From positions 1 to 64,000 of the forward strand of contig NZ_JZDQ02000004.1 of NCBI RefSeq assembly GCF_000960475.2: a stretch of DNA of 64,000 nucleotides, in the 5' to 3' direction. Within the stretch, counting starts at the first letter, position 1. Each line of letters starts with the position of its first letter. Made by a program: the position numbers and the translations under genes. This document shows, in pieces, positions 1 through 64,000 of this stretch. The stretch is from Nocardioides luteus (GTDB taxonomy: Bacteria > Actinomycetota > Actinomycetes > Propionibacteriales > Nocardioidaceae). The notes beneath the pieces were generated by a model. The model saw only the letters and a program-made list of their open reading frames with translations, was not told the DNA's origin and ran no database searches.

Positions 1-128
1 GCACCCTCCTCGAGGTCACCGGACCCGACCTGGCCGCGTTCTGCGACGCCCGGCTGCCCGAGCAGCACGACGCCTACCGCGCCAAGCTCCGGAGCAACCT
101 CAACAAGGTCGCCGACAAGCTCGCCTGA
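1..128 (+). CDS. C-terminal fragment of an unrecognised protein
   Basis: An open frame enters from the window edge and stops at TGA 126-128. The last 41 residues are visible; they are rich in Leu, Ala, Lys and Arg and look helical at the end (RLPEQHDAYRAKLRSNLNKV). I do not recognise the family from this fragment. A strong hairpin follows 20 nt after the stop, which supports a real gene end. Confidence 0.5.
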   Translation, partial: TLLEVTGPDLAAFCDARLPEQHDAYRAKLRSNLNKVADKLA

Positions 129-148
129 GGTGCGGCGAAAACGTAAGA

Positions 149-180
149 GCCCCGCTGGCGTCTCGGGTCACCAGCGGGGC
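149..180 (+). terminator. Rho-independent-like terminator
   Basis: Perfect 10-bp stem GCCCCGCTGG / CCAGCGGGGC with a 12-nt loop, just after the stop at 128. The T-run is poor, as is common in actinobacteria. It lies in the gap between two convergent genes. Confidence 0.7.
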
Positions 181-226
181 AAGAACAATGTTGCCGCATC
201 ACCCAAGGGGTTGTCACCCCCTTTCG

Positions 227-247
227 GCAAAATCTGCAGAATTTTGC
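227..247. promoter_or_regulatory. AT-rich inverted repeat in a convergent gap
   Basis: GCAAAAT (227-233), 7-nt spacer, ATTTTGC (241-247). A further TGCA-type half-site follows at about 246-253. The element is markedly more AT-rich than its surroundings and looks like an operator, yet both flanking genes end here. Its function is not explained. Confidence 0.3.
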
Positions 248-291
248 ATTGCAGTTTCTTGTGGCTCCGGGGGAGGACTCGGCAAGACCCT

Positions 292-1917
292 TCAGATGAG
301 CGTTCCGACGTCCTTGGCGACGATGTTGTCCATCGCGCGCTCGGCGACGGCGGCGATGGTCATCGAGGGGTTGCAGGCGCCGGTGGTCCCGGGGATGAGC
401 GCGCCGTCGAGGACGTAGAGGCCGTCCTGGCCCTGGACCCGGCCGTCGAGGTCGCACACGGTGCCCATGTTGGCGCCGCCGAGCGGATGCCAGGTGCTGT
501 TGACGATGGTGTTGGTGTCGATCAGGGCGCCGATCCCGCGGCTGATCTTGGAGACCCGCTCGTGGATCGCGCGGTAGCTGGCCGAGTCGCCGCCGAACGG
601 GAAGCGCAGCGACACGGAGTCGGTCAGCGAGCTGTAGCGGAAGCTGCCACGGTCGGCACTGACCCCGAAGCCGACCAGCATCGTTCCACCCAGGTCGAGG
701 CCGAGGGGGAGGGGCGGCAGGGAAGCCTGGATGACGGTGTTGGCCGTGGTCGGGTCGTCCCACTCCTGGCTCTGGTAGACGACGGGGCCTCCCTGCGTAC
801 CGGTGAGGTCCTCGTCGAAGGGGCGCCACATGTAGATCCGGTCGCCGTTGGTGCCCCAGCCCTGGCCGAGCTGCTCGGGAAGGTCCGGGATGGTGCCCGT
901 AGCGGAGGCGCGGACCAGGAGCTTGCTGGTGTTGAGCGAGCCGGCCGCCATCACCAGCGCGCGGGTGGTGAGGATCTTCTGCTCGACCACGTCGCCGGCG
1001 TCGTTCGTACGGTCGACGTGCACCTCCCATCGTCCGTCGGCGGCCCGGGCGACCGACGTCACGTTGTGGCGGGTGGCGACGTGCACCAGGCCGGTGGCCT
1101 CGGCCTGCTTGATGTAGGTGACGTCGACGGAGTGCTTGCCGCCGTTGTTGACGCCGAGTGCGCAGTCGCCGTTGGTGTAGGACGGCGCCATCTCGCCGCG
1201 CAGCTCCGCGAGCGCGTAGGACCAGTCGATCGGCATCGGGATCTTCCGCAGGTCGTAGCCGGCGGCCTCGACGCGCTCGCCGAACGTACGCGAGACCCGG
1301 TAGTTGTCCGAGGCGATCAGCTCGTCGGGGGCGGTCGCGGCCCCGAGCATCTTGGCGACGCGCGGGTAGTGGACCCGGTCCATGAGGTCGTAGTCGAGCT
1401 CGTTGGGGAACCAGGTGTTGAAGACCTCGGCAGAGGGCTGCAGCGTCATGCCCTGGTACACCAGCGAGCCGCCGCCGACCCCGGCCGCGCACATCGCGAG
1501 CATGTTCTGGCCTGCGACGGGCTCGAGCAGACCGACGTACGGACCGAAGTCCAGGGGAGTGCCGACCAGCTTCTGCAGCGGCTTGAGCGCCTCCGGGGTG
1601 GTGGTGTGGAACAGCACCCGCTTGTCGAGCGAACGGATCGTCGGGAAGGTCTGCGCGTCCGGGCCCGTCGGCCAGCGGCGGCCACGCTCGAGCACGGTCA
1701 CCGGTACGCCGGCCTCGGCCAGCCGCAGCGCGGCGACCCCGCCACCGAACCCCGAGCCGATGACGACGACCCGGTGCTCCTCCCGCACCAGGGAGACCCG
1801 GCGAGGCGACGAAGCCGAGGCCGGCACGGCGAGCAGCCCCGCCGCGGCGGCGCCGGCTCCGGCTGCGCCGGCGAGGAACGTACGCCGGGAGGGTCTGGAC
1901 AACGAGGACTTGGTCAA
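292..1917 (-). CDS. Tat-exported GMC/cholesterol-oxidase-type FAD oxidoreductase
   Basis: 541 residues from a TTG start at 1917, preceded by AGGGAG five nt upstream. The N-terminus is a twin-arginine signal (SRRTFLAG, then an Ala-rich hydrophobic stretch ending in ASA), so the enzyme should be exported folded. A Rossmann FAD motif VVIGSGFGGG follows at about residues 50-60. The middle motif GVGGGSLVYQGM and the C-terminal WHPLGG...ACNPSMTI region match the class I cholesterol oxidase subfamily, including the active-site His and Asn. The likely reaction is oxidation of a 3-hydroxysteroid or similar alcohol with O2; the substrate is inferred only. An upstream in-frame TTG at 1986 is part of a -35 box and is unlikely to be the start. 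Confidence 0.85.
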   Translation of the reverse strand: MTKSSLSRPSRRTFLAGAAGAGAAAAGLLAVPASASSPRRVSLVREEHRVVVIGSGFGGGVAALRLAEAGVPVTVLERGRRWPTGPDAQTFPTIRSLDKRVLFHTTTPEALKPLQKLVGTPLDFGPYVGLLEPVAGQNMLAMCAAGVGGGSLVYQGMTLQPSAEVFNTWFPNELDYDLMDRVHYPRVAKMLGAATAPDELIASDNYRVSRTFGERVEAAGYDLRKIPMPIDWSYALAELRGEMAPSYTNGDCALGVNNGGKHSVDVTYIKQAEATGLVHVATRHNVTSVARAADGRWEVHVDRTNDAGDVVEQKILTTRALVMAAGSLNTSKLLVRASATGTIPDLPEQLGQGWGTNGDRIYMWRPFDEDLTGTQGGPVVYQSQEWDDPTTANTVIQASLPPLPLGLDLGGTMLVGFGVSADRGSFRYSSLTDSVSLRFPFGGDSASYRAIHERVSKISRGIGALIDTNTIVNSTWHPLGGANMGTVCDLDGRVQGQDGLYVLDGALIPGTTGACNPSMTIAAVAERAMDNIVAKDVGTLI

Positions 1918-1957
1918 GGGGGCTCCCTGGGCTCGTGGAGTCGGTTGTTGCCGCGTA

Positions 1958-1986
1958 AGAGTTGACGAACGGCACGGGTGTGTCAA
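1958..1986 (-). promoter_or_regulatory. Promoter of the cholesterol-oxidase-like gene
   Basis: On the minus strand a consensus -35 TTGACA (1986-1981) is followed after 17 nt by AACTCT (1963-1958). It lies 41 nt upstream of the TTG start at 1917 and supports that start over the upstream in-frame TTG, which is itself part of the -35 box. Confidence 0.5.
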
Positions 1987-2079
1987 GGCTCACGGCGCCG
2001 TTCTGGACAACGGTGTCCGGATCGCGACACGTCCCCGAACCCGCGGCGCAGCAACGCAGGTGGCGCAACCACAGCCATG

Positions 2080-2085
2080 TAGGCT
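2080..2085 (+). promoter_or_regulatory. Candidate -10 box upstream of the CorC pair
   Basis: TAGGCT fits the actinobacterial TAnnnT -10 pattern and lies about 110 nt before the first CorC-type gene. The 280-nt divergent gap (1918-2197) shows nothing else I can name. Confidence 0.3.
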
Positions 2086-2197
2086 GACCGCACTTCCAAC
2101 AGCTAAGGACGATCTGAACCCCGATGGACGGACCGCAACCCGGCCAATATCCATGCCCGCTGTCTGATCTGGGGCCGTGCCGATCGAGGTCGGCGCG

Positions 2198-3541
2198 ATG
2201 ACCGAGATCCTGTTCATCCTCCTGGCGCTGCTGCTGGTCGCCGCCTGTGGAGTATTCGTGGCGGCGGAGTTCTCCTTGGTCACGGTCGACCACTCCCAGG
2301 TGGAGATGGCCGCCGAGCAGGGCGACAAGGGCGCCCAGGGCGTGCTGCGCGCGATGAAGGAGCTCTCCAGCAACCTCTCCGGCGCGCAGGTCGGCATCAC
2401 CGTGACCAACCTCGGCATCGGCTGGATGTCCGAGCCGGCGATCGCCGAGCTGATCGACGCGCCGCTGCTCGCCACCGGCCTGCCCGAGGGCGCGGTGGAG
2501 GCGATCGCGGTGACGATCGCGCTGATCCTCTCCACGATCGTGACGATGCTCTTCGGTGAGCTCGTCCCCAAGAACCTCGCGCTGGCCCTGCCTCTGGAGA
2601 CCGCGCGCGTCACCCAGGGCCCGATGCGGGCCTTCACCCGGATCATGCGCGGCCCGATCAAGGTGCTCAACGGCACCGCCAACGCGATCGTGCGCCGCCT
2701 GGGTATGGAGCCCCAGGAGGAGCTGCGCTCGGCGCGCAGCTCGGCCGAGCTCTCCTCGCTGATCCAGCGCAGCGCCCACGAGGGCACGCTCGACGCCGAC
2801 ACGGCCGAGCTCATGGAGCGCTCGGTCGAGTTCGGCACCCGCACCGCGGGGGAGATCATGACCCCGCGCGTACGTGTCCACAGCCTCGACCACAACGACC
2901 GCGCCGAGGCGCTGATCGAGCTCACCCGGCGTACAGGCAACTCGCGCTTCCCCGTGCTCGACGACAACGAGGCCGTGGTCGGCACCGTGCACGTCAAGGC
3001 CGCCGTGGCGCTGCCGGTGCACGAGCGGTCCACGGCCAAGGTCAAGCACCTGATGGTGCCGCCGGTCGTCGTGCCCGACTCGCTGCGCCTGGACCCGCTG
3101 ATGGCCCTGCTGCGTGCCGAGGGGTTCCAGCTGGCCGTGGTGCTCGACGAGTACGGCGACCAGGCCGGCATCGTCACCCTCGAGGACGTGATCGAGGAGA
3201 TCGTGGGCGATATCGCAGACGAGCACGACCCGCTCAGCGCCCGTGCGCGCCTGCGCCGCGACGGCGGCTGGTCGCTGTCGGGGCTGCTGCGTCCCGACGA
3301 GGTCGAGGACATCACCGGTGTCGCCCTGCCCGAGGGGGAGGACTACGACACCGTCGCCGGCCTGATGCTGAGCCTGCTCGGCCGCATCCCCGAGCGCGGT
3401 GCGAGCGCGGAGCTGACCGTCCCCGGCAACCCGCCGCCGGATGCCGATGACGACGACGTCTACGCGAGGTACGTGAAGCTGACCGTGGAGGTCATGGACG
3501 GCCGCAGGATCGACCGGATCTCGATGCAGGTGATCGGCTAG
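2198..3541 (+). CDS. CorC/HlyC-family membrane protein (DUF21, CBS pair, CorC_HlyC)
   Basis: 447 residues from ATG 2198, which has GAGG eight nt upstream; an in-frame GTG at 2177 is less likely. The order is a DUF21 membrane domain of about 190 residues with several hydrophobic helices and the SEPAIAELI motif, then two CBS motifs (GEIMTPR; the second ends in DEYGDQAGIVTLEDVIEEIVG), then a C-terminal CorC_HlyC domain. Members of this family are linked to Mg2+/Co2+ handling at the cell membrane. The next gene is a diverged paralogue 82 nt downstream, so the two probably form one operon and perhaps a heteromer. Confidence 0.88.
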   Translation: MTEILFILLALLLVAACGVFVAAEFSLVTVDHSQVEMAAEQGDKGAQGVLRAMKELSSNLSGAQVGITVTNLGIGWMSEPAIAELIDAPLLATGLPEGAVEAIAVTIALILSTIVTMLFGELVPKNLALALPLETARVTQGPMRAFTRIMRGPIKVLNGTANAIVRRLGMEPQEELRSARSSAELSSLIQRSAHEGTLDADTAELMERSVEFGTRTAGEIMTPRVRVHSLDHNDRAEALIELTRRTGNSRFPVLDDNEAVVGTVHVKAAVALPVHERSTAKVKHLMVPPVVVPDSLRLDPLMALLRAEGFQLAVVLDEYGDQAGIVTLEDVIEEIVGDIADEHDPLSARARLRRDGGWSLSGLLRPDEVEDITGVALPEGEDYDTVAGLMLSLLGRIPERGASAELTVPGNPPPDADDDDVYARYVKLTVEVMDGRRIDRISMQVIG

Positions 3542-3623
3542 TGAGCGAGCGTCAGCGAGTGAACCGCGGAGGCAACACGCCGCCGCGTCCGTATTCTTGC
3601 CTCTCCTCGACGGAGGTGGCGGC

Positions 3624-4682
3624 GTGACGACGACGATGGGACTCTTGCTCGGACTGGTGCTGCTGCTCGCCAACGGCTTCTTCGTGGGCTCGGAGTTCGC
3701 CCTGGTCTCGGCCCGGCGCAGCCAGATCGAGCCCGCCGCCCAGGCCGGCTCGCAGATGGCCAGGATCACGCTGCGGGCGATGGAGAACATCAGCCTGATG
3801 ATGGCCGGCGCCCAGCTCGGCATCACGGTCTGCTCGGTGCTGCTGCTGGCGATCACCGAGCCGGCCCTCGCCCACCTGCTCGAGCCCGGCTTCGACCTGG
3901 TCGGTCTGCCCGAGGCGTTCCACCACCCGGTCGCGTTCGTGTTCGCGATGCTCGTGGTCACCTATCTGCACGTCGTGGTCGGCGAGATGGTGCCGAAGAA
4001 CATCGCGCTCGCCGGACCCGACCGGGCCGCCCTGGTCCTCGGCCCGGCCATCTACGCGATCGTCTACGTCCTGCGCCCGATCATCGTCGCGTTCAACTAC
4101 GTCGCCAACGTGTGCGTCCGGGCGCTCGGCATCGAGCCCAAGGACGAGGTGAGCTCCGCGTTCACCCGGGCGGAGGTGGCCGCGATGGTGGAGGAGTCCC
4201 GCGGCGAGGGGCTCCTGGAGGAGGACGAGTACGGCCGCCTGGCCGGTGCCCTCGGCTTCACCGAGAAGACGGTCGCCAAGGTGACCATCCCGATCGTCGA
4301 CTGGACGATCGTGCCGCGGGGCGCCTCGGGAGCCGACATCGAGGCGGTGTGCGCCACGACCGGCTACAGCCGGTTCCCGGTCGCCGACGAGAACGGCGAC
4401 CTGGTCGGCTATCTGCACATCAAGGACGTGCTCGAGCCCGATGACGTACGCCGCCACCAGCCGGTCCAGAACAAGTGGATCCGGCCGTTCGCGACGGTCA
4501 CCCCCGATGACGCGCTCCACGAGACGCTGGAGACCCTCCAGCGTCGCGGCGCCCACCTGGCACGCGTGGTCCGCGAGGACGGCAGCACGATCGGGCTGGC
4601 GACCCTGGAGGACGTCATCGAGGAGCTGGTCGGCGAGATCCGCGACGCCGCCCATGCCGATGACTTCCCGACTACCGAGTAA
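3624..4682 (+). CDS. Second CorC/HlyC-family membrane protein
   Basis: 352 residues from GTG 3624, with GGAGG seven nt upstream. A DUF21 domain (ANGFFVGSEFALVSARRSQI at the N-terminus) is followed by two CBS motifs (the first around VPRGAS...YSRFPVADENG, the second ending TLEDVIEELVGEI). Unlike the preceding paralogue it ends right after the CBS pair and lacks the C-terminal CorC_HlyC domain. Same-strand placement and short spacing suggest co-transcription. Mycobacteria carry a similar tandem pair (Rv1842c-Rv1841c). Confidence 0.87.
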   Translation: MTTTMGLLLGLVLLLANGFFVGSEFALVSARRSQIEPAAQAGSQMARITLRAMENISLMMAGAQLGITVCSVLLLAITEPALAHLLEPGFDLVGLPEAFHHPVAFVFAMLVVTYLHVVVGEMVPKNIALAGPDRAALVLGPAIYAIVYVLRPIIVAFNYVANVCVRALGIEPKDEVSSAFTRAEVAAMVEESRGEGLLEEDEYGRLAGALGFTEKTVAKVTIPIVDWTIVPRGASGADIEAVCATTGYSRFPVADENGDLVGYLHIKDVLEPDDVRRHQPVQNKWIRPFATVTPDDALHETLETLQRRGAHLARVVREDGSTIGLATLEDVIEELVGEIRDAAHADDFPTTE

Positions 4683-4698
4683 CCACTAGGGTTTGTCC

Positions 4699-5424
4699 GT
4701 GCCGCGTCTGGTGACAGAGGAGAGCCCGCAGATGCCCAACCGTCGATCCGGTGATCCCCGCCTGCAACATGGCCGGGGATCGCGGCAGCGACCGCAGGGC
4801 TCGGCCGACCGCAACCAGCCCGCGCTCGGCAAGCTGCTGAGCATCCTGCGGCTCGTCTACGCGCCGGTGATGCTGTGGGCGGTGGTGATCGCGAAGGACG
4901 ACACGATCGCGCTGGCCGCGTTCGGTCTCGCGGTCGTCACCGACCTGCTCGACAGCTGGCTCAACCGCAAGCAGCTCGGCCGTCGCCGCGCGGGGGAGCT
5001 GCTCGACGTGGCGGCCAACACCGCCTTCGTCCTGGCGGGCACGTTCGCGCTCTGGCAGATCGACGTGATTCCGTGGCCGATCGCGCTGCTGGTGCCGCTG
5101 CGACTCGCCGGCCTGCTGGCGATGATCCCGGCGCTGCGCAGCCGCGGGGTGCGTACGCTGCCGGTCCATCTGCTCGGCAAGGTGGGCGCCTTCTTCATGC
5201 TGGCCTCCTTCCCGCTGCTCCACCTCAGCCACGACATCCCCGAGACGCTCGACCTCGGCCTGGAGCCGAGCCTCCCGATCCAGCTGGCGCAGGCGTTCGG
5301 CTGGGCGTTCGCGCTGTGGGGGATCCTGCTGCTGTGGTGGAGCCTGGTGCTCTATGCCCAGGAGCTGCGTCGCCTCATGGCCACCACGCCGCCGCTGGAG
5401 AAGGGCGGAGCGGCCCGTGCCTGA
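4699..5424 (+). CDS. PgsA2-like CDP-alcohol phosphatidyltransferase homologue with degenerate active site
   Basis: 241 residues from GTG 4699, which has TAGGGT six nt upstream (leaderless pattern); an ATG at 4732 behind GAGGAG is an alternative giving 230 residues. Several membrane helices. It resembles mycobacterial PgsA2 (Rv1822) in sequence (LPVHLLGKVGAF, GWAFALWG) and in position ahead of the DUF881 genes. The family signature DxxDGxxAR...GxxxDxxxD is altered to DLLDSWLNR...GELLDVAAN: Gly to Ser, Ala to Asn and the last Asp to Asn. Because the final Asp is catalytic in the family, ordinary transferase activity is doubtful. It overlaps the next gene by 8 nt. Confidence 0.75.
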   Translation: MPRLVTEESPQMPNRRSGDPRLQHGRGSRQRPQGSADRNQPALGKLLSILRLVYAPVMLWAVVIAKDDTIALAAFGLAVVTDLLDSWLNRKQLGRRRAGELLDVAANTAFVLAGTFALWQIDVIPWPIALLVPLRLAGLLAMIPALRSRGVRTLPVHLLGKVGAFFMLASFPLLHLSHDIPETLDLGLEPSLPIQLAQAFGWAFALWGILLLWWSLVLYAQELRRLMATTPPLEKGGAARA

Positions 5425-6337
5425 CCAGATCCCCGGCTCCGAGGACCTGCGCGCCTACGTCACCAAGCCACTGCTCGACCGCATCACCGACCAGGCGATC
5501 GACTCCGACTACAAGGCCGCCGCCGCGCGCCGCGAGCCCTCGGAGGAGGAGTCGAACCGACGCCGCCGGCCGGGCCTGCGGGCGATGGTGATCGTGGGAC
5601 TCTTCGCCCTGCTCGCCACGACCGCCGCGGTGCAGACCTCGCGCACCGAGGACATCCGCCAGACCAGCAGGCAGGTCCTGGTCGACCGCATCGAGCAGCG
5701 CCAGGCCCGGATCGCCGACCTGCACCGCCAGATCTCCGCGCTCCGGGAGGACAACCAGCGCAGCGAGGCGTCGCTGAACTCGCTCAACCTCCGGGCCAAG
5801 TCGGCGTCCTCGACCGCCGCCTCGACCGCGGAGGAGACCGGGTTCGCCCCGGTCACCGGCTCGGGGATCAGGATCACGATCGACAACGCCGCCGACGGGA
5901 ACGAGGGCGGCACGGTCCGCGACTACGATCTCGCCGTGATCGTCAACGGCCTGTGGGAGGCGGGTGCCACCGCCGTGTCCGTCGACGGCCAGCGGGTCAC
6001 CCCGCGCAGCGGCGTGATCACCTCCGGCTCCACGCTCCGGATGAACGACGTCTCGCTCTCGCCGCCCTATGAGGTCTCGGCCATCGGCGACCGGCGTACG
6101 CTGGCCGCACGCTTCGCCGAGACGGTCTCGGGCGCGATGATCCGCACCACGACGCAGGACTACGGGATGCCGTTCGAGATCGAGAACATCGACCGGCTGA
6201 CGCTTCCCGCGGCACCACCTGATCTGCTGGAGTTGACCCAGCTCGGGACCAAGTCCGACGACAAGGGCTCCGCGAAGCCCACCGACAGAACCGACGAAGA
6301 CAAGCAAGAGAACAGCGAAGGGGACCGCGAAGAATGA
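5417..6337 (+). CDS. DUF881 membrane protein (first copy)
   Basis: 306 residues from GTG 5417, with GGAG six nt upstream, overlapping the previous stop. A cytoplasmic N-terminus of about 55 residues precedes one membrane helix (about 57-75), then an extracytoplasmic coiled coil (RIEQRQARIADLHRQISAL) and the DUF881 domain. It corresponds to Rv1823 in the mycobacterial block; Bacillus carries related YlxW/YlxX beside the division genes. The C-terminal tail is charged and repetitive. A role in envelope growth or division is inferred from context only. Confidence 0.85.
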   Translation: MPDQIPGSEDLRAYVTKPLLDRITDQAIDSDYKAAAARREPSEEESNRRRRPGLRAMVIVGLFALLATTAAVQTSRTEDIRQTSRQVLVDRIEQRQARIADLHRQISALREDNQRSEASLNSLNLRAKSASSTAASTAEETGFAPVTGSGIRITIDNAADGNEGGTVRDYDLAVIVNGLWEAGATAVSVDGQRVTPRSGVITSGSTLRMNDVSLSPPYEVSAIGDRRTLAARFAETVSGAMIRTTTQDYGMPFEIENIDRLTLPAAPPDLLELTQLGTKSDDKGSAKPTDRTDEDKQENSEGDREE

Positions 6338-6666
6338 TCGCCGTCATCGGCCTAGTGATCGGCATCGTGCTGGGACTGTTCTTCCAGCCCGAGGTGCCCG
6401 TCGGTCTGGCGCCTTACCTGCCGATCGCCGTCGTCGCCGCGCTCGACGCCGTCTTCGGTGCACTGCGCGCGTTCATGGACGGCATCTTCGACGACAAGGT
6501 CTTCGTCGTCTCGTTCATCAGCAACGTCGTCATCGCCGCCGGCATCGTCTACCTCGGTGACCGTCTCGGCGTCGGCGGCCAGCTGTCCACGGGCGTGATC
6601 GTCGTCCTCGGTATCCGCATCTTCACCAACGTCGCAGCCATCCGGAGGCACATCTTCCATGCCTGA
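6334..6666 (+). CDS. sbp: Small basic protein (DUF1290)
   Basis: 110 residues from ATG 6334, which overlaps the previous stop as ATGA, so translation is probably coupled. Three hydrophobic segments cover most of the protein, with the family block AALDAVFGALRA in the first half. The same gene sits between two DUF881 genes in mycobacteria (Rv1824) and beside the division cluster of Bacillus, so it is likely part of a DUF881-Sbp membrane assembly. The biochemical role is unknown. Confidence 0.88.
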   Translation: MIAVIGLVIGIVLGLFFQPEVPVGLAPYLPIAVVAALDAVFGALRAFMDGIFDDKVFVVSFISNVVIAAGIVYLGDRLGVGGQLSTGVIVVLGIRIFTNVAAIRRHIFHA

Positions 6667-8008
6667 CCGGAAGAGGAGGCCGCCGGTGAAGCGCACCGCG
6701 GCCAAGCGGACCCCGGCGAAGAAGGCACCGGCCGCGAAGCCCGCCGAGCCCGTGGAGGAGACCGTCAGCGAGACGGTGGACGAGACTGTTGCCGACGACG
6801 GCGTCACCCCCGAGGCCGGGGACGAAGGTACGCCGGCCGCCGAGCAGGCATCGACGGGCGATTCTGCTGAGGCGCCCGAGACCGACGAGCCTGCCGAGGC
6901 GCCCGAGACCGAAGAGTCGTCGGTCGCGGACGAGGCCGATGAGGCCGGGTCCGTCGAGCCTGATGAGGCTGCTGCAGGCGATGCCGCCGAGTCCGAGAAG
7001 GCGCCCGAGGAGCCGAGCGACGCCGAGGTGGCGGAGGACGGAGCCCTCGGGTCGACGGACGAGACGGACGGCGTCGAAGAGGCCGACGAAGAGGCCGACG
7101 ACGAGCCGTCCGGGACCGCTGAGGCCGACGAGCCCGCTGAGCCCGCTGAGCCCGCTGAGGCCGACGAGCCGGCCGAGAGCGACGAGCCCGCTGCGGCACA
7201 GGACGCGCCTGAGACCGACGAGGTCGAGGATGAGCCTGACGAGCCCGAGAAGCCCGAAGAGGTCGACCAGGCCGCCGAGCCCGAGGAGGAGCCGGCGCCG
7301 CTGGTCGGCCGGGCACGCCTCTTCGACGCGCTGACCCACTTCCGGCGCGGCCAGGCGGCCGTGGCGGTCCTGCTCTGCGTACTCGGCTATGCGGCCGTGG
7401 TGCAGGTCCAGACGAACACCGAGGACTCGACGTACGCCGGTCTGCGTGAGCAGGAGCTGATCGACATCCTCTCCGGCCTGGCCGGTACGACGCAGAAGGC
7501 CCAGGAGCAGATCGAGGAGCTCGAGAGCACCCGCGACGAGCTCGAGGACCAGACCCTCCAGCAGCAGACCGCGCTGCAGCGCGCCGAGGAGCAGGTCGAC
7601 ACGCTCCGGGTGATCGCCGGGACGGTGCCGGTCAGCGGGCCGGGGGTCACGATCGAGATCGACCCCGGCCCCGACCCGCTGCGGCTGACCGCTCTGCTCG
7701 ACCTGATCGAGGAGCTGCGCACCAGCGGCGCCGAGGCGATGGAGATCGAGGGGGCCGACGGAGAGGCCGTACGCCTGGTCGCGTCGTCCGCGATCGAGGT
7801 CAGCCAGCCCGCTCCCGGACTCAACGTCGGCGGCGAGCTGATCAGCCCGCCCTACCGCCTCAAGGTGATCGGTCCGCCCGACACGCTGGCCGGTGCGATC
7901 GACTTCTACCAGGGCCCGCAGGACCAGCTCGAGCAGCAGGGCGCGGAGGTCAAGGTGGAGTCGGAGGAGAAGATCGACATCGAGTCGATTCACACCGTGT
8001 CCCGCTGA
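6659..8008 (+). CDS. DUF881 membrane protein with a long acidic N-terminal tail
   Basis: 449 residues from ATG 6659, with GGAGG ten nt upstream and an 8-nt overlap with sbp. Residues 1-28 are basic (KRTAAKRTPAKKAP). Residues about 29-215 are a low-complexity Glu/Asp/Ala/Pro tail with repeats such as AEPAEPAEPAEADEPAESDE. A membrane helix follows (about 231-250), then a coiled coil (EQIEELESTRDELEDQTLQQ) and DUF881. The Rv1825 homologue. The acidic cytoplasmic tail is longer than the rest of its cytoplasmic part and may bind basic partners or nucleoid proteins; that is inference. Confidence 0.85.
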   Translation: MPDRKRRPPVKRTAAKRTPAKKAPAAKPAEPVEETVSETVDETVADDGVTPEAGDEGTPAAEQASTGDSAEAPETDEPAEAPETEESSVADEADEAGSVEPDEAAAGDAAESEKAPEEPSDAEVAEDGALGSTDETDGVEEADEEADDEPSGTAEADEPAEPAEPAEADEPAESDEPAAAQDAPETDEVEDEPDEPEKPEEVDQAAEPEEEPAPLVGRARLFDALTHFRRGQAAVAVLLCVLGYAAVVQVQTNTEDSTYAGLREQELIDILSGLAGTTQKAQEQIEELESTRDELEDQTLQQQTALQRAEEQVDTLRVIAGTVPVSGPGVTIEIDPGPDPLRLTALLDLIEELRTSGAEAMEIEGADGEAVRLVASSAIEVSQPAPGLNVGGELISPPYRLKVIGPPDTLAGAIDFYQGPQDQLEQQGAEVKVESEEKIDIESIHTVSR

Positions 8009-8101
8009 ACCTTTCGCCGGTGGGTCGCAGTAGGGTTTCGTCAACAGGTTCGCGGGACGATCTTTCGCGGCCAGACCAGTACGCATGATGAGGAGATGCC
8101 C

Positions 8102-8488
8102 GTGTACCCCGAGGACCTGAAGTACACCAGCGAGCACGAGTGGCTGCGCAACCCTGGCGAGACCGAGGGCTCCGTACGGATCGGGATCACCGACTACGCC
8201 CAGGACGCGCTAGGCGACATCGTCTACGTCTCGATGCCGGCCGTCGGCGACACGATCAAGGCGGGCGAGAGCTGCGGTGAGCTCGAGTCGACCAAGTCGG
8301 TCAGCGACATCTACGCGCCGATCTCCGGCGAGGTCGTCGCGGTCAACGGATCGCTCGACGCCACGCCCGAGCTGGTCAACGACGACCCTTACGGCGGCGG
8401 GTGGCTCTTCGAGGTCACCCCGGCCGATCCGGCCGAGCTGGAGAGCCTCCTCGACGCCGCGGCGTACGAGGCATCACTCGACGCCTGA
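8102..8488 (+). CDS. gcvH: Glycine cleavage system H protein
   Basis: 128 residues. I choose GTG 8102 because AGGAG ends 6 nt upstream; the ATG at 8096 touches that sequence with no spacing. The lipoyl domain carries the attachment Lys65 in GELESTKSVSD. H protein shuttles the aminomethyl group between GcvP, GcvT and the lipoamide dehydrogenase in the cytoplasm. GcvP lies about 5 kb downstream; gcvT is not in the window. Rv1826 is the equivalent in the mycobacterial block. Confidence 0.95.
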   Translation: MYPEDLKYTSEHEWLRNPGETEGSVRIGITDYAQDALGDIVYVSMPAVGDTIKAGESCGELESTKSVSDIYAPISGEVVAVNGSLDATPELVNDDPYGGGWLFEVTPADPAELESLLDAAAYEASLDA

Positions 8489-8634
8489 GGCAGTGCGCCA
8501 AGAATTGGCGCAGCCCAACCGAACACCTGGGCCGAGACGACCGAGCGAGGTCGGGCGGCGAGCTTCCTCGTCCGCACGAACCGAGCGAGGGAGTAACCGC
8601 GCGTAGCGCGGACCTGATAGGTTTCGAATACCAT

Positions 8635-8655
8635 CCCTCAACGTTGACTTGAGGG
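8635..8655. promoter_or_regulatory. Inverted repeat upstream of garA
   Basis: CCCTCAA (8635-8641), 7-nt spacer containing a smaller palindrome, TTGAGGG (8649-8655), 36 nt before garA. It resembles a MerR-type operator, and two MerR genes are nearby, but no regulator can be assigned. The rest of 8489-8690 holds two copies of ACCGAGCGAGG and nothing else recognisable. Confidence 0.35.
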
Positions 8656-8690
8656 TGTGTGCCGGCCCTCGATGAACCTGGAGCTACAAA

Positions 8691-9173
8691 ATGTCCGTGT
8701 GCCCCGCTTGCGGCAGCCAGAACCCCGACGAAGCGCGGTTCTGCTCGCAGTGTGGCGTAAGCCTGACCGGGACCGACCAGACCTCGACGATTCAGCTCGG
8801 GGCTGACGCCGACACCTCCGACCGGGTGCTCAGCCCGATCGAGGCGGCCACCGTCGAGGCCCTGCCACGTGGCAACGGCATGCTCGTCGTGCAGCGTGGT
8901 CCCGGAGCCGGAAGCCGCTTCCTCCTCGACCAGGACACCGTGGTCGCCGGCCGTCACCCGGACAGCGACATCTTCCTCGACGACGTCACCGTCTCGCGTC
9001 GCCACGCCGAGTTCAAGCGCACCGGCGACACCTTCGAGGTCTCCGACGTCGGCAGCCTCAACGGCACCTACGTCAACCGTGACCGCATCGAGAACGTCGT
9101 CCTCAAGGACGGCGACGAGGTGCAGGTCGGGAAGTTCCGGCTCGTCTTCTACGCCGGGCACGAAGGGGCGTAG
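8691..9173 (+). CDS. garA: GarA-type FHA protein with N-terminal zinc ribbon
   Basis: 160 residues from ATG 8691, with GGAG seven nt upstream. Residues 1-22 form a double-knuckle zinc ribbon (Cys 4, 7, 18, 21). A Thr/Ser-rich stretch TSTIQLG at 31-37 occupies the place of the phosphorylated ETTS motif of mycobacterial GarA. The FHA domain (about 65-150) keeps Gly87-Arg88, Ser102, His105 and Asn124 and is very close to GarA (AGRHPDSDIFLDDVTVSRRH). In mycobacteria GarA binds and controls the 2-oxoglutarate enzymes according to Ser/Thr-kinase phosphorylation. The mycobacterial protein has no zinc ribbon. Confidence 0.9.
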   Translation: MSVCPACGSQNPDEARFCSQCGVSLTGTDQTSTIQLGADADTSDRVLSPIEAATVEALPRGNGMLVVQRGPGAGSRFLLDQDTVVAGRHPDSDIFLDDVTVSRRHAEFKRTGDTFEVSDVGSLNGTYVNRDRIENVVLKDGDEVQVGKFRLVFYAGHEGA

Positions 9174-9176
9174 CCG

Positions 9177-9929
9177 ATGGCCGCCGCCGCGATGCCCGAC
9201 CCTCAACGGCCGGCCAGCGACTCGGGGGAGCGGCTCAACATCGGGCAGGTCCTGGACCAGCTGCGTCCTGACTTTCCCACGGTCACGATCCCGAAGATCC
9301 GGTTTCTCGAGGACAAGGGACTGATCAAGCCGGAGCGTACGCCCGCGGGCTACCGCAAGTTCTCCCGCCGTGACGTGGAGCGGTTGCGCTACGTCCTGCG
9401 GATGCAGCGCGACCACTACCTGCCGCTGAAGGTCATCGGCGAGCACCTCGACGCGATCGACCGCGGCCTCGAGCCGCCGGCGATCGAGCCGACCGTCCCG
9501 ACTGTCCCGACGGTCGCTCTGACGCCCGACGGCGCGCCGGGGGCGGAGTCGTTCCGGCGTACGGATCACATGCGGATCTCGCGACGCGAGCTCCTCAAGA
9601 TCGCCGAGGTCGACGACGCGCTGCTGAGCGAGCTGGAGAAGATGGCGCTGGTGGTGCCGCTGCGCAGCGGTCACTACGACACCGATGCCCTTGCGATCGC
9701 GCGCACGGCCAAGGAGCTGTCCGAGTTCGGCATCGAGCCCCGTCACCTGCGCGGCATGAAGGCCGCCGCCGACCGCGAGGTCGGGCTGATCGAGCAGATC
9801 GTGGCGCCGCTGCGACGCCCGGGCAACGCCGGAGCGCAGGGTCGCGCCGAGGAGATCGGCAGCGAGATCGCCTCCCTGGCGGTCCGTCTGCACGCCACAT
9901 TGGTGAAGTCCGGGCTGCGCGCCCGCTGA
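9177..9929 (+). CDS. ftsR: MerR-family regulator FtsR
   Basis: 250 residues from ATG 9177, three nt after garA. A MerR winged helix covers about residues 20-90 (IPKIRFLEDKGLIKPERTPA, then YRKFSRRDVERLRYVLRMQR). The C-terminal part (about 125-245) is the helical domain of the FtsR/Rv1828 group, not a ligand-binding Cys or GyrI-like domain. FtsR activates ftsZ in corynebacteria. Position directly after garA matches Rv1827-Rv1828 and supports the call. Confidence 0.85.
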   Translation: MAAAAMPDPQRPASDSGERLNIGQVLDQLRPDFPTVTIPKIRFLEDKGLIKPERTPAGYRKFSRRDVERLRYVLRMQRDHYLPLKVIGEHLDAIDRGLEPPAIEPTVPTVPTVALTPDGAPGAESFRRTDHMRISRRELLKIAEVDDALLSELEKMALVVPLRSGHYDTDALAIARTAKELSEFGIEPRHLRGMKAAADREVGLIEQIVAPLRRPGNAGAQGRAEEIGSEIASLAVRLHATLVKSGLRAR

Positions 9930-9971
9930 CCGGGCTGCTGTCGCGCCCCGGAGGCGGGTAGGGTGGATGAC

Positions 9972-10439
9972 ATGCGCGAGGTCGATGTGCTCGGAGTCCG
10001 AGTGGAGATGCCCTCCAACCAGCCGATCGTGCTGTTGCGCGAGGTGGCGGGTGAGCGATACCTGCCCATCTGGATCGGCGCGGTGGAGGCGACCGCGATC
10101 GCCTTCGCCCAGCAGGGTGTGGTGCCGCCCAGGCCGTTGACCCACGACCTGCTCAAGGACGTCGTGGAGGCGACCGGCAACGAGCTCACCGAGGTGCAGA
10201 TCACCTCGGTGACCGACCGCGTCTTCTACGCCAACCTGGTCTTCGCCTCGGGCGTCGAGGTGAGTGCGCGGCCCTCGGACTCGATCGCGCTGGCGCTGCG
10301 TACGGGGACCAAGATCGTGGTCGCCGACGAGGTCCTCGACGAGGCCGGGCTCGCCGTCCCGGCCGAGCAGGAGGACGAGATCGAGAAGTTCCGCGAGTTC
10401 CTCGACGAGATCACGCCCGAGGACTTCGAGTCCCACTGA
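9972..10439 (+). CDS. Bifunctional nuclease family protein (DUF151)
   Basis: 155 residues from ATG 9972. TAGGGT lies exactly seven nt before this ATG, the leaderless pattern; GTG 9963 behind GGAGG would add three residues. The BFN fold is seen in VEMPSNQPIVLLREVAGERY, LPIWIGAVEATAIA and DSIALALRTGTKI. The C-terminal third is acidic. Homologue of Rv1829, adjacent to ftsR as in mycobacteria. Plant and Aquifex relatives show RNase/DNase activity; the bacterial role is not settled. Confidence 0.85.
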   Translation: MREVDVLGVRVEMPSNQPIVLLREVAGERYLPIWIGAVEATAIAFAQQGVVPPRPLTHDLLKDVVEATGNELTEVQITSVTDRVFYANLVFASGVEVSARPSDSIALALRTGTKIVVADEVLDEAGLAVPAEQEDEIEKFREFLDEITPEDFESH

Positions 10440-10446
10440 GACCTGT

Positions 10447-11283
10447 TCAGTCGCTGAGCGAGAGCATCGCCTTCTCGTCGACCGTGTCGGTCTCGGCCTG
10501 GTAGACGATCATGCGCTGGCCGCCGGTGCGGGCCAGCTGCATGACCTCGTAGGTGAGCGTCATCCGGCCCACCCGCGGATGCTCGAACGTCTTGGTGCCG
10601 CCGCTGCGCTCGCACACGTCGTAGAGCGCCCAGATCTCGGCGAACTCCGGCGACTTGAGCAGCAGCTCGCCGACCAGCGCGGCCAGCCGGGGTGAGTCGA
10701 GGTCGGTGCCACCGACGGCGCGCAGGTGGGCGACCGAGCTGGTCACCGTCTGGTGCCACGGGTCGAGCAGGTGTCGGCCGACCGGGTCGAGGAAGTGGTA
10801 ACGGGTCAGGTTCCGGTGCTCCCGCGGTCCGTCCCACAGGCCCGGATAGAGCCGTCGACCCGGCCGATTGACCGCCAGGACGTCGTTGTGCCTGCTGACC
10901 ACGAAGGCCGGCAGCGGTTCCAGCGTCTCCAACATGACGAGCACCGACGGACGTACGGTCGTATCGGTCGTCGCCCGGGGAACGCTGAAGCGTCCCGAGG
11001 CCACCTCGGCGAGCTCGTGCAGGCGCTGGTGGGCGTCCCCGGTGAGGCGCAGCGTACGGGCCAGGGAGTCCAGGACCGCCGCAGACGGGTTGGTCTCGCG
11101 GCCTCGTTCCAGCCGGGTGTAGTAGTCGACCGACACGCCCGCGAGGGCAGCCAGCTCCTCCCGCCGCAGTCCAGGGGTACGCCGCACCCCGGTGCCCGCG
11201 GGCAGACCTGCCTCCTCCGGGGTCACCCGTGCGCGCCGGGCCCGCAGGTAGCGCCCGAGCTCAGTTGCAGCCATATCGCTCAT
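10447..11283 (-). CDS. XRE-family regulator with MmyB-like ligand domain
   Basis: 278 residues from ATG 11283 (GGAG just upstream; ATG 11274 is also possible). An N-terminal helix-turn-helix is seen at GLRREELAALAGVSVDYYTR, followed by an MmyB-type PAS-like domain (about 110-275) with the HFLDP and LVGELLLKSPEFAEIW blocks. Such regulators bind small, often fatty, ligands. It is divergent from an MFS exporter gene 142 nt away and is probably its repressor. The pair is inserted into the otherwise conserved Rv1829-Rv1830 junction. Confidence 0.85.
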   Translation of the reverse strand: MSDMAATELGRYLRARRARVTPEEAGLPAGTGVRRTPGLRREELAALAGVSVDYYTRLERGRETNPSAAVLDSLARTLRLTGDAHQRLHELAEVASGRFSVPRATTDTTVRPSVLVMLETLEPLPAFVVSRHNDVLAVNRPGRRLYPGLWDGPREHRNLTRYHFLDPVGRHLLDPWHQTVTSSVAHLRAVGGTDLDSPRLAALVGELLLKSPEFAEIWALYDVCERSGGTKTFEHPRVGRMTLTYEVMQLARTGGQRMIVYQAETDTVDEKAMLSLSD

Positions 11284-11425
11284 CCTCTCCAGTGTGCCGC
11301 ACGTCGCCGCGGCGTGAGGGGCCGTGTCATACCCACCCCTGGCGGCACCGCGGCATCGCGCGGTCTGCCTCATCGCGCGAGGCGCGACCAGACTCTCCGG
11401 CAGGACGATCCTGAGGAGGAACCCG
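11284..11425. promoter_or_regulatory. Divergent control region of the HTH/MFS pair
   Basis: The 142-nt gap contains two direct copies of CATCGCGCG about 20 nt apart (around 11353 and 11372), a plausible binding site for the adjacent XRE regulator. No -35/-10 pair is clear. Confidence 0.3.
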
Positions 11426-12826
11426 ATGACCGTAGCTGCCGACGAGACGTCGACACGAGAGCCGGCCGCGCCGCCGGCGGGGAGCGTTCGAGCGCTCCTG
11501 GCCGCGTTGCTGGGCTTCACCGTGATCACCGTCGACGTCTCCGCAGTGAACATCGCGCTGCCGTATCTCCACCGGGACCTCGGCGGAGGGATGGCCGGTC
11601 TGCAATGGGTGGTGGACGCGTACACGTTGATGTTCGCGGCGCTGATGCTCTCTGCCGGGGCCGTGACCGACCGCATCGGTCCGGTGCGCGCCTACGGGCT
11701 GGGCGTGGTGCTGTTCACCGCTGCGTCGCTGGCCTGCGCGGCGGCCCCGGTGATGCCGGTGCTCATCGCGGCGCGGGTGTTCCAGGGCGCCGCCGCAGCG
11801 CTGGTGATGCCGGCCTCGCTCGCGCTGGTCCGGGTGGCCTATGACGACGCCCGGGCCCGTGCGCAGGCCATCGCGGTGTGGACGATCGGGGGATCGGCGG
11901 CGATGGCGCTGGGGCCGGTGGCCGGCGGCCTGCTGAGCGAGTACGCCGGCTGGCGCTGGGTCTTCCTGGTCAACGTGCCGATCGGGATCCTGATCGTGGC
12001 CCTGCTGGCAGGCCTCCGGATCCGGTCGATGAGGCACCGGGCGCCGCTCGATCTCCCGGGCCAGGTGCTCGCCGTGGTCGCGCTGTCCGCGCTCACGTAC
12101 GCCGTCATCGAGGCCGGCCACACCGGCTGGCACTCGGGCGCTCTGCTCGCGGGGGCGACCTCCGTCGCGGCGGCCCTTGCCTTCGTCGTGGTGGAGCATC
12201 GCTCGGCCGCCCCGGTGCTGCCGCTCGGCCTGCTGGCTCGCGGCCGGGTGGCGGTCGCCCTGGTCTCCGGGTTCGGGATCAACTTCGGGTTCTACGGCGG
12301 CATCTTCCTGCTCGGGCTCTACTACCAGCAGGTGCGGGGCTGGACCGGCGCCGAGGCGGGGTTGATGTTCGTCGTCCCGGCGGCGCTGACCACGTGCGCC
12401 AACATGGTGGCCCCGCGGCTGGCGCAGGTCGTCGGCCGGCGCCCGCTCATCGTCGGCGGTCAGCTGATCCTGGCGGTGGCGATGCTCGTGCTGCTCCCGC
12501 TCGCGACGACGACGCCGGTCTGGCTGGTCCTCGTCCTCCTGGTCCCGCTGGCGACGGGCGGAGCCCTGGCGATCACCCTCGTCACCGCCGACCTGATCGA
12601 CGCCGTCGAGCCCGCCCGGGTGGGCGTCGCGACCGGTGCGCTCAGCACGTTCCGGCAGACGGGTGGCGCCATCGCGGTCGCGGTGTTCGGTGGTCTTGCT
12701 GCCGGTGCGACCGGGATCCTCACCCTGCCCGGGATGCGGGCCTGTCTCCTCGTCGGTGGCGTCGTGCTCGTGCTGACGGCTGTCGTCGCCGCCGGTGGTG
12801 CGCGCAAAGCCTCATCCTCTGGTTGA
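11426..12826 (+). CDS. MFS drug exporter, DHA2/EmrB-QacA type
   Basis: 466 residues from ATG 11426, with GAGGAGGA five nt upstream. About 14 hydrophobic segments, as in the DHA2 subfamily. Family motifs: the first helix ends VDVSAVNIALPYLHRDL, motif A is present as TDRIGPVRAYGLG, and motif C appears near GGSAAMALGPVAGGLLSEYA. Proton-driven efflux of a toxic compound or antibiotic is the usual role; the substrate is unknown. It is probably controlled by the divergent MmyB-type regulator. Confidence 0.88.
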   Translation: MTVAADETSTREPAAPPAGSVRALLAALLGFTVITVDVSAVNIALPYLHRDLGGGMAGLQWVVDAYTLMFAALMLSAGAVTDRIGPVRAYGLGVVLFTAASLACAAAPVMPVLIAARVFQGAAAALVMPASLALVRVAYDDARARAQAIAVWTIGGSAAMALGPVAGGLLSEYAGWRWVFLVNVPIGILIVALLAGLRIRSMRHRAPLDLPGQVLAVVALSALTYAVIEAGHTGWHSGALLAGATSVAAALAFVVVEHRSAAPVLPLGLLARGRVAVALVSGFGINFGFYGGIFLLGLYYQQVRGWTGAEAGLMFVVPAALTTCANMVAPRLAQVVGRRPLIVGGQLILAVAMLVLLPLATTTPVWLVLVLLVPLATGGALAITLVTADLIDAVEPARVGVATGALSTFRQTGGAIAVAVFGGLAAGATGILTLPGMRACLLVGGVVLVLTAVVAAGGARKASSSG

Positions 12827-12833
12827 GGGTTAG

Positions 12834-12862
12834 CCCCGGCGACACGCCGGAGGGGGTTCTTT
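12834..12862 (+). terminator. Terminator after the MFS gene
   Basis: Stem CCCCGGCG / CGCCGG-A-GGGG (one bulged A) with a 3-nt loop, followed by GTTCTTT. It starts 7 nt after the stop at 12826. Confidence 0.7.
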
Positions 12863-12904
12863 GACCAGGGACCTTGCGGCGCTTACCTTGTAGTTGTCTC
12901 TGTT

Positions 12905-12961
12905 GTAACTCCAACGATGTGGTCCCCCCGCCGCAGCCGTTCATTCCCCGAGTGGAGTTAC
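12905..12961. promoter_or_regulatory. Widely spaced inverted repeat upstream of the MerR gene
   Basis: GTAACTCCA (12905-12913) and its exact inverse TGGAGTTAC (12953-12961) are separated by 39 nt and end 17 nt before the start codon at 12979. The region also holds TTGTAGTTG and TTGTAACTCCAAC. The arrangement suggests two operator half-sites for self-control by the downstream MerR protein. Confidence 0.4.
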
Positions 12962-12978
12962 GCTCAACGGAGTAGACG

Positions 12979-13596
12979 ATGGAGGACATCGTGTTCGACC
13001 ACGAGCAGAAGCCCGGCCACGGCGCCGACGACGCGCAACGCGCGGCGGAGCAGGCTGACGAGCAGGGCCTTCTCTTCACCGACGATGTCTCGCCTCTGCC
13101 GAGCGACACCGGTTACCGCGGCCCGACGGCGTGCAACGCGGCCGGGATCAGCTACCGCCAGCTCGACTACTGGGCCCGCACCGGTCTCGTCGAGCCGAGC
13201 GTGCGCGGTGCCACCGGCTCCGGCACCCAGCGGCTCTACTCCTTCCGCGACATCCTGATCCTCAAGGTGATCAAGCGACTCCTCGACGCCGGCATCTCGC
13301 TGCAGCAGATCCGTGCCGCCGTGCAGCACCTGCGTGAGCGTGGCACCGACGACCTGACGCGCGTCACCCTGATGAGCGACGGCGCCTCGGTCTACGAGTG
13401 CACCAGCAACGACGAGGTCATCGACCTGCTCCAGGGCGGGCAGGGCGTCTTCGGCATCGCCATCGGCGGCGTCTGGCGCGAGATCGAGGGGACCCTCTCG
13501 GAGCTGCCGAGCGAGCGTACGACCGACGACGGCGAGGTGGTCGCTTCGGCGGCCGACGAGCTGGCCGCCCGCCGCGCCGCCCGCAACGCCGGGTGA
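12979..13596 (+). CDS. MerR-family regulator (Rv1830-like)
   Basis: 205 residues from ATG 12979, with GGAG six nt upstream. An acidic N-terminus of about 35 residues precedes a MerR helix-turn-helix (ISYRQLDYWARTGLVEPSVR; LYSFRDILILKVIKRLLDAG). The remaining 100 residues are a C-terminal effector or dimer domain without metal-binding Cys. In mycobacteria the equivalent gene lies just before gcvB and helps control growth; here it also precedes gcvP and its riboswitch. Confidence 0.85.
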   Translation: MEDIVFDHEQKPGHGADDAQRAAEQADEQGLLFTDDVSPLPSDTGYRGPTACNAAGISYRQLDYWARTGLVEPSVRGATGSGTQRLYSFRDILILKVIKRLLDAGISLQQIRAAVQHLRERGTDDLTRVTLMSDGASVYECTSNDEVIDLLQGGQGVFGIAIGGVWREIEGTLSELPSERTTDDGEVVASAADELAARRAARNAG

Positions 13597-13613
13597 TCCA
13601 GGACTCATTCGAA

Positions 13614-13657
13614 ACAGGGCCTCGAGGCCCCGCTAAGGCGGGACCTCGAGGCCCTGT
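13614..13657 (+). terminator. Strong terminator between merR and the gcvP riboswitch
   Basis: A 14-bp perfect stem, ACAGGGCCTCGAGG / CCTCGAGGCCCTGT, with an inner GC hairpin in the loop, followed by CGTTT. It isolates gcvP transcription from the merR gene. Confidence 0.85.
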
Positions 13658-13683
13658 CGTTTATGCTGGAGGTGCTGACCATC

Positions 13684-13800
13684 CCGCACGGGAGAGCCCC
13701 ACTTGCTGGGGCGCCGAAGGGGCAATTCCTCCCCGGAAACTCTCAGGCACCCACGACTGTGCGGACCAGGCAACTCTGAAGCGGCACTGATGCCGTGACA
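13684..13800 (+). ncRNA. Glycine riboswitch (gcvT motif)
   Basis: The class hallmarks are present in order: GGGAGAG, the stem around GCCCC/GGGGC, GCCGAAGGGGCAA, then AACTCTCAGG. Stem P1 pairs CCGCAC (13684-13689) with GTGCGG (13759-13764). Past P1 there is only a short hairpin, CGGCA/TGCCG (13782-13795), instead of a second aptamer. It sits 47 nt before the chosen gcvP start and should switch gcvP on when glycine is plentiful. Confidence 0.9.
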
Positions 13801-13846
13801 GAGGGGGAGGGCTTACGAGTTGTCTCAAATGCCCTCAGGAGCCACT

Positions 13847-16717
13847 GTGTCCGACACGCCCACCCTGTCCGAGCTCGATGCCGCCTCCCCGTTCGTGGAG
13901 CGCCACGTCGGGCTCTCGGCCGCCGACGAGGCGACCATGCTCGCGCGGCTCGGCTACGACTCGGTAGCAGCGATGATGGACGCCGCCGTCCCGGCGGGGA
14001 TCCGCTCGACGGAGTCCCTCGACCTGCCGGCCGCGCTGACCGAGGCGCAGGTCGCGTCGCTGGCGCGCGAGATAGCCGCGTCCAACAAGCCCGGTGAGGC
14101 CATGATCGGGCTGGGTTACCACGCCACCGTGACGCCGCCGGTGATCCGTCGCAACGTGCTCGAGGACCCGAGCTGGTACACCGCCTACACGCCCTACCAG
14201 CCCGAGATCTCCCAGGGCCGCCTCGAGGCGCTGATCAACTTCCAGACCATGGTCGGCGACCTGACCGGCCTGCCGGTGGCCAACTCCTCGCTCCTGGACG
14301 AGGGCACCGCCGCCGCTGAGGCGCTCGCTCTGGTGCACCGCGCCAACCGGAAGGGCTCCGGGCCGTTCGTCATCGACGCCGACGCGCTGCCCCAGTCGAT
14401 CGAGGTCGTGAAGGTGCGCGCCGAGGCGATGGGCCTCGAGGTCGTCGTGGCCGACCTGTCGCAGGGTCTGCCCGAGGGCGATGTGATCGGCGTGCTGGTG
14501 CAGTACCCCGGTGCCTCCGGCCGCGTACCGGACCTGAAGCCCATCGTGGACGCCGCCCACGAGCGGGGTGCGCTGGCCGTCGTCGCGGCCGACCTGCTCG
14601 CGCTGACCGTCCTGGAGGCGCCCGGCACCCTCGGTGCCGACGTCGTCGTCGGCTCGACCCAGCGCTTCGGCATCCCGCTCTTCTACGGCGGCCCGCACGC
14701 CGGCTACATGGCCGTCCACGAGGGGATCGAGCGGCACCTGCCCGGTCGCCTGGTCGGCGTCTCCGTCGATGCCGAGGGGCGGCCGGCGTACCGGCTCGCG
14801 CTGCAGACCCGTGAGCAGCACATCCGTCGCGAGAAGGCGACCTCCAACATCTGCACCGCGCAGGTGCTGCTCGCCGTCGGCGCTTCGATGTACGCCGTCT
14901 ACCACGGCCCCGCCGGGCTGAAGACGATCGCGACCCGCACCCACCGCTACGCCGCCGTGCTGGCCGCCGCGCTCAAGTCGGCCGGGCTGCCGCTGGTCTC
15001 GGAGACGTTCTTCGACACGCTGGGCGTCACCGTGCCCGGGCGGGCGGCCGACGTCGTCGCCGCGGCACGTGGTTTCGGCGTACATCTGCGTCTGGTGGAC
15101 GCGGACACCGTCGGCATCTCGACCTCGGAGGCGACCACCCGGTCGACCCTGTCGGCGGTGCTCAACGCGTTCGGCGTCTCGGGCGTGGACCTGGAGGAGA
15201 TCGACCGCACCACGGCGAGCGCGCTGCCCGACGGGCTGGTGCGTACGACCGACTACCTCACCCACGAGGTCTTCAACGCGCACCACAGCGAGACCCAGAT
15301 GCTGCGCTACCTGCACAAGCTCTCCGCGCGCGACTACGCCCTCGACAAGGGCATGATCCCGCTCGGCTCGTGCACCATGAAGCTCAACGCGACCACCGAG
15401 ATGGAGCCGATCTCGCTGCCCGGCTTCGCCGACCTGCACCCGTTCGTGCCCGCCGAGGACGCCGCCGGCTACACCCGTCTCGTCGGTGAGCTGGAGGGCT
15501 GGCTGGCGGAGGTCACCGGCTACGACGAGGTCTCGATCCAGCCGAACGCCGGCTCGCAGGGTGAGTTCGCCGGGCTGATGGCGATCCGTGGCTACCTCGA
15601 CGCCCAGGGGGAGGGTCACCGCGACATCTGCCTGATGCCGTCCTCGGCCCATGGCACCAACGCCGCCTCCGCCGCGATGGCGGGCATGAAGGTCCAGGTC
15701 GTGAAGTCGGCCGAGGACGGCACCGTCGACCTCGACGACCTGCGCGCGAAGCTCGCCGACCACGGCGAGAAGGTGGCCGCGATCATGGTGACCTACCCCT
15801 CGACCCACGGGGTCTACGAGGAGGGCATCACCGAGGTCTGCTCGCTGGTCCACGAGGCCGGCGGTCAGGTCTACATCGACGGCGCCAACTTCAACGCGCT
15901 CCTGGGCTACGCCAAGCCCGGCGAGTTCGGCGGCGACGTCTCCCACCTCAACCTGCACAAGACGTTCTGCATCCCGCACGGCGGCGGTGGCCCGGGCGTC
16001 GGTCCGGTGGCGGTCCGCTCCCACCTGGCCCCCTACCTGCCGTCGCACTCGCTCCACCCGGACACCTCGAAGCGCTCGGGCATCGGCGCGATCTCGGCGG
16101 CCCCGTACGGCTCGGCCGGCATCCTGCCGATCTCCTGGGCCTACATCCGGCTCATGGGTGCCGAGGGGCTCACCCGGGCGACGGCGGCCGCGGTGCTGTC
16201 GGCCAACTACGTGGCCGCGCGGCTCAACGAGCACTTCCCGGTGCTCTACCGTGGCGAGACCGGCCTGGTCGCGCACGAGTGCATCCTCGACCTGCGGCCG
16301 ATGACCAAGGAGACCGGTGTCACCGTCGACGACGTCGCCAAGCGGCTCATCGACTACGGCTTCCACGCCCCGACGATGTCCTTCCCGGTCGCCGGCACGC
16401 TCATGGTCGAGCCCACCGAGTCGGAGGACCTCGCCGAGCTGGACCGGTTCATCGACGCGATGATCGCGATCAAGGGCGAGGTCGACCGGGTCGCCTCGGG
16501 CGAGTGGACCGCGGAGAACTCCGTCCTGCGCGGAGCCCCGCACACCTCCCGTGCCCTCGTCGGCGAGTGGGACCGTGCCTACTCCCGCGAGGAGGCCGTC
16601 TTCCCGCGCGGCATCGACCCCGACAAGTACTGGCCGCCGGTGGCCCGGATCGACAACACCTACGGCGACCGCAACCTGGTCTGCTCCTGCCCGCCGGTGG
16701 AGTCCTTCGCGGAATGA
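13847..16717 (+). CDS. gcvP: Glycine dehydrogenase (decarboxylating), P protein
   Basis: 956 residues from GTG 13847 (AGGAG five nt upstream); TTG 13820 or ATG 13829 would add up to nine residues. Single-chain P protein of normal length. The N-terminal half holds [20 protein letters not shown], and the PLP-binding Lys705 lies in [18 protein letters not shown]. It decarboxylates glycine and passes the aminomethyl group to the lipoyl arm of GcvH. The glycine riboswitch directly upstream fits. GcvT is not in this window. Confidence 0.96.
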
Positions 16718-16723
16718 TCACCA

Positions 16724-16825
16724 CCCGCCGAGTCGGCTCGTTCTGACCGAAATGCATGCCGAGTCGGCGCGTCATGACGCGCCGACTCGGCGTGGTTCTA
16801 CGTCAGGATGAGCCGACTCGGCGGG
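16724..16825. repeat. Nested palindromic intergenic element between convergent genes
   Basis: Four copies of the 11-mer GCCGAGTCGGC or its inverse occur at 16727, 16758, 16781 and 16812. The outer arms (16724-16739 and 16810-16825) pair over 16 bp without mismatch. Inside them, 16758-16791 is a perfect 34-nt palindrome. It lies between convergent gcvP and the SGNH hydrolase gene and can act as a two-way terminator; the same core recurs at 27645. Confidence 0.8.
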
Positions 16826-16836
16826 GTTGTGCGTGA

Positions 16837-18060
16837 TCAGCTGAGGGTCATGACGGGCTCGCCGTTGGCGGTGAGCCCGGTGCCGTGGGTGCACGTGCCG
16901 GACCGCGGCGCGCCGCCGTTGTAGGCCTGGCGCAGGCAGTTGCGCAGGGCGAGCTGGCCCCAGTAGTTGGGGTGCAGGCTCTCCTGGATGTAGTAGTTGC
17001 CGCTCGCGGTGGAGACGGTGCGGATCTGGTTGACCCACTCGGTCTTGTCGACCGCACCGGCGGCCTGCCAGCTCGACAGCCCCTTCTCCTCGAGGAGGCC
17101 CACGGTGTTCTCGCACAGGCGGCGGCCCGCGAACGCGCCGGTGACGTCGAGGGTCTTGATGTTGGTCAGCCCGGAGTCGGTCGCGGCACCCGAGATCGCG
17201 TTGTTGATCGTCGGCAGGATCGTGCTGTACGCGTAGTCGGCGTCCGCGTTCCAGAAACCGCAGCCGCCGGTGTTCTGACGAGTGTAGCCGGACTCGCTGT
17301 AGCGGTAGACCGACGAGGTCGCCAGCGGTGAGGGCACGTTCTGGACGATCAGGGTCCACGCGCTGTCGGAGTAGCCGGCGTTGCGCATGGCGGTGCGTAC
17401 GTTCTGGAAGGCGGTGGCGATCCTTGCCCGCACCGCGGTGACGTTGCTCGGCGCCATCGCGCTGGTGACGACGGCGTCGTCCTTGCAGTAGTCCTTGAAC
17501 CAGGACGGCGAGGCCAGGAAGTCCTGCACGCACTGGGTGACGATGGCGGCGAAGTTGAAGTCGTTGCCGCCGATGCCGATCGTCACCGCCTTGACGTTGT
17601 GGGTGGTCGCGAAGCTCTGCAGCATGAGGGCCTGGCCCTGGTTGCCGCCGCTGGAGTAGAAGTCGATGCCGGGCTTGAAGTAGCCCTCACTGGTCGTGGT
17701 CGTGGCGACCTTCGCACCCGAGCAGGCCAGGTTGAGCCCGCTCACGCCACCGCCGATGTAGGCCTCGGCCGCGGTGCTGCGGTGGCACCGGTTGATCGTC
17801 TCGGCGGTGTGGGTGGCGTTGTCGAAGTACGTCGCGCTGCCGCCCGCGTCGATGAGCGACTCGCCTGAGTTGGTGTTGCCGGCCCAGCGGCCGGCCTCAC
17901 CGGAGACATAGCTGTCTCCGACGGTGACCACCCACGGGGTGCCGCTGCCGGGGCCGTCGGCGTGGGCTGGTGAGGCCAGCATCGTCGTTGCTGAGAGCAG
18001 GGACGCGGGTAGGAGAAGGGTCGCGGCGACCTTGGCGACACGGGTGGTGAGACGTGGCAC
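16837..18060 (-). CDS. Secreted SGNH-family hydrolase (lipase/esterase type)
   Basis: 407 residues from GTG 18060, with GGAGG five nt upstream. A Sec signal peptide (VAKVAATLLLPASLLSATTM, ending in AHA) covers about residues 1-36. SGNH blocks: GDSYVSGEA (nucleophile Ser) after the signal peptide, an oxyanion Gly in the AYIGGG...LACSGA region, the Asn in IGGNDFNF, and ESLHPNYWGQ near the C-terminus with the catalytic His. Six or more Cys suggest disulfides. It is probably an extracellular ester hydrolase resembling Streptomyces phospholipase/esterase relatives. The substrate is not known. Confidence 0.87.
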   Translation of the reverse strand: MPRLTTRVAKVAATLLLPASLLSATTMLASPAHADGPGSGTPWVVTVGDSYVSGEAGRWAGNTNSGESLIDAGGSATYFDNATHTAETINRCHRSTAAEAYIGGGVSGLNLACSGAKVATTTTSEGYFKPGIDFYSSGGNQGQALMLQSFATTHNVKAVTIGIGGNDFNFAAIVTQCVQDFLASPSWFKDYCKDDAVVTSAMAPSNVTAVRARIATAFQNVRTAMRNAGYSDSAWTLIVQNVPSPLATSSVYRYSESGYTRQNTGGCGFWNADADYAYSTILPTINNAISGAATDSGLTNIKTLDVTGAFAGRRLCENTVGLLEEKGLSSWQAAGAVDKTEWVNQIRTVSTASGNYYIQESLHPNYWGQLALRNCLRQAYNGGAPRSGTCTHGTGLTANGEPVMTLS

Positions 18061-18114
18061 GGAAACCTCCGGGTGGTCTGGGACGGCTTCCGCGGTGCGG
18101 AGCCGCCTCAGGCT

Positions 18115-18130
18115 AGTGACGTACGTCACT
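18115..18130. promoter_or_regulatory. Perfect 16-nt palindrome upstream of the SGNH hydrolase
   Basis: AGTGACGTACGTCACT, 55 nt upstream of the GTG start at 18060 on the minus strand. It is a probable operator overlapping or just upstream of the promoter of the secreted hydrolase. No linked regulator gene is present. Confidence 0.45.
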
Positions 18131-18154
18131 CCCGGGGAACTACTGCTGGGTAAT

Positions 18155-18173
18155 AACCGTCGCCTCGACGGTT
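18155..18173 (-). terminator. Terminator after sbcC
   Basis: Stem AACCGTCG / CGACGGTT with a 3-nt loop, followed on the minus strand by TTATTA. It lies 11 nt downstream of the sbcC stop. Confidence 0.65.
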
Positions 18174-18183
18174 AATTTTCGGC

Positions 18184-21105
18184 TCAGGTGCCGAGGACGT
18201 GGAGGGTGGAGCCCTCGCGTCCCTTGGCGACGGCCAGCTGGGTGGGGATGCGTTCGCGCATCTCGGTGACGTGGCTGACCACGCCGATGATCCGACCGCC
18301 CTCGCGGAGGGTGTCGAGGACGTCGAGCACGTCGTCGAGGGTGTCGGCGTCGAGGGAGCCGAAGCCCTCGTCGACGAAGAGGGTGTCGAGCATCTGGCCG
18401 CCTGCCTCGTTCATGATCACGTCGGCCAGACCGAGCGCCAGGGCGAGGGAGACGACGAAGGTCTCGCCGCCGGAGAGCGTGGCGGGATCCCTCGACTCGC
18501 CGGACCAGTCGTCGCGGACCATCAGGGCCAGGCCGCCGCGGCGGTCGCCGGCGCCCTTGGCCGCGGAGTGCTCCAGGGCGTAGCGCTGGTCGCTCATCTT
18601 CGCCAGCCGCTCGTTGGCGGCCGCGACGACCTGGGTGAGGCGGTAGGCCACGACGTAGGCCGACAGGCTCATCTGGAGCTGGTTGTCGCTGCTCTTGCCC
18701 TCGGCGAACGAGGCGATCCGGGCGGCGACCTCGAGGTCGTCGCGTACGGGTGTCCAGGTGGAGAGCGCCCGGGTCAGGTCGCGCTGCAGGGAGTCGAGGC
18801 GGGCGGCGCGGTTGGCGGCGGTGTCGGCCGCCGAGCGAGCGGCGTCGGCCGCGTCGGCGGCCTTGCGGTGGGCCGCGGTGAGCGCCGGCAGGTCGGGCTC
18901 GTCGGTGGCCAGGATCTCGGCGGCGCCGGGGGAGTCCAGGGTGGCTCGGGCGGCCGCCAGGCTGTCGGCGTACGTCTTGATCTGACCGTTCAACGCAGCG
19001 ACCCGCTCCGGCGGAAGGGCGGCGGCGAGGGCGCTCTGCGGGCTGTCGAAGCCGGCCCGGACCGCGGTCGCGGAGAGAGTGTTCTCGGCGCCGGCGAGCG
19101 CCTCGGCGGCGCGCGCGGCGGCCTCGAGGCGTTCGAGGGCGGTGGATGCCGACCGGTGGTCACGGTCGAGCGCGGCGAGGAGGGCGTCGAGATCGGGGTG
19201 ATCGCCGCGGACGTCACGCAGCTGCTCCTCGAGACGTTCGCGTTCCTCGGTGAGATGACGCACGGTGGTCTCGAGCTCGGCGGCGCGGGTCTCGAGCTCG
19301 GCACGGAGGGTCGCCGAGCGTGAGCGGGCCTCCTCCGCGGCGGTGAGCTGGGCGCGCAGGCTCGGCTCACGCGCGGCGGTGCGCTCGAGCGCAGCCAGGC
19401 GCTCGGCCATCGACGCGGCGTCCTCGTCGGTCTCGCCGGCCGCCTCCTGAGCGAGCTCGAGACGGGTGATGAGGTCGCGCACGTGCTGGTCGCGGGCATG
19501 CTCCTCGGCGCTGGCGTTGTCGTAGGTCGCCTGCGCGGCCTTCTCGGCGGCCGCGTCGGGGGCACCCTCGGCGGGGGAGGCCTTGTGGGGGTGCTCGTGG
19601 GACCCGCACACCGGGCAGTCCGCGCCGACCGCCAGCGCACCTGCGAGCTCGGCGGCGATGCCGTCCAGCCGGGCCTGGCGTACGTCCAGATAGTGGGTGC
19701 GCGCCTCCATGGCGGCCGCCCGGGCCGACTCGTGCCGGGCCCGGGCCTCGGCCAGATCCCGGGTGAGCCGGCCGACCTCGGTGACCGCTGCGACCCGAGC
19801 GCGCAGCAGTGGGACCGCCGTGGCGGCCTCGGTGGCCGCGGCCAGCTCCGCGGCGAGCGCCTCGGTCTGCTGGGGCAGCTCCTCGGCGAGCCGTGCCTGC
19901 TCGCGGATCTGGGTGAGCACATGCTCGCGCTGAGCGCCGGTGGCCGTGAGCTCGCGACCAACCTCGCTGAGGCGGCGCTGGACCGGCACGAGGGCACGGG
20001 CCTGGGCGAGGCGTCCGGCAAGATCGTCGACGGCTGCCTTGGCATCGCTCAGGCTCAGGTCGCCCGGGGCGAGCGCCGCCGCCTTCGCGTGCTCGCGCCG
20101 CGCCTGCTCGGCGAGCTCGCTGACTCCGGCCACGGCTTCGGCGCGCTGGGCGGCCTCGACGCGGCGTACGCGCTCCTCCTGCTCCTCGGCCGCCGCGACC
20201 AGACGGCTCTCGGCGGCGGCCGCAGCACGGAGGCCGCGCTGCTTCTCGGCCATCGCGCGGCCGGCGTCGAGGGCGGCCAGGGTCTCCGACTCCGCCGCCA
20301 GGGCCTCCATCGCGGCGCCCGAGGTGACGGCCTGGGCCTCGGTGGCCTCCTCGGCCAGGGTGCGGGCCCAGGCGGCGATCGCGCCCTCGCCGGCTGGGAG
20401 ACCGAGATCGTGGACGTCCCAGTCCTCGGGGAACGTGACGGCAGCGGTCTCGCTGATCCGGCTGACCACCTCGGCCACACCGGCGTTGAGCTCCTCGGAG
20501 CGGCGCCTCAGCTCGACGCGGCGCTCCCGCAGCCAGCGCTCCACATCGGCGAAGCGCTCGGTGCGGAAGAGCCGCTCCAGCAGGCGCTTGCGCTCCTCGG
20601 CGCTGGAGCGGAGGAAGGCCTGGAAGCGACCCTGGGGGAGCATCGCGACCTGCACGAACTGGGTGAGGGTCATCCCGAGCAGGTCGGAGACCAGGTGGCC
20701 GGCCTCGTCGAGGCGGTTGGTGAGGGTGCGCCACTCCGCGCCGACCTGCTCCATGAGCACGACGGAGGCCTGCTGGGTCGTGGTGCCGGAGCCACGTCGC
20801 TTGGGGCGCTCCCACGACGGCGAGCGGGTGATCCGGAAGCGGCGCTGGGCGAGCGTCGCCTCCAGGACGACACGGGTGGCGACCTCGGCCGGGGCTCGGT
20901 CGCTGCGCAGGCGCTTGGCGACCGAACGGTCGCCGGGGACGTCACCGTAGAGCGCGAAGCAGACCGCGTCCAGGACGCTCGTCTTGCCCGCGCCGGTGGC
21001 TCCGGAGAGCAGGAAGAGGCCCGCCTCGGAGAGCTGGTCGAAGTCGACCTCCACCGTGCCCGTGAACGGGCCGAACGCGGTCACCTCCAGATGATGAAGG
21101 CGCAT
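18184..21105 (-). CDS. sbcC: Exonuclease SbcC subunit (SMC-like ATPase)
   Basis: 973 residues from ATG 21105, which overlaps the sbcD stop by one nt. Walker A GATGAGKTS lies at about residues 35-43. Long charged coiled-coil arms flank the zinc-hook CPVCGSHEHPH in the middle. The C-terminus has the signature LSGGETFVVSLALALGLADV and Walker B DTLFVDEGFGSLD. With SbcD it forms the SbcCD/Mre11-Rad50-type nuclease that opens hairpins and processes blocked DNA ends. Arm length is normal for actinobacterial SbcC. Confidence 0.95.
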   Translation of the reverse strand: MRLHHLEVTAFGPFTGTVEVDFDQLSEAGLFLLSGATGAGKTSVLDAVCFALYGDVPGDRSVAKRLRSDRAPAEVATRVVLEATLAQRRFRITRSPSWERPKRRGSGTTTQQASVVLMEQVGAEWRTLTNRLDEAGHLVSDLLGMTLTQFVQVAMLPQGRFQAFLRSSAEERKRLLERLFRTERFADVERWLRERRVELRRRSEELNAGVAEVVSRISETAAVTFPEDWDVHDLGLPAGEGAIAAWARTLAEEATEAQAVTSGAAMEALAAESETLAALDAGRAMAEKQRGLRAAAAAESRLVAAAEEQEERVRRVEAAQRAEAVAGVSELAEQARREHAKAAALAPGDLSLSDAKAAVDDLAGRLAQARALVPVQRRLSEVGRELTATGAQREHVLTQIREQARLAEELPQQTEALAAELAAATEAATAVPLLRARVAAVTEVGRLTRDLAEARARHESARAAAMEARTHYLDVRQARLDGIAAELAGALAVGADCPVCGSHEHPHKASPAEGAPDAAAEKAAQATYDNASAEEHARDQHVRDLITRLELAQEAAGETDEDAASMAERLAALERTAAREPSLRAQLTAAEEARSRSATLRAELETRAAELETTVRHLTEERERLEEQLRDVRGDHPDLDALLAALDRDHRSASTALERLEAAARAAEALAGAENTLSATAVRAGFDSPQSALAAALPPERVAALNGQIKTYADSLAAARATLDSPGAAEILATDEPDLPALTAAHRKAADAADAARSAADTAANRAARLDSLQRDLTRALSTWTPVRDDLEVAARIASFAEGKSSDNQLQMSLSAYVVAYRLTQVVAAANERLAKMSDQRYALEHSAAKGAGDRRGGLALMVRDDWSGESRDPATLSGGETFVVSLALALGLADVIMNEAGGQMLDTLFVDEGFGSLDADTLDDVLDVLDTLREGGRIIGVVSHVTEMRERIPTQLAVAKGREGSTLHVLGT

Positions 21106-22313
21106 CAGAAGAGCACCTCGAGCCATTCCTCTTCGTCGGCCGCGCCGGCGGCCGAGTCGAGGGAGTCGACCTCGGGATCCTCGCAGCACGCGTCCACGGC
21201 GGTCTGCAGCAGAGCCAGCTCGGCCTTGGCCGCGGGTTCGCCGCGCAGCTCGGCCACGAACTCGGTGACCAGGTCGATGTCCCGTCGCGGCCGGGCCGGG
21301 TCGGGCTGGGCGAGCGCGCCCAGGACCGGCGCGGTCGACTCGAAGCCCAGCACCAGGGTGTGCGGGAAACGCCGTCGAAGCCGCTCCATCGCCTGGGCCG
21401 GGCGGATCCGGTCGGTCAGGGTGATCTGCAGCCAGGACTGCTCGTGGACCTCGTGGCGTGGGTCGCTCAGCAGCTCCTCGAGCGTCCCCCGCAGCCGGGC
21501 CAGCGGGCGCGGGACCGGCGCCTCCACGAACTCGCTGGCGACGAAGCCCGACTCGTCGAGGTCGATGAGCCAGGAACCCTTCAGATGGTTGGCCTCGGAG
21601 AAGGAGTAGGCCAGCGGCGAGCCGCTGTAGCGCACCGTCTCGGTGATCGTGTGGCGGCCGTGGAGGTGGCCGAGGGCGGCGTAGGAGATGTCCTCGAAGA
21701 GGCTGGCGGGCACCATCGAGACACCGCCGACGGAGATGTCGCGCTCGGAGTCGGAGGGCTCCGCGCCGGTGACGAAGGCGTGGGCCATCACCACGCTGCG
21801 ACCGCCCCGGCCGCCTCTGCTGTCGACGTCGGCACGGACCCGGCGCATCGCCTCGCCGAGGGCCGCCTGGTGGGAGCGCGACTCCAGGCCCCACGAAACC
21901 CGGGCGGCATCGGGGTCGAGATAGGGGAGACCGTAGAAGGCCACCTCACCGTGCTCGTCGGGGAGCATCACCGGGCGGCCGACCCCGGCCAGGTCGGTGC
22001 GTATGAAGATGCCGGCGGCGTCGATCAGCTCGGAGCCGAAGCCCAGCCGCTGGGCCGAGTCGTGGTTGCCGCTGGTGATGACGACCTTGGCCCGCGAGGC
22101 GGCCAGGCGGGCCAGAGCCTCCGAGGCCAGCCGCACGGCGTCGACCTGCGGAAGTGCACGGTCGTACACATCACCCGAGACGCACACCACGTCGACCTCT
22201 GCCTGCTCCACCACGGAGAGGAGATGGTCGACGTACGCCGCTTGGTGCCCGAGCATGCCCTCCCGGTGGAAGGACCGGCCCAGGTGCCAGTCGGAGGTGT
22301 GCAGGATCCGCAT
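21105..22313 (-). CDS. sbcD: Exonuclease SbcD subunit (Mre11-like nuclease)
   Basis: 402 residues from ATG 22313. Calcineurin-type phosphodiesterase motifs are intact: TSDWHLGRSFHR at the start, SGDVYDRA, TSGNHDSAQR and the later GHLHGRHTI. An in-frame start at 22343 is less likely because the protein would not begin at the conserved MRILHTSDWHLG. No Shine-Dalgarno is visible; TAGTTT ends seven nt before the ATG, so the transcript may be leaderless. It is coupled to sbcC by overlapping stop and start codons. Confidence 0.95.
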   Translation of the reverse strand: MRILHTSDWHLGRSFHREGMLGHQAAYVDHLLSVVEQAEVDVVCVSGDVYDRALPQVDAVRLASEALARLAASRAKVVITSGNHDSAQRLGFGSELIDAAGIFIRTDLAGVGRPVMLPDEHGEVAFYGLPYLDPDAARVSWGLESRSHQAALGEAMRRVRADVDSRGGRGGRSVVMAHAFVTGAEPSDSERDISVGGVSMVPASLFEDISYAALGHLHGRHTITETVRYSGSPLAYSFSEANHLKGSWLIDLDESGFVASEFVEAPVPRPLARLRGTLEELLSDPRHEVHEQSWLQITLTDRIRPAQAMERLRRRFPHTLVLGFESTAPVLGALAQPDPARPRRDIDLVTEFVAELRGEPAAKAELALLQTAVDACCEDPEVDSLDSAAGAADEEEWLEVLF

Positions 22314-22373
22314 GAAACGAAAACTATCGGTGAGCACGGACACTCGTGCCGCCGACTCACCGCGACGCCTCGC

Positions 22374-24824
22374 CTACGCGGGATAGGTCACCTTCACCGC
22401 GAGCTGACGCTGCAGGTTGTCGGCCGCATCGGAGACCCGGCGGCGTACGCCTGGGTCCAGATCCAGCTCGATGACCGCCCGTGCGGCAGCGAGGGTCTGC
22501 TCGGTCACCGACCCGCTCGGGAAGAACGCCTCGGCGGCCTCGGCCAGGCTCCAGCCCGAGCGCTTCTCGGCGGTCGCGGGAAGCTCGGCGAAGTAGCGCT
22601 CGAGATAACCCTCGGTGAGCTCGGCCGGACCGGTCCAGAACGCCCGCCCGGCGGCGAGGATGTCGTAGTTGGGCAGGTCGGTCTCGCCGGTGAACACCGA
22701 CCAGCCGTACGCCTTCGCCTCCGCGTCGGGAATGCTGACCAGCGCGCCGTTGAGGTGGATCCGGGCATCGTTGGCGGGCTCGGCGTCATAGGCAGCCTGC
22801 AGCTCGGCACGAGAGGCGAAGCCGTTCTCGGCGAGCTTGGCGAGGATGCGCCAGCGCAGGTCGAGGTCGGTCTCGATGCCCGCCGGAGGAGCGGCCAGCC
22901 ATCCCCGCAGCAGCGGCTCGGAGCTCGCCGAGCGGATCGCCGCACGGAAGGCCGACAGCTGCAGCTCGGAGCCGGGCGTGACCTCGTCGAGCTTGCGGAG
23001 AGCCGCCTCGTGCAGTCGCTCGCGAGCCCCGGCGCGCGCCAGCGGCACCACCGCGCCGAAGAGCCACGGCATCGTGCGCCGGGGACTGTCCTCGACGTCC
23101 TCGATCGGCAGAGACGCCTCGGCGATGTCGATGACGTCGGCCGGGTCGACCGCGGCGTTGAACCAGGCGCTGCGCAGGTTGTTCCACACCCCCGCGCGCA
23201 GGCCGTCGTCGGTGACCTCCGGGAGGGCCGCCTTGAGCGCCTGGACGGTCTCCCAGTCGGGGATCGCGGCGGCCCAGGTGTCGTCGTAGGGGTCGAGCAC
23301 GACCGCGTTGGCGGCGACCTTCAGCGGCGTCTGGTCACCGCTCACCGTGATCTCCTCGGTGGTCCACTGCGTGCCGTTGAGGATCGCCGCGCGGAAGGTG
23401 TGGGAGCGGTCGGCGGGGTGCAGGGACGGAGCGGTGCGGTTGACGACCATCTTCGCCGGGTCCCACGAGAGCGTGTCCGGGCCGGCGGTGAGCAGCCACT
23501 GGGAGGTGAAGGTGTCGAGGTCGAACTCCACCCCCGCGGAAGCCGCGGCAGAGGCCCAGGACGCGAACAGGTCGTGCATCGTCGCGTTGCCGAACCGGTG
23601 GCGGGTGAAGTGGTCGATCGCGCCCGCGAAGAAGACGTCGTCGCCCAGGGACGCGGCGAGCTGGCGCAGGATCGCGGAGCCCTTGGAGTAGGAGATCCCG
23701 TCGAAGTTCTGCAGCGCGGAGACCGCGTCCTCGGCGCCGTTGCCGGCGACCGAGTGGGTCGAGCCGCGCTGGTCGGCGGTGAGCCCCCACTGACGGCGGG
23801 CGTAGGACATGTCGGCCCAGGCGTCGTCGTACTCGGTGACCTCGGCGGTCACCCGGTTGCCCATGTATTCGGCGAACGACTCGTTGAGCCACAGGTCGTC
23901 CCACCACTGCGGGGTGACCAGGTCGCCGAACCACTGGTGGGCCATCTCGTGGGCGACCGTGGTGGCGCGCTGGATCCGCATGCCACGGGTCACCCGGGAG
24001 GTGAAGACCAGCGGGTCGCGGAAGGTCACGCAGCCCGGGTTCTCCATCGCGCCCGCGTTGAACTCCGGCACGAACGCCTGGTGGTAGTTGCCGAACGGGT
24101 AGCGGATGCCGAAGAGCCGGTGGAACTCGTCGAAGCACTGCTTGGTGATCGTGAAGAGCTCCTCGGCGTCCTTGTCGAGGTCGGCGGCGATGCTCTGCCG
24201 CGAGCTCAGCGAGAGCGGGATGCCGTCGTGCTCGTCGTGGATCATGTGCCACGGTCCGGCGACGAGCGTGACGAAGTACGTCGAGAGCGGCTGGCTCCGC
24301 TCGAGCTCCCACACGCCCGGCGAGGTCTGCGTGCCGGGCGCGTTGCCGATCACCGTCCAGTCCTGCGGCGCGGTGACGTGGAAGGTGTAGGGCGCCTTCA
24401 GGTCCGGCTGGTCGAAGCAGGCGAAGATCGTCGGGGCGGCGTCCATGAAGCACATCCCGTAGACGTAGGCCTTCCCGTCGGCCGGGTCGACGCTGCGGTG
24501 CAGCCCTTCGCCGTCGTTGCGGAACGGCATGGTCGCCTCGACGACGAGCTCGTTGGTGCCTTCCACCGTGGTGATCGGGAGACGCCCCTTGGCGAGCGTC
24601 GCGGGGTCGACCGGGCTGCCGTTGAGGCTGATCCGAGCCACCGAGACCGGCTTCAGGTCGACGAACGTCGGCCCGCCCTTCGAGGTGAACCGGATGGTCG
24701 TCACCGAGTGGAAGGTCTCCTCGCTGGAGGCCAGGTCGAGACGTACGTCGTAGTCCTCGATCTTCAGCAGTCCGGCACGGGCGATCGCCTCGTCACGGCG
24801 CAGGGGCAGGCTCTGGGTGGTCAC
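22374..24824 (-). CDS. pepN: Aminopeptidase N (M1 family)
   Basis: 816 residues from GTG 24824. The M1 catalytic part has the exopeptidase motif GAMEN, zinc site HEMAHQWFGD with the downstream NESFAEYMG, and a later conserved Tyr. The C-terminal ERAP1-like helical domain fills the last 300 residues. It removes N-terminal residues from peptides in the cytoplasm. TAGCCT lies seven nt before the start and there is no Shine-Dalgarno, the leaderless pattern. Length is typical for the actinobacterial type (Streptomyces PepN). Confidence 0.95.
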   Translation of the reverse strand: MTTQSLPLRRDEAIARAGLLKIEDYDVRLDLASSEETFHSVTTIRFTSKGGPTFVDLKPVSVARISLNGSPVDPATLAKGRLPITTVEGTNELVVEATMPFRNDGEGLHRSVDPADGKAYVYGMCFMDAAPTIFACFDQPDLKAPYTFHVTAPQDWTVIGNAPGTQTSPGVWELERSQPLSTYFVTLVAGPWHMIHDEHDGIPLSLSSRQSIAADLDKDAEELFTITKQCFDEFHRLFGIRYPFGNYHQAFVPEFNAGAMENPGCVTFRDPLVFTSRVTRGMRIQRATTVAHEMAHQWFGDLVTPQWWDDLWLNESFAEYMGNRVTAEVTEYDDAWADMSYARRQWGLTADQRGSTHSVAGNGAEDAVSALQNFDGISYSKGSAILRQLAASLGDDVFFAGAIDHFTRHRFGNATMHDLFASWASAAASAGVEFDLDTFTSQWLLTAGPDTLSWDPAKMVVNRTAPSLHPADRSHTFRAAILNGTQWTTEEITVSGDQTPLKVAANAVVLDPYDDTWAAAIPDWETVQALKAALPEVTDDGLRAGVWNNLRSAWFNAAVDPADVIDIAEASLPIEDVEDSPRRTMPWLFGAVVPLARAGARERLHEAALRKLDEVTPGSELQLSAFRAAIRSASSEPLLRGWLAAPPAGIETDLDLRWRILAKLAENGFASRAELQAAYDAEPANDARIHLNGALVSIPDAEAKAYGWSVFTGETDLPNYDILAAGRAFWTGPAELTEGYLERYFAELPATAEKRSGWSLAEAAEAFFPSGSVTEQTLAAARAVIELDLDPGVRRRVSDAADNLQRQLAVKVTYPA

Positions 24825-24861
24825 GTCGCACAGGCTAACGGGCGGGTGGCACTCTTACCCC

Positions 24862-25299
24862 ATGACTTCTGATGCGGCAGACCAGCGCTCGGTATCTCTG
24901 GAGAAGATCGGCGAGCACCGCTTCCGTGCCACCAACGCGCGCGGAGGCACCGTGGTGATCGGCCACGGCGACGACCCCGACTTCACCCCGGTCGAGCTGC
25001 TCCTCGCCGCCCTGGCCGGCTGCAGCGCCCTGGACGTCGACTTCATCACCGGAAAGCGGTCGCCGATGGAGACCTTCGAGGCCCTCGCCGCGGCCACCAA
25101 GATCCGTGACGAGCAGGGCAACCGTCTCGTCGACATCTCGGTCACCTTCGACATCACCTTCCCCGAGGGCGAGGCCGGCGACGCTGCCCGCAAGGTCCTC
25201 CCGGACGCGATCAAGAAGTCCGAGACCCGGCTGTGCACCGTCGGCCGCACCGTCTCGGTGGGCACCCCCGTCACCTACGGCGAGGGCGCCCTGTCCTAG
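24862..25299 (+). CDS. OsmC-family peroxide/thiol protein
   Basis: 145 residues from ATG 24862, divergent from pepN with a 37-nt gap. The OsmC fold is seen in FTPVELLLAALAGCSALDVDF, with the peroxidatic Cys in AGCSALDV and the second family Cys in ETRLCTVGRTVSVG. OsmC-like proteins reduce organic hydroperoxides with small thiols; some members have other roles, so the substrate is open. Confidence 0.85.
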   Translation: MTSDAADQRSVSLEKIGEHRFRATNARGGTVVIGHGDDPDFTPVELLLAALAGCSALDVDFITGKRSPMETFEALAAATKIRDEQGNRLVDISVTFDITFPEGEAGDAARKVLPDAIKKSETRLCTVGRTVSVGTPVTYGEGALS

Positions 25300-25309
25300 C
25301 ACTCAGGGT

Positions 25310-26371
25310 TCAGGGGAGCAGGAGGGCGGAGTCGCCGAACTCGTGCCACAGGTAGCCCTCGGCGACCGCGGCGTCGTAGGCCCGCTGGGTGAGCTCGGGG
25401 CCGGCCACCGCCTCGACGAGCAGCAGGTGGCTGGCCTGCGGGTCGTGCCAGCCGGTGATCAGCCCGTTGACGACGTACGGCGGGTTGGCCGGTGTGATGA
25501 CCCGGTCGGTCCAGCCGCTGGCCGCCCTCATCGCACCGGTCGCCGGGACGACCGCCGACTCCAGGGCCCGGGTGACGGTGGTGCCGGCCGCGACGACGCG
25601 GCCACCGGCGTACCTGGTCTGCTCCACCAGCCTGGCCGTCGTCTCGGAGACCTCGAACCACTCCGCGCCCGGTGCCTCGCCGGCCTCCTGCGAGGAGACG
25701 CCGGTGTGCAGGGTGACCGGCGCGATCTGGATGCCGCGCGTCACCAGCTCGGTGACCAGTGGATGGGTGAACGGCCGCGCCGCCGACGGCATCTCGGCGC
25801 TCCCGGGGCGGTGCCCGAAGACGGTCTGGTAGGCGTCGAGCGGGTAGCGGCGGTCGAGATAGCCGTACGCGATCGGGCGGCCGGACCGCGCCAGCTCGGC
25901 GGCCACGTCGCCGGTGACCTCCGCGCGCCAGAGCCGGTTGCCCTCTCCGGTGGGGGAGGAGGGGCGGCCGTCGGGGTAGGGCTCGCGCAGGGTGACCCGC
26001 AGGCCGGCGGTCACCACCACGTCGCCCTCGGCCGCGTCGAGGACCGACCGCGAGGCGTCCGGCGCGGAGCGGAGCTCCACGGCCCAGCCCGTGTCGAGCC
26101 GCTGGGCGAGGTGGAGCACCACCCGGCCACGCCCGATCAGGTCGGCGTCGAGCTGACGCGCCTCGGTGATCGAGTCGTTGACCACGACCAGGTCGCCGGG
26201 GGAGAGGTGCTCGGCAAGGGAGCGGAACCTCGCATGTCGTACGCCCTCAGGGCTCGCCACGAGCAGACGCACGCCGTCACGCTCGAGGCCGCGCCACTCC
26301 GCGGGCGCGGGAGCGGTGGTGTCCTCGGGGAAGGGGAACGTGGTGGTCGGTCGTTCGGCGAGCATCGTCAT
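25310..26371 (-). CDS. queA: QueA-like S-adenosylmethionine:tRNA ribosyltransferase-isomerase
   Basis: 353 residues from ATG 26371, with AGGAG seven nt upstream; it overlaps the upstream SDR stop as ATGA. QueA signatures: SPGDLVVVNDSITEARQL, the ARPFTHPLV...GIQIAPVTLHTG...VSSQEAGEAPGAEWFEVSE block, and ANPPYVVNGLI...AVAEGYLWHEFGD. QueA transfers ribose from SAM to preQ1 in tRNA during queuosine synthesis. The N-terminus is shortened and diverges from standard QueA (GVRLLVASPEG in place of the usual SRLL motif), and no other queuosine gene is nearby. Its co-transcription with a probable SoxR target is unusual. Confidence 0.78.
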   Translation of the reverse strand: MTMLAERPTTTFPFPEDTTAPAPAEWRGLERDGVRLLVASPEGVRHARFRSLAEHLSPGDLVVVNDSITEARQLDADLIGRGRVVLHLAQRLDTGWAVELRSAPDASRSVLDAAEGDVVVTAGLRVTLREPYPDGRPSSPTGEGNRLWRAEVTGDVAAELARSGRPIAYGYLDRRYPLDAYQTVFGHRPGSAEMPSAARPFTHPLVTELVTRGIQIAPVTLHTGVSSQEAGEAPGAEWFEVSETTARLVEQTRYAGGRVVAAGTTVTRALESAVVPATGAMRAASGWTDRVITPANPPYVVNGLITGWHDPQASHLLLVEAVAGPELTQRAYDAAVAEGYLWHEFGDSALLLP

Positions 26372-27066
26372 CGGCTTGCTCCTGCGGGTGCGAGATCGGT
26401 GGCGCGGTAGCGCCCTGAGGGCTGCGTGCTCGTGAGCAGCGCGAGCAGGTGCGGAACGACCGATTCCGGGAGCGGGCGGTCGGAGATGTCCTCGCCGGGG
26501 AAGGCGGCCTGGTGCATCGCGGTGCGCATGTCGCCGGGGTCGACGGCGTACGCGCGGATGCCGTTCTCCTCGCCGAGGGTCAGGACCAGGTGGTCGAGGG
26601 CGGCCTTGCTCGCGGCGTACGTCCCCCAGGTCGGGTAGTGCTCGACGGCGGCGTCGCTGGAGATGCCGACGAGGGTGCCGCGCGAGGCGATCAGGTAGGG
26701 GAGGAGCCGCTGGGTGAGCGTGAGCGGGGCGAGCAGGTTCGTCTCCAGCACTTGCGAGAAGAGGCTCTCGGGGACCTCGGCCAGGGGAAGCATCGGGCCG
26801 AGCTCGCTGGCGTTGTGCACGAGCAGGTCGAGCCGCCCGTGCCGCGCGACGGCGGCGGCGATCGCGTCCTGATGGTCCCCGTCGCGTACGTCGCCCACCA
26901 GGCTCGTCACCCGCGAGCTGTCCGGCAGGGCGGCGTGGAGGCGGTCGGCGTCGCGGGCGTCGGTGACGACGCTCCAGCCGGTGTCGAGGAGCGCCGTGGC
27001 CAGGGCGAGCCCCAGCCCGGCGGAGCCGCCGGTGATGACGGCTACTTCGTTGTGTGATCTGGTCAT
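26368..27066 (-). CDS. SDR-family oxidoreductase, likely SoxR target
   Basis: 232 residues from ATG 27066 (an ATG at 27078 is possible). Classical short-chain dehydrogenase: cofactor motif TGGSAGLGLA, HNAS, catalytic Ser in VGISSDA, and YxxxK present as YAASKAAL. It should be an NAD(P)H-dependent reductase for a carbonyl or quinone-like compound. A SoxR box lies 17 nt upstream of the start and soxR itself is divergent, so expression is probably induced by redox-cycling compounds. The first gene of a two-gene operon with the queA-like gene. Confidence 0.88.
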   Translation of the reverse strand: MTRSHNEVAVITGGSAGLGLALATALLDTGWSVVTDARDADRLHAALPDSSRVTSLVGDVRDGDHQDAIAAAVARHGRLDLLVHNASELGPMLPLAEVPESLFSQVLETNLLAPLTLTQRLLPYLIASRGTLVGISSDAAVEHYPTWGTYAASKAALDHLVLTLGEENGIRAYAVDPGDMRTAMHQAAFPGEDISDRPLPESVVPHLLALLTSTQPSGRYRATDLAPAGASR

Positions 27067-27082
27067 GCTGGCTAGCATTCAA

Positions 27083-27100
27083 CCTAAAGTGAACTTGAGA
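27083..27100. promoter_or_regulatory. SoxR box
   Basis: CCTAAAGTGAACTTGAGA matches the SoxR consensus palindrome CCTCAAGTTAACTTGAGG at 15 of 18 positions. It lies between the divergent SDR and soxR genes. On the minus strand it sits between TTGATC (-35) and AATGCT (-10), a MerR-type long spacer, with a start point at or near the SDR ATG. Confidence 0.8.
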
Positions 27101-27127
27101 TCAAGGCCCGTGACAGAAAAGAGTGAG

Positions 27128-27601
27128 ATGAACACCCACGACCTGCTCACGATGGGCGAGGTGACCCGCCGCAGCGGCTACGCGGCCTCCGCGGTGCGCT
27201 ACTACGAGAGCCAGGGCCTGATCCAGGCCGAGCGATCGGCCGGGGGACAGCGTACGTTCGAGCGCAGCGTCCTGCGCCGCCTCGCCTTCATCCGGGCGGC
27301 CGCCAACGTCGGGCTGTCGCTGGACGAGATCAAGGCCGAGCTCGACTGCCTGCCGGGGGACCGGACGCCCACCAAGGCCGACTGGGCCCGGATGTCCAAG
27401 CACTGGCGCCGCCGCCTCGAGGAGCAGATCCACGCCCTGGAGCGGCTGCGCGACAACCTCGACTCCTGCATCGGCTGCGGTTGCCTCTCGCTGCAGCGCT
27501 GCCGCATCTCCAACCCCGGCGACGCCGCGGCCGCGCAGAGCTCCGGCGCTGCGTACCTCCCGAAGGTCCTGCGCCGAGACCCGCCCCGCCGCCGCGTCTG
27601 A
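27128..27601 (+). CDS. soxR: Redox-sensitive transcriptional activator SoxR
   Basis: 157 residues from ATG 27128; an in-frame GTG at 27110 would add six. MerR winged helix TMGEVTRRSGYAASAVRYYE, dimer helix, then the diagnostic [2Fe-2S] loop with Cys 114, 117, 119 and 125 (CIGCGCLSLQRC). The cluster senses redox-active molecules. In actinobacteria SoxR usually controls a few reductases and exporters rather than soxS. The SoxR box and the divergent SDR gene fit that pattern. Confidence 0.95.
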   Translation: MNTHDLLTMGEVTRRSGYAASAVRYYESQGLIQAERSAGGQRTFERSVLRRLAFIRAAANVGLSLDEIKAELDCLPGDRTPTKADWARMSKHWRRRLEEQIHALERLRDNLDSCIGCGCLSLQRCRISNPGDAAAAQSSGAAYLPKVLRRDPPRRRV

Positions 27602-27679
27602 CCCGCCGAGGCGTCAGCCCCGTCGGTCGAGATGGCACCGACGTGCCGACTCGGCCGGCGTACGTGACGCCTCGGCGGG
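27602..27679. repeat. Palindromic terminator-like element, second copy type
   Basis: Arms of 15 bp pair perfectly (27602-27616 with 27665-27679) around a 48-nt loop that itself carries GCCGACTCGGC (27645-27655), the core of the element at 16724. GGTTTC follows. It lies between convergent soxR and the cyclophilin gene and could terminate both. Confidence 0.7.
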
Positions 27680-27682
27680 GTT

Positions 27683-28402
27683 TCAGCCGACGGTGATCGT
27701 CTCGAAGTCGACGGGAGTGTTGGGGGCGCCGGTGCCGTCGGGGCCGGGCTCGCCCACGCCGGCCTTGCCGACCTTCTGGAGGGTCTTGACGGCGGCCTCG
27801 TCGAGGGTGCCGAAGACGGTGTAGGCCGGCGGGAGCTGGGTGTCGCCGAAGACCATGAAGAACTGGCTGCCGCCGGAGTCGGGCTGGCCGGTGTTGGCCA
27901 TGGCGAGCGTGCCGGCGGGGAAGGTGTCGCTGGGCTCGAGCTCGTCGGGGATGGTGTAGCCCGGGCCGCCGGTGCCCTGACCGGTCGGGTCGCCGCACTG
28001 CAGCAGCTCGAAGCCCGGGTTGACGGCGAGCCGGTGGCAGCTGGTGCCGTCGTAGTAGTCCTGCGAGGCCAGCGAGAGGAACGAGTTGACCGTGCAGGGC
28101 GCCTTGTCGGCGTCGAGTGTGATCGCCAGCGGGCCGACGGAGGTGTTGATGGTGGCGGCGACCTTGCCGGTGTACTGCGCGGTCTTCTCCGGCACGTCCA
28201 CCTCCTTCGAGGCGCCCATCGGGTCCTTGGCGTAGTCACAGCTGGTGGAACCGGCCTTCACGATCGACTTCCAGTCGCTCGACTCGCTCGACCTCGGGCC
28301 CTTGCTCTCCTGAGCCTCACCCGAGTCCCCGGAGGAGCCACAGGCGGAGAGCGTCAGAAGGAGGGCAGCGGCGGCAGCGGCCGGGAGCGTACGAGTCAGC
28401 AT
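27683..28402 (-). CDS. Cyclophilin-type peptidyl-prolyl isomerase lipoprotein
   Basis: 239 residues from ATG 28402. Lipoprotein signal with lipobox LSAC (Cys21), then a Ser/Gly/Glu linker, then a cyclophilin domain (about 75-238) with GTSCHRLAVNPGFELLQCGDP, AMANTGQPDSGGSQFF and YTVFG. It acts on prolyl bonds outside the membrane, probably helping secreted proteins fold. TAGCAT lies six nt before the ATG with no Shine-Dalgarno, so the mRNA may be leaderless. Homologues are common in actinobacteria (PpiB-like). Confidence 0.9.
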   Translation of the reverse strand: MLTRTLPAAAAAALLLTLSACGSSGDSGEAQESKGPRSSESSDWKSIVKAGSTSCDYAKDPMGASKEVDVPEKTAQYTGKVAATINTSVGPLAITLDADKAPCTVNSFLSLASQDYYDGTSCHRLAVNPGFELLQCGDPTGQGTGGPGYTIPDELEPSDTFPAGTLAMANTGQPDSGGSQFFMVFGDTQLPPAYTVFGTLDEAAVKTLQKVGKAGVGEPGPDGTGAPNTPVDFETITVG

Positions 28403-28588
28403 GCCCAGATGCTAGGGGAGCCGCCCGAATCCACCCTCGACCGACCCCGCATGGCGATGGCCCCGTCATCGTCCGCCAGCATCGGAGCCACGCACTATCG
28501 CACAGCATGGTTGCCGGCCGCGATACTGCACCAGCCTCGTCCAACCCCACGACGCCACGACGGGGGAGGGCTCGGCTAGCCTCCAGGC

Positions 28589-29059
28589 GTGCCCCTGCTC
28601 TCCCTGCGCTTCGAGCTCGACGACCTGACCCGCCCCGAGGTGGTCCGGATCCTCGAGGAGCATCTCGAGGACATGTACGCGGTGACCCCGGCCGAGTCGG
28701 TGCACGCGCTCGACCTCGCCGCGCTGAAGGTGCCCGAGATCGCGTTCTGGTCGGCCTGGGAGGACACCGAGCTCGTCGGCTGCGGTGCGCTGAAGTCGCT
28801 CGGAGAGGGCGACTACGAGCTCAAGTCGATGCGCACCGCCGCCGCGGCCCGCGGCCGCGGCGTCGCCACCGCGGTGCTCCGCCACCTCATCGAGCAGGCC
28901 CGATCACAGGGCGGTCGCCGGGTGCTCCTGGAGACCGGGACCGAGGCCTTCTACGAACCCGCCCGTCGCCTCTACGCGGGCAACGGCTTCACCGAGCGCC
29001 CGCCCTTCGGCAGCTACGTCCTCGACCCCAACTCGGTCTTCTTCGAGCTCTCGCTGTAG
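28589..29059 (+). CDS. GNAT-family N-acetyltransferase
   Basis: 156 residues from GTG 28589, with TAGCCT six nt upstream. The acetyl-CoA loop is AAAARGRGVATAVLRHLIEQ; the C-terminal part EAFYEPARRLYAGNGFTERP resembles PhnO/YsnE-like members. The acceptor is unknown. The 3' end overlaps the convergent MauE-type gene by 46 nt. The 186-nt gap before it (28403-28588) is the divergent promoter region with the cyclophilin gene. Confidence 0.87.
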   Translation: MPLLSLRFELDDLTRPEVVRILEEHLEDMYAVTPAESVHALDLAALKVPEIAFWSAWEDTELVGCGALKSLGEGDYELKSMRTAAAARGRGVATAVLRHLIEQARSQGGRRVLLETGTEAFYEPARRLYAGNGFTERPPFGSYVLDPNSVFFELSL

Positions 29060-29541
29060 TCGTCGACCGGCGGCATGCCCCGCCGGAAGAGCAGGTCGTC
29101 GAGCGCCAGCTTGGTGCGGCGTACGACGAGCAGGTAGACGGCGATCGCCAGCCAGCCGAGATCGCGGAAGGTGTCGGCGAGATAGGCGGGATCGGCCGAG
29201 GCGCCGCCGCCACCGAAGCAGCCGCAGTCGATGTTGAGCCCGCGCGCCCAGGCCGAGGTGATCCCGATCAGGAACGAGCACAGGCCGAGCGCCGTGCCCA
29301 ACGCCGCGGTCCGGGTGAACAGCCCGAGGATCAGCAGCACGCCGAGGACGATCTCGGCGACCGGCATCGCGATGGCGTACGCCGGGGCCAGCTGCCACGG
29401 CAGCAGCTGGTAGCCGCGCACGGCCTGCTCGGTGATCGTCGGCTCGGGCAGCTTGGCGAGCCCGGCGGCGAGGAAGACGAAGCCGAGGTAGAGGCGGCCG
29501 GCGAGCCCGATCCAGCCCAGCAGGTCAGCACGGGTCCTCAT
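29014..29541 (-). CDS. MauE/DoxX-family membrane protein
   Basis: 175 residues from ATG 29541, which overlaps the upstream stop as ATGA. Four hydrophobic segments with the family start RLYLGFVFLAAGLAKL and a Cys-Gly-Cys in NIDCGCFGGGG on one side of the membrane. Such MauE-like proteins are thought to pass electrons between quinones and disulfides. The C-terminal 30 residues are polar and are encoded in the region that overlaps the convergent GNAT gene. Confidence 0.8.
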   Translation of the reverse strand: MRTRADLLGWIGLAGRLYLGFVFLAAGLAKLPEPTITEQAVRGYQLLPWQLAPAYAIAMPVAEIVLGVLLILGLFTRTAALGTALGLCSFLIGITSAWARGLNIDCGCFGGGGASADPAYLADTFRDLGWLAIAVYLLVVRRTKLALDDLLFRRGMPPVDDYSESSKKTELGSRT

Positions 29542-29729
29542 GAGAGCACCACCCAGGACGTGCGGAGCACACCGAAGACGACGAGTGCCGCCACGGCCGC
29601 GTAGCCGGCCCACAGCAACGGCGCCGGCGAGACCTGGTCCCGGATCTCACGCCGAACGAACCACACCCCGAACGCCAGCACGGCCACGGAGACCGCGACC
29701 AGCCCGACGACGTACCACACCTCGTTCAC
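29538..29729 (-). CDS. Small two-helix membrane protein
   Basis: 63 residues from GTG 29729, with two hydrophobic stretches (WYVVGLVAVSVAVLAFGVWF and APLLWAGYAAVAALVVFGVL) joined by a charged loop. It is translationally coupled to the MauE/DoxX-type gene, so it is probably an accessory subunit. I recognise no named family. The 101 nt upstream (29730-29830) show no clear promoter or terminator. Confidence 0.6.
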   Translation of the reverse strand: MNEVWYVVGLVAVSVAVLAFGVWFVRREIRDQVSPAPLLWAGYAAVAALVVFGVLRTSWVVLS

Positions 29730-29830
29730 CTCGCCAGAGTGCCACAGCCGAGGCCCGGAACCACCGCCCGGACGCCCGCCCTCAGCGCATCTTCAGGCTG
29801 CAGGCCGCCTTCTCAGGAACCGGGGCCCGA

Positions 29831-30955
29831 TCACAGGTCGGTGAAGTCGGCGTAGAGACAGGCGTGGTCGGAGGCCGCGTGCTGCTCCGCGGTCAGCGTG
29901 GGGAACAGGTCCCACGGATCCTTGGTGCGCGGCCCGTGCCACACGCCCTTGCGGAAGACGCCGCCGCCGGTCTGCTTCGCGCGCAGCGCGGGGGAGAGGA
30001 GCAGGTAGTCGATCTTCTCGTCCTCGTTGCCGGAACCATACGTTCCGCGGCGGTGGTTCCAGTCCCAGTGCTCGTGCTCGCTCGCATCGACGAGCCCTGA
30101 GACCGACAGCAGCGGCTGCAGCGCCTCGCTGGCGGGGGAGTCGTTGAGGTCGCCGGCGACACAGACGTGCTCGAAGCCCTCCTCGAGCAGACCGCGGTAG
30201 ATCTCCGCGACCCGCGTGGCCTGCCGGGTTCGCCGCTTGGCGCCCTGGGGATCGCCCTTCTCCGAGTAGCCCTTGGACTTGAAGTGGTTGGCGAGCACCA
30301 CGATCCGCGCACCGCTGGGCGCCTCGAGGTGATACTCGCAGCAGTCGCGGGAGAAGATCACGCCCTCGTCGTCGCGATCGAAGATGTGGGTGCGGATCTG
30401 CACGAGGCGATACCCGTCGCCGACCATCACCCCGACATCGATGCCGCGCTCGTCGTTGCCCTCGACCACCATCACCTGCTCGTACGCCTCGGCGCCGACC
30501 TCCGGCAGCAGCGTCTGGGAGAACATGTGCAGCCCCGGCCGGTCGTCGGCCTCGACGACCACCGCGACCTCGGCCCGCAGCTCGGCGAAGACGCGTGCGG
30601 TGTTCTCCGTGGCGACCTCGTCGACGGCGACGGTCTTGAGCTCGACGAACCCGACCCAGTCGTTGCGCCCCTTCGCGACCAGCTGGACGTCGCCCGACCG
30701 CGGCCGCTTCAGGAGCGCGCCGCGCAGCTTTCGCAGCCGCGCGAACTCGCCCTCGTCGCTCCGCAGCAGGCCGAGCTTCTCCAGGTTGTCCAGGATCTCC
30801 TGCTCGTGGCCCTGGTAGCTGGGCTGGGCGAGCAGGGTGGAGACGCGGGCGTGGGCGGTCAGGACCGCGCGCCGCGTCTTGGCGTCGGCCGCGTCGGCGT
30901 CCATCGCCTTCGGCCGTGCGAAGAGGTTCTCCACGTTGAACGATGCGAGCCGCAT
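29831..30955 (-). CDS. Endonuclease/exonuclease/phosphatase-family protein
   Basis: 374 residues from ATG 30955. Exonuclease III/DNase I-like fold: N-terminal SFNVENLFARP, then VLANHFKSKGYSEKGDP, VAGDLNDSPAS and the final SDHACLYADF, which supply metal-binding Asn, Glu, Asp and His. It could cleave DNA, RNA or phosphate esters. No signal peptide, so it is cytoplasmic. TAGCCT precedes the start by six nt and the intervening GGAGGT touches the ATG, so the start may be leaderless. Confidence 0.85.
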   Translation of the reverse strand: MRLASFNVENLFARPKAMDADAADAKTRRAVLTAHARVSTLLAQPSYQGHEQEILDNLEKLGLLRSDEGEFARLRKLRGALLKRPRSGDVQLVAKGRNDWVGFVELKTVAVDEVATENTARVFAELRAEVAVVVEADDRPGLHMFSQTLLPEVGAEAYEQVMVVEGNDERGIDVGVMVGDGYRLVQIRTHIFDRDDEGVIFSRDCCEYHLEAPSGARIVVLANHFKSKGYSEKGDPQGAKRRTRQATRVAEIYRGLLEEGFEHVCVAGDLNDSPASEALQPLLSVSGLVDASEHEHWDWNHRRGTYGSGNEDEKIDYLLLSPALRAKQTGGGVFRKGVWHGPRTKDPWDLFPTLTAEQHAASDHACLYADFTDL

Positions 30956-30977
30956 ACCTCCAGGCTAGCCCTACATA

Positions 30978-31727
30978 TCAGGCCGGCCGACCGGTCAGCG
31001 GGTCGCGATCGGTGAGGCAGTAGACCTGCCCGTACGGGGCACGCATCACCGTCCACCACTCGAAGACGCCGACCGTCTCGGCGCCGAGCGCCTCATGACG
31101 GCAGGTCTCCGCAGCACGGTGGGCGACCGCGACGTCCGGGTGCGCCTTCACCTCGCCGTCCTCGTCCTCCAGCCGTTGCAGCAGGATCCGGAGGCCACCG
31201 TGAGGGTCGGGGTCGGCGAGGCGTACGAACTCGGGGGTCTTGGTCGGCTCCGGGGTCCGTCCGGTCACCGCGGCCCAGAAGGCGACCTCCTCGTCCCAGC
31301 GGGAACGGGGGATGTCGATGCAGAGCTGGTCGAGCACCCGCTCGGGCTCCGAGCGGGCGAAACGGGGCGCGGCGCCCTCGCCCAGGGTGTGGCAGAAGAG
31401 CAGCCCGCCGGGGGAACGCATGACCGGCACCCCGTCGTACGTCCATGCCGGGTGTGCCCCGAGCGCCGTCGAACGCTCGACGGCGGCCTCACGATCGGTG
31501 GCGTCGAGATCGACATGGATCCGTGGCTCGCTGTCGTCGAACGCCTGCATCTTCAGCCAGGAGTCGCCCGTCTGCGGCACCAGGGTGAGGAACTGTCCGT
31601 CCTCGCCCCTCGGCGGCGAGAGCGCCCATCCCGTCGCCGCCGACCAGAACCCGACCGCCTCCTCCCAGCGCGGGCGCGGGACGTCGAGGAAGAGATGGAA
31701 CCAGGCAGGTACGCCAGCGGTGCTCAT
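30978..31727 (-). CDS. Two-domain VOC (glyoxalase-like) protein
   Basis: 249 residues from ATG 31727. Two tandem VOC modules, each with a WFHL/LCIDIPRSRW start, an FW.A.TG helix and a late Glu/Phe strand. The pattern resembles the actinobacterial PhnB/glyoxalase-like group whose substrates are mostly unknown, including some antibiotic-resistance proteins. TAGGGT lies eight nt before the ATG. Confidence 0.8.
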   Translation of the reverse strand: MSTAGVPAWFHLFLDVPRPRWEEAVGFWSAATGWALSPPRGEDGQFLTLVPQTGDSWLKMQAFDDSEPRIHVDLDATDREAAVERSTALGAHPAWTYDGVPVMRSPGGLLFCHTLGEGAAPRFARSEPERVLDQLCIDIPRSRWDEEVAFWAAVTGRTPEPTKTPEFVRLADPDPHGGLRILLQRLEDEDGEVKAHPDVAVAHRAAETCRHEALGAETVGVFEWWTVMRAPYGQVYCLTDRDPLTGRPA

Positions 31728-31777
31728 GCCTGTCGACCCTACGCGCGCGACGAGACCGGCGCAGCGCAAAACGAGCC

Positions 31778-31815
31778 ACGCCGGGGCACACCGCGAGTGC
31801 GGTGCGCCCCGGCGT
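31778..31815 (-). terminator. Terminator after the HesB-like gene
   Basis: A 17-bp stem with one mismatch (31778-31794 with 31799-31815) and a GAGT loop. On the minus strand a TTTT run follows shortly after. It separates the HesB-like gene from the VOC gene. Confidence 0.85.
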
Positions 31816-31823
31816 GTGCGGGT

Positions 31824-32099
31824 TCAGCCCTGCTGAGAGATCCCGAACTGGACGTTGCCGGAGGCATCCATCCCGGCGTCGAGGATCTTGTCGTCGAGCT
31901 CGGCAGCGGCGCCCTGGTCCAGGAAGACCCGCGCGCCCTCCTGCTCGATGACCTGGTCCTCCGCCTCGGCGGTGGGGACCAGTGCGGCGCTCAAAGCACC
32001 GTCCGGTTCTGCGTTGGAGGCGAGCCGGAGGCCGGCGCCCTGGGACTGCTCGGAGATCGAGCGGACGATCGTGGTGGCGTTCTCGGTCAGCTGAAGCAT
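31824..32099 (-). CDS. HesB/IscA-like protein without cysteines
   Basis: 91 residues from ATG 32099. The A-type Fe-S carrier fold is suggested by LTENATTIVRS, GAGLRLASNAEPDG, a strand ending in ARVFLDQGAAAELDD and a C-terminal GNVQFGI. None of the three cluster-binding Cys of IscA/HesB is present; there is no Cys at all. It therefore cannot hold an Fe-S cluster in the usual way. Actinobacteria have many such short proteins of unknown function. Confidence 0.65.
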   Translation of the reverse strand: MLQLTENATTIVRSISEQSQGAGLRLASNAEPDGALSAALVPTAEAEDQVIEQEGARVFLDQGAAAELDDKILDAGMDASGNVQFGISQQG

Positions 32100-32183
32100 G
32101 TCGAGATCTTCCGTGGTTGGGTTCGGAGTACCCGCTCCACCATTCCTCACCGAAGAGCCGCATTCAAGCCCGGCACCCCGTGA

Positions 32184-32558
32184 TCAGGCGTCCCAGCCCT
32201 CCGGACGCAGCTTCTTGGGGAGCTTCGAGACGACCATGGCGTACGACTCGTCGACCGCTTCGAGGATCTCCTCGTCCGGGATCCCGCCGCCCCAGGCCAG
32301 GTCGTTCCACCCCGACCGCCCGATGTAGCCGGTGACCGTCACATCGGCCGGATAGCGCAGCAGCCACTCGTCGGCGACCTCGCGCGACGCACCGCACTTG
32401 AGCCCCACCTTCGTGGCCCCGAGGAACGCGAAGATCTTCCCGCGCTCACCCGGACCGACCTTGATCACCGGGTGCTCGTGGTCCCACGGGTTGTCCGGCC
32501 AGGCGCCGGGCTTGGTGAGGCAGTAGGCCTGCAGCGAGGTCACGTCCATGGCGCCCAT
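32184..32558 (-). CDS. MmcQ/YjbR-family protein
   Basis: 124 residues from ATG 32558 (ATG 32549 is equally possible). YjbR fold: LQAYCLTKPGAWPDNPWDHE, GKIFAFLGA, ADEWLLRYPADV and the end motif ESYAMVVSKLPKKLR. The family has a double-wing structure and is often called DNA-binding, without firm evidence. A monocistronic gene. A more distant relative lies at 63608. Confidence 0.85.
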   Translation of the reverse strand: MGAMDVTSLQAYCLTKPGAWPDNPWDHEHPVIKVGPGERGKIFAFLGATKVGLKCGASREVADEWLLRYPADVTVTGYIGRSGWNDLAWGGGIPDEEILEAVDESYAMVVSKLPKKLRPEGWDA

Positions 32559-32686
32559 CCTGCCACCGCTCAGGCGCCGTCGAGCGCCACGATTTCAGCC
32601 GGGTCAATCGGGGCGCCGCGGGCCTAGAATATTGGCCGAGGACAGTCGTTCTTCCTTTGGCATGGGGCTGAGGAGGTGAAAAACAA

Positions 32687-33121
32687 ATGTCGTCTGAAAA
32701 CCTGTCCATTCAGGAACACCCCGACATCGCGGCACTTCGGGACCGGTTCGATCTGACCGGGTCCTCCGCCACCGCTCAGGTGGTCGACGGTGTCACGATG
32801 ATGGCCGGCCTCTACCTGGCCGTCTCGCCGTGGATCGTGGGCTTCAACACCACGGCATCATCTCTGATGGTCAGCAACCTGATCATCGGTCTCACGGTTG
32901 CTCTGCTGGCGCTCGGTTTCGCGTCCGCATTCGGCCGCACACACGGTCTGGCCTGGACCGTCCCGCTCATGGGTGTATGGGCGATCGTCTCGCCGTGGCT
33001 CATGAACGGCGTCGACACAACCGGAGGAATGATCGCTTCCAACGTGATCGTCGGAGCGGTCATCATGCTGTGCGGACTCGGCTCGTCCGGGTTCGGCACT
33101 TTCTTCAATCCGCGTAGGTAG
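32687..33121 (+). CDS. SPW-repeat membrane protein
   Basis: 144 residues from ATG 32687, with a strong GGAGGTGA nine nt upstream. Four hydrophobic helices arranged as two repeats, each with the SPW signature (AVSPWIVGF and IVSPWLMNG). The N-terminal 35 residues are polar. Function unknown. A TAGAAT -10 box at 32626-32631 leaves a leader of about 50 nt. Confidence 0.85.
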   Translation: MSSENLSIQEHPDIAALRDRFDLTGSSATAQVVDGVTMMAGLYLAVSPWIVGFNTTASSLMVSNLIIGLTVALLALGFASAFGRTHGLAWTVPLMGVWAIVSPWLMNGVDTTGGMIASNVIVGAVIMLCGLGSSGFGTFFNPRR

Positions 33122-33146
33122 CACTCGCGGAATCGTCCCGAATCGA

Positions 33147-33173
33147 CCGGCCGAGCGAGGAGCGCTCGGCCGG
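33147..33173. terminator. Bidirectional terminator
   Basis: Perfect 11-bp stem CCGGCCGAGCG / CGCTCGGCCGG with an AGGAG loop, between the convergent SPW and PPOX genes. Confidence 0.8.
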
Positions 33174-33191
33174 CCTCAGACGGCCGCCGGT

Positions 33192-33614
33192 TCAGCCCAG
33201 GTCCGCGCCGTAGACCTTCGTCACGGCGATCGTGATGAGCACGCGGCGGTCGGTGACCATGACCTCGCGGTACTCGTCCCAGTCAGGGTGCTCACCAGCA
33301 CCGCGACGGTAGTAGTCGACGAGCGCGTCGACCTCGGGGCCGGTGGGATCGGTGCCGGGCCCGGTGAGCGTGACGGTGCCCTCGGCCGTGGCCCAGGAGC
33401 GCCCGCCCGGGCCGTCGACCTCGATCGCCGCCCGCGGGTCGCGGCGGAGGTTCTTCGTCTTCACCAGGCCCTCGCGGGTCGAGATCAGGATCTCGCCACG
33501 CTCGCGGTCGTAGTACTGCCACACCGGCGAGAGCTGTGGGAGCCCGTTCGCCTTGATCGTAGCCAGGATCCCGTGGCGGGTCGTGGCGAGCAGCTCGTGC
33601 GGGTCGAACGTCAT
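33192..33614 (-). CDS. PPOX-class F420-dependent oxidoreductase
   Basis: 140 residues from ATG 33614, with GAGGAGG ten nt upstream. Split beta-barrel of the Rv1155/FDOR-B group: HGILATIKANGLPQLSPVWQ, EILISTREGLVKTKNLRRDP and a late WDEYREVMVTDRRVLI. Such proteins bind F420H2 (or FMN) and reduce small substrates. The substrate is unknown. Confidence 0.85.
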   Translation of the reverse strand: MTFDPHELLATTRHGILATIKANGLPQLSPVWQYYDRERGEILISTREGLVKTKNLRRDPRAAIEVDGPGGRSWATAEGTVTLTGPGTDPTGPEVDALVDYYRRGAGEHPDWDEYREVMVTDRRVLITIAVTKVYGADLG

Positions 33615-33654
33615 GGTGAAGCGCCTCCTCGTCGGGCGTTGCCCAGATGGTCGT

Positions 33655-33670
33655 CGCCTTCTAGAAGGCG
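33655..33670. promoter_or_regulatory. Perfect 16-nt palindrome in a divergent promoter region
   Basis: CGCCTTCTAGAAGGCG, 41 nt upstream of the PPOX gene on one side and 97 nt upstream of the S37 peptidase gene on the other. A likely operator; no regulator gene is adjacent. A TAGGTT -10 box for the peptidase gene lies at 33730-33735. Confidence 0.45.
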
Positions 33671-33766
33671 CCCGGACGCGACTTCCTTCCCGCGTTCCTA
33701 ATTCGGAGGTGCGCCCCGCGCGGGTCGGCTAGGTTGCCGAGCACCCCGCACCGAAGGAGACCCCAC

Positions 33767-35188
33767 ATGCGTGCATTGATCGGCCGGATTCTGGTGGCGA
33801 TGGGGATGGTATCCCTGCTCCTCGTCACGCCCGCCCACCCCGCGACCGCGGCCGAGGCCGACATCCTCGACCGGCTCCTCGCCATCGACGGCGTCAGCCT
33901 GATCCAGGAGAAGCCCGTCGCCGGCTACCGCTACTTCGTCCTGAGCTTCACCCAGCCGGTCGACCACCGGCACCCCGACGGCGACACCTTCCAGCAGCGC
34001 TTCACCGTGCTCCACAAGGACACCGCCCGCCCGACCGTGTTCCAGACCAGCGGCTACAACGTCTCGACCAACCCCGGCCGCAGCGAGCCGACGCGGATCG
34101 TGGACGGCAACCAGGTGTCGATGGAATACCGCTTCTTCACCCCCTCGCGCCCCGACCCGGCCGACTGGGACGACCTCGACATCTGGCAGGCGGCCAGTGA
34201 CCAGCACGCCATCTACACCGCGCTGAAGCCGATCTACTCCGCCAACTGGCTCGCCACCGGCGGTTCCAAGGGCGGTATGACCGCGACCTACTTCGAGCGC
34301 TTCTACCCCCGGGACATGGACGGTGTCGTCGCCTACGTCGCGCCGAACGACGTGGTCAACCGTGAGGACTCCGCCTACGACGAGTTCTTCGCCACCGTCG
34401 GCACCGAGGACTGCCGCGGCCGGCTCAACGGCGTCCAGCGCGAGGCGCTCGTCCGCCGCGAGGCGCTGAAGGCGAAGTACGCCGACCTGGCGGCAGCCGA
34501 GGGCTACACCTTCGACACCGTGGGCAGCCTGGACGCTGCGTACGAGATGGTGGTGCTCGACTACGTCTGGGCCTTCTGGCAGTACGCCGGCACCTCCCAG
34601 TGCTCCAACATCCCCGCCGACGCGGCGACCGCCACCGACCAGGCGATCTGGGACTCGATCGACTACTACTCGGGCTTCAGCTTCTACACCGACCAGGGTC
34701 TGAGCCCCTACACGCCGTACTACTACCAGGCCGGCACCGAGCTGGGCGCGCCGACGATCGGCTTCCCGCACATCGAGGACGAGCTGATCCGCTACGGCTA
34801 CCAGCCGCCGCGCAGCTTCGTCCCGCGCGACATCGACATGCGGTTCGACCCCTCCGCGATGCGTGACGTCGACTCGTGGGTGCGCAAGCACGCCCACCAG
34901 ATGCTCTTCGTCTACGGCGAGGCCGACCCGTGGGGTGCCGAGCGCTTCCGCCCGGGAATCTTCGCCACCGACTCCTACGTGTTCACCGCGCCGGGCATGA
35001 ACCACGGTGCCAACGTGGCCGGTCTGGTCGCCGACGAGCGTGAGCTCGCCACCGCCCGGATCCTGGAGTGGGCCGGCGTCGCGACCGCCGCGGTCGAGGC
35101 CGACGCGACGAAGGCGAAGCCGCTGGCTGCGTACGACGCGAAGCTGGACAAGCACGACCTGCGCGAGGAGCGGCGCATGCGTCCGTGA
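33767..35188 (+). CDS. Secreted tripeptidyl aminopeptidase (S37/PS-10 type)
   Basis: 473 residues from ATG 33767, with GAAGGAGA six nt upstream. A Sec signal peptide covers about residues 1-29 (MGMVSLLLVTPAHPATAA). The alpha/beta-hydrolase nucleophile elbow is GGSKGG, the acid is likely the Asp in GEADPWGAERF and the His lies in PGMNHGANV. It should release peptides from the N-termini of proteins outside the cell, as in Streptomyces. Expected length for the family. Confidence 0.9.
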   Translation: MRALIGRILVAMGMVSLLLVTPAHPATAAEADILDRLLAIDGVSLIQEKPVAGYRYFVLSFTQPVDHRHPDGDTFQQRFTVLHKDTARPTVFQTSGYNVSTNPGRSEPTRIVDGNQVSMEYRFFTPSRPDPADWDDLDIWQAASDQHAIYTALKPIYSANWLATGGSKGGMTATYFERFYPRDMDGVVAYVAPNDVVNREDSAYDEFFATVGTEDCRGRLNGVQREALVRREALKAKYADLAAAEGYTFDTVGSLDAAYEMVVLDYVWAFWQYAGTSQCSNIPADAATATDQAIWDSIDYYSGFSFYTDQGLSPYTPYYYQAGTELGAPTIGFPHIEDELIRYGYQPPRSFVPRDIDMRFDPSAMRDVDSWVRKHAHQMLFVYGEADPWGAERFRPGIFATDSYVFTAPGMNHGANVAGLVADERELATARILEWAGVATAAVEADATKAKPLAAYDAKLDKHDLREERRMRP

Positions 35189-35233
35189 GTCGACTGCGGG
35201 TCTCGGAAATGGGGGTCTCGGAAAGGGGCTTGT

Positions 35234-35260
35234 CTTCGAGCGCACTCGAAGGCCTAGCGT
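35234..35260 (+). promoter_or_regulatory. Operator and promoter of the LLM gene
   Basis: Inverted repeat CTTCGAG-CGCA-CTCGAAG (35234-35251) lies directly upstream of a TAGCGT -10 box (35255-35260). The start codon follows seven nt later, so the mRNA is probably leaderless and the repeat would block RNA polymerase. Confidence 0.55.
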
Positions 35261-35267
35261 CTGAGGT

Positions 35268-36146
35268 ATGGATCTTGGACTCCACTACTTCACGTTCACC
35301 CACCCCGAGTGGGAGACCACGCTCGCCGACAAGCTGACCGAGACGGCCCGGATCGCAGACGAGGGTGGCGTCGACCTGCTCACCGTCATGGACCACTGGT
35401 TCCAGATGGAGCAGGCCGGCGGCCCCTTCGAACCGATGCTCGAGGGCTACACCACGCTCGGCTACCTGGCGGGTATCACCGACAACGTACGCCTCAGCCT
35501 GCTCGTCACGGGGGTGACCTACCGCCACCCGGGGCTGCTGGCCAAGATCGTCACCACGCTCGACCGGCTCTCCGGCGGCCGTGCGCTGCTGGGCATCGGT
35601 GCGGCGTGGTACGAGCGTGAGCACCAGGGTCTCGGCGTGCCCTACCCGCCGACCGCCGAGCGGTTCGAGCGCCTGGAGGAGACCCTCGAGATCTGCCGCC
35701 AGATGTGGTCGGACAACGACGGCGCCTACGAGGGCAAGCACTACCAGCTCGCCGAGACGATCTCGCTGCCGCAACCGGTCAACGGCACCATCCCCGTCCT
35801 GATCGGCGGGGGCGGCGAGAAGAAGACGCTCCGCCTGGTCGCCAAGTACGGCCAGGGCACCAACCTCTTCGGTGCCGCCGGCCCCGACGCGGTCGCGAAC
35901 GTCAAGCACAAGCTCGATGTGCTGCGTGGTCACTGCGACGACCTCGGCACCGACTACGACGCGATCGAGAAGACGATGCTCTTCCAGGGCCCCGCGGTCG
36001 AGGACCCGGACGCGTTCCTCAAGTCCATGGAGGAGTACGCCGCCCTCGGCATCACGCTCGTCGGGCTCATGCCGACGCCGTACGTCGATCCGGTTCCGTG
36101 GGCAACCGCCGCCGTCGACCTGGTGCCGCGGCTGAAGGAGATCTAG
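35268..36146 (+). CDS. LLM-class F420-dependent oxidoreductase
   Basis: 292 residues from ATG 35268. TIM-barrel luciferase-like flavoenzyme: DLGLHYFTFTHPEWE at the start, LTVMDHWFQM, LLVTGVTYRHPGLLAK, GRALLGIGAAWYEREH and IPVLIGGGGEKKTLRLVAKY. The GAAWYEREH and GGGGEKKTL blocks fit F420-using members. The substrate is unknown; a single gene with its own operator. Confidence 0.9.
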   Translation: MDLGLHYFTFTHPEWETTLADKLTETARIADEGGVDLLTVMDHWFQMEQAGGPFEPMLEGYTTLGYLAGITDNVRLSLLVTGVTYRHPGLLAKIVTTLDRLSGGRALLGIGAAWYEREHQGLGVPYPPTAERFERLEETLEICRQMWSDNDGAYEGKHYQLAETISLPQPVNGTIPVLIGGGGEKKTLRLVAKYGQGTNLFGAAGPDAVANVKHKLDVLRGHCDDLGTDYDAIEKTMLFQGPAVEDPDAFLKSMEEYAALGITLVGLMPTPYVDPVPWATAAVDLVPRLKEI

Positions 36147-36242
36147 AAAGCCCGCTCCGGTTGGCCAGAGGCGTACACTTGTTCTAACCACGCTTCCAGC
36201 CGGGCTCGTCGAGTTCGCAGGGCAGCACGAAAGGTGATCGTC

Positions 36243-36743
36243 ATGACGACGTCGCCGACAGATGAGCTCGCGACCGCAGTTCGGGTCGGGCTTCGGATCC
36301 GCCTCGACAACAGCTTCAGCTCGGGGCCGCTCGATGGCGCTTGGTGGCCACAGTCACGCGACCTCCAGGAGGAGGCCGCCGACCTGATCGACCACTTTCC
36401 CCATCGCGTGGGCCGGATCTCGCGGCTGTTGTACTCCCGGCCCGACTGGGACTCGGACGCGGGAGCGTCGAGCGCCCACAAGATCCGCGCCGCACGCGGG
36501 TTCGTGAAGGTGGGCTCGTTCCCGTCCGACGACACCCACCTCGTGGTGCTGTCGATGGCCTCCGGTTATCGGCTACGCCTGCTGGTGGTGCCTCACGACA
36601 CCGACGCCGAGCGTGCCGAGGAGATCATGGAACAGGCGGCCGACGACCGGAACACCCAGCGCCCGGCGCAGCTGCTGGGCCTCGATGGCCCCGACCAGAG
36701 CCACATCGGTCAGCAGATCTGGGACAACGACGGCGCCCATTAG
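36243..36743 (+). CDS. DUF5994-family protein
   Basis: 166 residues from ATG 36243, with AAAGG eight nt upstream. The family blocks LDGAWWPQSRDLQEEAADLI and LLYSRPDWDSDA are clear. Soluble, no known catalytic motif; common in actinobacteria and of unknown function. Preceded by 96 nt without a clear promoter. Confidence 0.7.
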   Translation: MTTSPTDELATAVRVGLRIRLDNSFSSGPLDGAWWPQSRDLQEEAADLIDHFPHRVGRISRLLYSRPDWDSDAGASSAHKIRAARGFVKVGSFPSDDTHLVVLSMASGYRLRLLVVPHDTDAERAEEIMEQAADDRNTQRPAQLLGLDGPDQSHIGQQIWDNDGAH

Positions 36744-36826
36744 CCGTCCGGTCCGGTCCCTGATCGACCGGCGCCTCCCGTGCCGAGGTGGCGGCCCGAG
36801 CAGAGCGGCGCGGCTGCGAGCCTCCG

Positions 36827-36839
36827 GGAGGCTACGTCA
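36827..36839 (+). repeat. 13-nt direct repeat, left copy
   Basis: GGAGGCTACGTCA just beyond the DUF3592 stop, identical to the copy at 37316-37328 on the other side of the gene. Confidence 0.5.
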
Positions 36840-37274
36840 CATCGGAGCCCGAGCGAGCCCGAGGCCGACGCACGCGAACAGCAGCCCCATCCCACCGAAG
36901 ATGATCCCGAAGACGATCGCGCAGCCGGTGCCTCCGCCGGATCCCGCGATCATCGACTTCGACGGGTCGAGCGGGTTGACCACGATGTCCAACGGCGGCA
37001 CCGTCCCGTCCAGCCGGAACCGGCGGTCGGGCAGCGTACCCGAGCTCGCATAGGTGCCGCCGTCGGGACCGCGATACTCGTAGTGCGCGATCAGCCGGGT
37101 ACGGCTGCCGTGGTCGCCGCTCGAGGTCGTCCTCGTCTCGACCTCGCGGATCGTGGCCTGCCACGGCGTCCAGGTCGAGAGCCGCTGGCGGCTGATGATC
37201 GACCAGACCACGATCCACACCCCGATGCCCGCGAACAGCAGGCCCATCCCCGCGAAGATCCAGCCGAAGAACAT
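36837..37274 (-). CDS. DUF3592-family membrane protein
   Basis: 145 residues from ATG 37274. An N-terminal membrane helix (MFFGWIFAGMGLLFAGIGVW) and a C-terminal one enclose a beta-rich domain with TPWQATIREVE and HYEYRGPDGGTY, the DUF3592 layout. Function unknown. A 13-nt direct repeat, GGAGGCTACGTCA, flanks the gene; on the minus strand the upstream copy contains a TAGCCT -10 box. Confidence 0.75.
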   Translation of the reverse strand: MFFGWIFAGMGLLFAGIGVWIVVWSIISRQRLSTWTPWQATIREVETRTTSSGDHGSRTRLIAHYEYRGPDGGTYASSGTLPDRRFRLDGTVPPLDIVVNPLDPSKSMIAGSGGGTGCAIVFGIIFGGMGLLFACVGLGLARAPM

Positions 37275-37315
37275 CCAAGTCTCCCATCGCCCGAGGCGAG
37301 AGCCGCCTGATGGCA

Positions 37316-37328
37316 GGAGGCTACGTCA
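37316..37328 (+). repeat. 13-nt direct repeat, right copy
   Basis: GGAGGCTACGTCA upstream of the DUF3592 gene, identical to 36827-36839. On the minus strand it holds TAGCCT, a plausible -10 box. Confidence 0.5.
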
Positions 37329-37347
37329 TCGCAGCGGGCTGGAGGAC

Positions 37348-38847
37348 TTATCGGGCACGCCGGAGGGTCGCCGCCACGACGGCACGTGTCTCGGCGGGGT
37401 CGATCACGTCGTCGATCTCGAACATCCGGGCGGCGTTGAGGGCGCTGGCCTGCTTGCGGTACTCCTCCGTCAGCGCGGCGACCCGCGCCTCACGCTCCGC
37501 CTCGGGCATCGCGGCCAGCTCGGCGGCCATGGAGAGGCGTACGGCGCCCTCCAGGCCCATCGGGCCCAGGTGGGCGTCGGGCCAGGCGACGGTGAGGAGC
37601 GGGCGGTGGGTGCTGCCGCCGAGCATCGCCTGCGCGCCGAGCCCGTAGCCGCGGCGCAGGACGACCCCGACCAGCGAGGTCGAGAGCTGGGCGCCGGCGA
37701 CGACCATCCGGGAGGCGTGCCGGACCAGGCCGCCACGCTCGGCCTCGGGACCGACCATGAAGCCCGGGGTGTCGACCAGCGAGACCACCGGGAGGTCCCA
37801 GCGGCCGCAGAGCGCGAGGAAGTCGGCCGCCTTGACCGAGGCGTCGCCGGTGAGCGCTCCGGCCAGGTGCGTCGACTGGTTGGCGATCACGCCGACCGGG
37901 ATCCCGTCGATCCGGGCCAGCGCGGTGACCAGCTCGGGCGCGAACGCCTCACGGAGCCAGGTGACCGAGTCGAGGTCGGCGAGCGTCTCGACGACAGGCC
38001 GTACGTCGAAGGCCTCCCGGTCGTTGTGGGGGAGGAGCGTTCGCAGGTCGGCCTGATCGCCGGCCTCGCCGCCGTCAGCGGCCGGCTCGAGGCAGGAGAG
38101 GATGCTGCGTACGGCTTCGACGGCTGCCGCCTCGTCCTCGACGAGCAGGTCGATCACACCGTTCGCGGTCTGGTCCTTCACCGGCCCGATCTCCTCGGGG
38201 GCGAAGGTGCCGAGCCCACCGCCGGCGATCATCGCCGGGCCGGCCATGCCGAGGTTGGCGTCCGGGGTGGCGATGCGGAGATCGGCACAGCCGGCCAGGA
38301 CCGCGTTGCCGGCGAAGCAGCGCCCGGAGACGACGGCGATGCGCGGCACGACGCCCTCGAGCTCGCCCCAGAGCGCGAACGAGCCGACGTCGAGCGCCGA
38401 GACCAGCGGGATGTCCGTGTCACCGGGGCGACCGCCGCCGCCCTCGGTGAAGAAGACGGTCGGCAGACGCATCCGCCCGATGATCTCGATCAGCCGATCC
38501 GACTTGCGATGCCCGCGCATGCCCTGTGTACCGGCCATCACCAGGTAGTCGTAGGACAGCACCGCGCACGGCTTCCCGCCGACGGTCGCGGTGCCGCCGA
38601 TGATCCCGTCACCGGGCGTCTCGACGACGAGCTCGGCCAGGTCACGCCGCTGCTCCTGGGCCGCGGTGATGAACCGCCCGTACTCGACGAACGAGCCCGG
38701 ATCGACCAGGTCGGCGATGTTCTCCCGAGCCGTACGCCGCCCCTTGGCGTGCCAGCGGGCCACCTTGTCGGCACGCGCCGCGTCCGTGGTCAGGAAGCGG
38801 CGGGCGTGCAGCTCGGTCAGTCCGGTGGCGGGTGTGTCGTCGGTCAC
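37348..38847 (-). CDS. Acyl-CoA carboxylase carboxyltransferase (beta) subunit
   Basis: 499 residues from GTG 38847, which overlaps the upstream stop as GTGA. Carboxyltransferase crotonase folds with FFTEGGGGRPGDTD, RIAVVSGRCFAGNAVLAG, the acyl-site GGG motif (AMIAGGGLGTFAPEEIG) and the second-half VSLVDTPGFMVGPEAERGGL, in the propionyl/methylcrotonyl-CoA carboxylase group. No biotin carboxylase or biotin carrier subunit is encoded here, so it must share one from elsewhere. Last gene of the TetR-linked acyl-CoA operon. Confidence 0.88.
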   Translation of the reverse strand: MTDDTPATGLTELHARRFLTTDAARADKVARWHAKGRRTARENIADLVDPGSFVEYGRFITAAQEQRRDLAELVVETPGDGIIGGTATVGGKPCAVLSYDYLVMAGTQGMRGHRKSDRLIEIIGRMRLPTVFFTEGGGGRPGDTDIPLVSALDVGSFALWGELEGVVPRIAVVSGRCFAGNAVLAGCADLRIATPDANLGMAGPAMIAGGGLGTFAPEEIGPVKDQTANGVIDLLVEDEAAAVEAVRSILSCLEPAADGGEAGDQADLRTLLPHNDREAFDVRPVVETLADLDSVTWLREAFAPELVTALARIDGIPVGVIANQSTHLAGALTGDASVKAADFLALCGRWDLPVVSLVDTPGFMVGPEAERGGLVRHASRMVVAGAQLSTSLVGVVLRRGYGLGAQAMLGGSTHRPLLTVAWPDAHLGPMGLEGAVRLSMAAELAAMPEAEREARVAALTEEYRKQASALNAARMFEIDDVIDPAETRAVVAATLRRAR

Positions 38848-40667
38848 GCTGTCACGATAGGGAATGCCGGGTCGGGTGCCTCGAGCACCCCCAGCAGCCG
38901 CTGGAGCACGCCGAGGTCGCCGGTGTGGGCGATCCCGTCGAGCCTGCGCGCGCCGAGCAGCCCGGCGAGCTGCCGCCGGGTGAGCGTCAGGGTGAGGCCC
39001 GCGCCCGGTTCCGGGGCGCTGTCGCGCCGCTGCACGAGCACCCCGTTGCGCAGCCGGGTGTGCCACCAGCCGCCCTCGGGCGTGTCGTCGTGATCGGTGA
39101 GATGCCAGTCGATGCGCAGATCGAGGTCCCAGGCGCGAGGGCCGTCGACCCGGATCGCCACGGAGTCGAGCAGCTGCGAGACGGTGAGCGCCGCCAGCAG
39201 GCCGCGGCCGCCGCCGCGCGGCGGCACCTTCGGCCCGTCGAGGAGCTCGCGGGCGCCGGTCAGGTAGACGTTGCGCCACGTGGCGTTCTCGGCGCCGTGT
39301 CCGAGCCGGGTGTAGACCTCCGCCAGCAGCTCTCGTGCCCCACGAGCGTCGGGCTCGGCGAAGACCACGTGGTCGAGCAGCGTCGCCGCGAATCTCAGGT
39401 CTTCGCTCTCCCCGCCGGCGACGAGCGCCGCCGCCTGCTCCACCGCAGGGGCCGCCCCTCCGAGCAGCCGCAGCCAGCGCTGACCCTCCTCGGCCGGCGG
39501 CAGCTCCCACAGGTGCGCCGGGTTGGCGTCGTACCAGCCCAGGTAGCGCTGGTAGATCCCCTTCACGTTGTGGCTCAGCGAGCCGTAGTAGCCGCGCGTC
39601 GACGGCTGCGCGTCGAGGGCCGGCGGCAGGACCAGCTCCTCGGCGATCTCCTTCGGTGTCAGGCCACGGTTGATGAGACGCACGGTCTGGTCGTGCAGGT
39701 AGGCGTAGACGTCGCGCTGCCCGGCCAGGAAGGCCTCGATCCGCTCCGCACCCCACGTCGGCCAGTGGTGCGTCGCGAACGCGACGTCCGCGCGCCCGGC
39801 GAACAGGTCGATCGCCTCGGTGAGGTAGCGCGCCCACAACCGGGCATCGCGCACCTCGGCGCCCCGCAGGGTGATGATGTTGTGCAGGGAGTGGACGGCG
39901 TTCTCGGCCAGGAGCAGCGCCCGGGTTCCCGGAAGGTAGATGTTCATCTCCGCCGGCGCCTCGCTGCCCGGCGTGAGCTGGAACTCCATCTCGACGCCGT
40001 CGATCAGACGCGTCTCCCCGGTGCGGGTGATCGAGTCGGTCGGCTCGGCCAGCCCGATGGTGCCCGACGCCAGCCGTGGGCCGAGGCCGCAGCCGAGGTG
40101 TCCGTCCGGCGCGACCGGCAGCATGCTGCCGTACATGAAGGTCGAGCGCCGGTTCATCGCGGGACCGACGTAGACATTCTCCGAGACGGCATGCTCCAAG
40201 AACCCCTCCGGAGCCAGCACGGGTACGTCACCATCAGCCGCCGCGAGCACGGCGGCGATCCCGCCGAAATGATCGGCGTGCGGATGGGTCAGCACCACCC
40301 CGGTGACCGGCCGGTCCCCACGGTGCTCCCGGTAGAGCCCCAGCGCGGCCGCCGCGGTCTCGGCCGTGGTGAGGGTGTCGACGACGATGATGCCGCGCTC
40401 GCCCTCGACGATCGTCAGGTTGGCCAGGTCGAGGCCACGGACCTGGTAGATGCCGTCGGTGACCTGGAACAGACCCTGCAGCGAGGTGAGCCGGCTGTGC
40501 TGCCACAGTCCCGGGTGTGCGGTGTCCGGCGCCGGGGAGTCGAGGAAGGCGTCGGCGTCCGCATCGAACGCGACGGTCCCGTCGGCCTTCGACACCAGCC
40601 CCGGCTTCAGGGTAGCGACGAACCCACGCTGCGCATCGGCCTCCTCCTGGGTGAAGTCGGTCATCAT
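38844..40667 (-). CDS. Metallo-beta-lactamase-fold alkyl/aryl sulfatase (SdsA1 type)
   Basis: 607 residues from ATG 40667, overlapping the dehydrogenase stop as ATGA. The MBL metal site is THPHADHFGG (residues 127-136), with later NAVHSLHNI and ATHHWPTW. A middle dimer domain (GYYGSLSHNVKGIYQRYLGW) and a C-terminal SCP2-like domain complete the SdsA1 layout. These enzymes release sulfate from primary or secondary alkyl sulfates. SdsA1 of Pseudomonas is secreted, but this protein has no signal peptide, so it should act in the cytoplasm on an imported organosulfate. Confidence 0.88.
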   Translation of the reverse strand: MMTDFTQEEADAQRGFVATLKPGLVSKADGTVAFDADADAFLDSPAPDTAHPGLWQHSRLTSLQGLFQVTDGIYQVRGLDLANLTIVEGERGIIVVDTLTTAETAAAALGLYREHRGDRPVTGVVLTHPHADHFGGIAAVLAAADGDVPVLAPEGFLEHAVSENVYVGPAMNRRSTFMYGSMLPVAPDGHLGCGLGPRLASGTIGLAEPTDSITRTGETRLIDGVEMEFQLTPGSEAPAEMNIYLPGTRALLLAENAVHSLHNIITLRGAEVRDARLWARYLTEAIDLFAGRADVAFATHHWPTWGAERIEAFLAGQRDVYAYLHDQTVRLINRGLTPKEIAEELVLPPALDAQPSTRGYYGSLSHNVKGIYQRYLGWYDANPAHLWELPPAEEGQRWLRLLGGAAPAVEQAAALVAGGESEDLRFAATLLDHVVFAEPDARGARELLAEVYTRLGHGAENATWRNVYLTGARELLDGPKVPPRGGGRGLLAALTVSQLLDSVAIRVDGPRAWDLDLRIDWHLTDHDDTPEGGWWHTRLRNGVLVQRRDSAPEPGAGLTLTLTRRQLAGLLGARRLDGIAHTGDLGVLQRLLGVLEAPDPAFPIVTA

Positions 40668-41848
40668 GCCCCCAGCGACGTCACGAGATCGCGGATGACG
40701 CCGTTGCGCTGGATCTCCGAGGATCCGGTCAGCACCCGGAACATCCGCAGCCGCCGCCAGATCACCTCGATCTCCGCGCCCCGGACCATCCCGGCCTTGC
40801 CGTGCAGCTGCAGCGCCGCATCGGCGATCTCGAACGAGCGTTCGGCCACGAACAGCTTGCACATGAACGACTCGATCCGCGGTCGCCGGCCGGCATCGAG
40901 ATCGGCCAGGGCGTCGTAGGTCATCGACCGGGCGGCGTAGTAGTCGGTGGCCATGTCGGCGAGCCTGTGCTGGATCGCCTGCTTCTCCAGCAGCAGTCCG
41001 TCGAAGACGGTGCGGTTCGCGGCGTAGCCGAGCGCCAGCGCGAGCGCCCGCCGGGCGGCGCCGAGCGCGGTCGGGCAGTGCAGCAGCCGGTTCGCGGTGA
41101 CCCGGCCCAGCGCGATCCGCAGCCCCTGGCCGACCTCGCCGAGCAGGTTCTCCTGCGGCACGAAGCAGTCCTCGAGGACGACGTCGCTCTCGATGTTCTG
41201 TCCCGACAGCGGCAGGTCCCCGGGCAGCACCCGGCAGCCGGGGGAGTCGAGGTTGACGAAGAACGCGGCGTACGACTCCTCCTCGCCGGCCATCCGCGCC
41301 ACCAGGATCGCGAAGTCGGCGAAGGTGCCGCCGGTGCTGAACACCTTGTGGCCGCTGATCAGGAAGCCGCCCGGGGTCGGAGTCGCGGTGGTCCGCATGC
41401 GGCGTACGTCGGAGCCGGCGTCGTCCTCGGTCATCGAGAAGCAGCAGGCGCGCTCGCCGCGTACGACGGGCATCAGGTACTTCTCGATCTGGTGCTCGGT
41501 CGCGTGCTCGAAGATCGCGCCGACCCGGAGCGGGCCGCCCATGTCGCCGAGCACGCTGGTGGCGAGCTGGCGGCCGGAGGCGCCGATCTCCTCCTTGAGG
41601 GCAGCGAGCTCGGTGAAGCTCAGGCCCTGGCCGCCGAGCGACTCGGGCAGGTGGATGCCGTAGAAGCCGAGCTCACGGCTGCGCTGCCACACCGGCTCCA
41701 GCATCGAGCGGTCCAGCGGCGTCTCCGGGCCCAGGCCGAGGCCGCGCTCGTAGTCGGCGAGCTCGCCGTCGAGATAGTCCCGCAGCCTCGTGACCAGCTC
41801 GTCGAGCCGTGGGTTGTCGGGGTAGGACGGGGTGAGGGAGAAGGTCAT
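40664..41848 (-). CDS. Acyl-CoA dehydrogenase-family protein with altered active site
   Basis: 394 residues from ATG 41848. FAD/acyl-CoA dehydrogenase fold: FSMTEDDAGSDVRRM, GHKVFSTGGTFADFAILVAR and LQLHGKAGMVRG. At the C-terminal end RVLTGSSEIQR has Thr where medium-chain enzymes carry the catalytic Glu (YEGTSQIQ). The helix-G position used by isovaleryl-CoA dehydrogenase (LERLV) reads ANRLL here. By eye neither usual base is present. The gene lies between the synthetase (1-nt gap) and the sulfatase (4-nt overlap). Confidence 0.85.
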   Translation of the reverse strand: MTFSLTPSYPDNPRLDELVTRLRDYLDGELADYERGLGLGPETPLDRSMLEPVWQRSRELGFYGIHLPESLGGQGLSFTELAALKEEIGASGRQLATSVLGDMGGPLRVGAIFEHATEHQIEKYLMPVVRGERACCFSMTEDDAGSDVRRMRTTATPTPGGFLISGHKVFSTGGTFADFAILVARMAGEEESYAAFFVNLDSPGCRVLPGDLPLSGQNIESDVVLEDCFVPQENLLGEVGQGLRIALGRVTANRLLHCPTALGAARRALALALGYAANRTVFDGLLLEKQAIQHRLADMATDYYAARSMTYDALADLDAGRRPRIESFMCKLFVAERSFEIADAALQLHGKAGMVRGAEIEVIWRRLRMFRVLTGSSEIQRNGVIRDLVTSLGA

Positions 41849-41849
41849 C

Positions 41850-43415
41850 TCAGCCGACCTTCCGCTCGGTGCCGGCCCAGTCGCGCTCGCGCAGCGCCCG
41901 CCGGTCGACCTTGCCGTTGCGGTTGAGGGGGAGTGCGTCGGCGAACTCGATGATCCGCGGCACCTTCACGCCCGAGAGACGAGCGCGGCAGAAGTCGCGC
42001 AGATCCTCCTCGGTCGCGGTGGCGTCGGCAGCGAGGGTGACGTACGCCTTCACCGTCTCGCCCCACTTCTCGCTGGGCACGCCGACGACGCAGGCCTCGC
42101 TGACGGCCGGGTGCTCGTAGAGCGCGGCCTCGACCTCGGAGCAGTAGACGTTGTAGCCGCCCGAGATGATCATGTCCTTCTTGCGGTCGACGATGAAGAC
42201 GAACCCGTCCTCACGGATCCGGCCCAGGTCGCCGGTGTGGACCCAGCCGTCCCGGAAGGTCTCGGCCGTCGCCTCGGGCGCGTGGAAGTATTCGCGTACG
42301 CAGTCCGGGCCGCGCGCGACGATCTCGCCGATCTGGCCGGCGGGCAGCGGGTTGTGGTCGTCGTCGACCACGATCACCTCGGTGTCGTAGACCGGACGGC
42401 CGCAGGAGAGCAGCAGCTCGGGGTCGGACTCGATGCCGCGGACGACGTCCTCGGAGCTGAGGAAGGTGATCGCGCTCGTCGTCTCGCCCTGGCCGTAGCC
42501 TTGGTTGACCACCGGGCCGAACGCCTCGACGGCCTCGCGCAGCCGCGCCGGACTGACCGGGGCGCCGCCGACGGTGATGCTCTGGAGAGCGGAGAGGTCG
42601 CGATCGGGCAGCGTGGGGGAGGCGAGAACGAGGTTGAGCATGACCGGGACGACGAAGGTGTGGGTGACCCGCTCACGCTCGAGCGTGTCGAGGTAGGCCT
42701 CGACCTCGAACGCCGGCAGCACGACCACGGCCGCCCCGCGGAAGAAGCAGCCGAGGATCACCATGCCGCTGGCATGGGTGATCGGTCCGGGGGCGAGGTA
42801 GACCGCCTCGGCCGAGAGCGATCCGTAGGGGTTCATGGCGAGCTTGCGCATGTTGGCCAGCCGGTTGCCGACGGTCTGGACCGCCGCCTTCAGGGTGCCG
42901 GTCGAGCCGGAGGTGAAGTTGAGGACCGCCGGGGCGTCCTCGTCGACGTCGACGGCGACCGGGTCGGTCGAGCCTTCGGCGACCAGAGCGTCGTACGCCA
43001 CAGTGCCGTCGGCGCCGGGGGCGCTGTTGTCGAGGTCGACGACGAGGCAGTCCAGGCTGTGGGCGTCGACGATCTTGCGGACCAGCTCGAGGTGGGCGCC
43101 ACCGGTGAAGACGACCTTCACGGACGCGTCGAGCAGGACGTGCTCGACCTCGGCGGCGGCGAGCCGGGCACTGATCGGGACCCGGAGCGCGCCCGCCTTG
43201 CAGATCGCCATCTCCGCGACGACGAGCTCGCCCCGGTTGGTGGCGAGGGTGGCGACGGGGGTGCCCGGCGTGCAGCCGCGGGCGATGAGCGCAGCCGCGA
43301 GTCGGTTGGTGTCGTCCTCGAGCTGGCGGTAGGTCCATCGGTCGGTGCCGGAGACCAGGGCGGTGGCGTCGGGGGTGAAGGTCGCGGTGCGGGTGAGATA
43401 GCTACCGAGATTCAC
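41850..43415 (-). CDS. Acyl-CoA synthetase (AMP-binding, FadD-like)
   Basis: 521 residues from GTG 43415, with AGGAGG six nt upstream. ANL-family motifs: ATP loop NFTSGSTGTLKA, YGQGETTS, the hinge WVHTGDLGRIREDGF...VDRKKDMIISGGYN and the C-terminal Lys in NGKVDRRAL. It should activate a carboxylic acid to its CoA thioester via an acyl-adenylate. First gene of the operon, with a TetR operator 53 nt upstream. Confidence 0.9.
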   Translation of the reverse strand: MNLGSYLTRTATFTPDATALVSGTDRWTYRQLEDDTNRLAAALIARGCTPGTPVATLATNRGELVVAEMAICKAGALRVPISARLAAAEVEHVLLDASVKVVFTGGAHLELVRKIVDAHSLDCLVVDLDNSAPGADGTVAYDALVAEGSTDPVAVDVDEDAPAVLNFTSGSTGTLKAAVQTVGNRLANMRKLAMNPYGSLSAEAVYLAPGPITHASGMVILGCFFRGAAVVVLPAFEVEAYLDTLERERVTHTFVVPVMLNLVLASPTLPDRDLSALQSITVGGAPVSPARLREAVEAFGPVVNQGYGQGETTSAITFLSSEDVVRGIESDPELLLSCGRPVYDTEVIVVDDDHNPLPAGQIGEIVARGPDCVREYFHAPEATAETFRDGWVHTGDLGRIREDGFVFIVDRKKDMIISGGYNVYCSEVEAALYEHPAVSEACVVGVPSEKWGETVKAYVTLAADATATEEDLRDFCRARLSGVKVPRIIEFADALPLNRNGKVDRRALRERDWAGTERKVG

Positions 43416-43468
43416 GGATGCCCTCCTGGTGGTCGGGGTCGCTGCAGTGAGCGCGGTCACCCGAGATC

Positions 43469-43485
43469 ATAGACAGAGTGTCCAG
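43469..43485. promoter_or_regulatory. TetR operator 1
   Basis: ATAGACAGAGTGTCCAG. Its reverse complement matches the site at 44208-44224 at 14 of 17 positions. It lies between the divergent synthetase and tetR genes. Confidence 0.65.
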
Positions 43486-43525
43486 AAACAGTCCAGGCGT
43501 TCGGGAAAGTGCTAGAACAGTGCGC

Positions 43526-44131
43526 ATGACGGTGGTTGAGGACCGGCGCAGCCGGCGAACGCGAGGAGCGCTCCGTGACGCGCTCGTCTCCCTGGTGCTC
43601 GAGCGTGGCTACGCCGCGGTGACGGTGGAGGACATCGTCGCCGCGGCCGACGTGGGCAGGGCGACCTTCTACACGCACTTCAAGGACAAGGAGGCGCTCT
43701 ACGACCACGTGGTGTCCTCGGTGCTCCAGGACCTCAAGGGGCGGCTGGACGAGGTGCTGGCCCCCGAGGACGCCGGGTTCACCGGGGAGCCGGTGGCCGA
43801 GGTCTTCCGGCATGCGAGCGAGCAGCCAGATGCGTACCGGATGATCCTGCGGGGCGAAGGGGACGGCCGCGGCCTGCGGGCGTTCGAGGACGCCTGGAGC
43901 GCCACCGCCTTCGAGACCTTCACCGCACGGGTGAAGGCGAACGCCGTGCGCCCGCGCGTGGATCTCCAGGTGCTGGCGCGGGCGTGGGTCGGCGAGCAGA
44001 TGGCGGTCCTGCTGTGGTGGCTGGACGCTCCCGAGCCTCGGCCGGCCACCGACCAGGTCGTCGAGACGCTCGTCGAGCTCTCGCGTCGTGGGCGCTTCTG
44101 GGCGACGGGATTCGATCCGGACGGCCGCTGA
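43526..44131 (+). CDS. TetR-family regulator of the acyl-CoA/sulfatase locus
   Basis: 201 residues from ATG 43526, with TAGAAC seven nt upstream and no Shine-Dalgarno. N-terminal helix-turn-helix: YAAVTVEDIVAAADVGRATF followed by YTHFKDKEALYDHVV. The C-terminal ligand domain is variable. Divergent from the four-gene acyl-CoA operon and directly followed by the MFS operon; matching operators in front of both point to a single local regulon, probably induced by an acyl-CoA or the organosulfate. Confidence 0.88.
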   Translation: MTVVEDRRSRRTRGALRDALVSLVLERGYAAVTVEDIVAAADVGRATFYTHFKDKEALYDHVVSSVLQDLKGRLDEVLAPEDAGFTGEPVAEVFRHASEQPDAYRMILRGEGDGRGLRAFEDAWSATAFETFTARVKANAVRPRVDLQVLARAWVGEQMAVLLWWLDAPEPRPATDQVVETLVELSRRGRFWATGFDPDGR

Positions 44132-44207
44132 GCTGCAGCACCGACGTGGACGCCGTGTCTTGTGTGGTGCGGGTCACTCGTCCTACAGTCGGACGTGATG
44201 ACCGTTA

Positions 44208-44224
44208 CTAGACGCTCTGTCTAG
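44208..44224. promoter_or_regulatory. TetR operator 2
   Basis: CTAGAC-GCTCT-GTCTAG, a perfect 6-bp-arm palindrome 21 nt before the MFS start. It pairs in sequence with the site at 43469-43485. Confidence 0.75.
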
Positions 44225-44245
44225 CACCTTGAAGGGCGGATCTCC

Positions 44246-45565
44246 GTGTCCTACCGCACCCTGCTCACCGAGTACCCAGTCGGAGCGCGCCGTCGCGTGC
44301 TGCTGGCTGTCGTCGTGCTCGCCCTGTTCATCTCGGCGTTCGAGGGCCAACTCGCCCCCGTGCTGCCGTTGCTGCTCGACGACCTCGGGATGTCGCTGAA
44401 GACGTACGGCCTCATCACGGCCGCGTCCCTGATCTTCGGAGCCCTCGCCGGCTACCTCGGCGGCGAGCTCGCCGATCGCGTCGGCCGGGTGAGGATCCTG
44501 GTCCCGTTCATGTTCCTCTCCGCCGCCGCCTGCCTGTTCATGGCGACCGCCGACTCCGTCGGTCACTTCGCGCTCGCCCGGATCGTGCTCGCCTTCGTCG
44601 AGGGTGTCGCCGTCGCCGGCACCCAGCCGCTGATCCGCGACTTCACCCCGCGGATGGGTCGCGCCCAGGCGTTCGCGTTCTGGAGCTGGGGCTCGGTCGG
44701 CGCCAACTTCTTCGCCGCTGCCGTCGCCTCGGCAACGCTGGGTGTCTTCGGCAACCAGTGGCGCTCGCAGCTGTTCATCATGGCCGGCGCCGCCCTGGTC
44801 GGAGCCGTCGTGATCGCGCTGACCCTGCGCGACCTCGCCCCGGAGGTCCGCCGCGCCGTACGCCTCACCGAGCACGAGGCGCACACCGTCGAGGTCCCGC
44901 AGGGCACGAAGGGCCTACGGCTCCTCCTCGCCCGCCGGGCGTTCTGGACCCACGTGCTCGCGATGTCGTTCCTCTACGTCCTGCTGGCCACCATGAACGC
45001 CTACGCCCAGACGATGCTCGTCCAGCAGTTCGGGGTCTCGGTCCGTGCGGCATCGGCGATGACGATGGTCTTCTGGCTGAGCAACCTCGCGCTGAGCCTG
45101 GTCTTCGCCCGTCTCTCGGACCGTACGCAGCGCCGCAAGGCCTTCATGGTCGGCGGCGGCGTCGCCGCGGCGGTCTTCCTCGGCGCCTTCCTGGCGCTCA
45201 TGGGCCGGGGGAACGAGGCGTCCACGAGCGTGGTCGTCGTCCTGTTCGTCGGCATCGGCGTGGCCCTTGCGGCGACCTTCGGGCCGTGGATGGCGAGCTT
45301 CTCCGAGCACGTCGAGGAGGTGCACCCCGACATCCAGGGCCGCGCCTTCGGCCTCAACCACCTGCTCAACCGCACGTTCATCCTGGCGACGGTCCTCTTC
45401 GCGCCGCGCGTGGTCGAGGCGACCGGTGGCTGGGAGCGCTGGATGACGATCGCCTGGGTCGCGACGGTGCTGTTCGCGATCACCGCGGCGCTGGTCCCCG
45501 GGGTGACCGGTCGTCACTCGCGCACCGGCGCGGACGCCGAAGCCGTCGCGCAGCCTGCGTCGTGA
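44246..45565 (+). CDS. MFS transporter of the sulfatase locus
   Basis: 439 residues from GTG 44246, with AAGGGCGGA about five nt upstream. Twelve hydrophobic segments with MFS motif A as LADRVGRVRI and its second copy LSDRTQRRKA. It keeps acidic and aromatic residues in the first helix (FEGQLAPVLPLLLDDLG). The operator upstream links it to the synthetase-sulfatase operon, so it is more likely an importer of the substrate than a drug exporter; that is inference. Confidence 0.85.
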   Translation: MSYRTLLTEYPVGARRRVLLAVVVLALFISAFEGQLAPVLPLLLDDLGMSLKTYGLITAASLIFGALAGYLGGELADRVGRVRILVPFMFLSAAACLFMATADSVGHFALARIVLAFVEGVAVAGTQPLIRDFTPRMGRAQAFAFWSWGSVGANFFAAAVASATLGVFGNQWRSQLFIMAGAALVGAVVIALTLRDLAPEVRRAVRLTEHEAHTVEVPQGTKGLRLLLARRAFWTHVLAMSFLYVLLATMNAYAQTMLVQQFGVSVRAASAMTMVFWLSNLALSLVFARLSDRTQRRKAFMVGGGVAAAVFLGAFLALMGRGNEASTSVVVVLFVGIGVALAATFGPWMASFSEHVEEVHPDIQGRAFGLNHLLNRTFILATVLFAPRVVEATGGWERWMTIAWVATVLFAITAALVPGVTGRHSRTGADAEAVAQPAS

Positions 45566-45930
45566 ACCGCCCGGGCCGGGGTCGGCTGGACAGCTGGCTC
45601 TACAGCGAGACCGAGGAGCCCGACGTCCGGTTCACCCTGGCGAACGAGCGTACGTTCCTCGCCTGGATCCGCACCTCGTTGGCGTTCCTCGCCGTCGCAG
45701 TCGCCGTCGACACCCTGGAGGTCGGCGGCGGCACGGTGCTGGCCGTACTCGCCCCGCTCAGCCTCGCGCTCCTCGCGGCCGGCTGCGCGGCGTGGTCCTG
45801 GTGGAGCTGGGTACGCAGCGAGCGCGCGATCCGCCGACGCGACGCCCTGCCGACCCGCCGGGCACCGCTTCCCCTGGTGTTCGGAGTCCTGGGTTCCGTC
45901 GCACTCGTCTCGATGGCGCTGCTGGTGTGA
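45562..45930 (+). CDS. DUF202 membrane protein, first of a pair
   Basis: 122 residues from GTG 45562, overlapping the MFS stop as GTGA. The YidH/DUF202 motif LANERTFLAWIRTSLAFLAV is followed by two further membrane helices. Function unknown; the coupling places it in the MFS operon. Confidence 0.85.
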   Translation: MNRPGRGRLDSWLYSETEEPDVRFTLANERTFLAWIRTSLAFLAVAVAVDTLEVGGGTVLAVLAPLSLALLAAGCAAWSWWSWVRSERAIRRRDALPTRRAPLPLVFGVLGSVALVSMALLV

Positions 45931-46190
45931 GCGGGGGAGACCCCGGGCTGCAGCCCGAGCGGACCGAGCTCGCCTGGCGGCGTACGCATCTCTCGCTCGT
46001 CGTCGCCGCCCTCGTCGTCGCCCGCCATCCGCTGGCCGAGGGCCCGCTGTGGTGGCGTCTCGGTGCGGCGCTCGCGGTGGCCGCGCTGGCTGCCTACCTC
46101 CTCCTGAGCCGGCGCCGCGTGGGCGCCACCGCGGGCGTCGCGGCCGTGATCGCCCTCGTCGAGGTCGTCGGGATCGCCGGCCTCGGGTAG
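45927..46190 (+). CDS. DUF202 membrane protein, second of a pair
   Basis: 87 residues from GTG 45927, overlapping the previous stop as GTGA. It starts with the related motif LQPERTELAWRRTHLSLVVA and has three hydrophobic stretches. The pair of DUF202 proteins is a common arrangement in actinobacteria and probably forms one membrane complex. Confidence 0.8.
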   Translation: MSGGDPGLQPERTELAWRRTHLSLVVAALVVARHPLAEGPLWWRLGAALAVAALAAYLLLSRRRVGATAGVAAVIALVEVVGIAGLG

Positions 46191-46218
46191 CCCACCCTTG
46201 AAATCGATCAGTAACGGG

Positions 46219-46240
46219 GTAAGCATGATTACATGCTTAC
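46219..46240. promoter_or_regulatory. Operator overlapping a start codon
   Basis: GTAAGCATG (46219-46227), 4-nt spacer, CATGCTTAC (46232-46240). The right arm contains the ATG start of the next gene, and the left arm takes the place of its -10 region. Confidence 0.6.
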
Positions 46241-46754
46241 AAACGAGTTGCGCGGGTGGTTCAGTGGACGGCTGCCCGATGGTGTGTACGACGAGATCGT
46301 CGATGTGGTGGTCGACCGCGAGGAGATCACCGTCGTCGGGCGGATCAAGGAGCCGAAGACCGCCGAGGGCGCTTCGGACGAAGAGCGAGCAGCAGCCAAC
46401 GAGGGACGGGCGAGCGAGTTCCGCGAGCGCACCCGCGAGGACCGGATGGCCGTGGCGCGGCAGGCGGAGCGCCGGTTCGACCGGAAGGTGTCGTGGGGCG
46501 TGGAGGTCGGGGGAGAGCGCCACATGTTCACCACCGTCTCCGCGCCGGTCATGACCCGGCTGCGTCAGCCCGAGCGCAAGGTCCTCGACCTGCTGGTCTC
46601 CGGCGGTGTCGCCCGGAGCAGGAGCGACGCGCTCGGCTGGTGCGTCAAGCTCGTCCAGCAGCACTCGAGCGAGTGGCTCGACGAGCTCCAGGAGTCGCTG
46701 GTCAACGTCGAGCGCGTGCGTGCCAAGGGGCCTGGCGGATCGGCTGCGTCCTAG
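46233..46754 (+). CDS. Uncharacterised protein, possible autoregulator
   Basis: 173 residues from ATG 46233; no Shine-Dalgarno is visible. The first 50 residues look beta-rich (GVYDEIVDVVVDREEITVVG), the middle is a charged helix (DEERAAANEGRASEFRERTR), and the C-terminal third, PVMTRLRQPERKVLDLLVSG followed by RSRSDALGWCVKL, is reminiscent of a ribbon-helix-helix domain. I do not recognise a named family. A 9-bp-arm inverted repeat spans its own start codon, so DNA binding and self-repression are plausible. Confidence 0.7.
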   Translation: MLTNELRGWFSGRLPDGVYDEIVDVVVDREEITVVGRIKEPKTAEGASDEERAAANEGRASEFRERTREDRMAVARQAERRFDRKVSWGVEVGGERHMFTTVSAPVMTRLRQPERKVLDLLVSGGVARSRSDALGWCVKLVQQHSSEWLDELQESLVNVERVRAKGPGGSAAS

Positions 46755-47779
46755 CAGGTGGCGTCAGGGGAGTGGTTGGGGCCGGCCGGTCGGCCGGAGG
46801 CGCGCTCCCGGAGGGCCTCGATGATGGCCGGGCAGATGTCGGTCTCGTAGAGCCACTCGATGCTCTGGATACCGCCCGGGCTGTCGGCATTGATCTCGAG
46901 CACCTTGTGGCCGACCACGTCGATCCCGACGAAGAACAACCCGTCGGCCGCGAGCTTGGGACCCATCGTGTCGACGATGTCCTTCTCGCGTGCGCCGATC
47001 TCGAGCGGCTTCATCCGCCCGCCCTTGCTGATGTTGGCGCGCGGGTCGTTGCCGTCGGGCACGCGCCGGAACGCGGCGTACGCCCCGTCGATCTCGATCA
47101 GCTTCCCGTCGAGCAGAAAGATTCTGGCATCGCCCTCCTCGCCGCCGTCCACGAACTCCTGGGCGATCGCATATCCGTCCTCGAAGACCGCCTCGATGAT
47201 CTGCGCCAGGTTGGTCTCGTTCTCGTCCTCGACGACGAACACGTTGCGGCCCTTGCCGCCGTAGATCGGCTTGACGACGGACTTGCCCACCTCTGCGACG
47301 AACCGTCTGATCGCTCCGGCGTCGCGGGTGACGAGGGAGCGTGGCCGGACAGACTGGGGAAACTCCTCCAGATAGAGCTTGCTCGTCGCACGGCTCAACG
47401 TCACCGGGTCATTGACCACCGTGACACCTCGAGCGGCGAGCATCTGGCCGAAGACGGTGCCGAGCGGGCCGGCCCATGGTCGCTCCTGCATCTCGGTGGC
47501 CTCTTCGTTGCGCAGGAACAGGGCGTCCAGCGAATCCATCACCAGTCGCTCCGCATCACGTTTCTTGATCCGGGCCAGGAACGTCTCCAGCGTGTCGCCC
47601 TCGATGACCTCGGCGCGGCGCGCGCGGGCGAGGAGCTGTTGACTCGTGTCGAACTCGACATCGCCTGCACCGACGTACCAGACCTCGTGCGACCCCTCGA
47701 CGGCCGCCTTGGCAAGTCGCGTGGTCGCCATCTCGGGGTGTTCGACTGCGATCTCGTTGACGAAGAACGCAAGCTTCAT
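46751..47779 (-). CDS. ATP-grasp ligase (glutathione-synthetase/RimK-like)
   Basis: 342 residues from ATG 47779, with GGAGAGGGAG just upstream, overlapping the DUF1704 stop as ATGA. N-terminal pre-ATP-grasp domain with MKLAFFVNEIAVEHPEM; ATP-grasp core with SVVKPIYGGKGRNVFVV, EFVDGGEEGDARIFL and the metal-binding LEINADSPGGIQSIEW. It should join an amino group to a carboxylate on a small molecule, peptide or protein terminus. The 3' end overlaps the convergent gene at 46233 by 4 nt. Confidence 0.87.
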   Translation of the reverse strand: MKLAFFVNEIAVEHPEMATTRLAKAAVEGSHEVWYVGAGDVEFDTSQQLLARARRAEVIEGDTLETFLARIKKRDAERLVMDSLDALFLRNEEATEMQERPWAGPLGTVFGQMLAARGVTVVNDPVTLSRATSKLYLEEFPQSVRPRSLVTRDAGAIRRFVAEVGKSVVKPIYGGKGRNVFVVEDENETNLAQIIEAVFEDGYAIAQEFVDGGEEGDARIFLLDGKLIEIDGAYAAFRRVPDGNDPRANISKGGRMKPLEIGAREKDIVDTMGPKLAADGLFFVGIDVVGHKVLEINADSPGGIQSIEWLYETDICPAIIEALRERASGRPAGPNHSPDATC

Positions 47780-48957
47780 CTCTCTCCCTCTCCTTCGTAG
47801 AGGTCTGTGACCTGCAAGCCGCCGGCCATCCGGTCGAGGCGCTCGCGCGCGCCGGACACCTCGAGCCACCGCGGGCGCACCCACGGAGGCTCGAGCACGC
47901 CGCGCTCGAGGAGGTCCTGCACCAGGTCGATGTGGTCCAGCGCGAGCTTGCCGACCAGCAGCACGTCGAGATCGACTCCCGAGGCAACGGCCTCGAGGAT
48001 GCGGCTGATCCCGCGCAGGTAGATCGCGTCGCGCACCATCCCGCCGGCGACGACCACACGGATCGCGACCGACCAGGCGGTCCGGCGGGGGAGCCGGTGC
48101 TTGCCCTCCAAGGTCTCGAAGATCTCCATGAAACCTCCGCCCGCGAGCATCAGGTCGACGGCGACGACCCGCGCCGCCAGCACCCGCAGCCGCCGTGGGT
48201 CCAGCCCGCCGGTGACGTACTCGGAGATGAGCGCCAGGCCCTCTTGGGTCTCGTCGTAGCCGGGCAGGCCGATCGTCAGCATCTTCAGCGGCTGCCGCGC
48301 GCCGTTCTGGTAGGTGACGACGTGCGTACCGACCTCGTGGTGAAGCAGCGGCTCGACCCGGTCGGCGCGGAAGGTCGCCGACGCAGGGATGAGCAGCTGC
48401 CCCGCGGACACCATCAGCTCGGAGACGTCCTCACGCACCTCGACGTGCGCGGGAAACCCGGGGTACGCCGCTCGATAGTGCTCCATCTCGGCGCGGGCTG
48501 CATCAGCGAACGCCCCGGACGTCACGTTCCCGCGGGCCGGCGCCGGCGGCGGGATGTCGGCGAGCAGTTGCTCGGCCGACGACACGAGACCGGCGGAGGG
48601 GTCGCCGAAGAGCTGCCGTGACCCGTGCACGAACTTCGTCGTGTCACGGTCCTCGAGCGCGGTGATCTGTCGCGCGATCTCGTCTCGTTTGGCCCGGAAC
48701 AAGGAGTGCAGGGCTGGGTCGGCGACGTCCTCGATCTCGAGGTTGTAGAGATCACGACGCACCAGGTCAGGGTCGAAGTCGAGCTCTCGGAGCCGCAACG
48801 TCGGTGCGACCGTGAAGTCGGTCCGTTTGAAGTCGTCCCACGCCTCCGCTCCGTTGAGTGGGGTGAGGTTCAGCAGCGGGTCGATCTGGCGCTCGATCGC
48901 GGTGAGTCGGGCGTCGATGCTGAGGGCGGGCTCGCTCTCTTGGGTCGAAGCAGTCAC
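47776..48957 (-). CDS. DUF1704/QEGLA-motif metallopeptidase (MATCAP-like)
   Basis: 393 residues from GTG 48957. The HExxxH zinc motif is HEVGTH (207-212), followed by the diagnostic DETQEGLALISEYV (235-248). This family is annotated as flavohemoglobin expression-modulating QEGLA protein in bacteria; its eukaryotic relative MATCAP removes C-terminal tyrosine from tubulin. A metallocarboxypeptidase activity is therefore likely. The gene is coupled to the ATP-grasp ligase downstream, forming a ligase/peptidase pair. Confidence 0.87.
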   Translation of the reverse strand: MTASTQESEPALSIDARLTAIERQIDPLLNLTPLNGAEAWDDFKRTDFTVAPTLRLRELDFDPDLVRRDLYNLEIEDVADPALHSLFRAKRDEIARQITALEDRDTTKFVHGSRQLFGDPSAGLVSSAEQLLADIPPPAPARGNVTSGAFADAARAEMEHYRAAYPGFPAHVEVREDVSELMVSAGQLLIPASATFRADRVEPLLHHEVGTHVVTYQNGARQPLKMLTIGLPGYDETQEGLALISEYVTGGLDPRRLRVLAARVVAVDLMLAGGGFMEIFETLEGKHRLPRRTAWSVAIRVVVAGGMVRDAIYLRGISRILEAVASGVDLDVLLVGKLALDHIDLVQDLLERGVLEPPWVRPRWLEVSGARERLDRMAGGLQVTDLYEGEGER

Positions 48958-48994
48958 ACCCCCAGGGGTACCCAGACCCCGATGCGATCATTCC

Positions 48995-49501
48995 TCACCG
49001 CGTGCGCTCGGCGCGCTGCCGGACCAGCTCCTCGACCGGTGTCGGAAGGGTCGTCTCGAAGTCGATCAGCTTCGCCCAGGTCGGGGTGACGACGATGCGC
49101 ACCATGCTGTCGTACAGCGAACGCACCTCCGCCTCCCAGGCGACCCGTTGCTCCGGTGTCATCTCGTAGGAGCCGTTCATCTCGAGGTACTGCTCGGGGA
49201 TCCCGTCGACGAGGTCCAGCTCGGCGGTCCCGCGAATGAGCAGCATCTTCGGCGGGTGCGCCTCGGTGTCGATGGTCAGGGCGACCGCCGGGTTGTGCCG
49301 CAGCGCGATGAGCTTGGGGGAGTTGGGGGTGGTGCACATGACCACCTGCGAGCCGTTCCAGGTGAACGCGATCGGGATGTTCCTCGGCGTGCCGTCCTTG
49401 GCGACGTACGCCAGGCGGGTCAGGTCTCGCGCCAGGAGCTCGCGGCTCAGCGGACGGCTCAGGACCGCCTGGATCTCGTCGGCCTGCATGGTGTTCGACA
49501 T
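48995..49501 (-). CDS. Pyridoxamine 5'-phosphate oxidase-family protein
   Basis: 168 residues from ATG 49501, with GAGGAG six nt upstream. Split barrel with LTRLAYVAKDGTPRNIPIAF, SPKLIALRHNPAVALTID and a late MVRIVVTPTWAKLIDFE. A flavin- or F420-binding oxidoreductase of the FDOR/PPOX group; substrate unknown. Confidence 0.82.
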   Translation of the reverse strand: MSNTMQADEIQAVLSRPLSRELLARDLTRLAYVAKDGTPRNIPIAFTWNGSQVVMCTTPNSPKLIALRHNPAVALTIDTEAHPPKMLLIRGTAELDLVDGIPEQYLEMNGSYEMTPEQRVAWEAEVRSLYDSMVRIVVTPTWAKLIDFETTLPTPVEELVRQRAERTR

Positions 49502-49593
49502 CGGGTTCTCCTCGGTTCGGGCGACCCGGTCGGTCGCTCTCACCCCAGGGACGGAGCCGTTCCCATGTTCTCTACATCCTGGCGACGACGTCG

Positions 49594-50103
49594 TCAGTCG
49601 ACCGGCTTGCCGAAGGAGTACGTGCCCGCGACGGAGACGGTCGCCGAGGTGTCCGCATCGGTGACCGAGACGTTCGACCACGTCGACACCGTGTGCACCG
49701 ACGTCTGCCCGCTGGGGCAGTCGAGAACACTGCTCGCCGCGGGTGCGGTGACGGTCAGAGAGCCGGTGACGTTGCCGTTCCGGGCGGCCGTGAACTCGCC
49801 GGACTTCGAGTAGTCGCCGCTGATCACGGTCTTCTTCGGGTCATCCGGGTTGTGACCGCCGCGGTTGACGCACTGGTAGGTCGCCTCGAGGTGGGCGGTC
49901 ACGGTGATCGTCTCGACCGACCCGCTCTCGAGGCCGGCCTCCTTGAACGCGACGGTGATCGAGGTCAGGTCGGCGCTGGTGACCTTGGTCAGGTTGTTGA
50001 TGAAGTGCGGGCTGCCGCTCGCGAAGGCCGGTGCGGCGGCCAGGACCGCCGCGCCGGCGGTGGCTGCGATCGCGGTGAAGACGTTCTGGATGCGCATGCT
50101 CAT
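49594..50103 (-). CDS. Secreted hypothetical protein
   Basis: 169 residues from ATG 50103, with GGGGG three nt upstream (ATG 50097 is also possible). A Sec signal peptide (VFTAIAATAGAAVLAAAPAF, cleavage near FAS) is followed by a beta-rich domain with Thr/Ser/Val strands and two Cys (YQCVNRGGH, LDCPSGQ). Similar small secreted proteins occur in streptomycetes; function unknown. Confidence 0.7.
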   Translation of the reverse strand: MSMRIQNVFTAIAATAGAAVLAAAPAFASGSPHFINNLTKVTSADLTSITVAFKEAGLESGSVETITVTAHLEATYQCVNRGGHNPDDPKKTVISGDYSKSGEFTAARNGNVTGSLTVTAPAASSVLDCPSGQTSVHTVSTWSNVSVTDADTSATVSVAGTYSFGKPVD

Positions 50104-50213
50104 GTTCCCCCGTAGATGGAATGTGCTGGGCGCAGTTGCCCCGACGCGGGGAGTCTGGCACGTCGATTCCACAGGCAGCCATAGCCCTTTCACGTCATTT
50201 GAAGGGAAACAGG

Positions 50214-50324
50214 ATGAAACGACGGCCAATCAGATTGGCCCGGGTCACAGACACTGTTCGGGACGATTTTCGAGGAGGCCGGCGGAACCATGTGCCGTCG
50301 GGCCGGGGACCTTGGTCCTTGTGA
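50214..50324 (+). CDS. Possible 36-residue basic peptide
   Basis: ATG 50214 has GAAGGG with a 7-nt spacer. The peptide starts MKRRPIRLARVTDTVRDDFR and is strongly basic, ending at TGA 50324. It lies alone in the 287-nt gap 50104-50390 and carries the inverted repeat at 50224-50240. No family is recognised and coding is uncertain. Confidence 0.25.
   Translation: MKRRPIRLARVTDTVRDDFRGGRRNHVPSGRGPWSL
50224..50240. promoter_or_regulatory. Short inverted repeat in an intergenic gap
   Basis: GGCCAAT-CAG-ATTGGCC, arms of 7 bp. It may be an operator or RNA hairpin upstream of the membrane protein gene at 50391. Confidence 0.3.
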
Positions 50325-50390
50325 CCGCAGACGTGGCGGGACGACGATCGGATGGGAGCCGTCGACGTACGCAGAGGGGGTGATGGCGCG

Positions 50391-50768
50391 ATGTCCGGAC
50401 CTGCCGGCCCACCGCCTGCCGAGGTGGGTGGATCAGCTCGCCGAGTCCTGCGTACGGGCTGGGTCGCGTTCGCCCTTCTCCCGGTCGCGTTCGTGGGTGC
50501 TGCGATCCTGGGCGACTGGTTGCTCTCCGTTCAGGGCTACTCGAGCGGAGAGGGGGATCTGCCGACCGCGGTCGTCCTCAGGGCAGGACTTCCCGCGCTC
50601 TTGGTGCTGGTAGCGCCCTCGATCGCCGGCGCATGGTGTGGCCACCGGGCCGAGCGTCTCGGCCACCCGGGAGGTCGTGCGCTGTTCATCGTCGGAACCG
50701 TTGTCGCGGCAGCGTCGGTCGTGCTCAACCTCGTGCAGGTGATTGCTTCATGGGTGCTCGGTCTCTGA
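50391..50768 (+). CDS. Small membrane protein
   Basis: 125 residues from ATG 50391, with GGGGG ten nt upstream; a further in-frame ATG at 50352 would add 13 residues. Three hydrophobic segments (WVAFALLPVAFVGAAILGDW; ALLVLVAPSIAGAWCG; ALFIVGTVVAAASVVLNLVQ) follow a Pro/Gly-rich N-terminus. No named family recognised. The 3' end overlaps the convergent M20 gene by 21 nt. Confidence 0.6.
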   Translation: MSGPAGPPPAEVGGSARRVLRTGWVAFALLPVAFVGAAILGDWLLSVQGYSSGEGDLPTAVVLRAGLPALLVLVAPSIAGAWCGHRAERLGHPGGRALFIVGTVVAAASVVLNLVQVIASWVLGL

Positions 50769-51974
50769 CCCGTCACGGCTGCTGACGGTCAAGGCGTCGA
50801 GCGCGAGCAGCGCGAGCGCTGCCGCCTGGTCGCCGAGGACGCTGTCGTCGAAGGCGGCGTCAGGGGAGTGGTTGGGTGCGGCCTCGTCGGTCGGCGCGGC
50901 GCCCAGCAGGATCATGGCGGTCGGGACCTGCTGGCTGACGTACGAGAAGTCCTCGGCGCCCATCGTCGGCCGTGGCACCTCGACCACCCGCGGCCCGAAG
51001 GCATGACGGAGCGTCTCCAACGCCCGCAGGGCGGTCGCCTCGTCGTTGACCACGCTCGGGTAGCCGGTGTCGAGCGCGACCGTCGCGACCAGCCCGTGAG
51101 CCGCCGCGATGCCCTCGACGAGCCGAGGAAGCTCCTCCTCGATCCTGGACAGCGTGTTCGGATCGACCGTACGTACCGTGCCGGTGAGCTGTGCCGATCC
51201 AGGGATGACGTTGTCGGCTCCCGTGCCCGCGGTCAGGTTCGTCACCGAGATGACGACCGGGTCGAAGGAGTCGAACCGGCGCGCGGTGTAGCTCTGCAGC
51301 GCCAGCACGATCTCTGCCGCGATCGGCACCGGGTCGAGAGTCTCGTGGGGACGTGATCCGTGCCCACCGTGGCCTTCGAGGTCGATCGTCAGGTGCGTCG
51401 AGCTCGCGGTCACCGTGCCCGGGCGGGTGAGGAAGATCCCGCGCGGCGCGTTGCCGACATGGATCGCGTACGCCGCGACCGGCCGGCCGCCGGCAGCGTC
51501 GAGGACACCTTCGTCGATCATCAGCCGGGCGCCGCCGTGCCCCTCCTCGCCCGGCTGGAACATCAGGATGACGTTCCCGGCCAGTTCGGAGCGGTGCTCG
51601 GCGAGCAGCCTGGCCGCGCCGACCAGCCCGGCCACATGCAGGTCGTGACCGCAGGCATGCATGGCGCCGTTGGTCGAGCGGTAGGGAACCTCCACCGCCT
51701 CGGTGATCGGGAGGGCATCCATGTCGGCGCGGAGGAGGACGGTCGGCCCGGGCTTCTCGCCGCGCAGAACGGCGGTCACCGACGACAGCGACCGTCCTTC
51801 GGAGATCTCGAGGTCGAGGCCCGAGAGTGCCTCGAGCACCCGGCGCTGCGTCGCGGGCAGATGGAGCCCGAGCTCGGGCTCGGCGTGGATGCTCCGCCGG
51901 AGCTCGACCAGGTCGGGTGCGAGAGCCTCGGCAGAGGCGATGATCTGGGCCTCGAGAGCATTGCTGGACACCAT
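50748..51974 (-). CDS. M20-family amidohydrolase
   Basis: 408 residues from ATG 51974. M20D group: LLRADMDALPI, MHACGHDLHVAGL (metal-binding Cys/His), MFQPGEEGHGGA and a late PTMGAEDFSYV. It hydrolyses N-acyl or N-carbamoyl amino acids such as hippurate or N-acetylated compounds in the cytoplasm. TAATTT lies six nt before the ATG, consistent with a leaderless mRNA. Confidence 0.92.
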   Translation of the reverse strand: MVSSNALEAQIIASAEALAPDLVELRRSIHAEPELGLHLPATQRRVLEALSGLDLEISEGRSLSSVTAVLRGEKPGPTVLLRADMDALPITEAVEVPYRSTNGAMHACGHDLHVAGLVGAARLLAEHRSELAGNVILMFQPGEEGHGGARLMIDEGVLDAAGGRPVAAYAIHVGNAPRGIFLTRPGTVTASSTHLTIDLEGHGGHGSRPHETLDPVPIAAEIVLALQSYTARRFDSFDPVVISVTNLTAGTGADNVIPGSAQLTGTVRTVDPNTLSRIEEELPRLVEGIAAAHGLVATVALDTGYPSVVNDEATALRALETLRHAFGPRVVEVPRPTMGAEDFSYVSQQVPTAMILLGAAPTDEAAPNHSPDAAFDDSVLGDQAAALALLALDALTVSSRDGSETEHP

Positions 51975-52032
51975 GTCCAGAAATTATCAGACGAAGCGCC
52001 TCGCCTCACCACCCGTCGGACAGGATGGCTTC

Positions 52033-52401
52033 ATGGACTCTGAGAGTGCGCGGCGCTCGGCCGCCGTCGTCGGGATGGCCACGCTGCCGATCGGGGCGGC
52101 GATCCTCCTCGCGCCTGAACGGGTGGGCCGGGCACTGAGGCTCGGCGACCATCCCGTGGCGCTGCGTGTGATCGGAGCGGCCGACCTGGCGCTCGTGCCC
52201 GGACTGCTGGCCGGTCGCCGACGACTGCCATGGATGGCGGCTCGCGCCGGCCTCAACGTGGCGATCGCGGCGTACTGCACCCATCTCGCGCGCAGCGAGG
52301 GCAACGTCGCGCCCAAGATCGCCGCGTCGGCTCTGATGATCGCGACCGCCGCCGATGCCCGGACGATCCTCGCCCTGCGCCGGGACGAGCGCCGTCCCTA
52401 G
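52033..52401 (+). CDS. Small hydrophobic protein of unknown function
   Basis: 122 residues from ATG 52033, divergent from the M20 gene. Three or four hydrophobic stretches (VVGMATLPIGAAILLAPERV; VIGAADLALVPGLLAG; AGLNVAIAAYC). Probably an integral membrane protein. No family is recognised with confidence. The 3' end overlaps the deaminase gene by 4 nt. Confidence 0.6.
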   Translation: MDSESARRSAAVVGMATLPIGAAILLAPERVGRALRLGDHPVALRVIGAADLALVPGLLAGRRRLPWMAARAGLNVAIAAYCTHLARSEGNVAPKIAASALMIATAADARTILALRRDERRP

Positions 52402-52841
52402 TTGCGCACCCAGTCGGGGACTTCCTCCGGGATCACCGTGAGCCAGTAGTGGGGGAGCGCCTCCCTGAGCGTGACCCACCGGACCTCGGTGCCGTCCGAG
52501 CTGCCGGGCACGGCCACCAGCACATCCGGACCGTGGCCCGCGAGCCGCTCACGGCACACGCCGCACGGGCTGAGGACGACATGCCGGCCGTCCTCGAATC
52601 GGTGCAGGCAGACGGAGGCGAGGATCCTGCGGTCGAGCCGGAAGGCGGCACAGTACGGCTCGGCCTCGTGGCACAATGTGGTGCTGGAGTTGAGGAAGTC
52701 CGGGCTGGTTCCGGTCAGGATCGTGCCGTCGTCGAGCAGCACGGCGGCGGCTCCACGGGACTCGTCTGCTGCGAACCGGGTGGCGATGAGATCCCTGCAC
52801 TCGGCGAGGGTGGATTCGAGGCTCTCGGGGGTGGCTGGCAC
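52398..52841 (-). CDS. Cytidine-deaminase-fold protein, blasticidin-S deaminase-like
   Basis: 147 residues from GTG 52841, with TAGGGT six nt upstream (leaderless pattern). Zinc-deaminase motifs: Cys57-His-Glu59 (LCHEAEP) and Pro92-Cys93-x-x-Cys96 (SPCGVCRERL). Length and the C-terminal VRWVTLREALPHYW resemble blasticidin-S deaminase more than a housekeeping cytidine deaminase. It may inactivate a nucleoside antibiotic or salvage a modified base; this is inference. Confidence 0.78.
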   Translation of the reverse strand: MPATPESLESTLAECRDLIATRFAADESRGAAAVLLDDGTILTGTSPDFLNSSTTLCHEAEPYCAAFRLDRRILASVCLHRFEDGRHVVLSPCGVCRERLAGHGPDVLVAVPGSSDGTEVRWVTLREALPHYWLTVIPEEVPDWVRN

Positions 52842-52850
52842 GCGCCAACC

Positions 52851-54212
52851 CTAGGGCGTGATGTTCTGGTTGTGGCGGAACAGGTTCTCCGGGTCGTAGG
52901 TCTGCTTGATCTTCTTGAGGCGGGCGTAGTTGCTGCCGTAGGTGTCGGTGACGCGGCCCTGGTCGTCCTCGGACATGAAGTTCACGTAGCCGCCAGGCTC
53001 GGAGTGCGGCGTGAGTGCGGCGGCGTAGTCGCGAACCCACGCGATGTGGGCAGCGTCGTCGGAGGCGTCCGGCCAGGCCGAGACGATGACCGTCGAGAAG
53101 GTCGCGTGGCGGTAGGAGAACGCGGTGTCCGTCGCGCCGACGCGGGAGGCGGCACCGTTGATCGGGTAGAGGTGCATCGTCGAGCTCGCGTTCGGTGCCT
53201 TGGGGCCGTGGGCCAGGTGCGCCTCGATCGCCTCATCGGTCAGCTCGGTGACGTAGTTGCCCTTCCAGTAGCTGCGTACGCCACGGGGGAACAGGTCGTC
53301 GAACGCGCTGTTGAGCCACGGGTACGGCATCGGCGCGACCATCTCGCCGACGCGCGGCGCAAGGTCGCGGAACGGCTGCATCACCGCCTCGCCCTCCTCG
53401 GCCGGACCGCTCCAGTGGACGACGGCGACGCAGAAGGTGTCGCCGTGGCGCTCCTCCGGGACGAAGGGCAGGGGAGGGGCGATCTGGAACGCAGGGAAAC
53501 CCCCGCAGCGCTCGTCGGCGTCGGTCACCCACGTGCGGAAGAAGCGCAGCAGGTCCCCGGCGTGCTCGAGCTCGTAGAAGAAGAGTCCGACGACGACCTC
53601 GTCCACCGGGTGCAGGTCGAACTCGAAGCTGGTGACGACCCCGAAGTTGCCGCTGCCACCGCGCAGCGCCCAGAACAGGTCGGGGTTCTCGGACTCGCTG
53701 GCGCGCCGGAGCTGCCCGTCGGCGGTGACGACGTCGGCCGATCGGAGGTTGTCGATCGTGAGACCGAACCCACGCGTGAGGTAGCCGATACCGCCGCCGA
53801 GTGTCAGGCCACCGACACCGGTCGTCGACACGATCCCGCCGGGCGTGGCGAGGCCGTGCGCATGGGTCGCTTCGTTGAGATCGGCCAGCGTCGCGCCGCC
53901 ACCCACGCGAGCGGTCCGAGCGGCGGCGTCGACCTCGACGGACCGCATGGGGGACAGGTCGATGACCAGACCGTCATCGATCGTTCCGTAACCCGGCGCG
54001 CTGTGTCCGCCTCCGCGCACGGCCAGCAGAAGGCCGGCGTCGCGGGCGAAGTTCACCGCGGCGATGACGTCGTCGGCGTTCTCGGCCGGCACGACAGCCG
54101 CGGGGCGCCGGTCGATCATGCCGTTCCAGACGCCTCGAGCGTCGTCGTAGTCGGAGTCGTCGGGCGTGATGACCCGGGTGACCTGTTTGCGAAGTTCGTT
54201 GATGGATGTCAT
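52851..54212 (-). CDS. BBE-type FAD-linked oxidoreductase
   Basis: 453 residues from ATG 54212. PCMH-type FAD-binding domain with the histidine for covalent flavin in VRGGGHSAPGYG and TTGVGGLTLGGGIGYLTRGF; no Cys at the second attachment site, so a single covalent link is expected. The C-terminal berberine-bridge-like end is YDPENLFRHNQNI. It oxidises an alcohol or sugar with O2. No signal peptide. Confidence 0.9.
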   Translation of the reverse strand: MTSINELRKQVTRVITPDDSDYDDARGVWNGMIDRRPAAVVPAENADDVIAAVNFARDAGLLLAVRGGGHSAPGYGTIDDGLVIDLSPMRSVEVDAAARTARVGGGATLADLNEATHAHGLATPGGIVSTTGVGGLTLGGGIGYLTRGFGLTIDNLRSADVVTADGQLRRASESENPDLFWALRGGSGNFGVVTSFEFDLHPVDEVVVGLFFYELEHAGDLLRFFRTWVTDADERCGGFPAFQIAPPLPFVPEERHGDTFCVAVVHWSGPAEEGEAVMQPFRDLAPRVGEMVAPMPYPWLNSAFDDLFPRGVRSYWKGNYVTELTDEAIEAHLAHGPKAPNASSTMHLYPINGAASRVGATDTAFSYRHATFSTVIVSAWPDASDDAAHIAWVRDYAAALTPHSEPGGYVNFMSEDDQGRVTDTYGSNYARLKKIKQTYDPENLFRHNQNITP

Positions 54213-54295
54213 GCCGCCAGCGTCATCCGCTGTCGTCGCGCCAGCCGATCCTGATCCGCCACATCATCGAGTTCCGGTACACGTCCTCTGTCACG

Positions 54296-54898
54296 TCAGT
54301 GTCCGCGGGCTCGGCGAGACTGCTGTGGCCGGAGACCGTCGAGGAGAATGTCGAGCAGTCGGTCTGCGGCGACGGGGTTGCCGGGCTGCTGGGTGACGGT
54401 GAAGATGCCGATCAGGGCGGCAGAGACCTCCTCAGGAGTTACATCTGGGCGGAGGTCGCCTGCTGTGACGCCTGCATCGAGGATGGCCGCGATCGCCGCC
54501 AGGAGCTCGTCTCTGGTCTGAGCGTGGGCGAGGTCGCCGGAGTCGATCATCGACAGCAGAGTGGCGAGCATGCCGTTCTTCGCTGCAACCCAGGTGCCGA
54601 ACAGGTCCATCCACCGTCGCAGCGCCACCGACGGGCTCTCCTGCTCGAGCAGCTCGCGGGCTCCGCTGGTGAGGCGATCGACCTGGTCCTGGTAGACGGC
54701 CGCCACGAGCGCCTCCCGGGTGGGGAAGTGCCGGTAGAGCGTCGCGATGCCGACGCCGGCTTCCCGCGCGATGGCACGCAGCGAGGGCTCGCCCTCTGCT
54801 GAGGCGAGCACGCGGGTGGCGGCAGCGAGCAGTCCATCCCGGTTGTGAGCGGCGTCGGACCGCAGCGCCCTGCCGGTCGGGGTTGTCAAACGGATCAC
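54296..54898 (-). CDS. TetR-family regulator
   Basis: 200 residues from GTG 54898; a TTG at 54889 with better spacing to GGAG is an alternative. HTH: EPSLRAIAREAGVGIATLYR followed by HFPTREALVAAVY. The C-terminal domain is of the TetR_C type common near oxidoreductases. Divergent from a quinone-oxidoreductase gene, with an 11-bp-arm operator in the gap. Confidence 0.88.
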   Translation of the reverse strand: MIRLTTPTGRALRSDAAHNRDGLLAAATRVLASAEGEPSLRAIAREAGVGIATLYRHFPTREALVAAVYQDQVDRLTSGARELLEQESPSVALRRWMDLFGTWVAAKNGMLATLLSMIDSGDLAHAQTRDELLAAIAAILDAGVTAGDLRPDVTPEEVSAALIGIFTVTQQPGNPVAADRLLDILLDGLRPQQSRRARGH

Positions 54899-54931
54899 GC
54901 TCCGGTTATGGTCGAAATCAATAACCGGAGC
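54899..54931. promoter_or_regulatory. TetR operator
   Basis: GCTCCGGTTAT (54899-54909), 11-nt spacer, ATAACCGGAGC (54921-54931): perfect 11-bp arms. It abuts the TetR start and lies 46 nt before the oxidoreductase start. Confidence 0.8.
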
Positions 54932-54977
54932 ATAGTCCACATAGGGCTTGATCCGCAGGCAACAGGGGAGAGGCCTC

Positions 54978-55940
54978 ATGGCACAGCACCGCGACGAGCG
55001 GCAGAAGAGCCCGAGCCGGGCGGTCCTGCTCGAGAAGTTCGGGGGACCGGAGAACCTGACCGTCCAGAGTGTGCCCGAGCCGCATGCGGGCGCCGGCCAG
55101 ATCCGCATCCGGGTGACCGCCGGGGGACTGAACCCGATGGATTGGGTGATGACCTCTGACGCTGGAACCGCCGCGCGGTTCGGCCTGAGTCTGCCCTGCG
55201 GATTCGGCACCGACTACGCCGGCGTCGTCGACGAGGTCGGGCCCGACTCGACCGGATACGCCGTCGGCGACCGCGTGTTCGGCACCGCGGTGTCCCGCGC
55301 GCTGGCCGATCATCTCGTGATCGAGTCCGCTGGAAACATCTCGACCGGGGTCGCGCACCACACTCCGGACGGCGTCGATGATCGCACCGCAGCGACGCTG
55401 TCGATCGCGGGCAGCACCGCCGCCGCAGCGCTCGCCGTGCTCGGCCTGGGGCCGGATGACACGGTGCTGATCGGTGGAGCCGGGGGCGGAGTAGGCGTCT
55501 TCGCGGTGCAGCTGGCCCGCATCGCGGGCGCCCGGGTCATCGGGACCGGCTCCGCCTCGTCGGCGGACTACCTGCGCAGTCTGGGCGCCGAGCCGGTGAC
55601 GTACGGCGACGGGCTGGCCGACCGGGTCCGAGCCATGGACGGCGGTCCGGTCACTGCGGCGTTGGACCTCCACGGGACGGACACGGTCGATGTCGCCCGC
55701 GAGCTGGGCATCCCGGACAAGCGCATCTGCACCGTTGCGGCCGCCATCGAGGGCGTACCTGCGGCCAGCGGCGCGAACGCCGGCCCCGAGGCGCTCCGTC
55801 GCATCGCACGGCTCGTCGATACCGGTGACATCCGCGTACCGATCGCGGCGACCTTTCCGGTCGAGGAGATCCGATCGGCCGTCGAGCTGCAGGCGGAACG
55901 CCACGTACGCGGCAAGATCGTCATCGACCTTTCCGCCTGA
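54978..55940 (+). CDS. NADP-dependent quinone oxidoreductase (zinc-free MDR family)
   Basis: 320 residues from ATG 54978, with GGGGAGAGG four nt upstream. MDR fold: GGPENLTVQSVPEPHAGAGQ, GGLNPMDWVM, GTDYAGVVDEVG and the Rossmann motif LIGGAGGGVGVFAVQLAR; no structural-zinc Cys cluster. It should reduce quinones or enones with NADPH and is probably repressed by the divergent TetR until its substrate appears. Confidence 0.9.
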   Translation: MAQHRDERQKSPSRAVLLEKFGGPENLTVQSVPEPHAGAGQIRIRVTAGGLNPMDWVMTSDAGTAARFGLSLPCGFGTDYAGVVDEVGPDSTGYAVGDRVFGTAVSRALADHLVIESAGNISTGVAHHTPDGVDDRTAATLSIAGSTAAAALAVLGLGPDDTVLIGGAGGGVGVFAVQLARIAGARVIGTGSASSADYLRSLGAEPVTYGDGLADRVRAMDGGPVTAALDLHGTDTVDVARELGIPDKRICTVAAAIEGVPAASGANAGPEALRRIARLVDTGDIRVPIAATFPVEEIRSAVELQAERHVRGKIVIDLSA

Positions 55941-55984
55941 TCACCCTCAGGGGAGACCTCGTCACGGTTCCTTCAGAGCGTTAC

Positions 55985-56003
55985 TTGACATAATGTGCAT
56001 TAT
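55985..56003 (+). promoter_or_regulatory. TTGACA with an adjoining AT-rich palindrome
   Basis: A perfect -35 TTGACA (55985-55990) runs into the palindrome ATAATG-TG-CATTAT (55990-56003). No good -10 follows at 17 nt. The downstream gene has its own leaderless-type box, so the role of this site is open. Confidence 0.35.
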
Positions 56004-56058
56004 CGGCGTCGAACAATGAAACGGCGAGAGTGCCACGAGACCGTTACAGTGCACTGCT

Positions 56059-56835
56059 GTGGCAGAGGACTTCGACCCGGTCGCCCACAACCGCGTCGCC
56101 TGGGACGGACTGGTCGACAGCGACAACGAATGGTCTCGGCCGGTCGGCCCCGAGGTCATCGCCCGGGCGCGTGAGGGCGACTGGTCCGTCGTTCTCATCG
56201 GCCACCAGCCGACGCCACGCGATTGGCTGCCGTCCGATCTGAGCGGTGTCCGCGTGCTCTGCCTGGCTTCCGGTGGTGGCCAGCAAGGACCGATTCTCGC
56301 TGCAGCGGGCGCTGAGGTGACCGTCTTCGACAACTCGCCCAAGCAGCTGGCACGTGACGACGAGGTGGCTGCTCGCGAGGGTCTGGAGCTGCGTACGGTG
56401 CTCGGTGACATGCGCGATCTCGGTGCCTTCGACGACGCCAGCTTCGACGTCATCGTCAATCCGGTCTCGAACGTGTTCTCGCCCGACCTGGCTCCGGTGT
56501 GGAACGAGGCGTTCCGCGTGCTGCGGCCCGGTGGGTCGCTCCTGACCGGCTTCATGAACCCGGACGTCTACATCTTCGACGAGGTGGCGCTCGACCGGCG
56601 GGAGCTGGTCGTACGTCACCGGCTCCCGTTCAGCTCGCTCGATCTCTCCGAGGCCGACCGGATGCGTGCCTACGGGGACGGCCCGATCGAGTACAGCCAC
56701 TCGCTGACCGAGCAGATCGGCGGGCAGCTGGCCGCAGGATTCGTCCTGACGCACCTGAGCGAAGCCCCGCACCATGCGGACGTCACCGCCGAGCACTTTC
56801 CGGCCTACATCGCGACCCGGGCGCTCAAGCCCTAG
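56059..56835 (+). CDS. Class I SAM-dependent methyltransferase
   Basis: 258 residues from GTG 56059, with TACAGT eight nt upstream. SAM motif I is VRVLCLASGGGQQGPILAAA, motif II TVFDNSP and post-motif VLGDMRDLGAFDDASFDVIV; later AFRVLRPGGSLLTG. The acceptor is unknown. The stop directly abuts the convergent recombinase stop. Confidence 0.9.
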   Translation: MAEDFDPVAHNRVAWDGLVDSDNEWSRPVGPEVIARAREGDWSVVLIGHQPTPRDWLPSDLSGVRVLCLASGGGQQGPILAAAGAEVTVFDNSPKQLARDDEVAAREGLELRTVLGDMRDLGAFDDASFDVIVNPVSNVFSPDLAPVWNEAFRVLRPGGSLLTGFMNPDVYIFDEVALDRRELVVRHRLPFSSLDLSEADRMRAYGDGPIEYSHSLTEQIGGQLAAGFVLTHLSEAPHHADVTAEHFPAYIATRALKP

Positions 56836-57855
56836 TCACTCGGGGCGCTCGAACGGCTCGGCCGTCTCGCGCAGCACCTCACGTGCCGGAGAGAGCAGGA
56901 CGGCGTCGCGGGTGTCGGAGGCCGTCGCCTTGACGTAGATCCCGGTGGTCTTGAGGTCTTCATGACCGAGCAGGCCCTGAACCGCAGGCACCGGTACGCC
57001 GGAACGGATCAGTCCCTTGGCAGCACTGTGCCGAAAGGCGTGCGCGGCCTCACCCGGCTGCTTCGGGACGCCGGCGAGGCGGATCCAGGTCTCGACCAGA
57101 TGGTTGAGCGCCCCCGGACGCAGCTGCTTGCCCGAGGTCAGCACGAAGAGGCTGTCGGCCGGGTCGCGAGCGCCGAAACGGGCTTCGAGCTCGGCCAGGT
57201 AGGCGTCGACCGCATCCACGGCCTCGGGCGGCAGCGGCAGGTTGCGCTGCTTGTCGCCCTTCCCGATGACCCGCACCAGCGTCTCGCCGTCGGGCTCACG
57301 ACGGATGGAGCCGACGGTCAGCCCGCACAGCTCGGCGGCGCGTACGCCGGTGGTGACCAGCACCGCGAAGATCGCCCGGTCGCGCGCCGGCCAGCGGCGC
57401 CGGTCGGTGCCCTCGCGTGGCGTCGAGGCGACCCGCGCCAGCCGGCGGAGCTCGTCGACGCTCCAGCCGGCCGGCAGCCGGCTGGGCCGCTCGGGCGCCT
57501 CGATCCGCAGCGTCGGGTCCACCAGCAGATGTCCCTCGAGCTGCAGCCAGTGCGTGAAGAGCCGCAGCGTGCCGACGCGGCGCTGACAGGTCGCGGCGGC
57601 CGAGTTCTCGCGCAGCGACCTGTAGGCGATGCGTACGTTCTGGTCGGTCAGCGCCGAGATCGGGACCAGCGCCAGCACGTCGGCCTCGGGCTCGCCGCCG
57701 GCGTCGACGTGCAGCTGCCGGGCCCAGGCGGCGATGTCCTGCCGGTAGGCGTTGCGCGACTTGTCGCTGAGCCCGCGGCGCGTGAGGGTCGCGCGGTCGG
57801 TCAGGAAGTCCTCGACGACGTCGCCGAACATCACACCATCCTCAGGTACGCTCAC
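56836..57855 (-). CDS. Orphan tyrosine recombinase
   Basis: 339 residues from GTG 57855; TAATAT, an ideal -10, lies eight nt upstream. ATG 57885 is an alternative. N-terminal SAM-like core-binding domain (NAYRQDIAAWARQLHV), then catalytic Arg in GVRAAELCGL, HxxR in AHAFRHSAAKG, His in LLGHEDLKTTG and the Tyr nucleophile in IYVKA. All five usual residues are present. No phage or plasmid genes, tRNA or direct repeats flank it, so it may be a domesticated XerC/D-like enzyme. Confidence 0.88.
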   Translation of the reverse strand: MSVPEDGVMFGDVVEDFLTDRATLTRRGLSDKSRNAYRQDIAAWARQLHVDAGGEPEADVLALVPISALTDQNVRIAYRSLRENSAAATCQRRVGTLRLFTHWLQLEGHLLVDPTLRIEAPERPSRLPAGWSVDELRRLARVASTPREGTDRRRWPARDRAIFAVLVTTGVRAAELCGLTVGSIRREPDGETLVRVIGKGDKQRNLPLPPEAVDAVDAYLAELEARFGARDPADSLFVLTSGKQLRPGALNHLVETWIRLAGVPKQPGEAAHAFRHSAAKGLIRSGVPVPAVQGLLGHEDLKTTGIYVKATASDTRDAVLLSPAREVLRETAEPFERPE

Positions 57856-57939
57856 ATCCCCTGATATTACAGTCTTTTCGAACATTTCTGCGATAGGGGG
57901 TACTATCGCGGATCTCCGGGGAGGTGGCAGACTCCAGCC

Positions 57940-58929
57940 GTGCCCGACACCGCTGTCACCCACCACACCGAGCACGTCAACGGGATCGACCTGCACTGGG
58001 TGGAGTCAGGGCCGGCAGACGGCCCGCTCGTGATCCTGGTGCACGGGTTTCCGGAGTCCTGGTACTCGTGGCGGCACCAGATCGCCGCGCTCGCCGACGC
58101 GGGCTACCGGACGGTCGCGATCGACGTGCGTGGATACGGCGGCTCCTCGAGACCGAGTGCCGTCGAGGACTACCGGATGCTGCGCCACGTCGGCGACAAC
58201 GTCGGCCTCGTGCATGCTCTGGGTGCGGAGACCGCCACCATCGTCGGTCACGACTGGGGCGCACCCATCGCCTGGACATCGGCGCAGCTGCGGCCGGACG
58301 TCTTCACCGCCGTGGCCGGTCTGTCGGTGCCGTTCAGTCCCTCCGGGCGCCGTCGGCCGACCGAGGCGATGGCCCAGGCCGGCGGTGATAACGAAGATTT
58401 CTACATCACCTACTTCCAGGCCCCGGGTGTCGTCGAGGCCGAGATCCTGCCGGACGTACGCCGCTGGCTGCTGGGTATCTACTACTCGATCTCCGGCGAC
58501 GGCGTGCTCGCCGCCGGCAGGGGTCCGCGCGGGGCGCTCGGGCTGGTGCCACGTGGCGACCGGCTCTCCGACCAGTTCGTCCACCCCGTCGCGATGCCCG
58601 AGTGGCTGACCGAGGCCGATGTCGACTTCTACGCGGGCGAGTTCGCCGGCTCGGACTTCTTCGGTCCGCTCGCCCGCTACCGCAACATCGATCGCGACTG
58701 GGAAGATCTCGCGGCCTTCAGCGACGTGCCGATCACCGTGCCGTCGCTGTTCGTCGCCGGCGAGTACGACGGCCCCGCGATCACCGGTCGCCGTCAGATC
58801 GAACGCTTCGACACGACCCTGCCCGGACTCACGCGGTCGGTGGTACTCCCCCGGTGTGGGCACTGGGTCCAGCAGGAGCGCCCCGAGGAGACCAACCAGC
58901 TCCTGCTCGAGTTCCTCGCTCGACGGTAA
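57940..58929 (+). CDS. Epoxide hydrolase (alpha/beta fold)
   Basis: 329 residues from GTG 57940. Oxyanion motif LVHGFPESWYSWRHQ, nucleophile Asp in VGHDWGAPIAW, lid with two Tyr in the middle, and the His in LPRCGHWVQQERPEE. It opens epoxides to diols in the cytoplasm; soluble EphA-like enzymes are frequent in actinobacteria. Substrate unknown. Confidence 0.88.
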   Translation: MPDTAVTHHTEHVNGIDLHWVESGPADGPLVILVHGFPESWYSWRHQIAALADAGYRTVAIDVRGYGGSSRPSAVEDYRMLRHVGDNVGLVHALGAETATIVGHDWGAPIAWTSAQLRPDVFTAVAGLSVPFSPSGRRRPTEAMAQAGGDNEDFYITYFQAPGVVEAEILPDVRRWLLGIYYSISGDGVLAAGRGPRGALGLVPRGDRLSDQFVHPVAMPEWLTEADVDFYAGEFAGSDFFGPLARYRNIDRDWEDLAAFSDVPITVPSLFVAGEYDGPAITGRRQIERFDTTLPGLTRSVVLPRCGHWVQQERPEETNQLLLEFLARR

Positions 58930-58969
58930 TTCGTTGGCTCCAGCCGCCGAAACCCGGTTGTCTGGCTCC

Positions 58970-59479
58970 GTGATCGAGGATCTCCGCACGCTGGCGCTGG
59001 TCGCCGCGACGATGACGATGGGCCTGATGGCGGGCTACTTCGCGCTCTACGCGCACACGATCATGCCCGGCTTGGGCGCGACCGACGACCGTACGTTCGT
59101 CGGCTCGTTCCAGGCCATCGACCGGGCGATCATCAACCCGTGGTTCATGGTGAGCGGGTTCCTCGGCGCGCTCGTGTTCACGATCCTGGCGGCCGCGCTG
59201 TCCCTCGGGTCGGAGCAGCGACGCCTGCTGGTGTGGGTGGTGGTCGCGCTCGTCCTCTACCTGATCGCCTTCGTCCTCACGATCGCGGTGCATCTCCCCC
59301 TCAACGACGCGCTCAAGGCGGCGGGATCACCGGACCGGATCGCCGATCTCGCACAGGTGCGCGAGGCGTTCGACGAGGCGAAGTGGATCCGCTGGAACGT
59401 CGTACGCACCATCGCCACGACCGCTGCGTTCGGCTGCCTCGCGTGGAGCCTCGTGGTTCAGGGCCGCCTGACCGCCTGA
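58970..59479 (+). CDS. DUF1772 (anthrone oxygenase-like) membrane protein
   Basis: 169 residues from GTG 58970. Four hydrophobic helices; family blocks GYFALYAHTIMPGLG, FQAIDRAIINPWFM and VHLPLNDALK...KWIRWNVVRT. Some relatives are cofactor-free anthrone oxygenases; most are uncharacterised. It follows the epoxide hydrolase gene by 40 nt and may be co-transcribed. Confidence 0.82.
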   Translation: MIEDLRTLALVAATMTMGLMAGYFALYAHTIMPGLGATDDRTFVGSFQAIDRAIINPWFMVSGFLGALVFTILAAALSLGSEQRRLLVWVVVALVLYLIAFVLTIAVHLPLNDALKAAGSPDRIADLAQVREAFDEAKWIRWNVVRTIATTAAFGCLAWSLVVQGRLTA

Positions 59480-59492
59480 TCTCCGAGGAGGC

Positions 59493-59882
59493 TCAGGCGA
59501 GCAGGCCGACAAGCAACGCGACCACGGCGAGCAGCGGGACGACTCCCTGCTTGAGCGCCGCACCCCGCTTGTCGGGCGAGGCGACGAGCAGCACCGTCGC
59601 GGCCGCAGCCACCGACCCGGCGCCGGCGAACACCAGCGCCGCGCCCGCGGCCTCCGAGCCCGCGGCGACCAGGACGATGCCGACCGCCGTGACGATCGCC
59701 AGGAACAGGTTGTAGAAGCCCTGGTTGTAGGCGAGCTCCTTGGTGGCCTCGGCCTCCTCGGCGCTCGTCCCGAAGACGGCGCGCGTCTTCGCGCTCGTCC
59801 AGGTCAGAGACTCCATCACGAAGATGTAGACGTGCACCAACGCAGCCAGCCCGGCGAGCACCAACGCCACAACGACCATCAT
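59493..59882 (-). CDS. DUF1304 membrane protein
   Basis: 129 residues from ATG 59882 (or the adjacent ATG 59879), with TACTCT six nt upstream. Four hydrophobic helices with the family block VHVYIFVMESLTW and ELAYNQGFYNLFLA. Function unknown. Convergent with the DUF1772 gene. Confidence 0.85.
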   Translation of the reverse strand: MMVVVALVLAGLAALVHVYIFVMESLTWTSAKTRAVFGTSAEEAEATKELAYNQGFYNLFLAIVTAVGIVLVAAGSEAAGAALVFAGAGSVAAAATVLLVASPDKRGAALKQGVVPLLAVVALLVGLLA

Positions 59883-59959
59883 GGGCTGAGAGTAACCGGC
59901 TGAGAAGCGCTTGCCGTGCTCCCTCCCCGAGACGGCTCCGTGGTGGCAGGATCTTCGCC

Positions 59960-61192
59960 ATGACCGCCGTACGACCGCATCGGCTGATGCGGATGAGCGG
60001 ACGCGACCCGGACGAGATCGGCCGCTCCGCCACTCCCCTGGAACTGCTGTTCGATCTCGCCTTCGTCGTCGCGTTCGCGCAGGCCGGCGACGCGTTCGCC
60101 CACCTTGTCGCCGAAGAGCATCTGTCGACGGCGATCGGTGGCTTCCTGTTCACCGCTGTGGCGATCTGCTGGGCCTGGATCAACTTCTCCTGGTTCGCCT
60201 CCGGGTTCGACACCGACGACTGGGTGTTCCGTGCCCTCACGATCGTGCAGATGGCCGGTGCCATCGTGGTGGCCCTGGGCGTGGCGCCGTTGTTCGAGTC
60301 GATCGACCACGGCGGAGTGCTCGACAACCGTGTCCTGGTCGCGGGCTACATCGTGATGCGCGTCGCGATGGTCGCGCAGTGGCTGCGAGCCGCGTCGCAG
60401 TCCCCCACCTACCGCCGCACCGCGCTCACCTACGCCGGATCGATCCTCATCGCACAGATCGGCTGGGTCGCCCTCGCGGTGGCGCAGACGAGCTCGGTGG
60501 TGCTCGTCGTGCTCGCGGCAGTCGTCTGCTACGGCGTCGAGATGATCGCCCCGATCTACGCCAAACGCCGCTGGGGCATGCCGTGGAACGCCGAGCACAT
60601 CGCCGAGCGCTACGGGCTGCTGCTCATCATCACGCTGGGCGAGGTCATCCTCGGCACGGTCGCGGCGGTGGCGTCCGCCGTCGAGCACGTCGGCTGGTCG
60701 CAGGAGTCGATCCTGCTGGTGGTCGCGGGCACCCTGCTGACGTTCGGGATCTGGTGGGACTACTACATCATCCCGTTCGCGCACTTCATCGAGCGTCGCC
60801 GCCACCGGGCCTGGATGTTCGCCTACGGCCACATCCTCATCTTCGCCTCGGTGGCGGCCTTCGGCGGTGGCATCCACGTCGCGGCGTACGTCGTCGAGGG
60901 CGAGGCGACCATCGGTGTCGTCGGGGCGGTGCTCGCGGTCGTGATCCCGCTGGCGATCTTCACGATCGTCTACTTCGGCATCTACTCGGCACTGATGGGT
61001 CGCGTCGACATGCTGCACGTCAACCTCGCCGTCGGCATGCTCGCGGTCCTGGTGCTCGCGGTCGTGGCGGCGGTGACCGGTGTCTCGCTCGGCTGGTCGC
61101 TGCTGATCGTGGCCGCGGCGCCGTACGTGACGGTCGTCGTCTACGAGAGCTGGGGCTACCAGCACGTGGCCGCGGATGTCGAGGCCGTCTGA
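59960..61192 (+). CDS. ltrA: Low temperature requirement protein A (LtrA)
   Basis: 410 residues from ATG 59960. Eleven or so membrane helices; family blocks ATPLELLFDLAFVVAFAQAG, WAWINFSWFASGFDTDD, NAEHIAERYGLLLIITLGE and IWWDYYIIPF. LtrA was named for a cold-growth defect in Listeria; its biochemical function is not known. The 3' end overlaps the convergent LysR gene by 37 nt. Confidence 0.9.
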   Translation: MTAVRPHRLMRMSGRDPDEIGRSATPLELLFDLAFVVAFAQAGDAFAHLVAEEHLSTAIGGFLFTAVAICWAWINFSWFASGFDTDDWVFRALTIVQMAGAIVVALGVAPLFESIDHGGVLDNRVLVAGYIVMRVAMVAQWLRAASQSPTYRRTALTYAGSILIAQIGWVALAVAQTSSVVLVVLAAVVCYGVEMIAPIYAKRRWGMPWNAEHIAERYGLLLIITLGEVILGTVAAVASAVEHVGWSQESILLVVAGTLLTFGIWWDYYIIPFAHFIERRRHRAWMFAYGHILIFASVAAFGGGIHVAAYVVEGEATIGVVGAVLAVVIPLAIFTIVYFGIYSALMGRVDMLHVNLAVGMLAVLVLAVVAAVTGVSLGWSLLIVAAAPYVTVVVYESWGYQHVAADVEAV

Positions 61193-62073
61193 GCGGCGCT
61201 CGGGCCTTCACTCGCTTGGACCAGTCGGTTCAGCACAGCCCGCAGAGGCGGCCATCGGTCGCGCCCGCGGCGGGTCATGGCGAAGGCGCGCAGGCGCACC
61301 GTGGGATCGGTCAACGGCCGCACGGCGACGCCGCGGCGGGAGCTGCGTCCGCGCGGCAGCAGCGCGAGTCCGTGGCCGGCGAGAATGAGGTCGTCGACCA
61401 GCTCGAGCGCGTCGACCCGGTGAACGATCCGAGGGGTGAACCCCGCCATCGACGCGAGCGTTCGAAGCACCTCCTCGTCGGCCGTGTGGCGCGAGTTCAC
61501 GATCCAGTCCCGGTCGGCGAAGGTCGCGAGCGGGGCCCGTGGCTCACGGGACGGCATGCCGAGGCCCCAGGTGACCTCCCACAGCGGGAGGGTGTCGTAG
61601 TCGCTGCTCCAGGAGGCGGGAGCGACGTTGTAGTCGTAGACGAGCGCCAGGTCGACGTCGTCGCGGGCGAGCAGTCCCAGTGCCTCGGGTGGTTCGTGCT
61701 CGCGCAACCGCACCTCGATGCCGGGGTGCTCGTGCCGGAGGCCGTCGATCGCGGGCATGAGGGATCGTCGGATCGCGGTGGCGAAGCCGGCCACCCGGAG
61801 CACGCCGGCCGGCTCGGCGTCCGGGTCGAGGTCGAGGCGAGCGGCCTCGACCGCCGCGAGGATGGTGACGGCGTGCTCAGCAAGACGGTGGCCCGCAGGA
61901 GTGAGGCGTACGCGCCGGCCGTCGGGTTCGACGAGGGCCGTTCCGACCTCTCGCGCGAGCGCTGCGACGGCTTGCGAGACGCTGGACGTGCTCGTGCCGA
62001 TCTCGGCGGCGACCTCGTGCATCGAACCGAGGCGCGAGAGCTCGAGCAACATCCGGAGCCGGCGTACGTCCAC
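61156..62073 (-). CDS. LysR-family regulator
   Basis: 305 residues from GTG 62073. N-terminal [23 protein letters not shown] followed by [17 protein letters not shown]; the C-terminal substrate domain has [20 protein letters not shown] and [10 protein letters not shown]. Divergent from an EamA transporter gene, which is its most likely target. Confidence 0.9.
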
Positions 62074-62087
62074 CGGCTCATTGTTTC

Positions 62088-62107
62088 GACATCGCGAACA
62101 TAATGTC
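62088..62107. promoter_or_regulatory. LysR-type half-sites
   Basis: GACAT (62088-62092), 10-nt spacer, ATGTC (62103-62107) in the 82-nt gap between the divergent lysR and EamA genes. Spacing is close to the LysR T-N11-A pattern. Confidence 0.4.
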
Positions 62108-62155
62108 CAGCAATGTCACGTGGACGCGAACGGATTCCGTGGGTTCACTGGACGC

Positions 62156-63085
62156 ATGACCACCTCACACTCCGCCCGCGACGGTGCCTCCATGGCGATG
62201 ACCTCCATGCTCTGCGTACAGCTGGGCCTCGCGGTGTCGGTGGGTCTGATCGACGAGCTCGGTCCGGCGGGGGTGGCCTGGTTGCGTCTGTTCTGGGCGG
62301 GCATCCTTCTCCTGGTCCTCGTCCGGCCGCGCCCTGCGGCATTCAGCCGGGAGACGCTGCTGTGCGGCGTCGCGCTCGGTGCGGTCACGGCCGGCCTGAC
62401 GCTGCTGTTCATGGCCGCCCTGGCCCGGCTCCCGCTCGGCACCGCCGCTGCGCTGGAGTTCCTCGGGCCGCTGGGGGTGGCCGTGGTCCGGACCCGCGGC
62501 ACCGCACGTGCGTGGGCACTCGTGGCCGCCGGCGGCGTCCTGTGCCTGACCCAACCCTGGAACGGCGCGGTGGACGCGCTCGGTGTCGCGTTCGCGCTGA
62601 GCGCGGCCGCCTGCTGGGCGTCCTACATCCTGTTGACCCAGCGGGTCGGCGATGCGGTCAGCGGCATCGGCGGACTGGCGATCTCCATGCCGGTCGCGGC
62701 CGTGGTCGCCACTGTCGCGGTCGGACCCGGCATCGTGGAACGGCTCACGCCCGAGCTCCTGCTCGCCGGCCTGGGTCTGGCTCTGCTGGTGCCGGTGGTG
62801 CCCTTCGCCCTGGAGATGATGGCGCTGCGTCGCCTCACCGCCGGGGCCTTCGGGACGCTCATGGCGCTCGAGCCGGCGTTGGCGCTGGTGATCGGGTTCG
62901 TCGCCCTCCACCAGGTGCCGAATCTCGTCGCCGTGCTCGGGGTCGGGCTCGTGGTCGCGGCCGGAGTGGGCGCCGAACGTGCCGGCGGGCGCACCCCGGA
63001 CGTCGAAGCCGGCACTCCCCCGGCTCAGCGTCCCCTGGACGCGCACGTGCTGCAGGCGCCCGCGTCCGAGCTCTCCAGCTGTTAG
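62156..63085 (+). CDS. EamA-family transporter (RhtA-like)
   Basis: 309 residues from ATG 62156. Ten hydrophobic helices in two EamA repeats, with [17 protein letters not shown] and [10 protein letters not shown], as in RhtA-type threonine/homoserine exporters. It is probably an exporter of an amino acid or small metabolite, controlled by the divergent LysR. The C-terminal 35 residues are polar. Confidence 0.87.
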
Positions 63086-63098
63086 CGGGCTCGGTCGG

Positions 63099-63611
63099 TC
63101 ATTCGAAGACCGACCAGCAGATGTCGTTGCGGATCCGCTGGTCGTCGAGGACGAGCTCGCGGACGGCGTCCGGGAGCTGCTCCCGCTGCCAGCGGCACTC
63201 CCGGCGCCCGGCCTCGATCGCCTCGCCGGGAGGGACGGCGTCGCGTACGGCCTTGATGGCGTACGCAGCCGCCCCCAGGTCGTGGGCGGCGACATGGGCG
63301 ACCACGCCGGCCTGACCGGCGGCGTAGGCGGCGTTGCGGGCGGCCCCGCGCAACGGCCGGGCCGCGCCCATCGCATGGCCGCCGAGGGCGCGGGCCTCCA
63401 TCATCTTCAGCTCGCCACGGGTCCAGGCGCGGGCCGCCTCGATGGCCTCCCGCGGACGCGGGTCGCCGGGGCACTCGGACTCGAAGAGGTGGAGGACGTG
63501 CTCGGCACAGGTCGCCGCCCACAGCGCGAGCAGGTGGTGGTCGGCGTCGGTGAGCGTTCCGCCACGGCGGACCGTGATCAGGCGCGGGTCGCGCTCCTTG
63601 GCCAGGATCAT
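63099..63611 (-). CDS. Imm-5-like putative immunity protein
   Basis: 170 residues from ATG 63611, overlapping the upstream stop as ATGA. All-helical, with LLALWAATCAEHVLHLFESE and PREAIEAARAWTRGELKMME, and Ala-rich helices with spaced His that resemble the Imm-5-like family assigned to polymorphic-toxin immunity. No toxin gene is adjacent, and the family also occurs as lone genes, so the role is open. Confidence 0.6.
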   Translation of the reverse strand: MILAKERDPRLITVRRGGTLTDADHHLLALWAATCAEHVLHLFESECPGDPRPREAIEAARAWTRGELKMMEARALGGHAMGAARPLRGAARNAAYAAGQAGVVAHVAAHDLGAAAYAIKAVRDAVPPGEAIEAGRRECRWQREQLPDAVRELVLDDQRIRNDICWSVFE

Positions 63612-63997
63612 CGCTCTCCTCGGTTCATCGGGTGGTCGGGTCCGGGGCCGCCGGGATGGGTGAGGTCGTAGGCGGCCGAGACCTTCTTCGGTACGCACAG
63701 GCGCCAGGCGTCCACGACGAACTCGCACGCCTCGATCGGGTCGAGCTCGCCCAGGGACGACTCGACCCAGTTGAACCGCATCTCGGACTCCCGGGGCAGG
63801 TGGAATTTCTCGGGTGCGCCGGCGACCAGCGCGGCCCGTTCCTCCTTCGGGAAGCCGAAACCCATCTCGGTCTCGTCCAGGGAGAAGGCGACGTAGACGA
63901 TCGAGCCGACCCGGAACTTCAGTCGGCCGCGTACGAATACTTCGTAGGACCTTTCGAGGCTGGAGGCGAGCCACCGGACATCTTCCACGGTTGCCAT
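63608..63997 (-). CDS. MmcQ/YjbR-like protein
   Basis: 129 residues from ATG 63997, three nt from the window edge. YjbR-like blocks GRLKFRVGSIVYVAFSLDET, MGFGFPKEERAALVAG and the end CEFVVDAWRLCVPKKV. Coupled to the Imm-5-like gene. No upstream control region is visible in the window. Confidence 0.75.
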   Translation of the reverse strand: MATVEDVRWLASSLERSYEVFVRGRLKFRVGSIVYVAFSLDETEMGFGFPKEERAALVAGAPEKFHLPRESEMRFNWVESSLGELDPIEACEFVVDAWRLCVPKKVSAAYDLTHPGGPGPDHPMNRGER

Positions 63998-64000
63998 GCT

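Follow-up and report, generated by a model that had tools for sequence, protein, structure and literature searches.

Among the ATP-grasp superfamily, to which the tubulin ligase TTL belongs, GshB acts on gamma-Glu-Cys, and RimK acts on Glu, extending the tail of ribosomal protein S6. The FGases (N-formylglutamate-amidohydrolase homologues) form a family known from histidine catabolism, and are held to share a fold with the CCP-type M14 peptidases. On the hydrolytic side, the human tubulin carboxypeptidases MATCAP/TMCP1 (KIAA0895L) and TMCP2 have the PF08014 domain in common with the DUF1704 protein described herein. In those sections of PMC10499314 that deal with substrate tests, human TMCP1/2 are reported to act as carboxypeptidases where a glutamate precedes the scissile bond; for TMCP1/MATCAP the last residue is variable (Y, A, E, G; in cells Y, F, A), and swapping the glutamate that precedes it abolishes modification. 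The human TMCP enzymes also require the residue further in, besides this glutamate.

The window, by which we mean the whole 64,000 nt stretch of Nocardioides luteus DNA that was analysed, carries a DUF1704 gene and an ATP-grasp ligase gene, both on the minus strand and together spanning 46751-48957 (Table 1). An earlier note on this DNA had described the two as overlapping by 4 nt, and had recognised HEVGTH and QEGLA motifs in the DUF1704 protein; both observations hold. The DUF1704 gene is the first of the pair, beginning with GTG and encoding 393 aa in a short form that lacks the FGase-like N-terminal domain seen in relatives. The ligase gene is the second (342 aa), with the ATG at 47779 preferred as its start over the GTG at 47884 of a longer ORF. 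The ATGA overlap suggests that translation of the two is coupled. A PPOX gene lies 37 nt upstream of the pair, and was left out of the unit because it is matched in only one of 86 loci searched (L055). With regard to phage carriage, a search of 50,697 phage records at E 1e-5 gave no match to the DUF1704 protein (P0002).

Table 1. Features of the ligase-DUF1704 gene pair in the window
Feature	Position	Strand	Basis
DUF1704/MATCAP-family (QEGLA) predicted zinc carboxypeptidase gene	47776-48957	minus	ORF; PF08014 290.6 bits
HEVGTH (HExxxH), predicted zinc-binding and catalytic motif	48322-48339	minus	Residues 207-212
QEGLA motif; E239 is the predicted third zinc ligand	48232-48246	minus	Residues 238-242
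ATP-grasp amide/peptide ligase gene, GshB-like	46751-47779	minus	ORF; PF02955, PF02951 and PF08443 over cut-off
GSH-S_ATP, ATP-grasp catalytic domain	46853-47380	minus	Pfam, residues 134-309
GSH-S_N, pre-ATP-grasp domain	47399-47779	minus	Pfam, residues 1-127
4-nt gene overlap, ATGA	47776-47779	minus	Sequence

The DUF1704 protein is a true relative of human MATCAP. Its Pfam match to PF08014 stands far above the cut-off of 27 bits (E 2e-86), and its profile aligns with the solved human structure (PDB 7z5g) at E 6e-23, with the HExxxH and EG motifs in register. HEVGTH is thereby paired with HEIGTH of KIAA0895L/MATCAP and QEGLA with EEGLA, whilst conserved R, KD..Y and GK positions align as well. 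Residues H207, E208 and H212 are invariant across 18 homologues, and again across 50, as are Q238, E239, G240 and A242 in the set of 50. For the TIGR02421 QEGLA equivalog, the protein scores 297.8 bits, under the cut-off of 338.65, which the long-form DUF1704 of another locus (L098) exceeds with 360.7 bits. Unlike its human counterpart, the window protein is bacterial, about 390 aa long, aligned mainly over the catalytic half and co-encoded with a ligase. By analogy with these distant human enzymes, the preference for glutamate before the cleaved bond may extend to bacterial DUF1704 proteins.

Coupling of the ligase and DUF1704 genes is old and genuine, and its conservation, which the earlier note had made the key neighbourhood test of its proposal, is evident at two scales. 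Of 198 genomes from the window's family, the same 21 have this type of ligase (>300 bits to NF009110) and this type of DUF1704, always adjacent, and the ligase is never present without DUF1704. Beyond the family, a midpoint-rooted FastTree phylogeny of 134 DUF1704 rows, flagged for uneven letter make-up and long branches, places the window inside a clade of 99 rows (SH 99). A ligase is in the locus for 97 of these 99, and for none of 30 rows from other clades; for most loci from whole-genome searches, absence of a ligase applies to the 1.5 kb visible on each side. The rows were reduced from 155 to 134 by removing 15 second-copy loci and thinning four genera to three rows each, and include three same-sequence pairs (L104/L167, L129/L182 and L130/L168). 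The 80 named loci are the best 80 of at least 566 confirmed candidates, with Pontibacter, Kribbella and Agromyces over-sampled amongst them; versions of the pair are found in Kribbella and Agromyces, amongst other actinobacteria of soil.

The arrangement of the two genes is similarly constrained. With second copies of a record removed and large genera kept unthinned, 98 of 104 single-ligase loci have a same-strand ligase starting between -47 and +71 nt from the DUF1704 stop, which is beyond chance, and in 57 of the 104 the spacing is exactly -4. In the remaining loci the ligase is further off (four) or on the opposite strand (two; L092 and L133). The two proteins also diverge jointly (65 loci, r 0.77), with 0 of 2000 permutations yielding a value as high. 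Two or three tandem ligases are found in six loci, and a second copy of DUF1704 in four. Many PF08014 genes show no linked ligase: in a sample from Actinomycetota this applies to seven of 13 (including L007, which is truncated by the end of its contig), and in Planctomycetota to 21 of 30 loci (including L182, whose longer copy L129 shows a ligase at a distance of 3 kb).

Whilst the pair is thus conserved as a unit, as had been proposed, it is in most relatives outside its sub-clade accompanied by a third partner, which could not be seen from the window. Outside the window's actinobacterial sub-clade, an FGase gene is present in 65 of 76 clade rows, and an extra N-terminal domain on DUF1704 in 56 of the 76. 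Neither is found in the 23 rows of the sub-clade itself, and a genome search found no FGase in the genome of the window. The third gene resembles FGase/HutG, exceeding the PF05013 cut-off in the scanned examples; unlike HutG, the two module FGases tested against TIGR02017 gave 22.5 bits against a cut-off of 278.75 in one case, and no match in the other. In predicted structure, the N-terminal domain of long DUF1704 proteins is best matched by an N-formylglutamate amidohydrolase (PDB 2q7s; Z 12.9, 180 residues, 3.6 Å), and hhalign relates it to the module FGases (93.2%, E 2.9e-7). Two relatives (L139 and L187) have FGase and DUF1704 fused, and in Vibrio sp. HDW18 such a fusion has no ligase within the 13 kb seen, so that the hydrolases can occur without it. 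Since FGase and the N-terminal domain are usual outside the sub-clade, and fusions occur, the window pair appears to have been reduced from a module of three enzymes. Broader operon partners were rejected, as clustering of ORFs of at least 70 aa over 6.5 kb on each side of the 80 best-scoring loci (of at least 566) shows only the three enzymes recurring at a fixed position in many groups. A sigma-54 regulator occurs at eight loci and a mechanosensitive-channel homologue at four, both in varying places.

With regard to the ligase, the enzyme is of the GshB/RimK type. Its Pfam matches are GSH-S_ATP (E 1e-45), GSH-S_N (8e-7) and RimK (3e-13), and its AlphaFold model (pLDDT 91.6) has glutathione synthetase 1gsa as the nearest of the 50 solved folds listed (Z 34.0, 310 residues, 2.3 Å, 26% identity). 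RimK is second in this list (Z 25.4-26.0), which also holds LysX/ArgX (Z about 20-25) and the peptide-binding ATP-grasps PsnB, MdnC and AMdnB. The window ligase resembles RimK and LysX/ArgX in being an ATP-grasp ligase, and exceeds the RimK Pfam cut-off; unlike RimK, it is under the cut-off of family TIGR00768 (64.7 versus 143.4 bits), and RimK matches its fold less well than GshB does. The earlier note had likened the pair to the tubulin tyrosination cycle, with TTL adding a residue and MATCAP removing it, and had called for structure prediction of the ligase against TTL. Only the MATCAP half of that analogy survives; TTL is absent both from the five Pfam matches of the ligase at E 0.01 and from the 50 listed fold matches, leaving kinship with TTL unsupported.

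The best explanation of these data, to which we give an even chance, is that the window retains two genes of an FGase/DUF1704/GshB-like ligase module, old and laterally spread, by which a small glutamyl peptide or conjugate would be built, trimmed and recycled. The pair probably forms and cleaves a glutamyl-amino-acid bond, with a small metabolite or peptide more likely than a protein tail. The ligase would activate a carboxylate as an acyl phosphate and join it to an amino acid; DUF1704 would attack the same type of bond from the C-terminal end and cleave directly after a glutamate; and FGase, where present, would deacylate a glutamate carrying an N-formyl or other N-acyl group. A single glutamyl compound, which may be a stress or osmotic metabolite, would thereby be the common target of the three enzymes, and the window's sub-clade would have retained the ligation and C-terminal cleavage steps alone. 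A glutamyl substrate is favoured because the ligase fold is nearest to GshB, and then to RimK, and the tandem ligases fit sequential additions. In the part of PMC10308900 that concerns Photobacterium damselae in 1% NaCl, consecutively numbered GshB and QEGLA tags are up 38.4- and 27.5-fold. Several observations count against this explanation: RimK, the second-best fold for the ligase, acts on a protein tail and is itself up 52-fold in the same Photobacterium experiment; FGase is missing in the window form, many PF08014 genes lack a ligase and so does the HDW18 fusion; and the glutamate preference is taken from distant human enzymes.

The reversible cycle originally proposed, in which the ligase adds a residue to the C-terminus, or to a side chain, of one or a few proteins and DUF1704 removes it, is unlikely. 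It draws on the kinship of DUF1704 with MATCAP, on RimK as second-closest fold and on the matches to PsnB-like peptide-modifying ATP-grasps. The FGase-like N-terminal domain also resembles CCP5 (Z 8.6, 182 residues, 4.2 Å), but this is weak, as the same list has purine nucleoside phosphorylases at Z 8.8. Set against the cycle, the ligase shows no likeness to TTL in its Pfam matches or listed fold matches and is 8 Z units nearer to GshB than to RimK; no target protein is linked in the ORF clusters around the 80 best loci, although a target need not be linked; and two to three ligases per DUF1704 are unlike a one-to-one cycle, yet four loci have a second DUF1704. It is distinctly unlikely that the bacterial module, with an ATP-grasp writer and two erasers (one MATCAP-type and one FGase-type, with an M14/CCP-like fold) acting together on a glutamate-containing C-terminus, is the forerunner of the tubulin tail system or was invented in parallel to it, and that eukaryotes later took the MATCAP eraser from it.

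Maturation of a ribosomal or non-ribosomal peptide, which the ligase would modify or extend and DUF1704 trim, is improbable. PsnB, MdnC and AMdnB amongst the fold matches, and the tandem ligases of some loci, are in keeping with it; nonetheless, a comparison of ORFs of 18-110 aa, taken from 1.5 kb on each side of 30 sub-clade loci, found none common to different genus labels at E 1e-4 except between the window and its 91%-identical sister, L055, and a precursor peptide was rejected on this basis.

Synthesis of glutathione or a closely related thiol by the ligase, with DUF1704 unrelated or accessory, is likewise of low probability. The best solved structure is indeed that of E. coli GshB, with fold and ATP-grasp residues aligned, three rhizobial records annotate the ligase as glutathione synthetase, and four PF04107 matches (none to PF04262) in the window genome are a possible source of gamma-glutamylcysteine. 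Unlike GshB, however, the window ligase is linked to DUF1704, without which its type never occurs in the 198 family genomes, and the SPTCIRE stretch of E. coli is altered to SPGGIQS (SPGGLGS in the family consensus). It is under the cut-off for TIGR01380 glutathione synthase (184.7 versus 299.05 bits), and also for the NF009110/PRK12458 glutathione synthetase subfamily (328.9 versus 408), which is exceeded in 18 same-genus genomes with another version of the ligase and in L098. In 12 chosen pair-bearing genomes, none from rhizobia, GshB exceeds its cut-off in none and a PF04262 glutamate-cysteine ligase (GshA) is present in one. The enzyme is therefore probably not a glutathione synthase, and glutathione synthesis is not the likeliest answer. 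Scavenging or repair of damaged or formylated glutamyl peptides, as catabolism and not synthesis, is no less improbable, for whilst hydrolases account for two of the three enzymes and occur fused with no ligase in view (L139), the window's sub-clade has lost FGase and kept the ligase, where a purely catabolic role predicts the reverse.

In the open-licence PMC literature, no paper was found on a DUF1704 and ATP-grasp pair, on FGase with glutathione synthetase or an amidoligase, ATP-grasp and FGase combination, or on gshB2 with meliloti. Related neighbourhoods may be mentioned in the amidoligase survey of Iyer and colleagues (2009). Public records name the two proteins 'flavohemoglobin expression-modulating QEGLA motif protein' and 'glutathione synthetase', which hides a conserved ligase-hydrolase unit. 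As two enzymes of ordinary size encoded by adjacent genes, the pair is amenable to direct test. Should its substrate be found, annotations as glutathione synthetase would be corrected, perhaps with a new glutamyl peptide or conjugate to be described, and a role for MATCAP-type peptidases before tubulin would be suggested.

The DUF1704 (predicted zinc carboxypeptidase) and ATP-grasp ligase genes constitute a real and unusually well conserved ligase–hydrolase unit, of which the window holds a reduced form. A minus-strand DUF1704 gene bearing HEVGTH (residues 207–212) and QEGLA (residues 238–242), both motifs read by the earlier note, overlaps the ligase gene here, with ATGA as the shared sequence. 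The start of the ligase gene was placed at the ATG at 47779, as aligned homologues share the same initial M(K/R)(I/L), and the longer reading frame opening with GTG at 47884 seems to reach too far. A genome search returned one PF08014 gene.

The surroundings of the pair hold several further genes. A PPOX-class F420-type oxidoreductase gene, likewise on the minus strand, ends 37 nt ahead of the DUF1704 start, an arrangement found only in the sister species (L055) among 86 loci searched. On the ligase side, a homologue of AbmR, an ATP-binding transcription factor, meets the ligase gene tail to tail with a 4 nt overlap.

Positions of the gene pair, its neighbours and related features in other loci
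Feature	Sequence	Position	Strand	Remarks
DUF1704 gene	window	47776-48957	minus	MATCAP Pfam 290.6 bits
ATP-grasp ligase gene	window	46751-47779	minus	GSH-S_ATP, RimK and GSH-S_N above Pfam cut-offs
AbmR homologue	window	46233-46754	plus	249.2 bits, NCBIfam cut-off 160 bits
PPOX-class F420-type oxidoreductase gene	window	48995-49681	minus	
M20 amidohydrolase-family gene	window	50748-51974	minus	TIGR01891 above cut-off
FAD-linked oxidase gene	window	52851-54212	minus	BagK/FevA1-like, score under cut-off
FGase–DUF1704 fusion	L139	5131-7122		663 aa
FGase–DUF1704 fusion	L187	1450-3453		667 aa
FGase-like N-terminal domain, unnamed (example)	L098	7227-7991		
Extended gene cluster	L098 (Phycisphaerae MAG, planctomycete)	2585-12386		two DUF1704, one FGase, three tandem ligases, sigma-54-type regulator alongside

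PF08014 is uncommon, occurring in 13 of 296 genomes of a phylum sample and 22 of 198 of a family sample, and the ligase lies directly beside DUF1704 in 26 of the 34 loci from both searches (6 of 13 in the phylum sample alone). Eight distant DUF1704s (L002–L005, L007, L012, L013 and L034) show no ligase in the available stretch, which for L007 ends with the contig. A reciprocal search of the 198-genome family sample with NF009110 gave more than 300 bits in 21 genomes (next score 214.7), and these are exactly the 21 with this type of DUF1704, at neighbouring coordinates; thus, throughout the family sample, each of the two genes in this form was accompanied by the other. The 22nd PF08014 genome holds a remote member (75.7 bits). 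The earlier note had left the conservation of the pair to a neighbourhood survey, and in ours it is kept: when named genomes were scanned with an alignment of eleven DUF1704s, 566 candidates were confirmed, and of the best 80 of these, 79 had a ligase homologue, the sequence of the sole exception (L120) stopping 71 nt past the match. Among the hosts are Nocardioides, Kribbella, Agromyces, Terrabacter, Actinoplanes, Cellulomonas, Intrasporangium, Mycolicibacterium, Pontibacter and Sphingobacterium. Many others are Planctomycetota MAGs, and further MAGs carry titles such as Gemmatimonadota, Acidobacteria, Myxococcota, Anaerolineae and Campylobacterales. Two other phyla were sampled as well: of 147 Planctomycetota genomes 28 contain PF08014, a ligase being seen at 9 of 30 loci, and for Bacteroidota the figures are 12 of 198 genomes and 10 of 12 loci.

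In 98 of 104 single-ligase loci the two genes are spaced by −47 to +71 nt, 57 of them by exactly −4; four of the remainder are more distant and two have the ligase on the opposite strand. Two or three tandem full-length ligases occur in six loci (L088, L089, L098, L104, L107 and L121), and two DUF1704 genes in four (L093, L098, L111 and L129). Pairwise distances of DUF1704 and ligase correlate across 65 loci (r 0.77, a value reached by 0 of 2000 Mantel permutations), which shows joint descent rather than contact, as shared ancestry contributes to r. A search of open-licence PMC papers found none on the DUF1704–ATP-grasp pair.

Clustering of ORFs around the best 80 of 566 loci yielded one further recurrent gene, at 42 loci (29 groups) and directly upstream in 38 of these. 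It encodes an N-formylglutamate amidohydrolase homologue (FGase; PF05013); the scanned examples exceed the Pfam cut-off but lie far under the HutG equivalog. The genes follow each other in this order on three rhizobial plasmids, where they were deposited as N-formylglutamate amidohydrolase, QEGLA motif protein and glutathione synthetase, and all three genes are present at the S. meliloti pSymB locus (tblastn). The module FGase looks like a working enzyme, since H22, E45, E46, N73, R74, H136 and E222 are each conserved in at least 30 of 31 sequences. In L139 (Vibrio sp. HDW18) and L187, FGase and DUF1704 form a single protein.

DUF1704 proteins adjacent to FGase usually carry ~250 extra N-terminal residues, of which the window's sub-clade has none; 18 genomes of the window's genus possess FGase without this domain. 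Scanned singly against Pfam, 41 such domains gave single-member hits to three families, the best at E 0.056 and none convincing, and their profile found no match under E 0.35 among PDB sequences. The AlphaFold model (pLDDT 87.9) is nearest in fold to FGase 2q7s (Z 12.9, 180 residues, 3.6 A), with a second FGase, 2odf, at Z 11.0 (177 residues, 3.6 A). Lower matches comprise carboxypeptidases, including CCP5 (Z 8.6), and purine nucleoside phosphorylases (Z 8.8); as the latter score at least as high as CCP5, the carboxypeptidase likeness is not distinctive, and among the fold matches of the predicted structure only FGase stands out. Using hhalign, the domain aligns with module FGases at 93.2% (E 2.9e-7, 181 columns), with FGase H136 opposite domain W110 and H22 beyond the aligned region. 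No His column is invariant among the 41, the best two being conserved in 33 and 32. We infer an FGase-like domain from which the enzyme's zinc site has been lost.

A 134-row tree of DUF1704 domains contains a 99-row clade (SH 99) with the ligase in the locus in 97 rows, a count that takes in some non-adjacent cases (L092, L109, L129 and L133); the exceptions are L120, at a contig end, and L182, of which a longer copy (L129) shows a ligase 3 kb downstream. A neighbouring five-row clade (Vibrio and Bacteroidota-sample genomes) has FGase throughout, and three of its rows also have a diverged ligase where the locus ends; thirty rows of other clades show neither gene, in stretches that mostly reach 1.5 kb to either side. 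Clades comprising L002–L005, L155–L160, L162–L164 and L174–L181 are without ligase or FGase within their 4-kb loci, and such ligase-less DUF1704s display changed metal motifs, e.g. HEAYVH, HEGYVH and HEIQTH. Within the 99-row clade, the window falls into a 23-row actinobacterial sub-clade (SH 100) in which FGase and N-terminal domain are both absent; the other 76 rows hold FGase in 65 cases and the domain in 56. As the sister rows L009 and L102 carry both, these were probably lost on the branch to the window's sub-clade. The version held by 18 sampled Nocardioides genomes has a DUF1704 only 38–43% identical to that of the window, which is closer to those of Kribbella, Agromyces and Actinoplanes (70–73%); this speaks for lateral spread of the module.

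With regard to function, the earlier note compared the pair to the tubulin tyrosination cycle, and the peptidase half of that comparison holds. Human MATCAP is matched at E 6e-23 by a profile built from 18 bacterial sequences, and the HE(I/V)GTH, EGLA, R, KD..Y and GK positions line up; with L155, from a solo clade, as query, human MATCAP was not found at E 0.1. The ligase half is unsupported, with TTL absent among the 50 structural matches listed for the ligase model (pLDDT 91.6). The best of these is GshB 1gsa (Z 34.0, 310 residues, 2.3 A, 26% identity), followed by RimK (Z 25.4–26.0) and LysX/ArgX (about 20–25), with D-Ala ligases and synapsin lower. That best match would suit a ligase making glutathione, and gamma-glutamylcysteine may be available in the window genome given its four PF04107 matches, in a family that also includes ergothioneine and other ligases. 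Glutathione synthesis is nevertheless unlikely, as the ligase scores 184.7 bits, under the glutathione-synthase cut-off of 299, and among 12 chosen pair-bearing genomes, all from outside the rhizobia, none has an above-cut-off GshB and one has a PF04262 GshA. Rhizobia are known to make glutathione.

Extracts of published work on Photobacterium damselae at 1% NaCl give A0J47_RS17020 (GshB) as 38.4-fold and A0J47_RS17025 (QEGLA) as 27.5-fold up, alongside RimK (52-fold) and many other changed genes (PMC10308900); those of a Vibrio vulnificus study place VV2_1203 (COG3930) and VV2_1204 (glutathione synthetase) as neighbours in a clade 2-specific list (PMC3091676). With these four genes matched by their published names, such partial accounts are consistent with co-regulation and weakly so with an osmotic role. 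COG3930 we take to be the DUF1704/QEGLA family.

For the MATCAP relatives, extracts of one study report that TMCP1 took off Y, A, E or G about equally well in vitro, and in cells Y, F or A, that changing the penultimate Glu to Asp or Gln abolished modification, as did Gly to Glu further in, and that TMCP2 preferred glutamate and alanine (PMC10499314). By analogy, this specificity, the kinship of the ligase to GshB and RimK, and the family of the FGase jointly point, if indirectly, to a glutamyl compound as a candidate substrate of the module.
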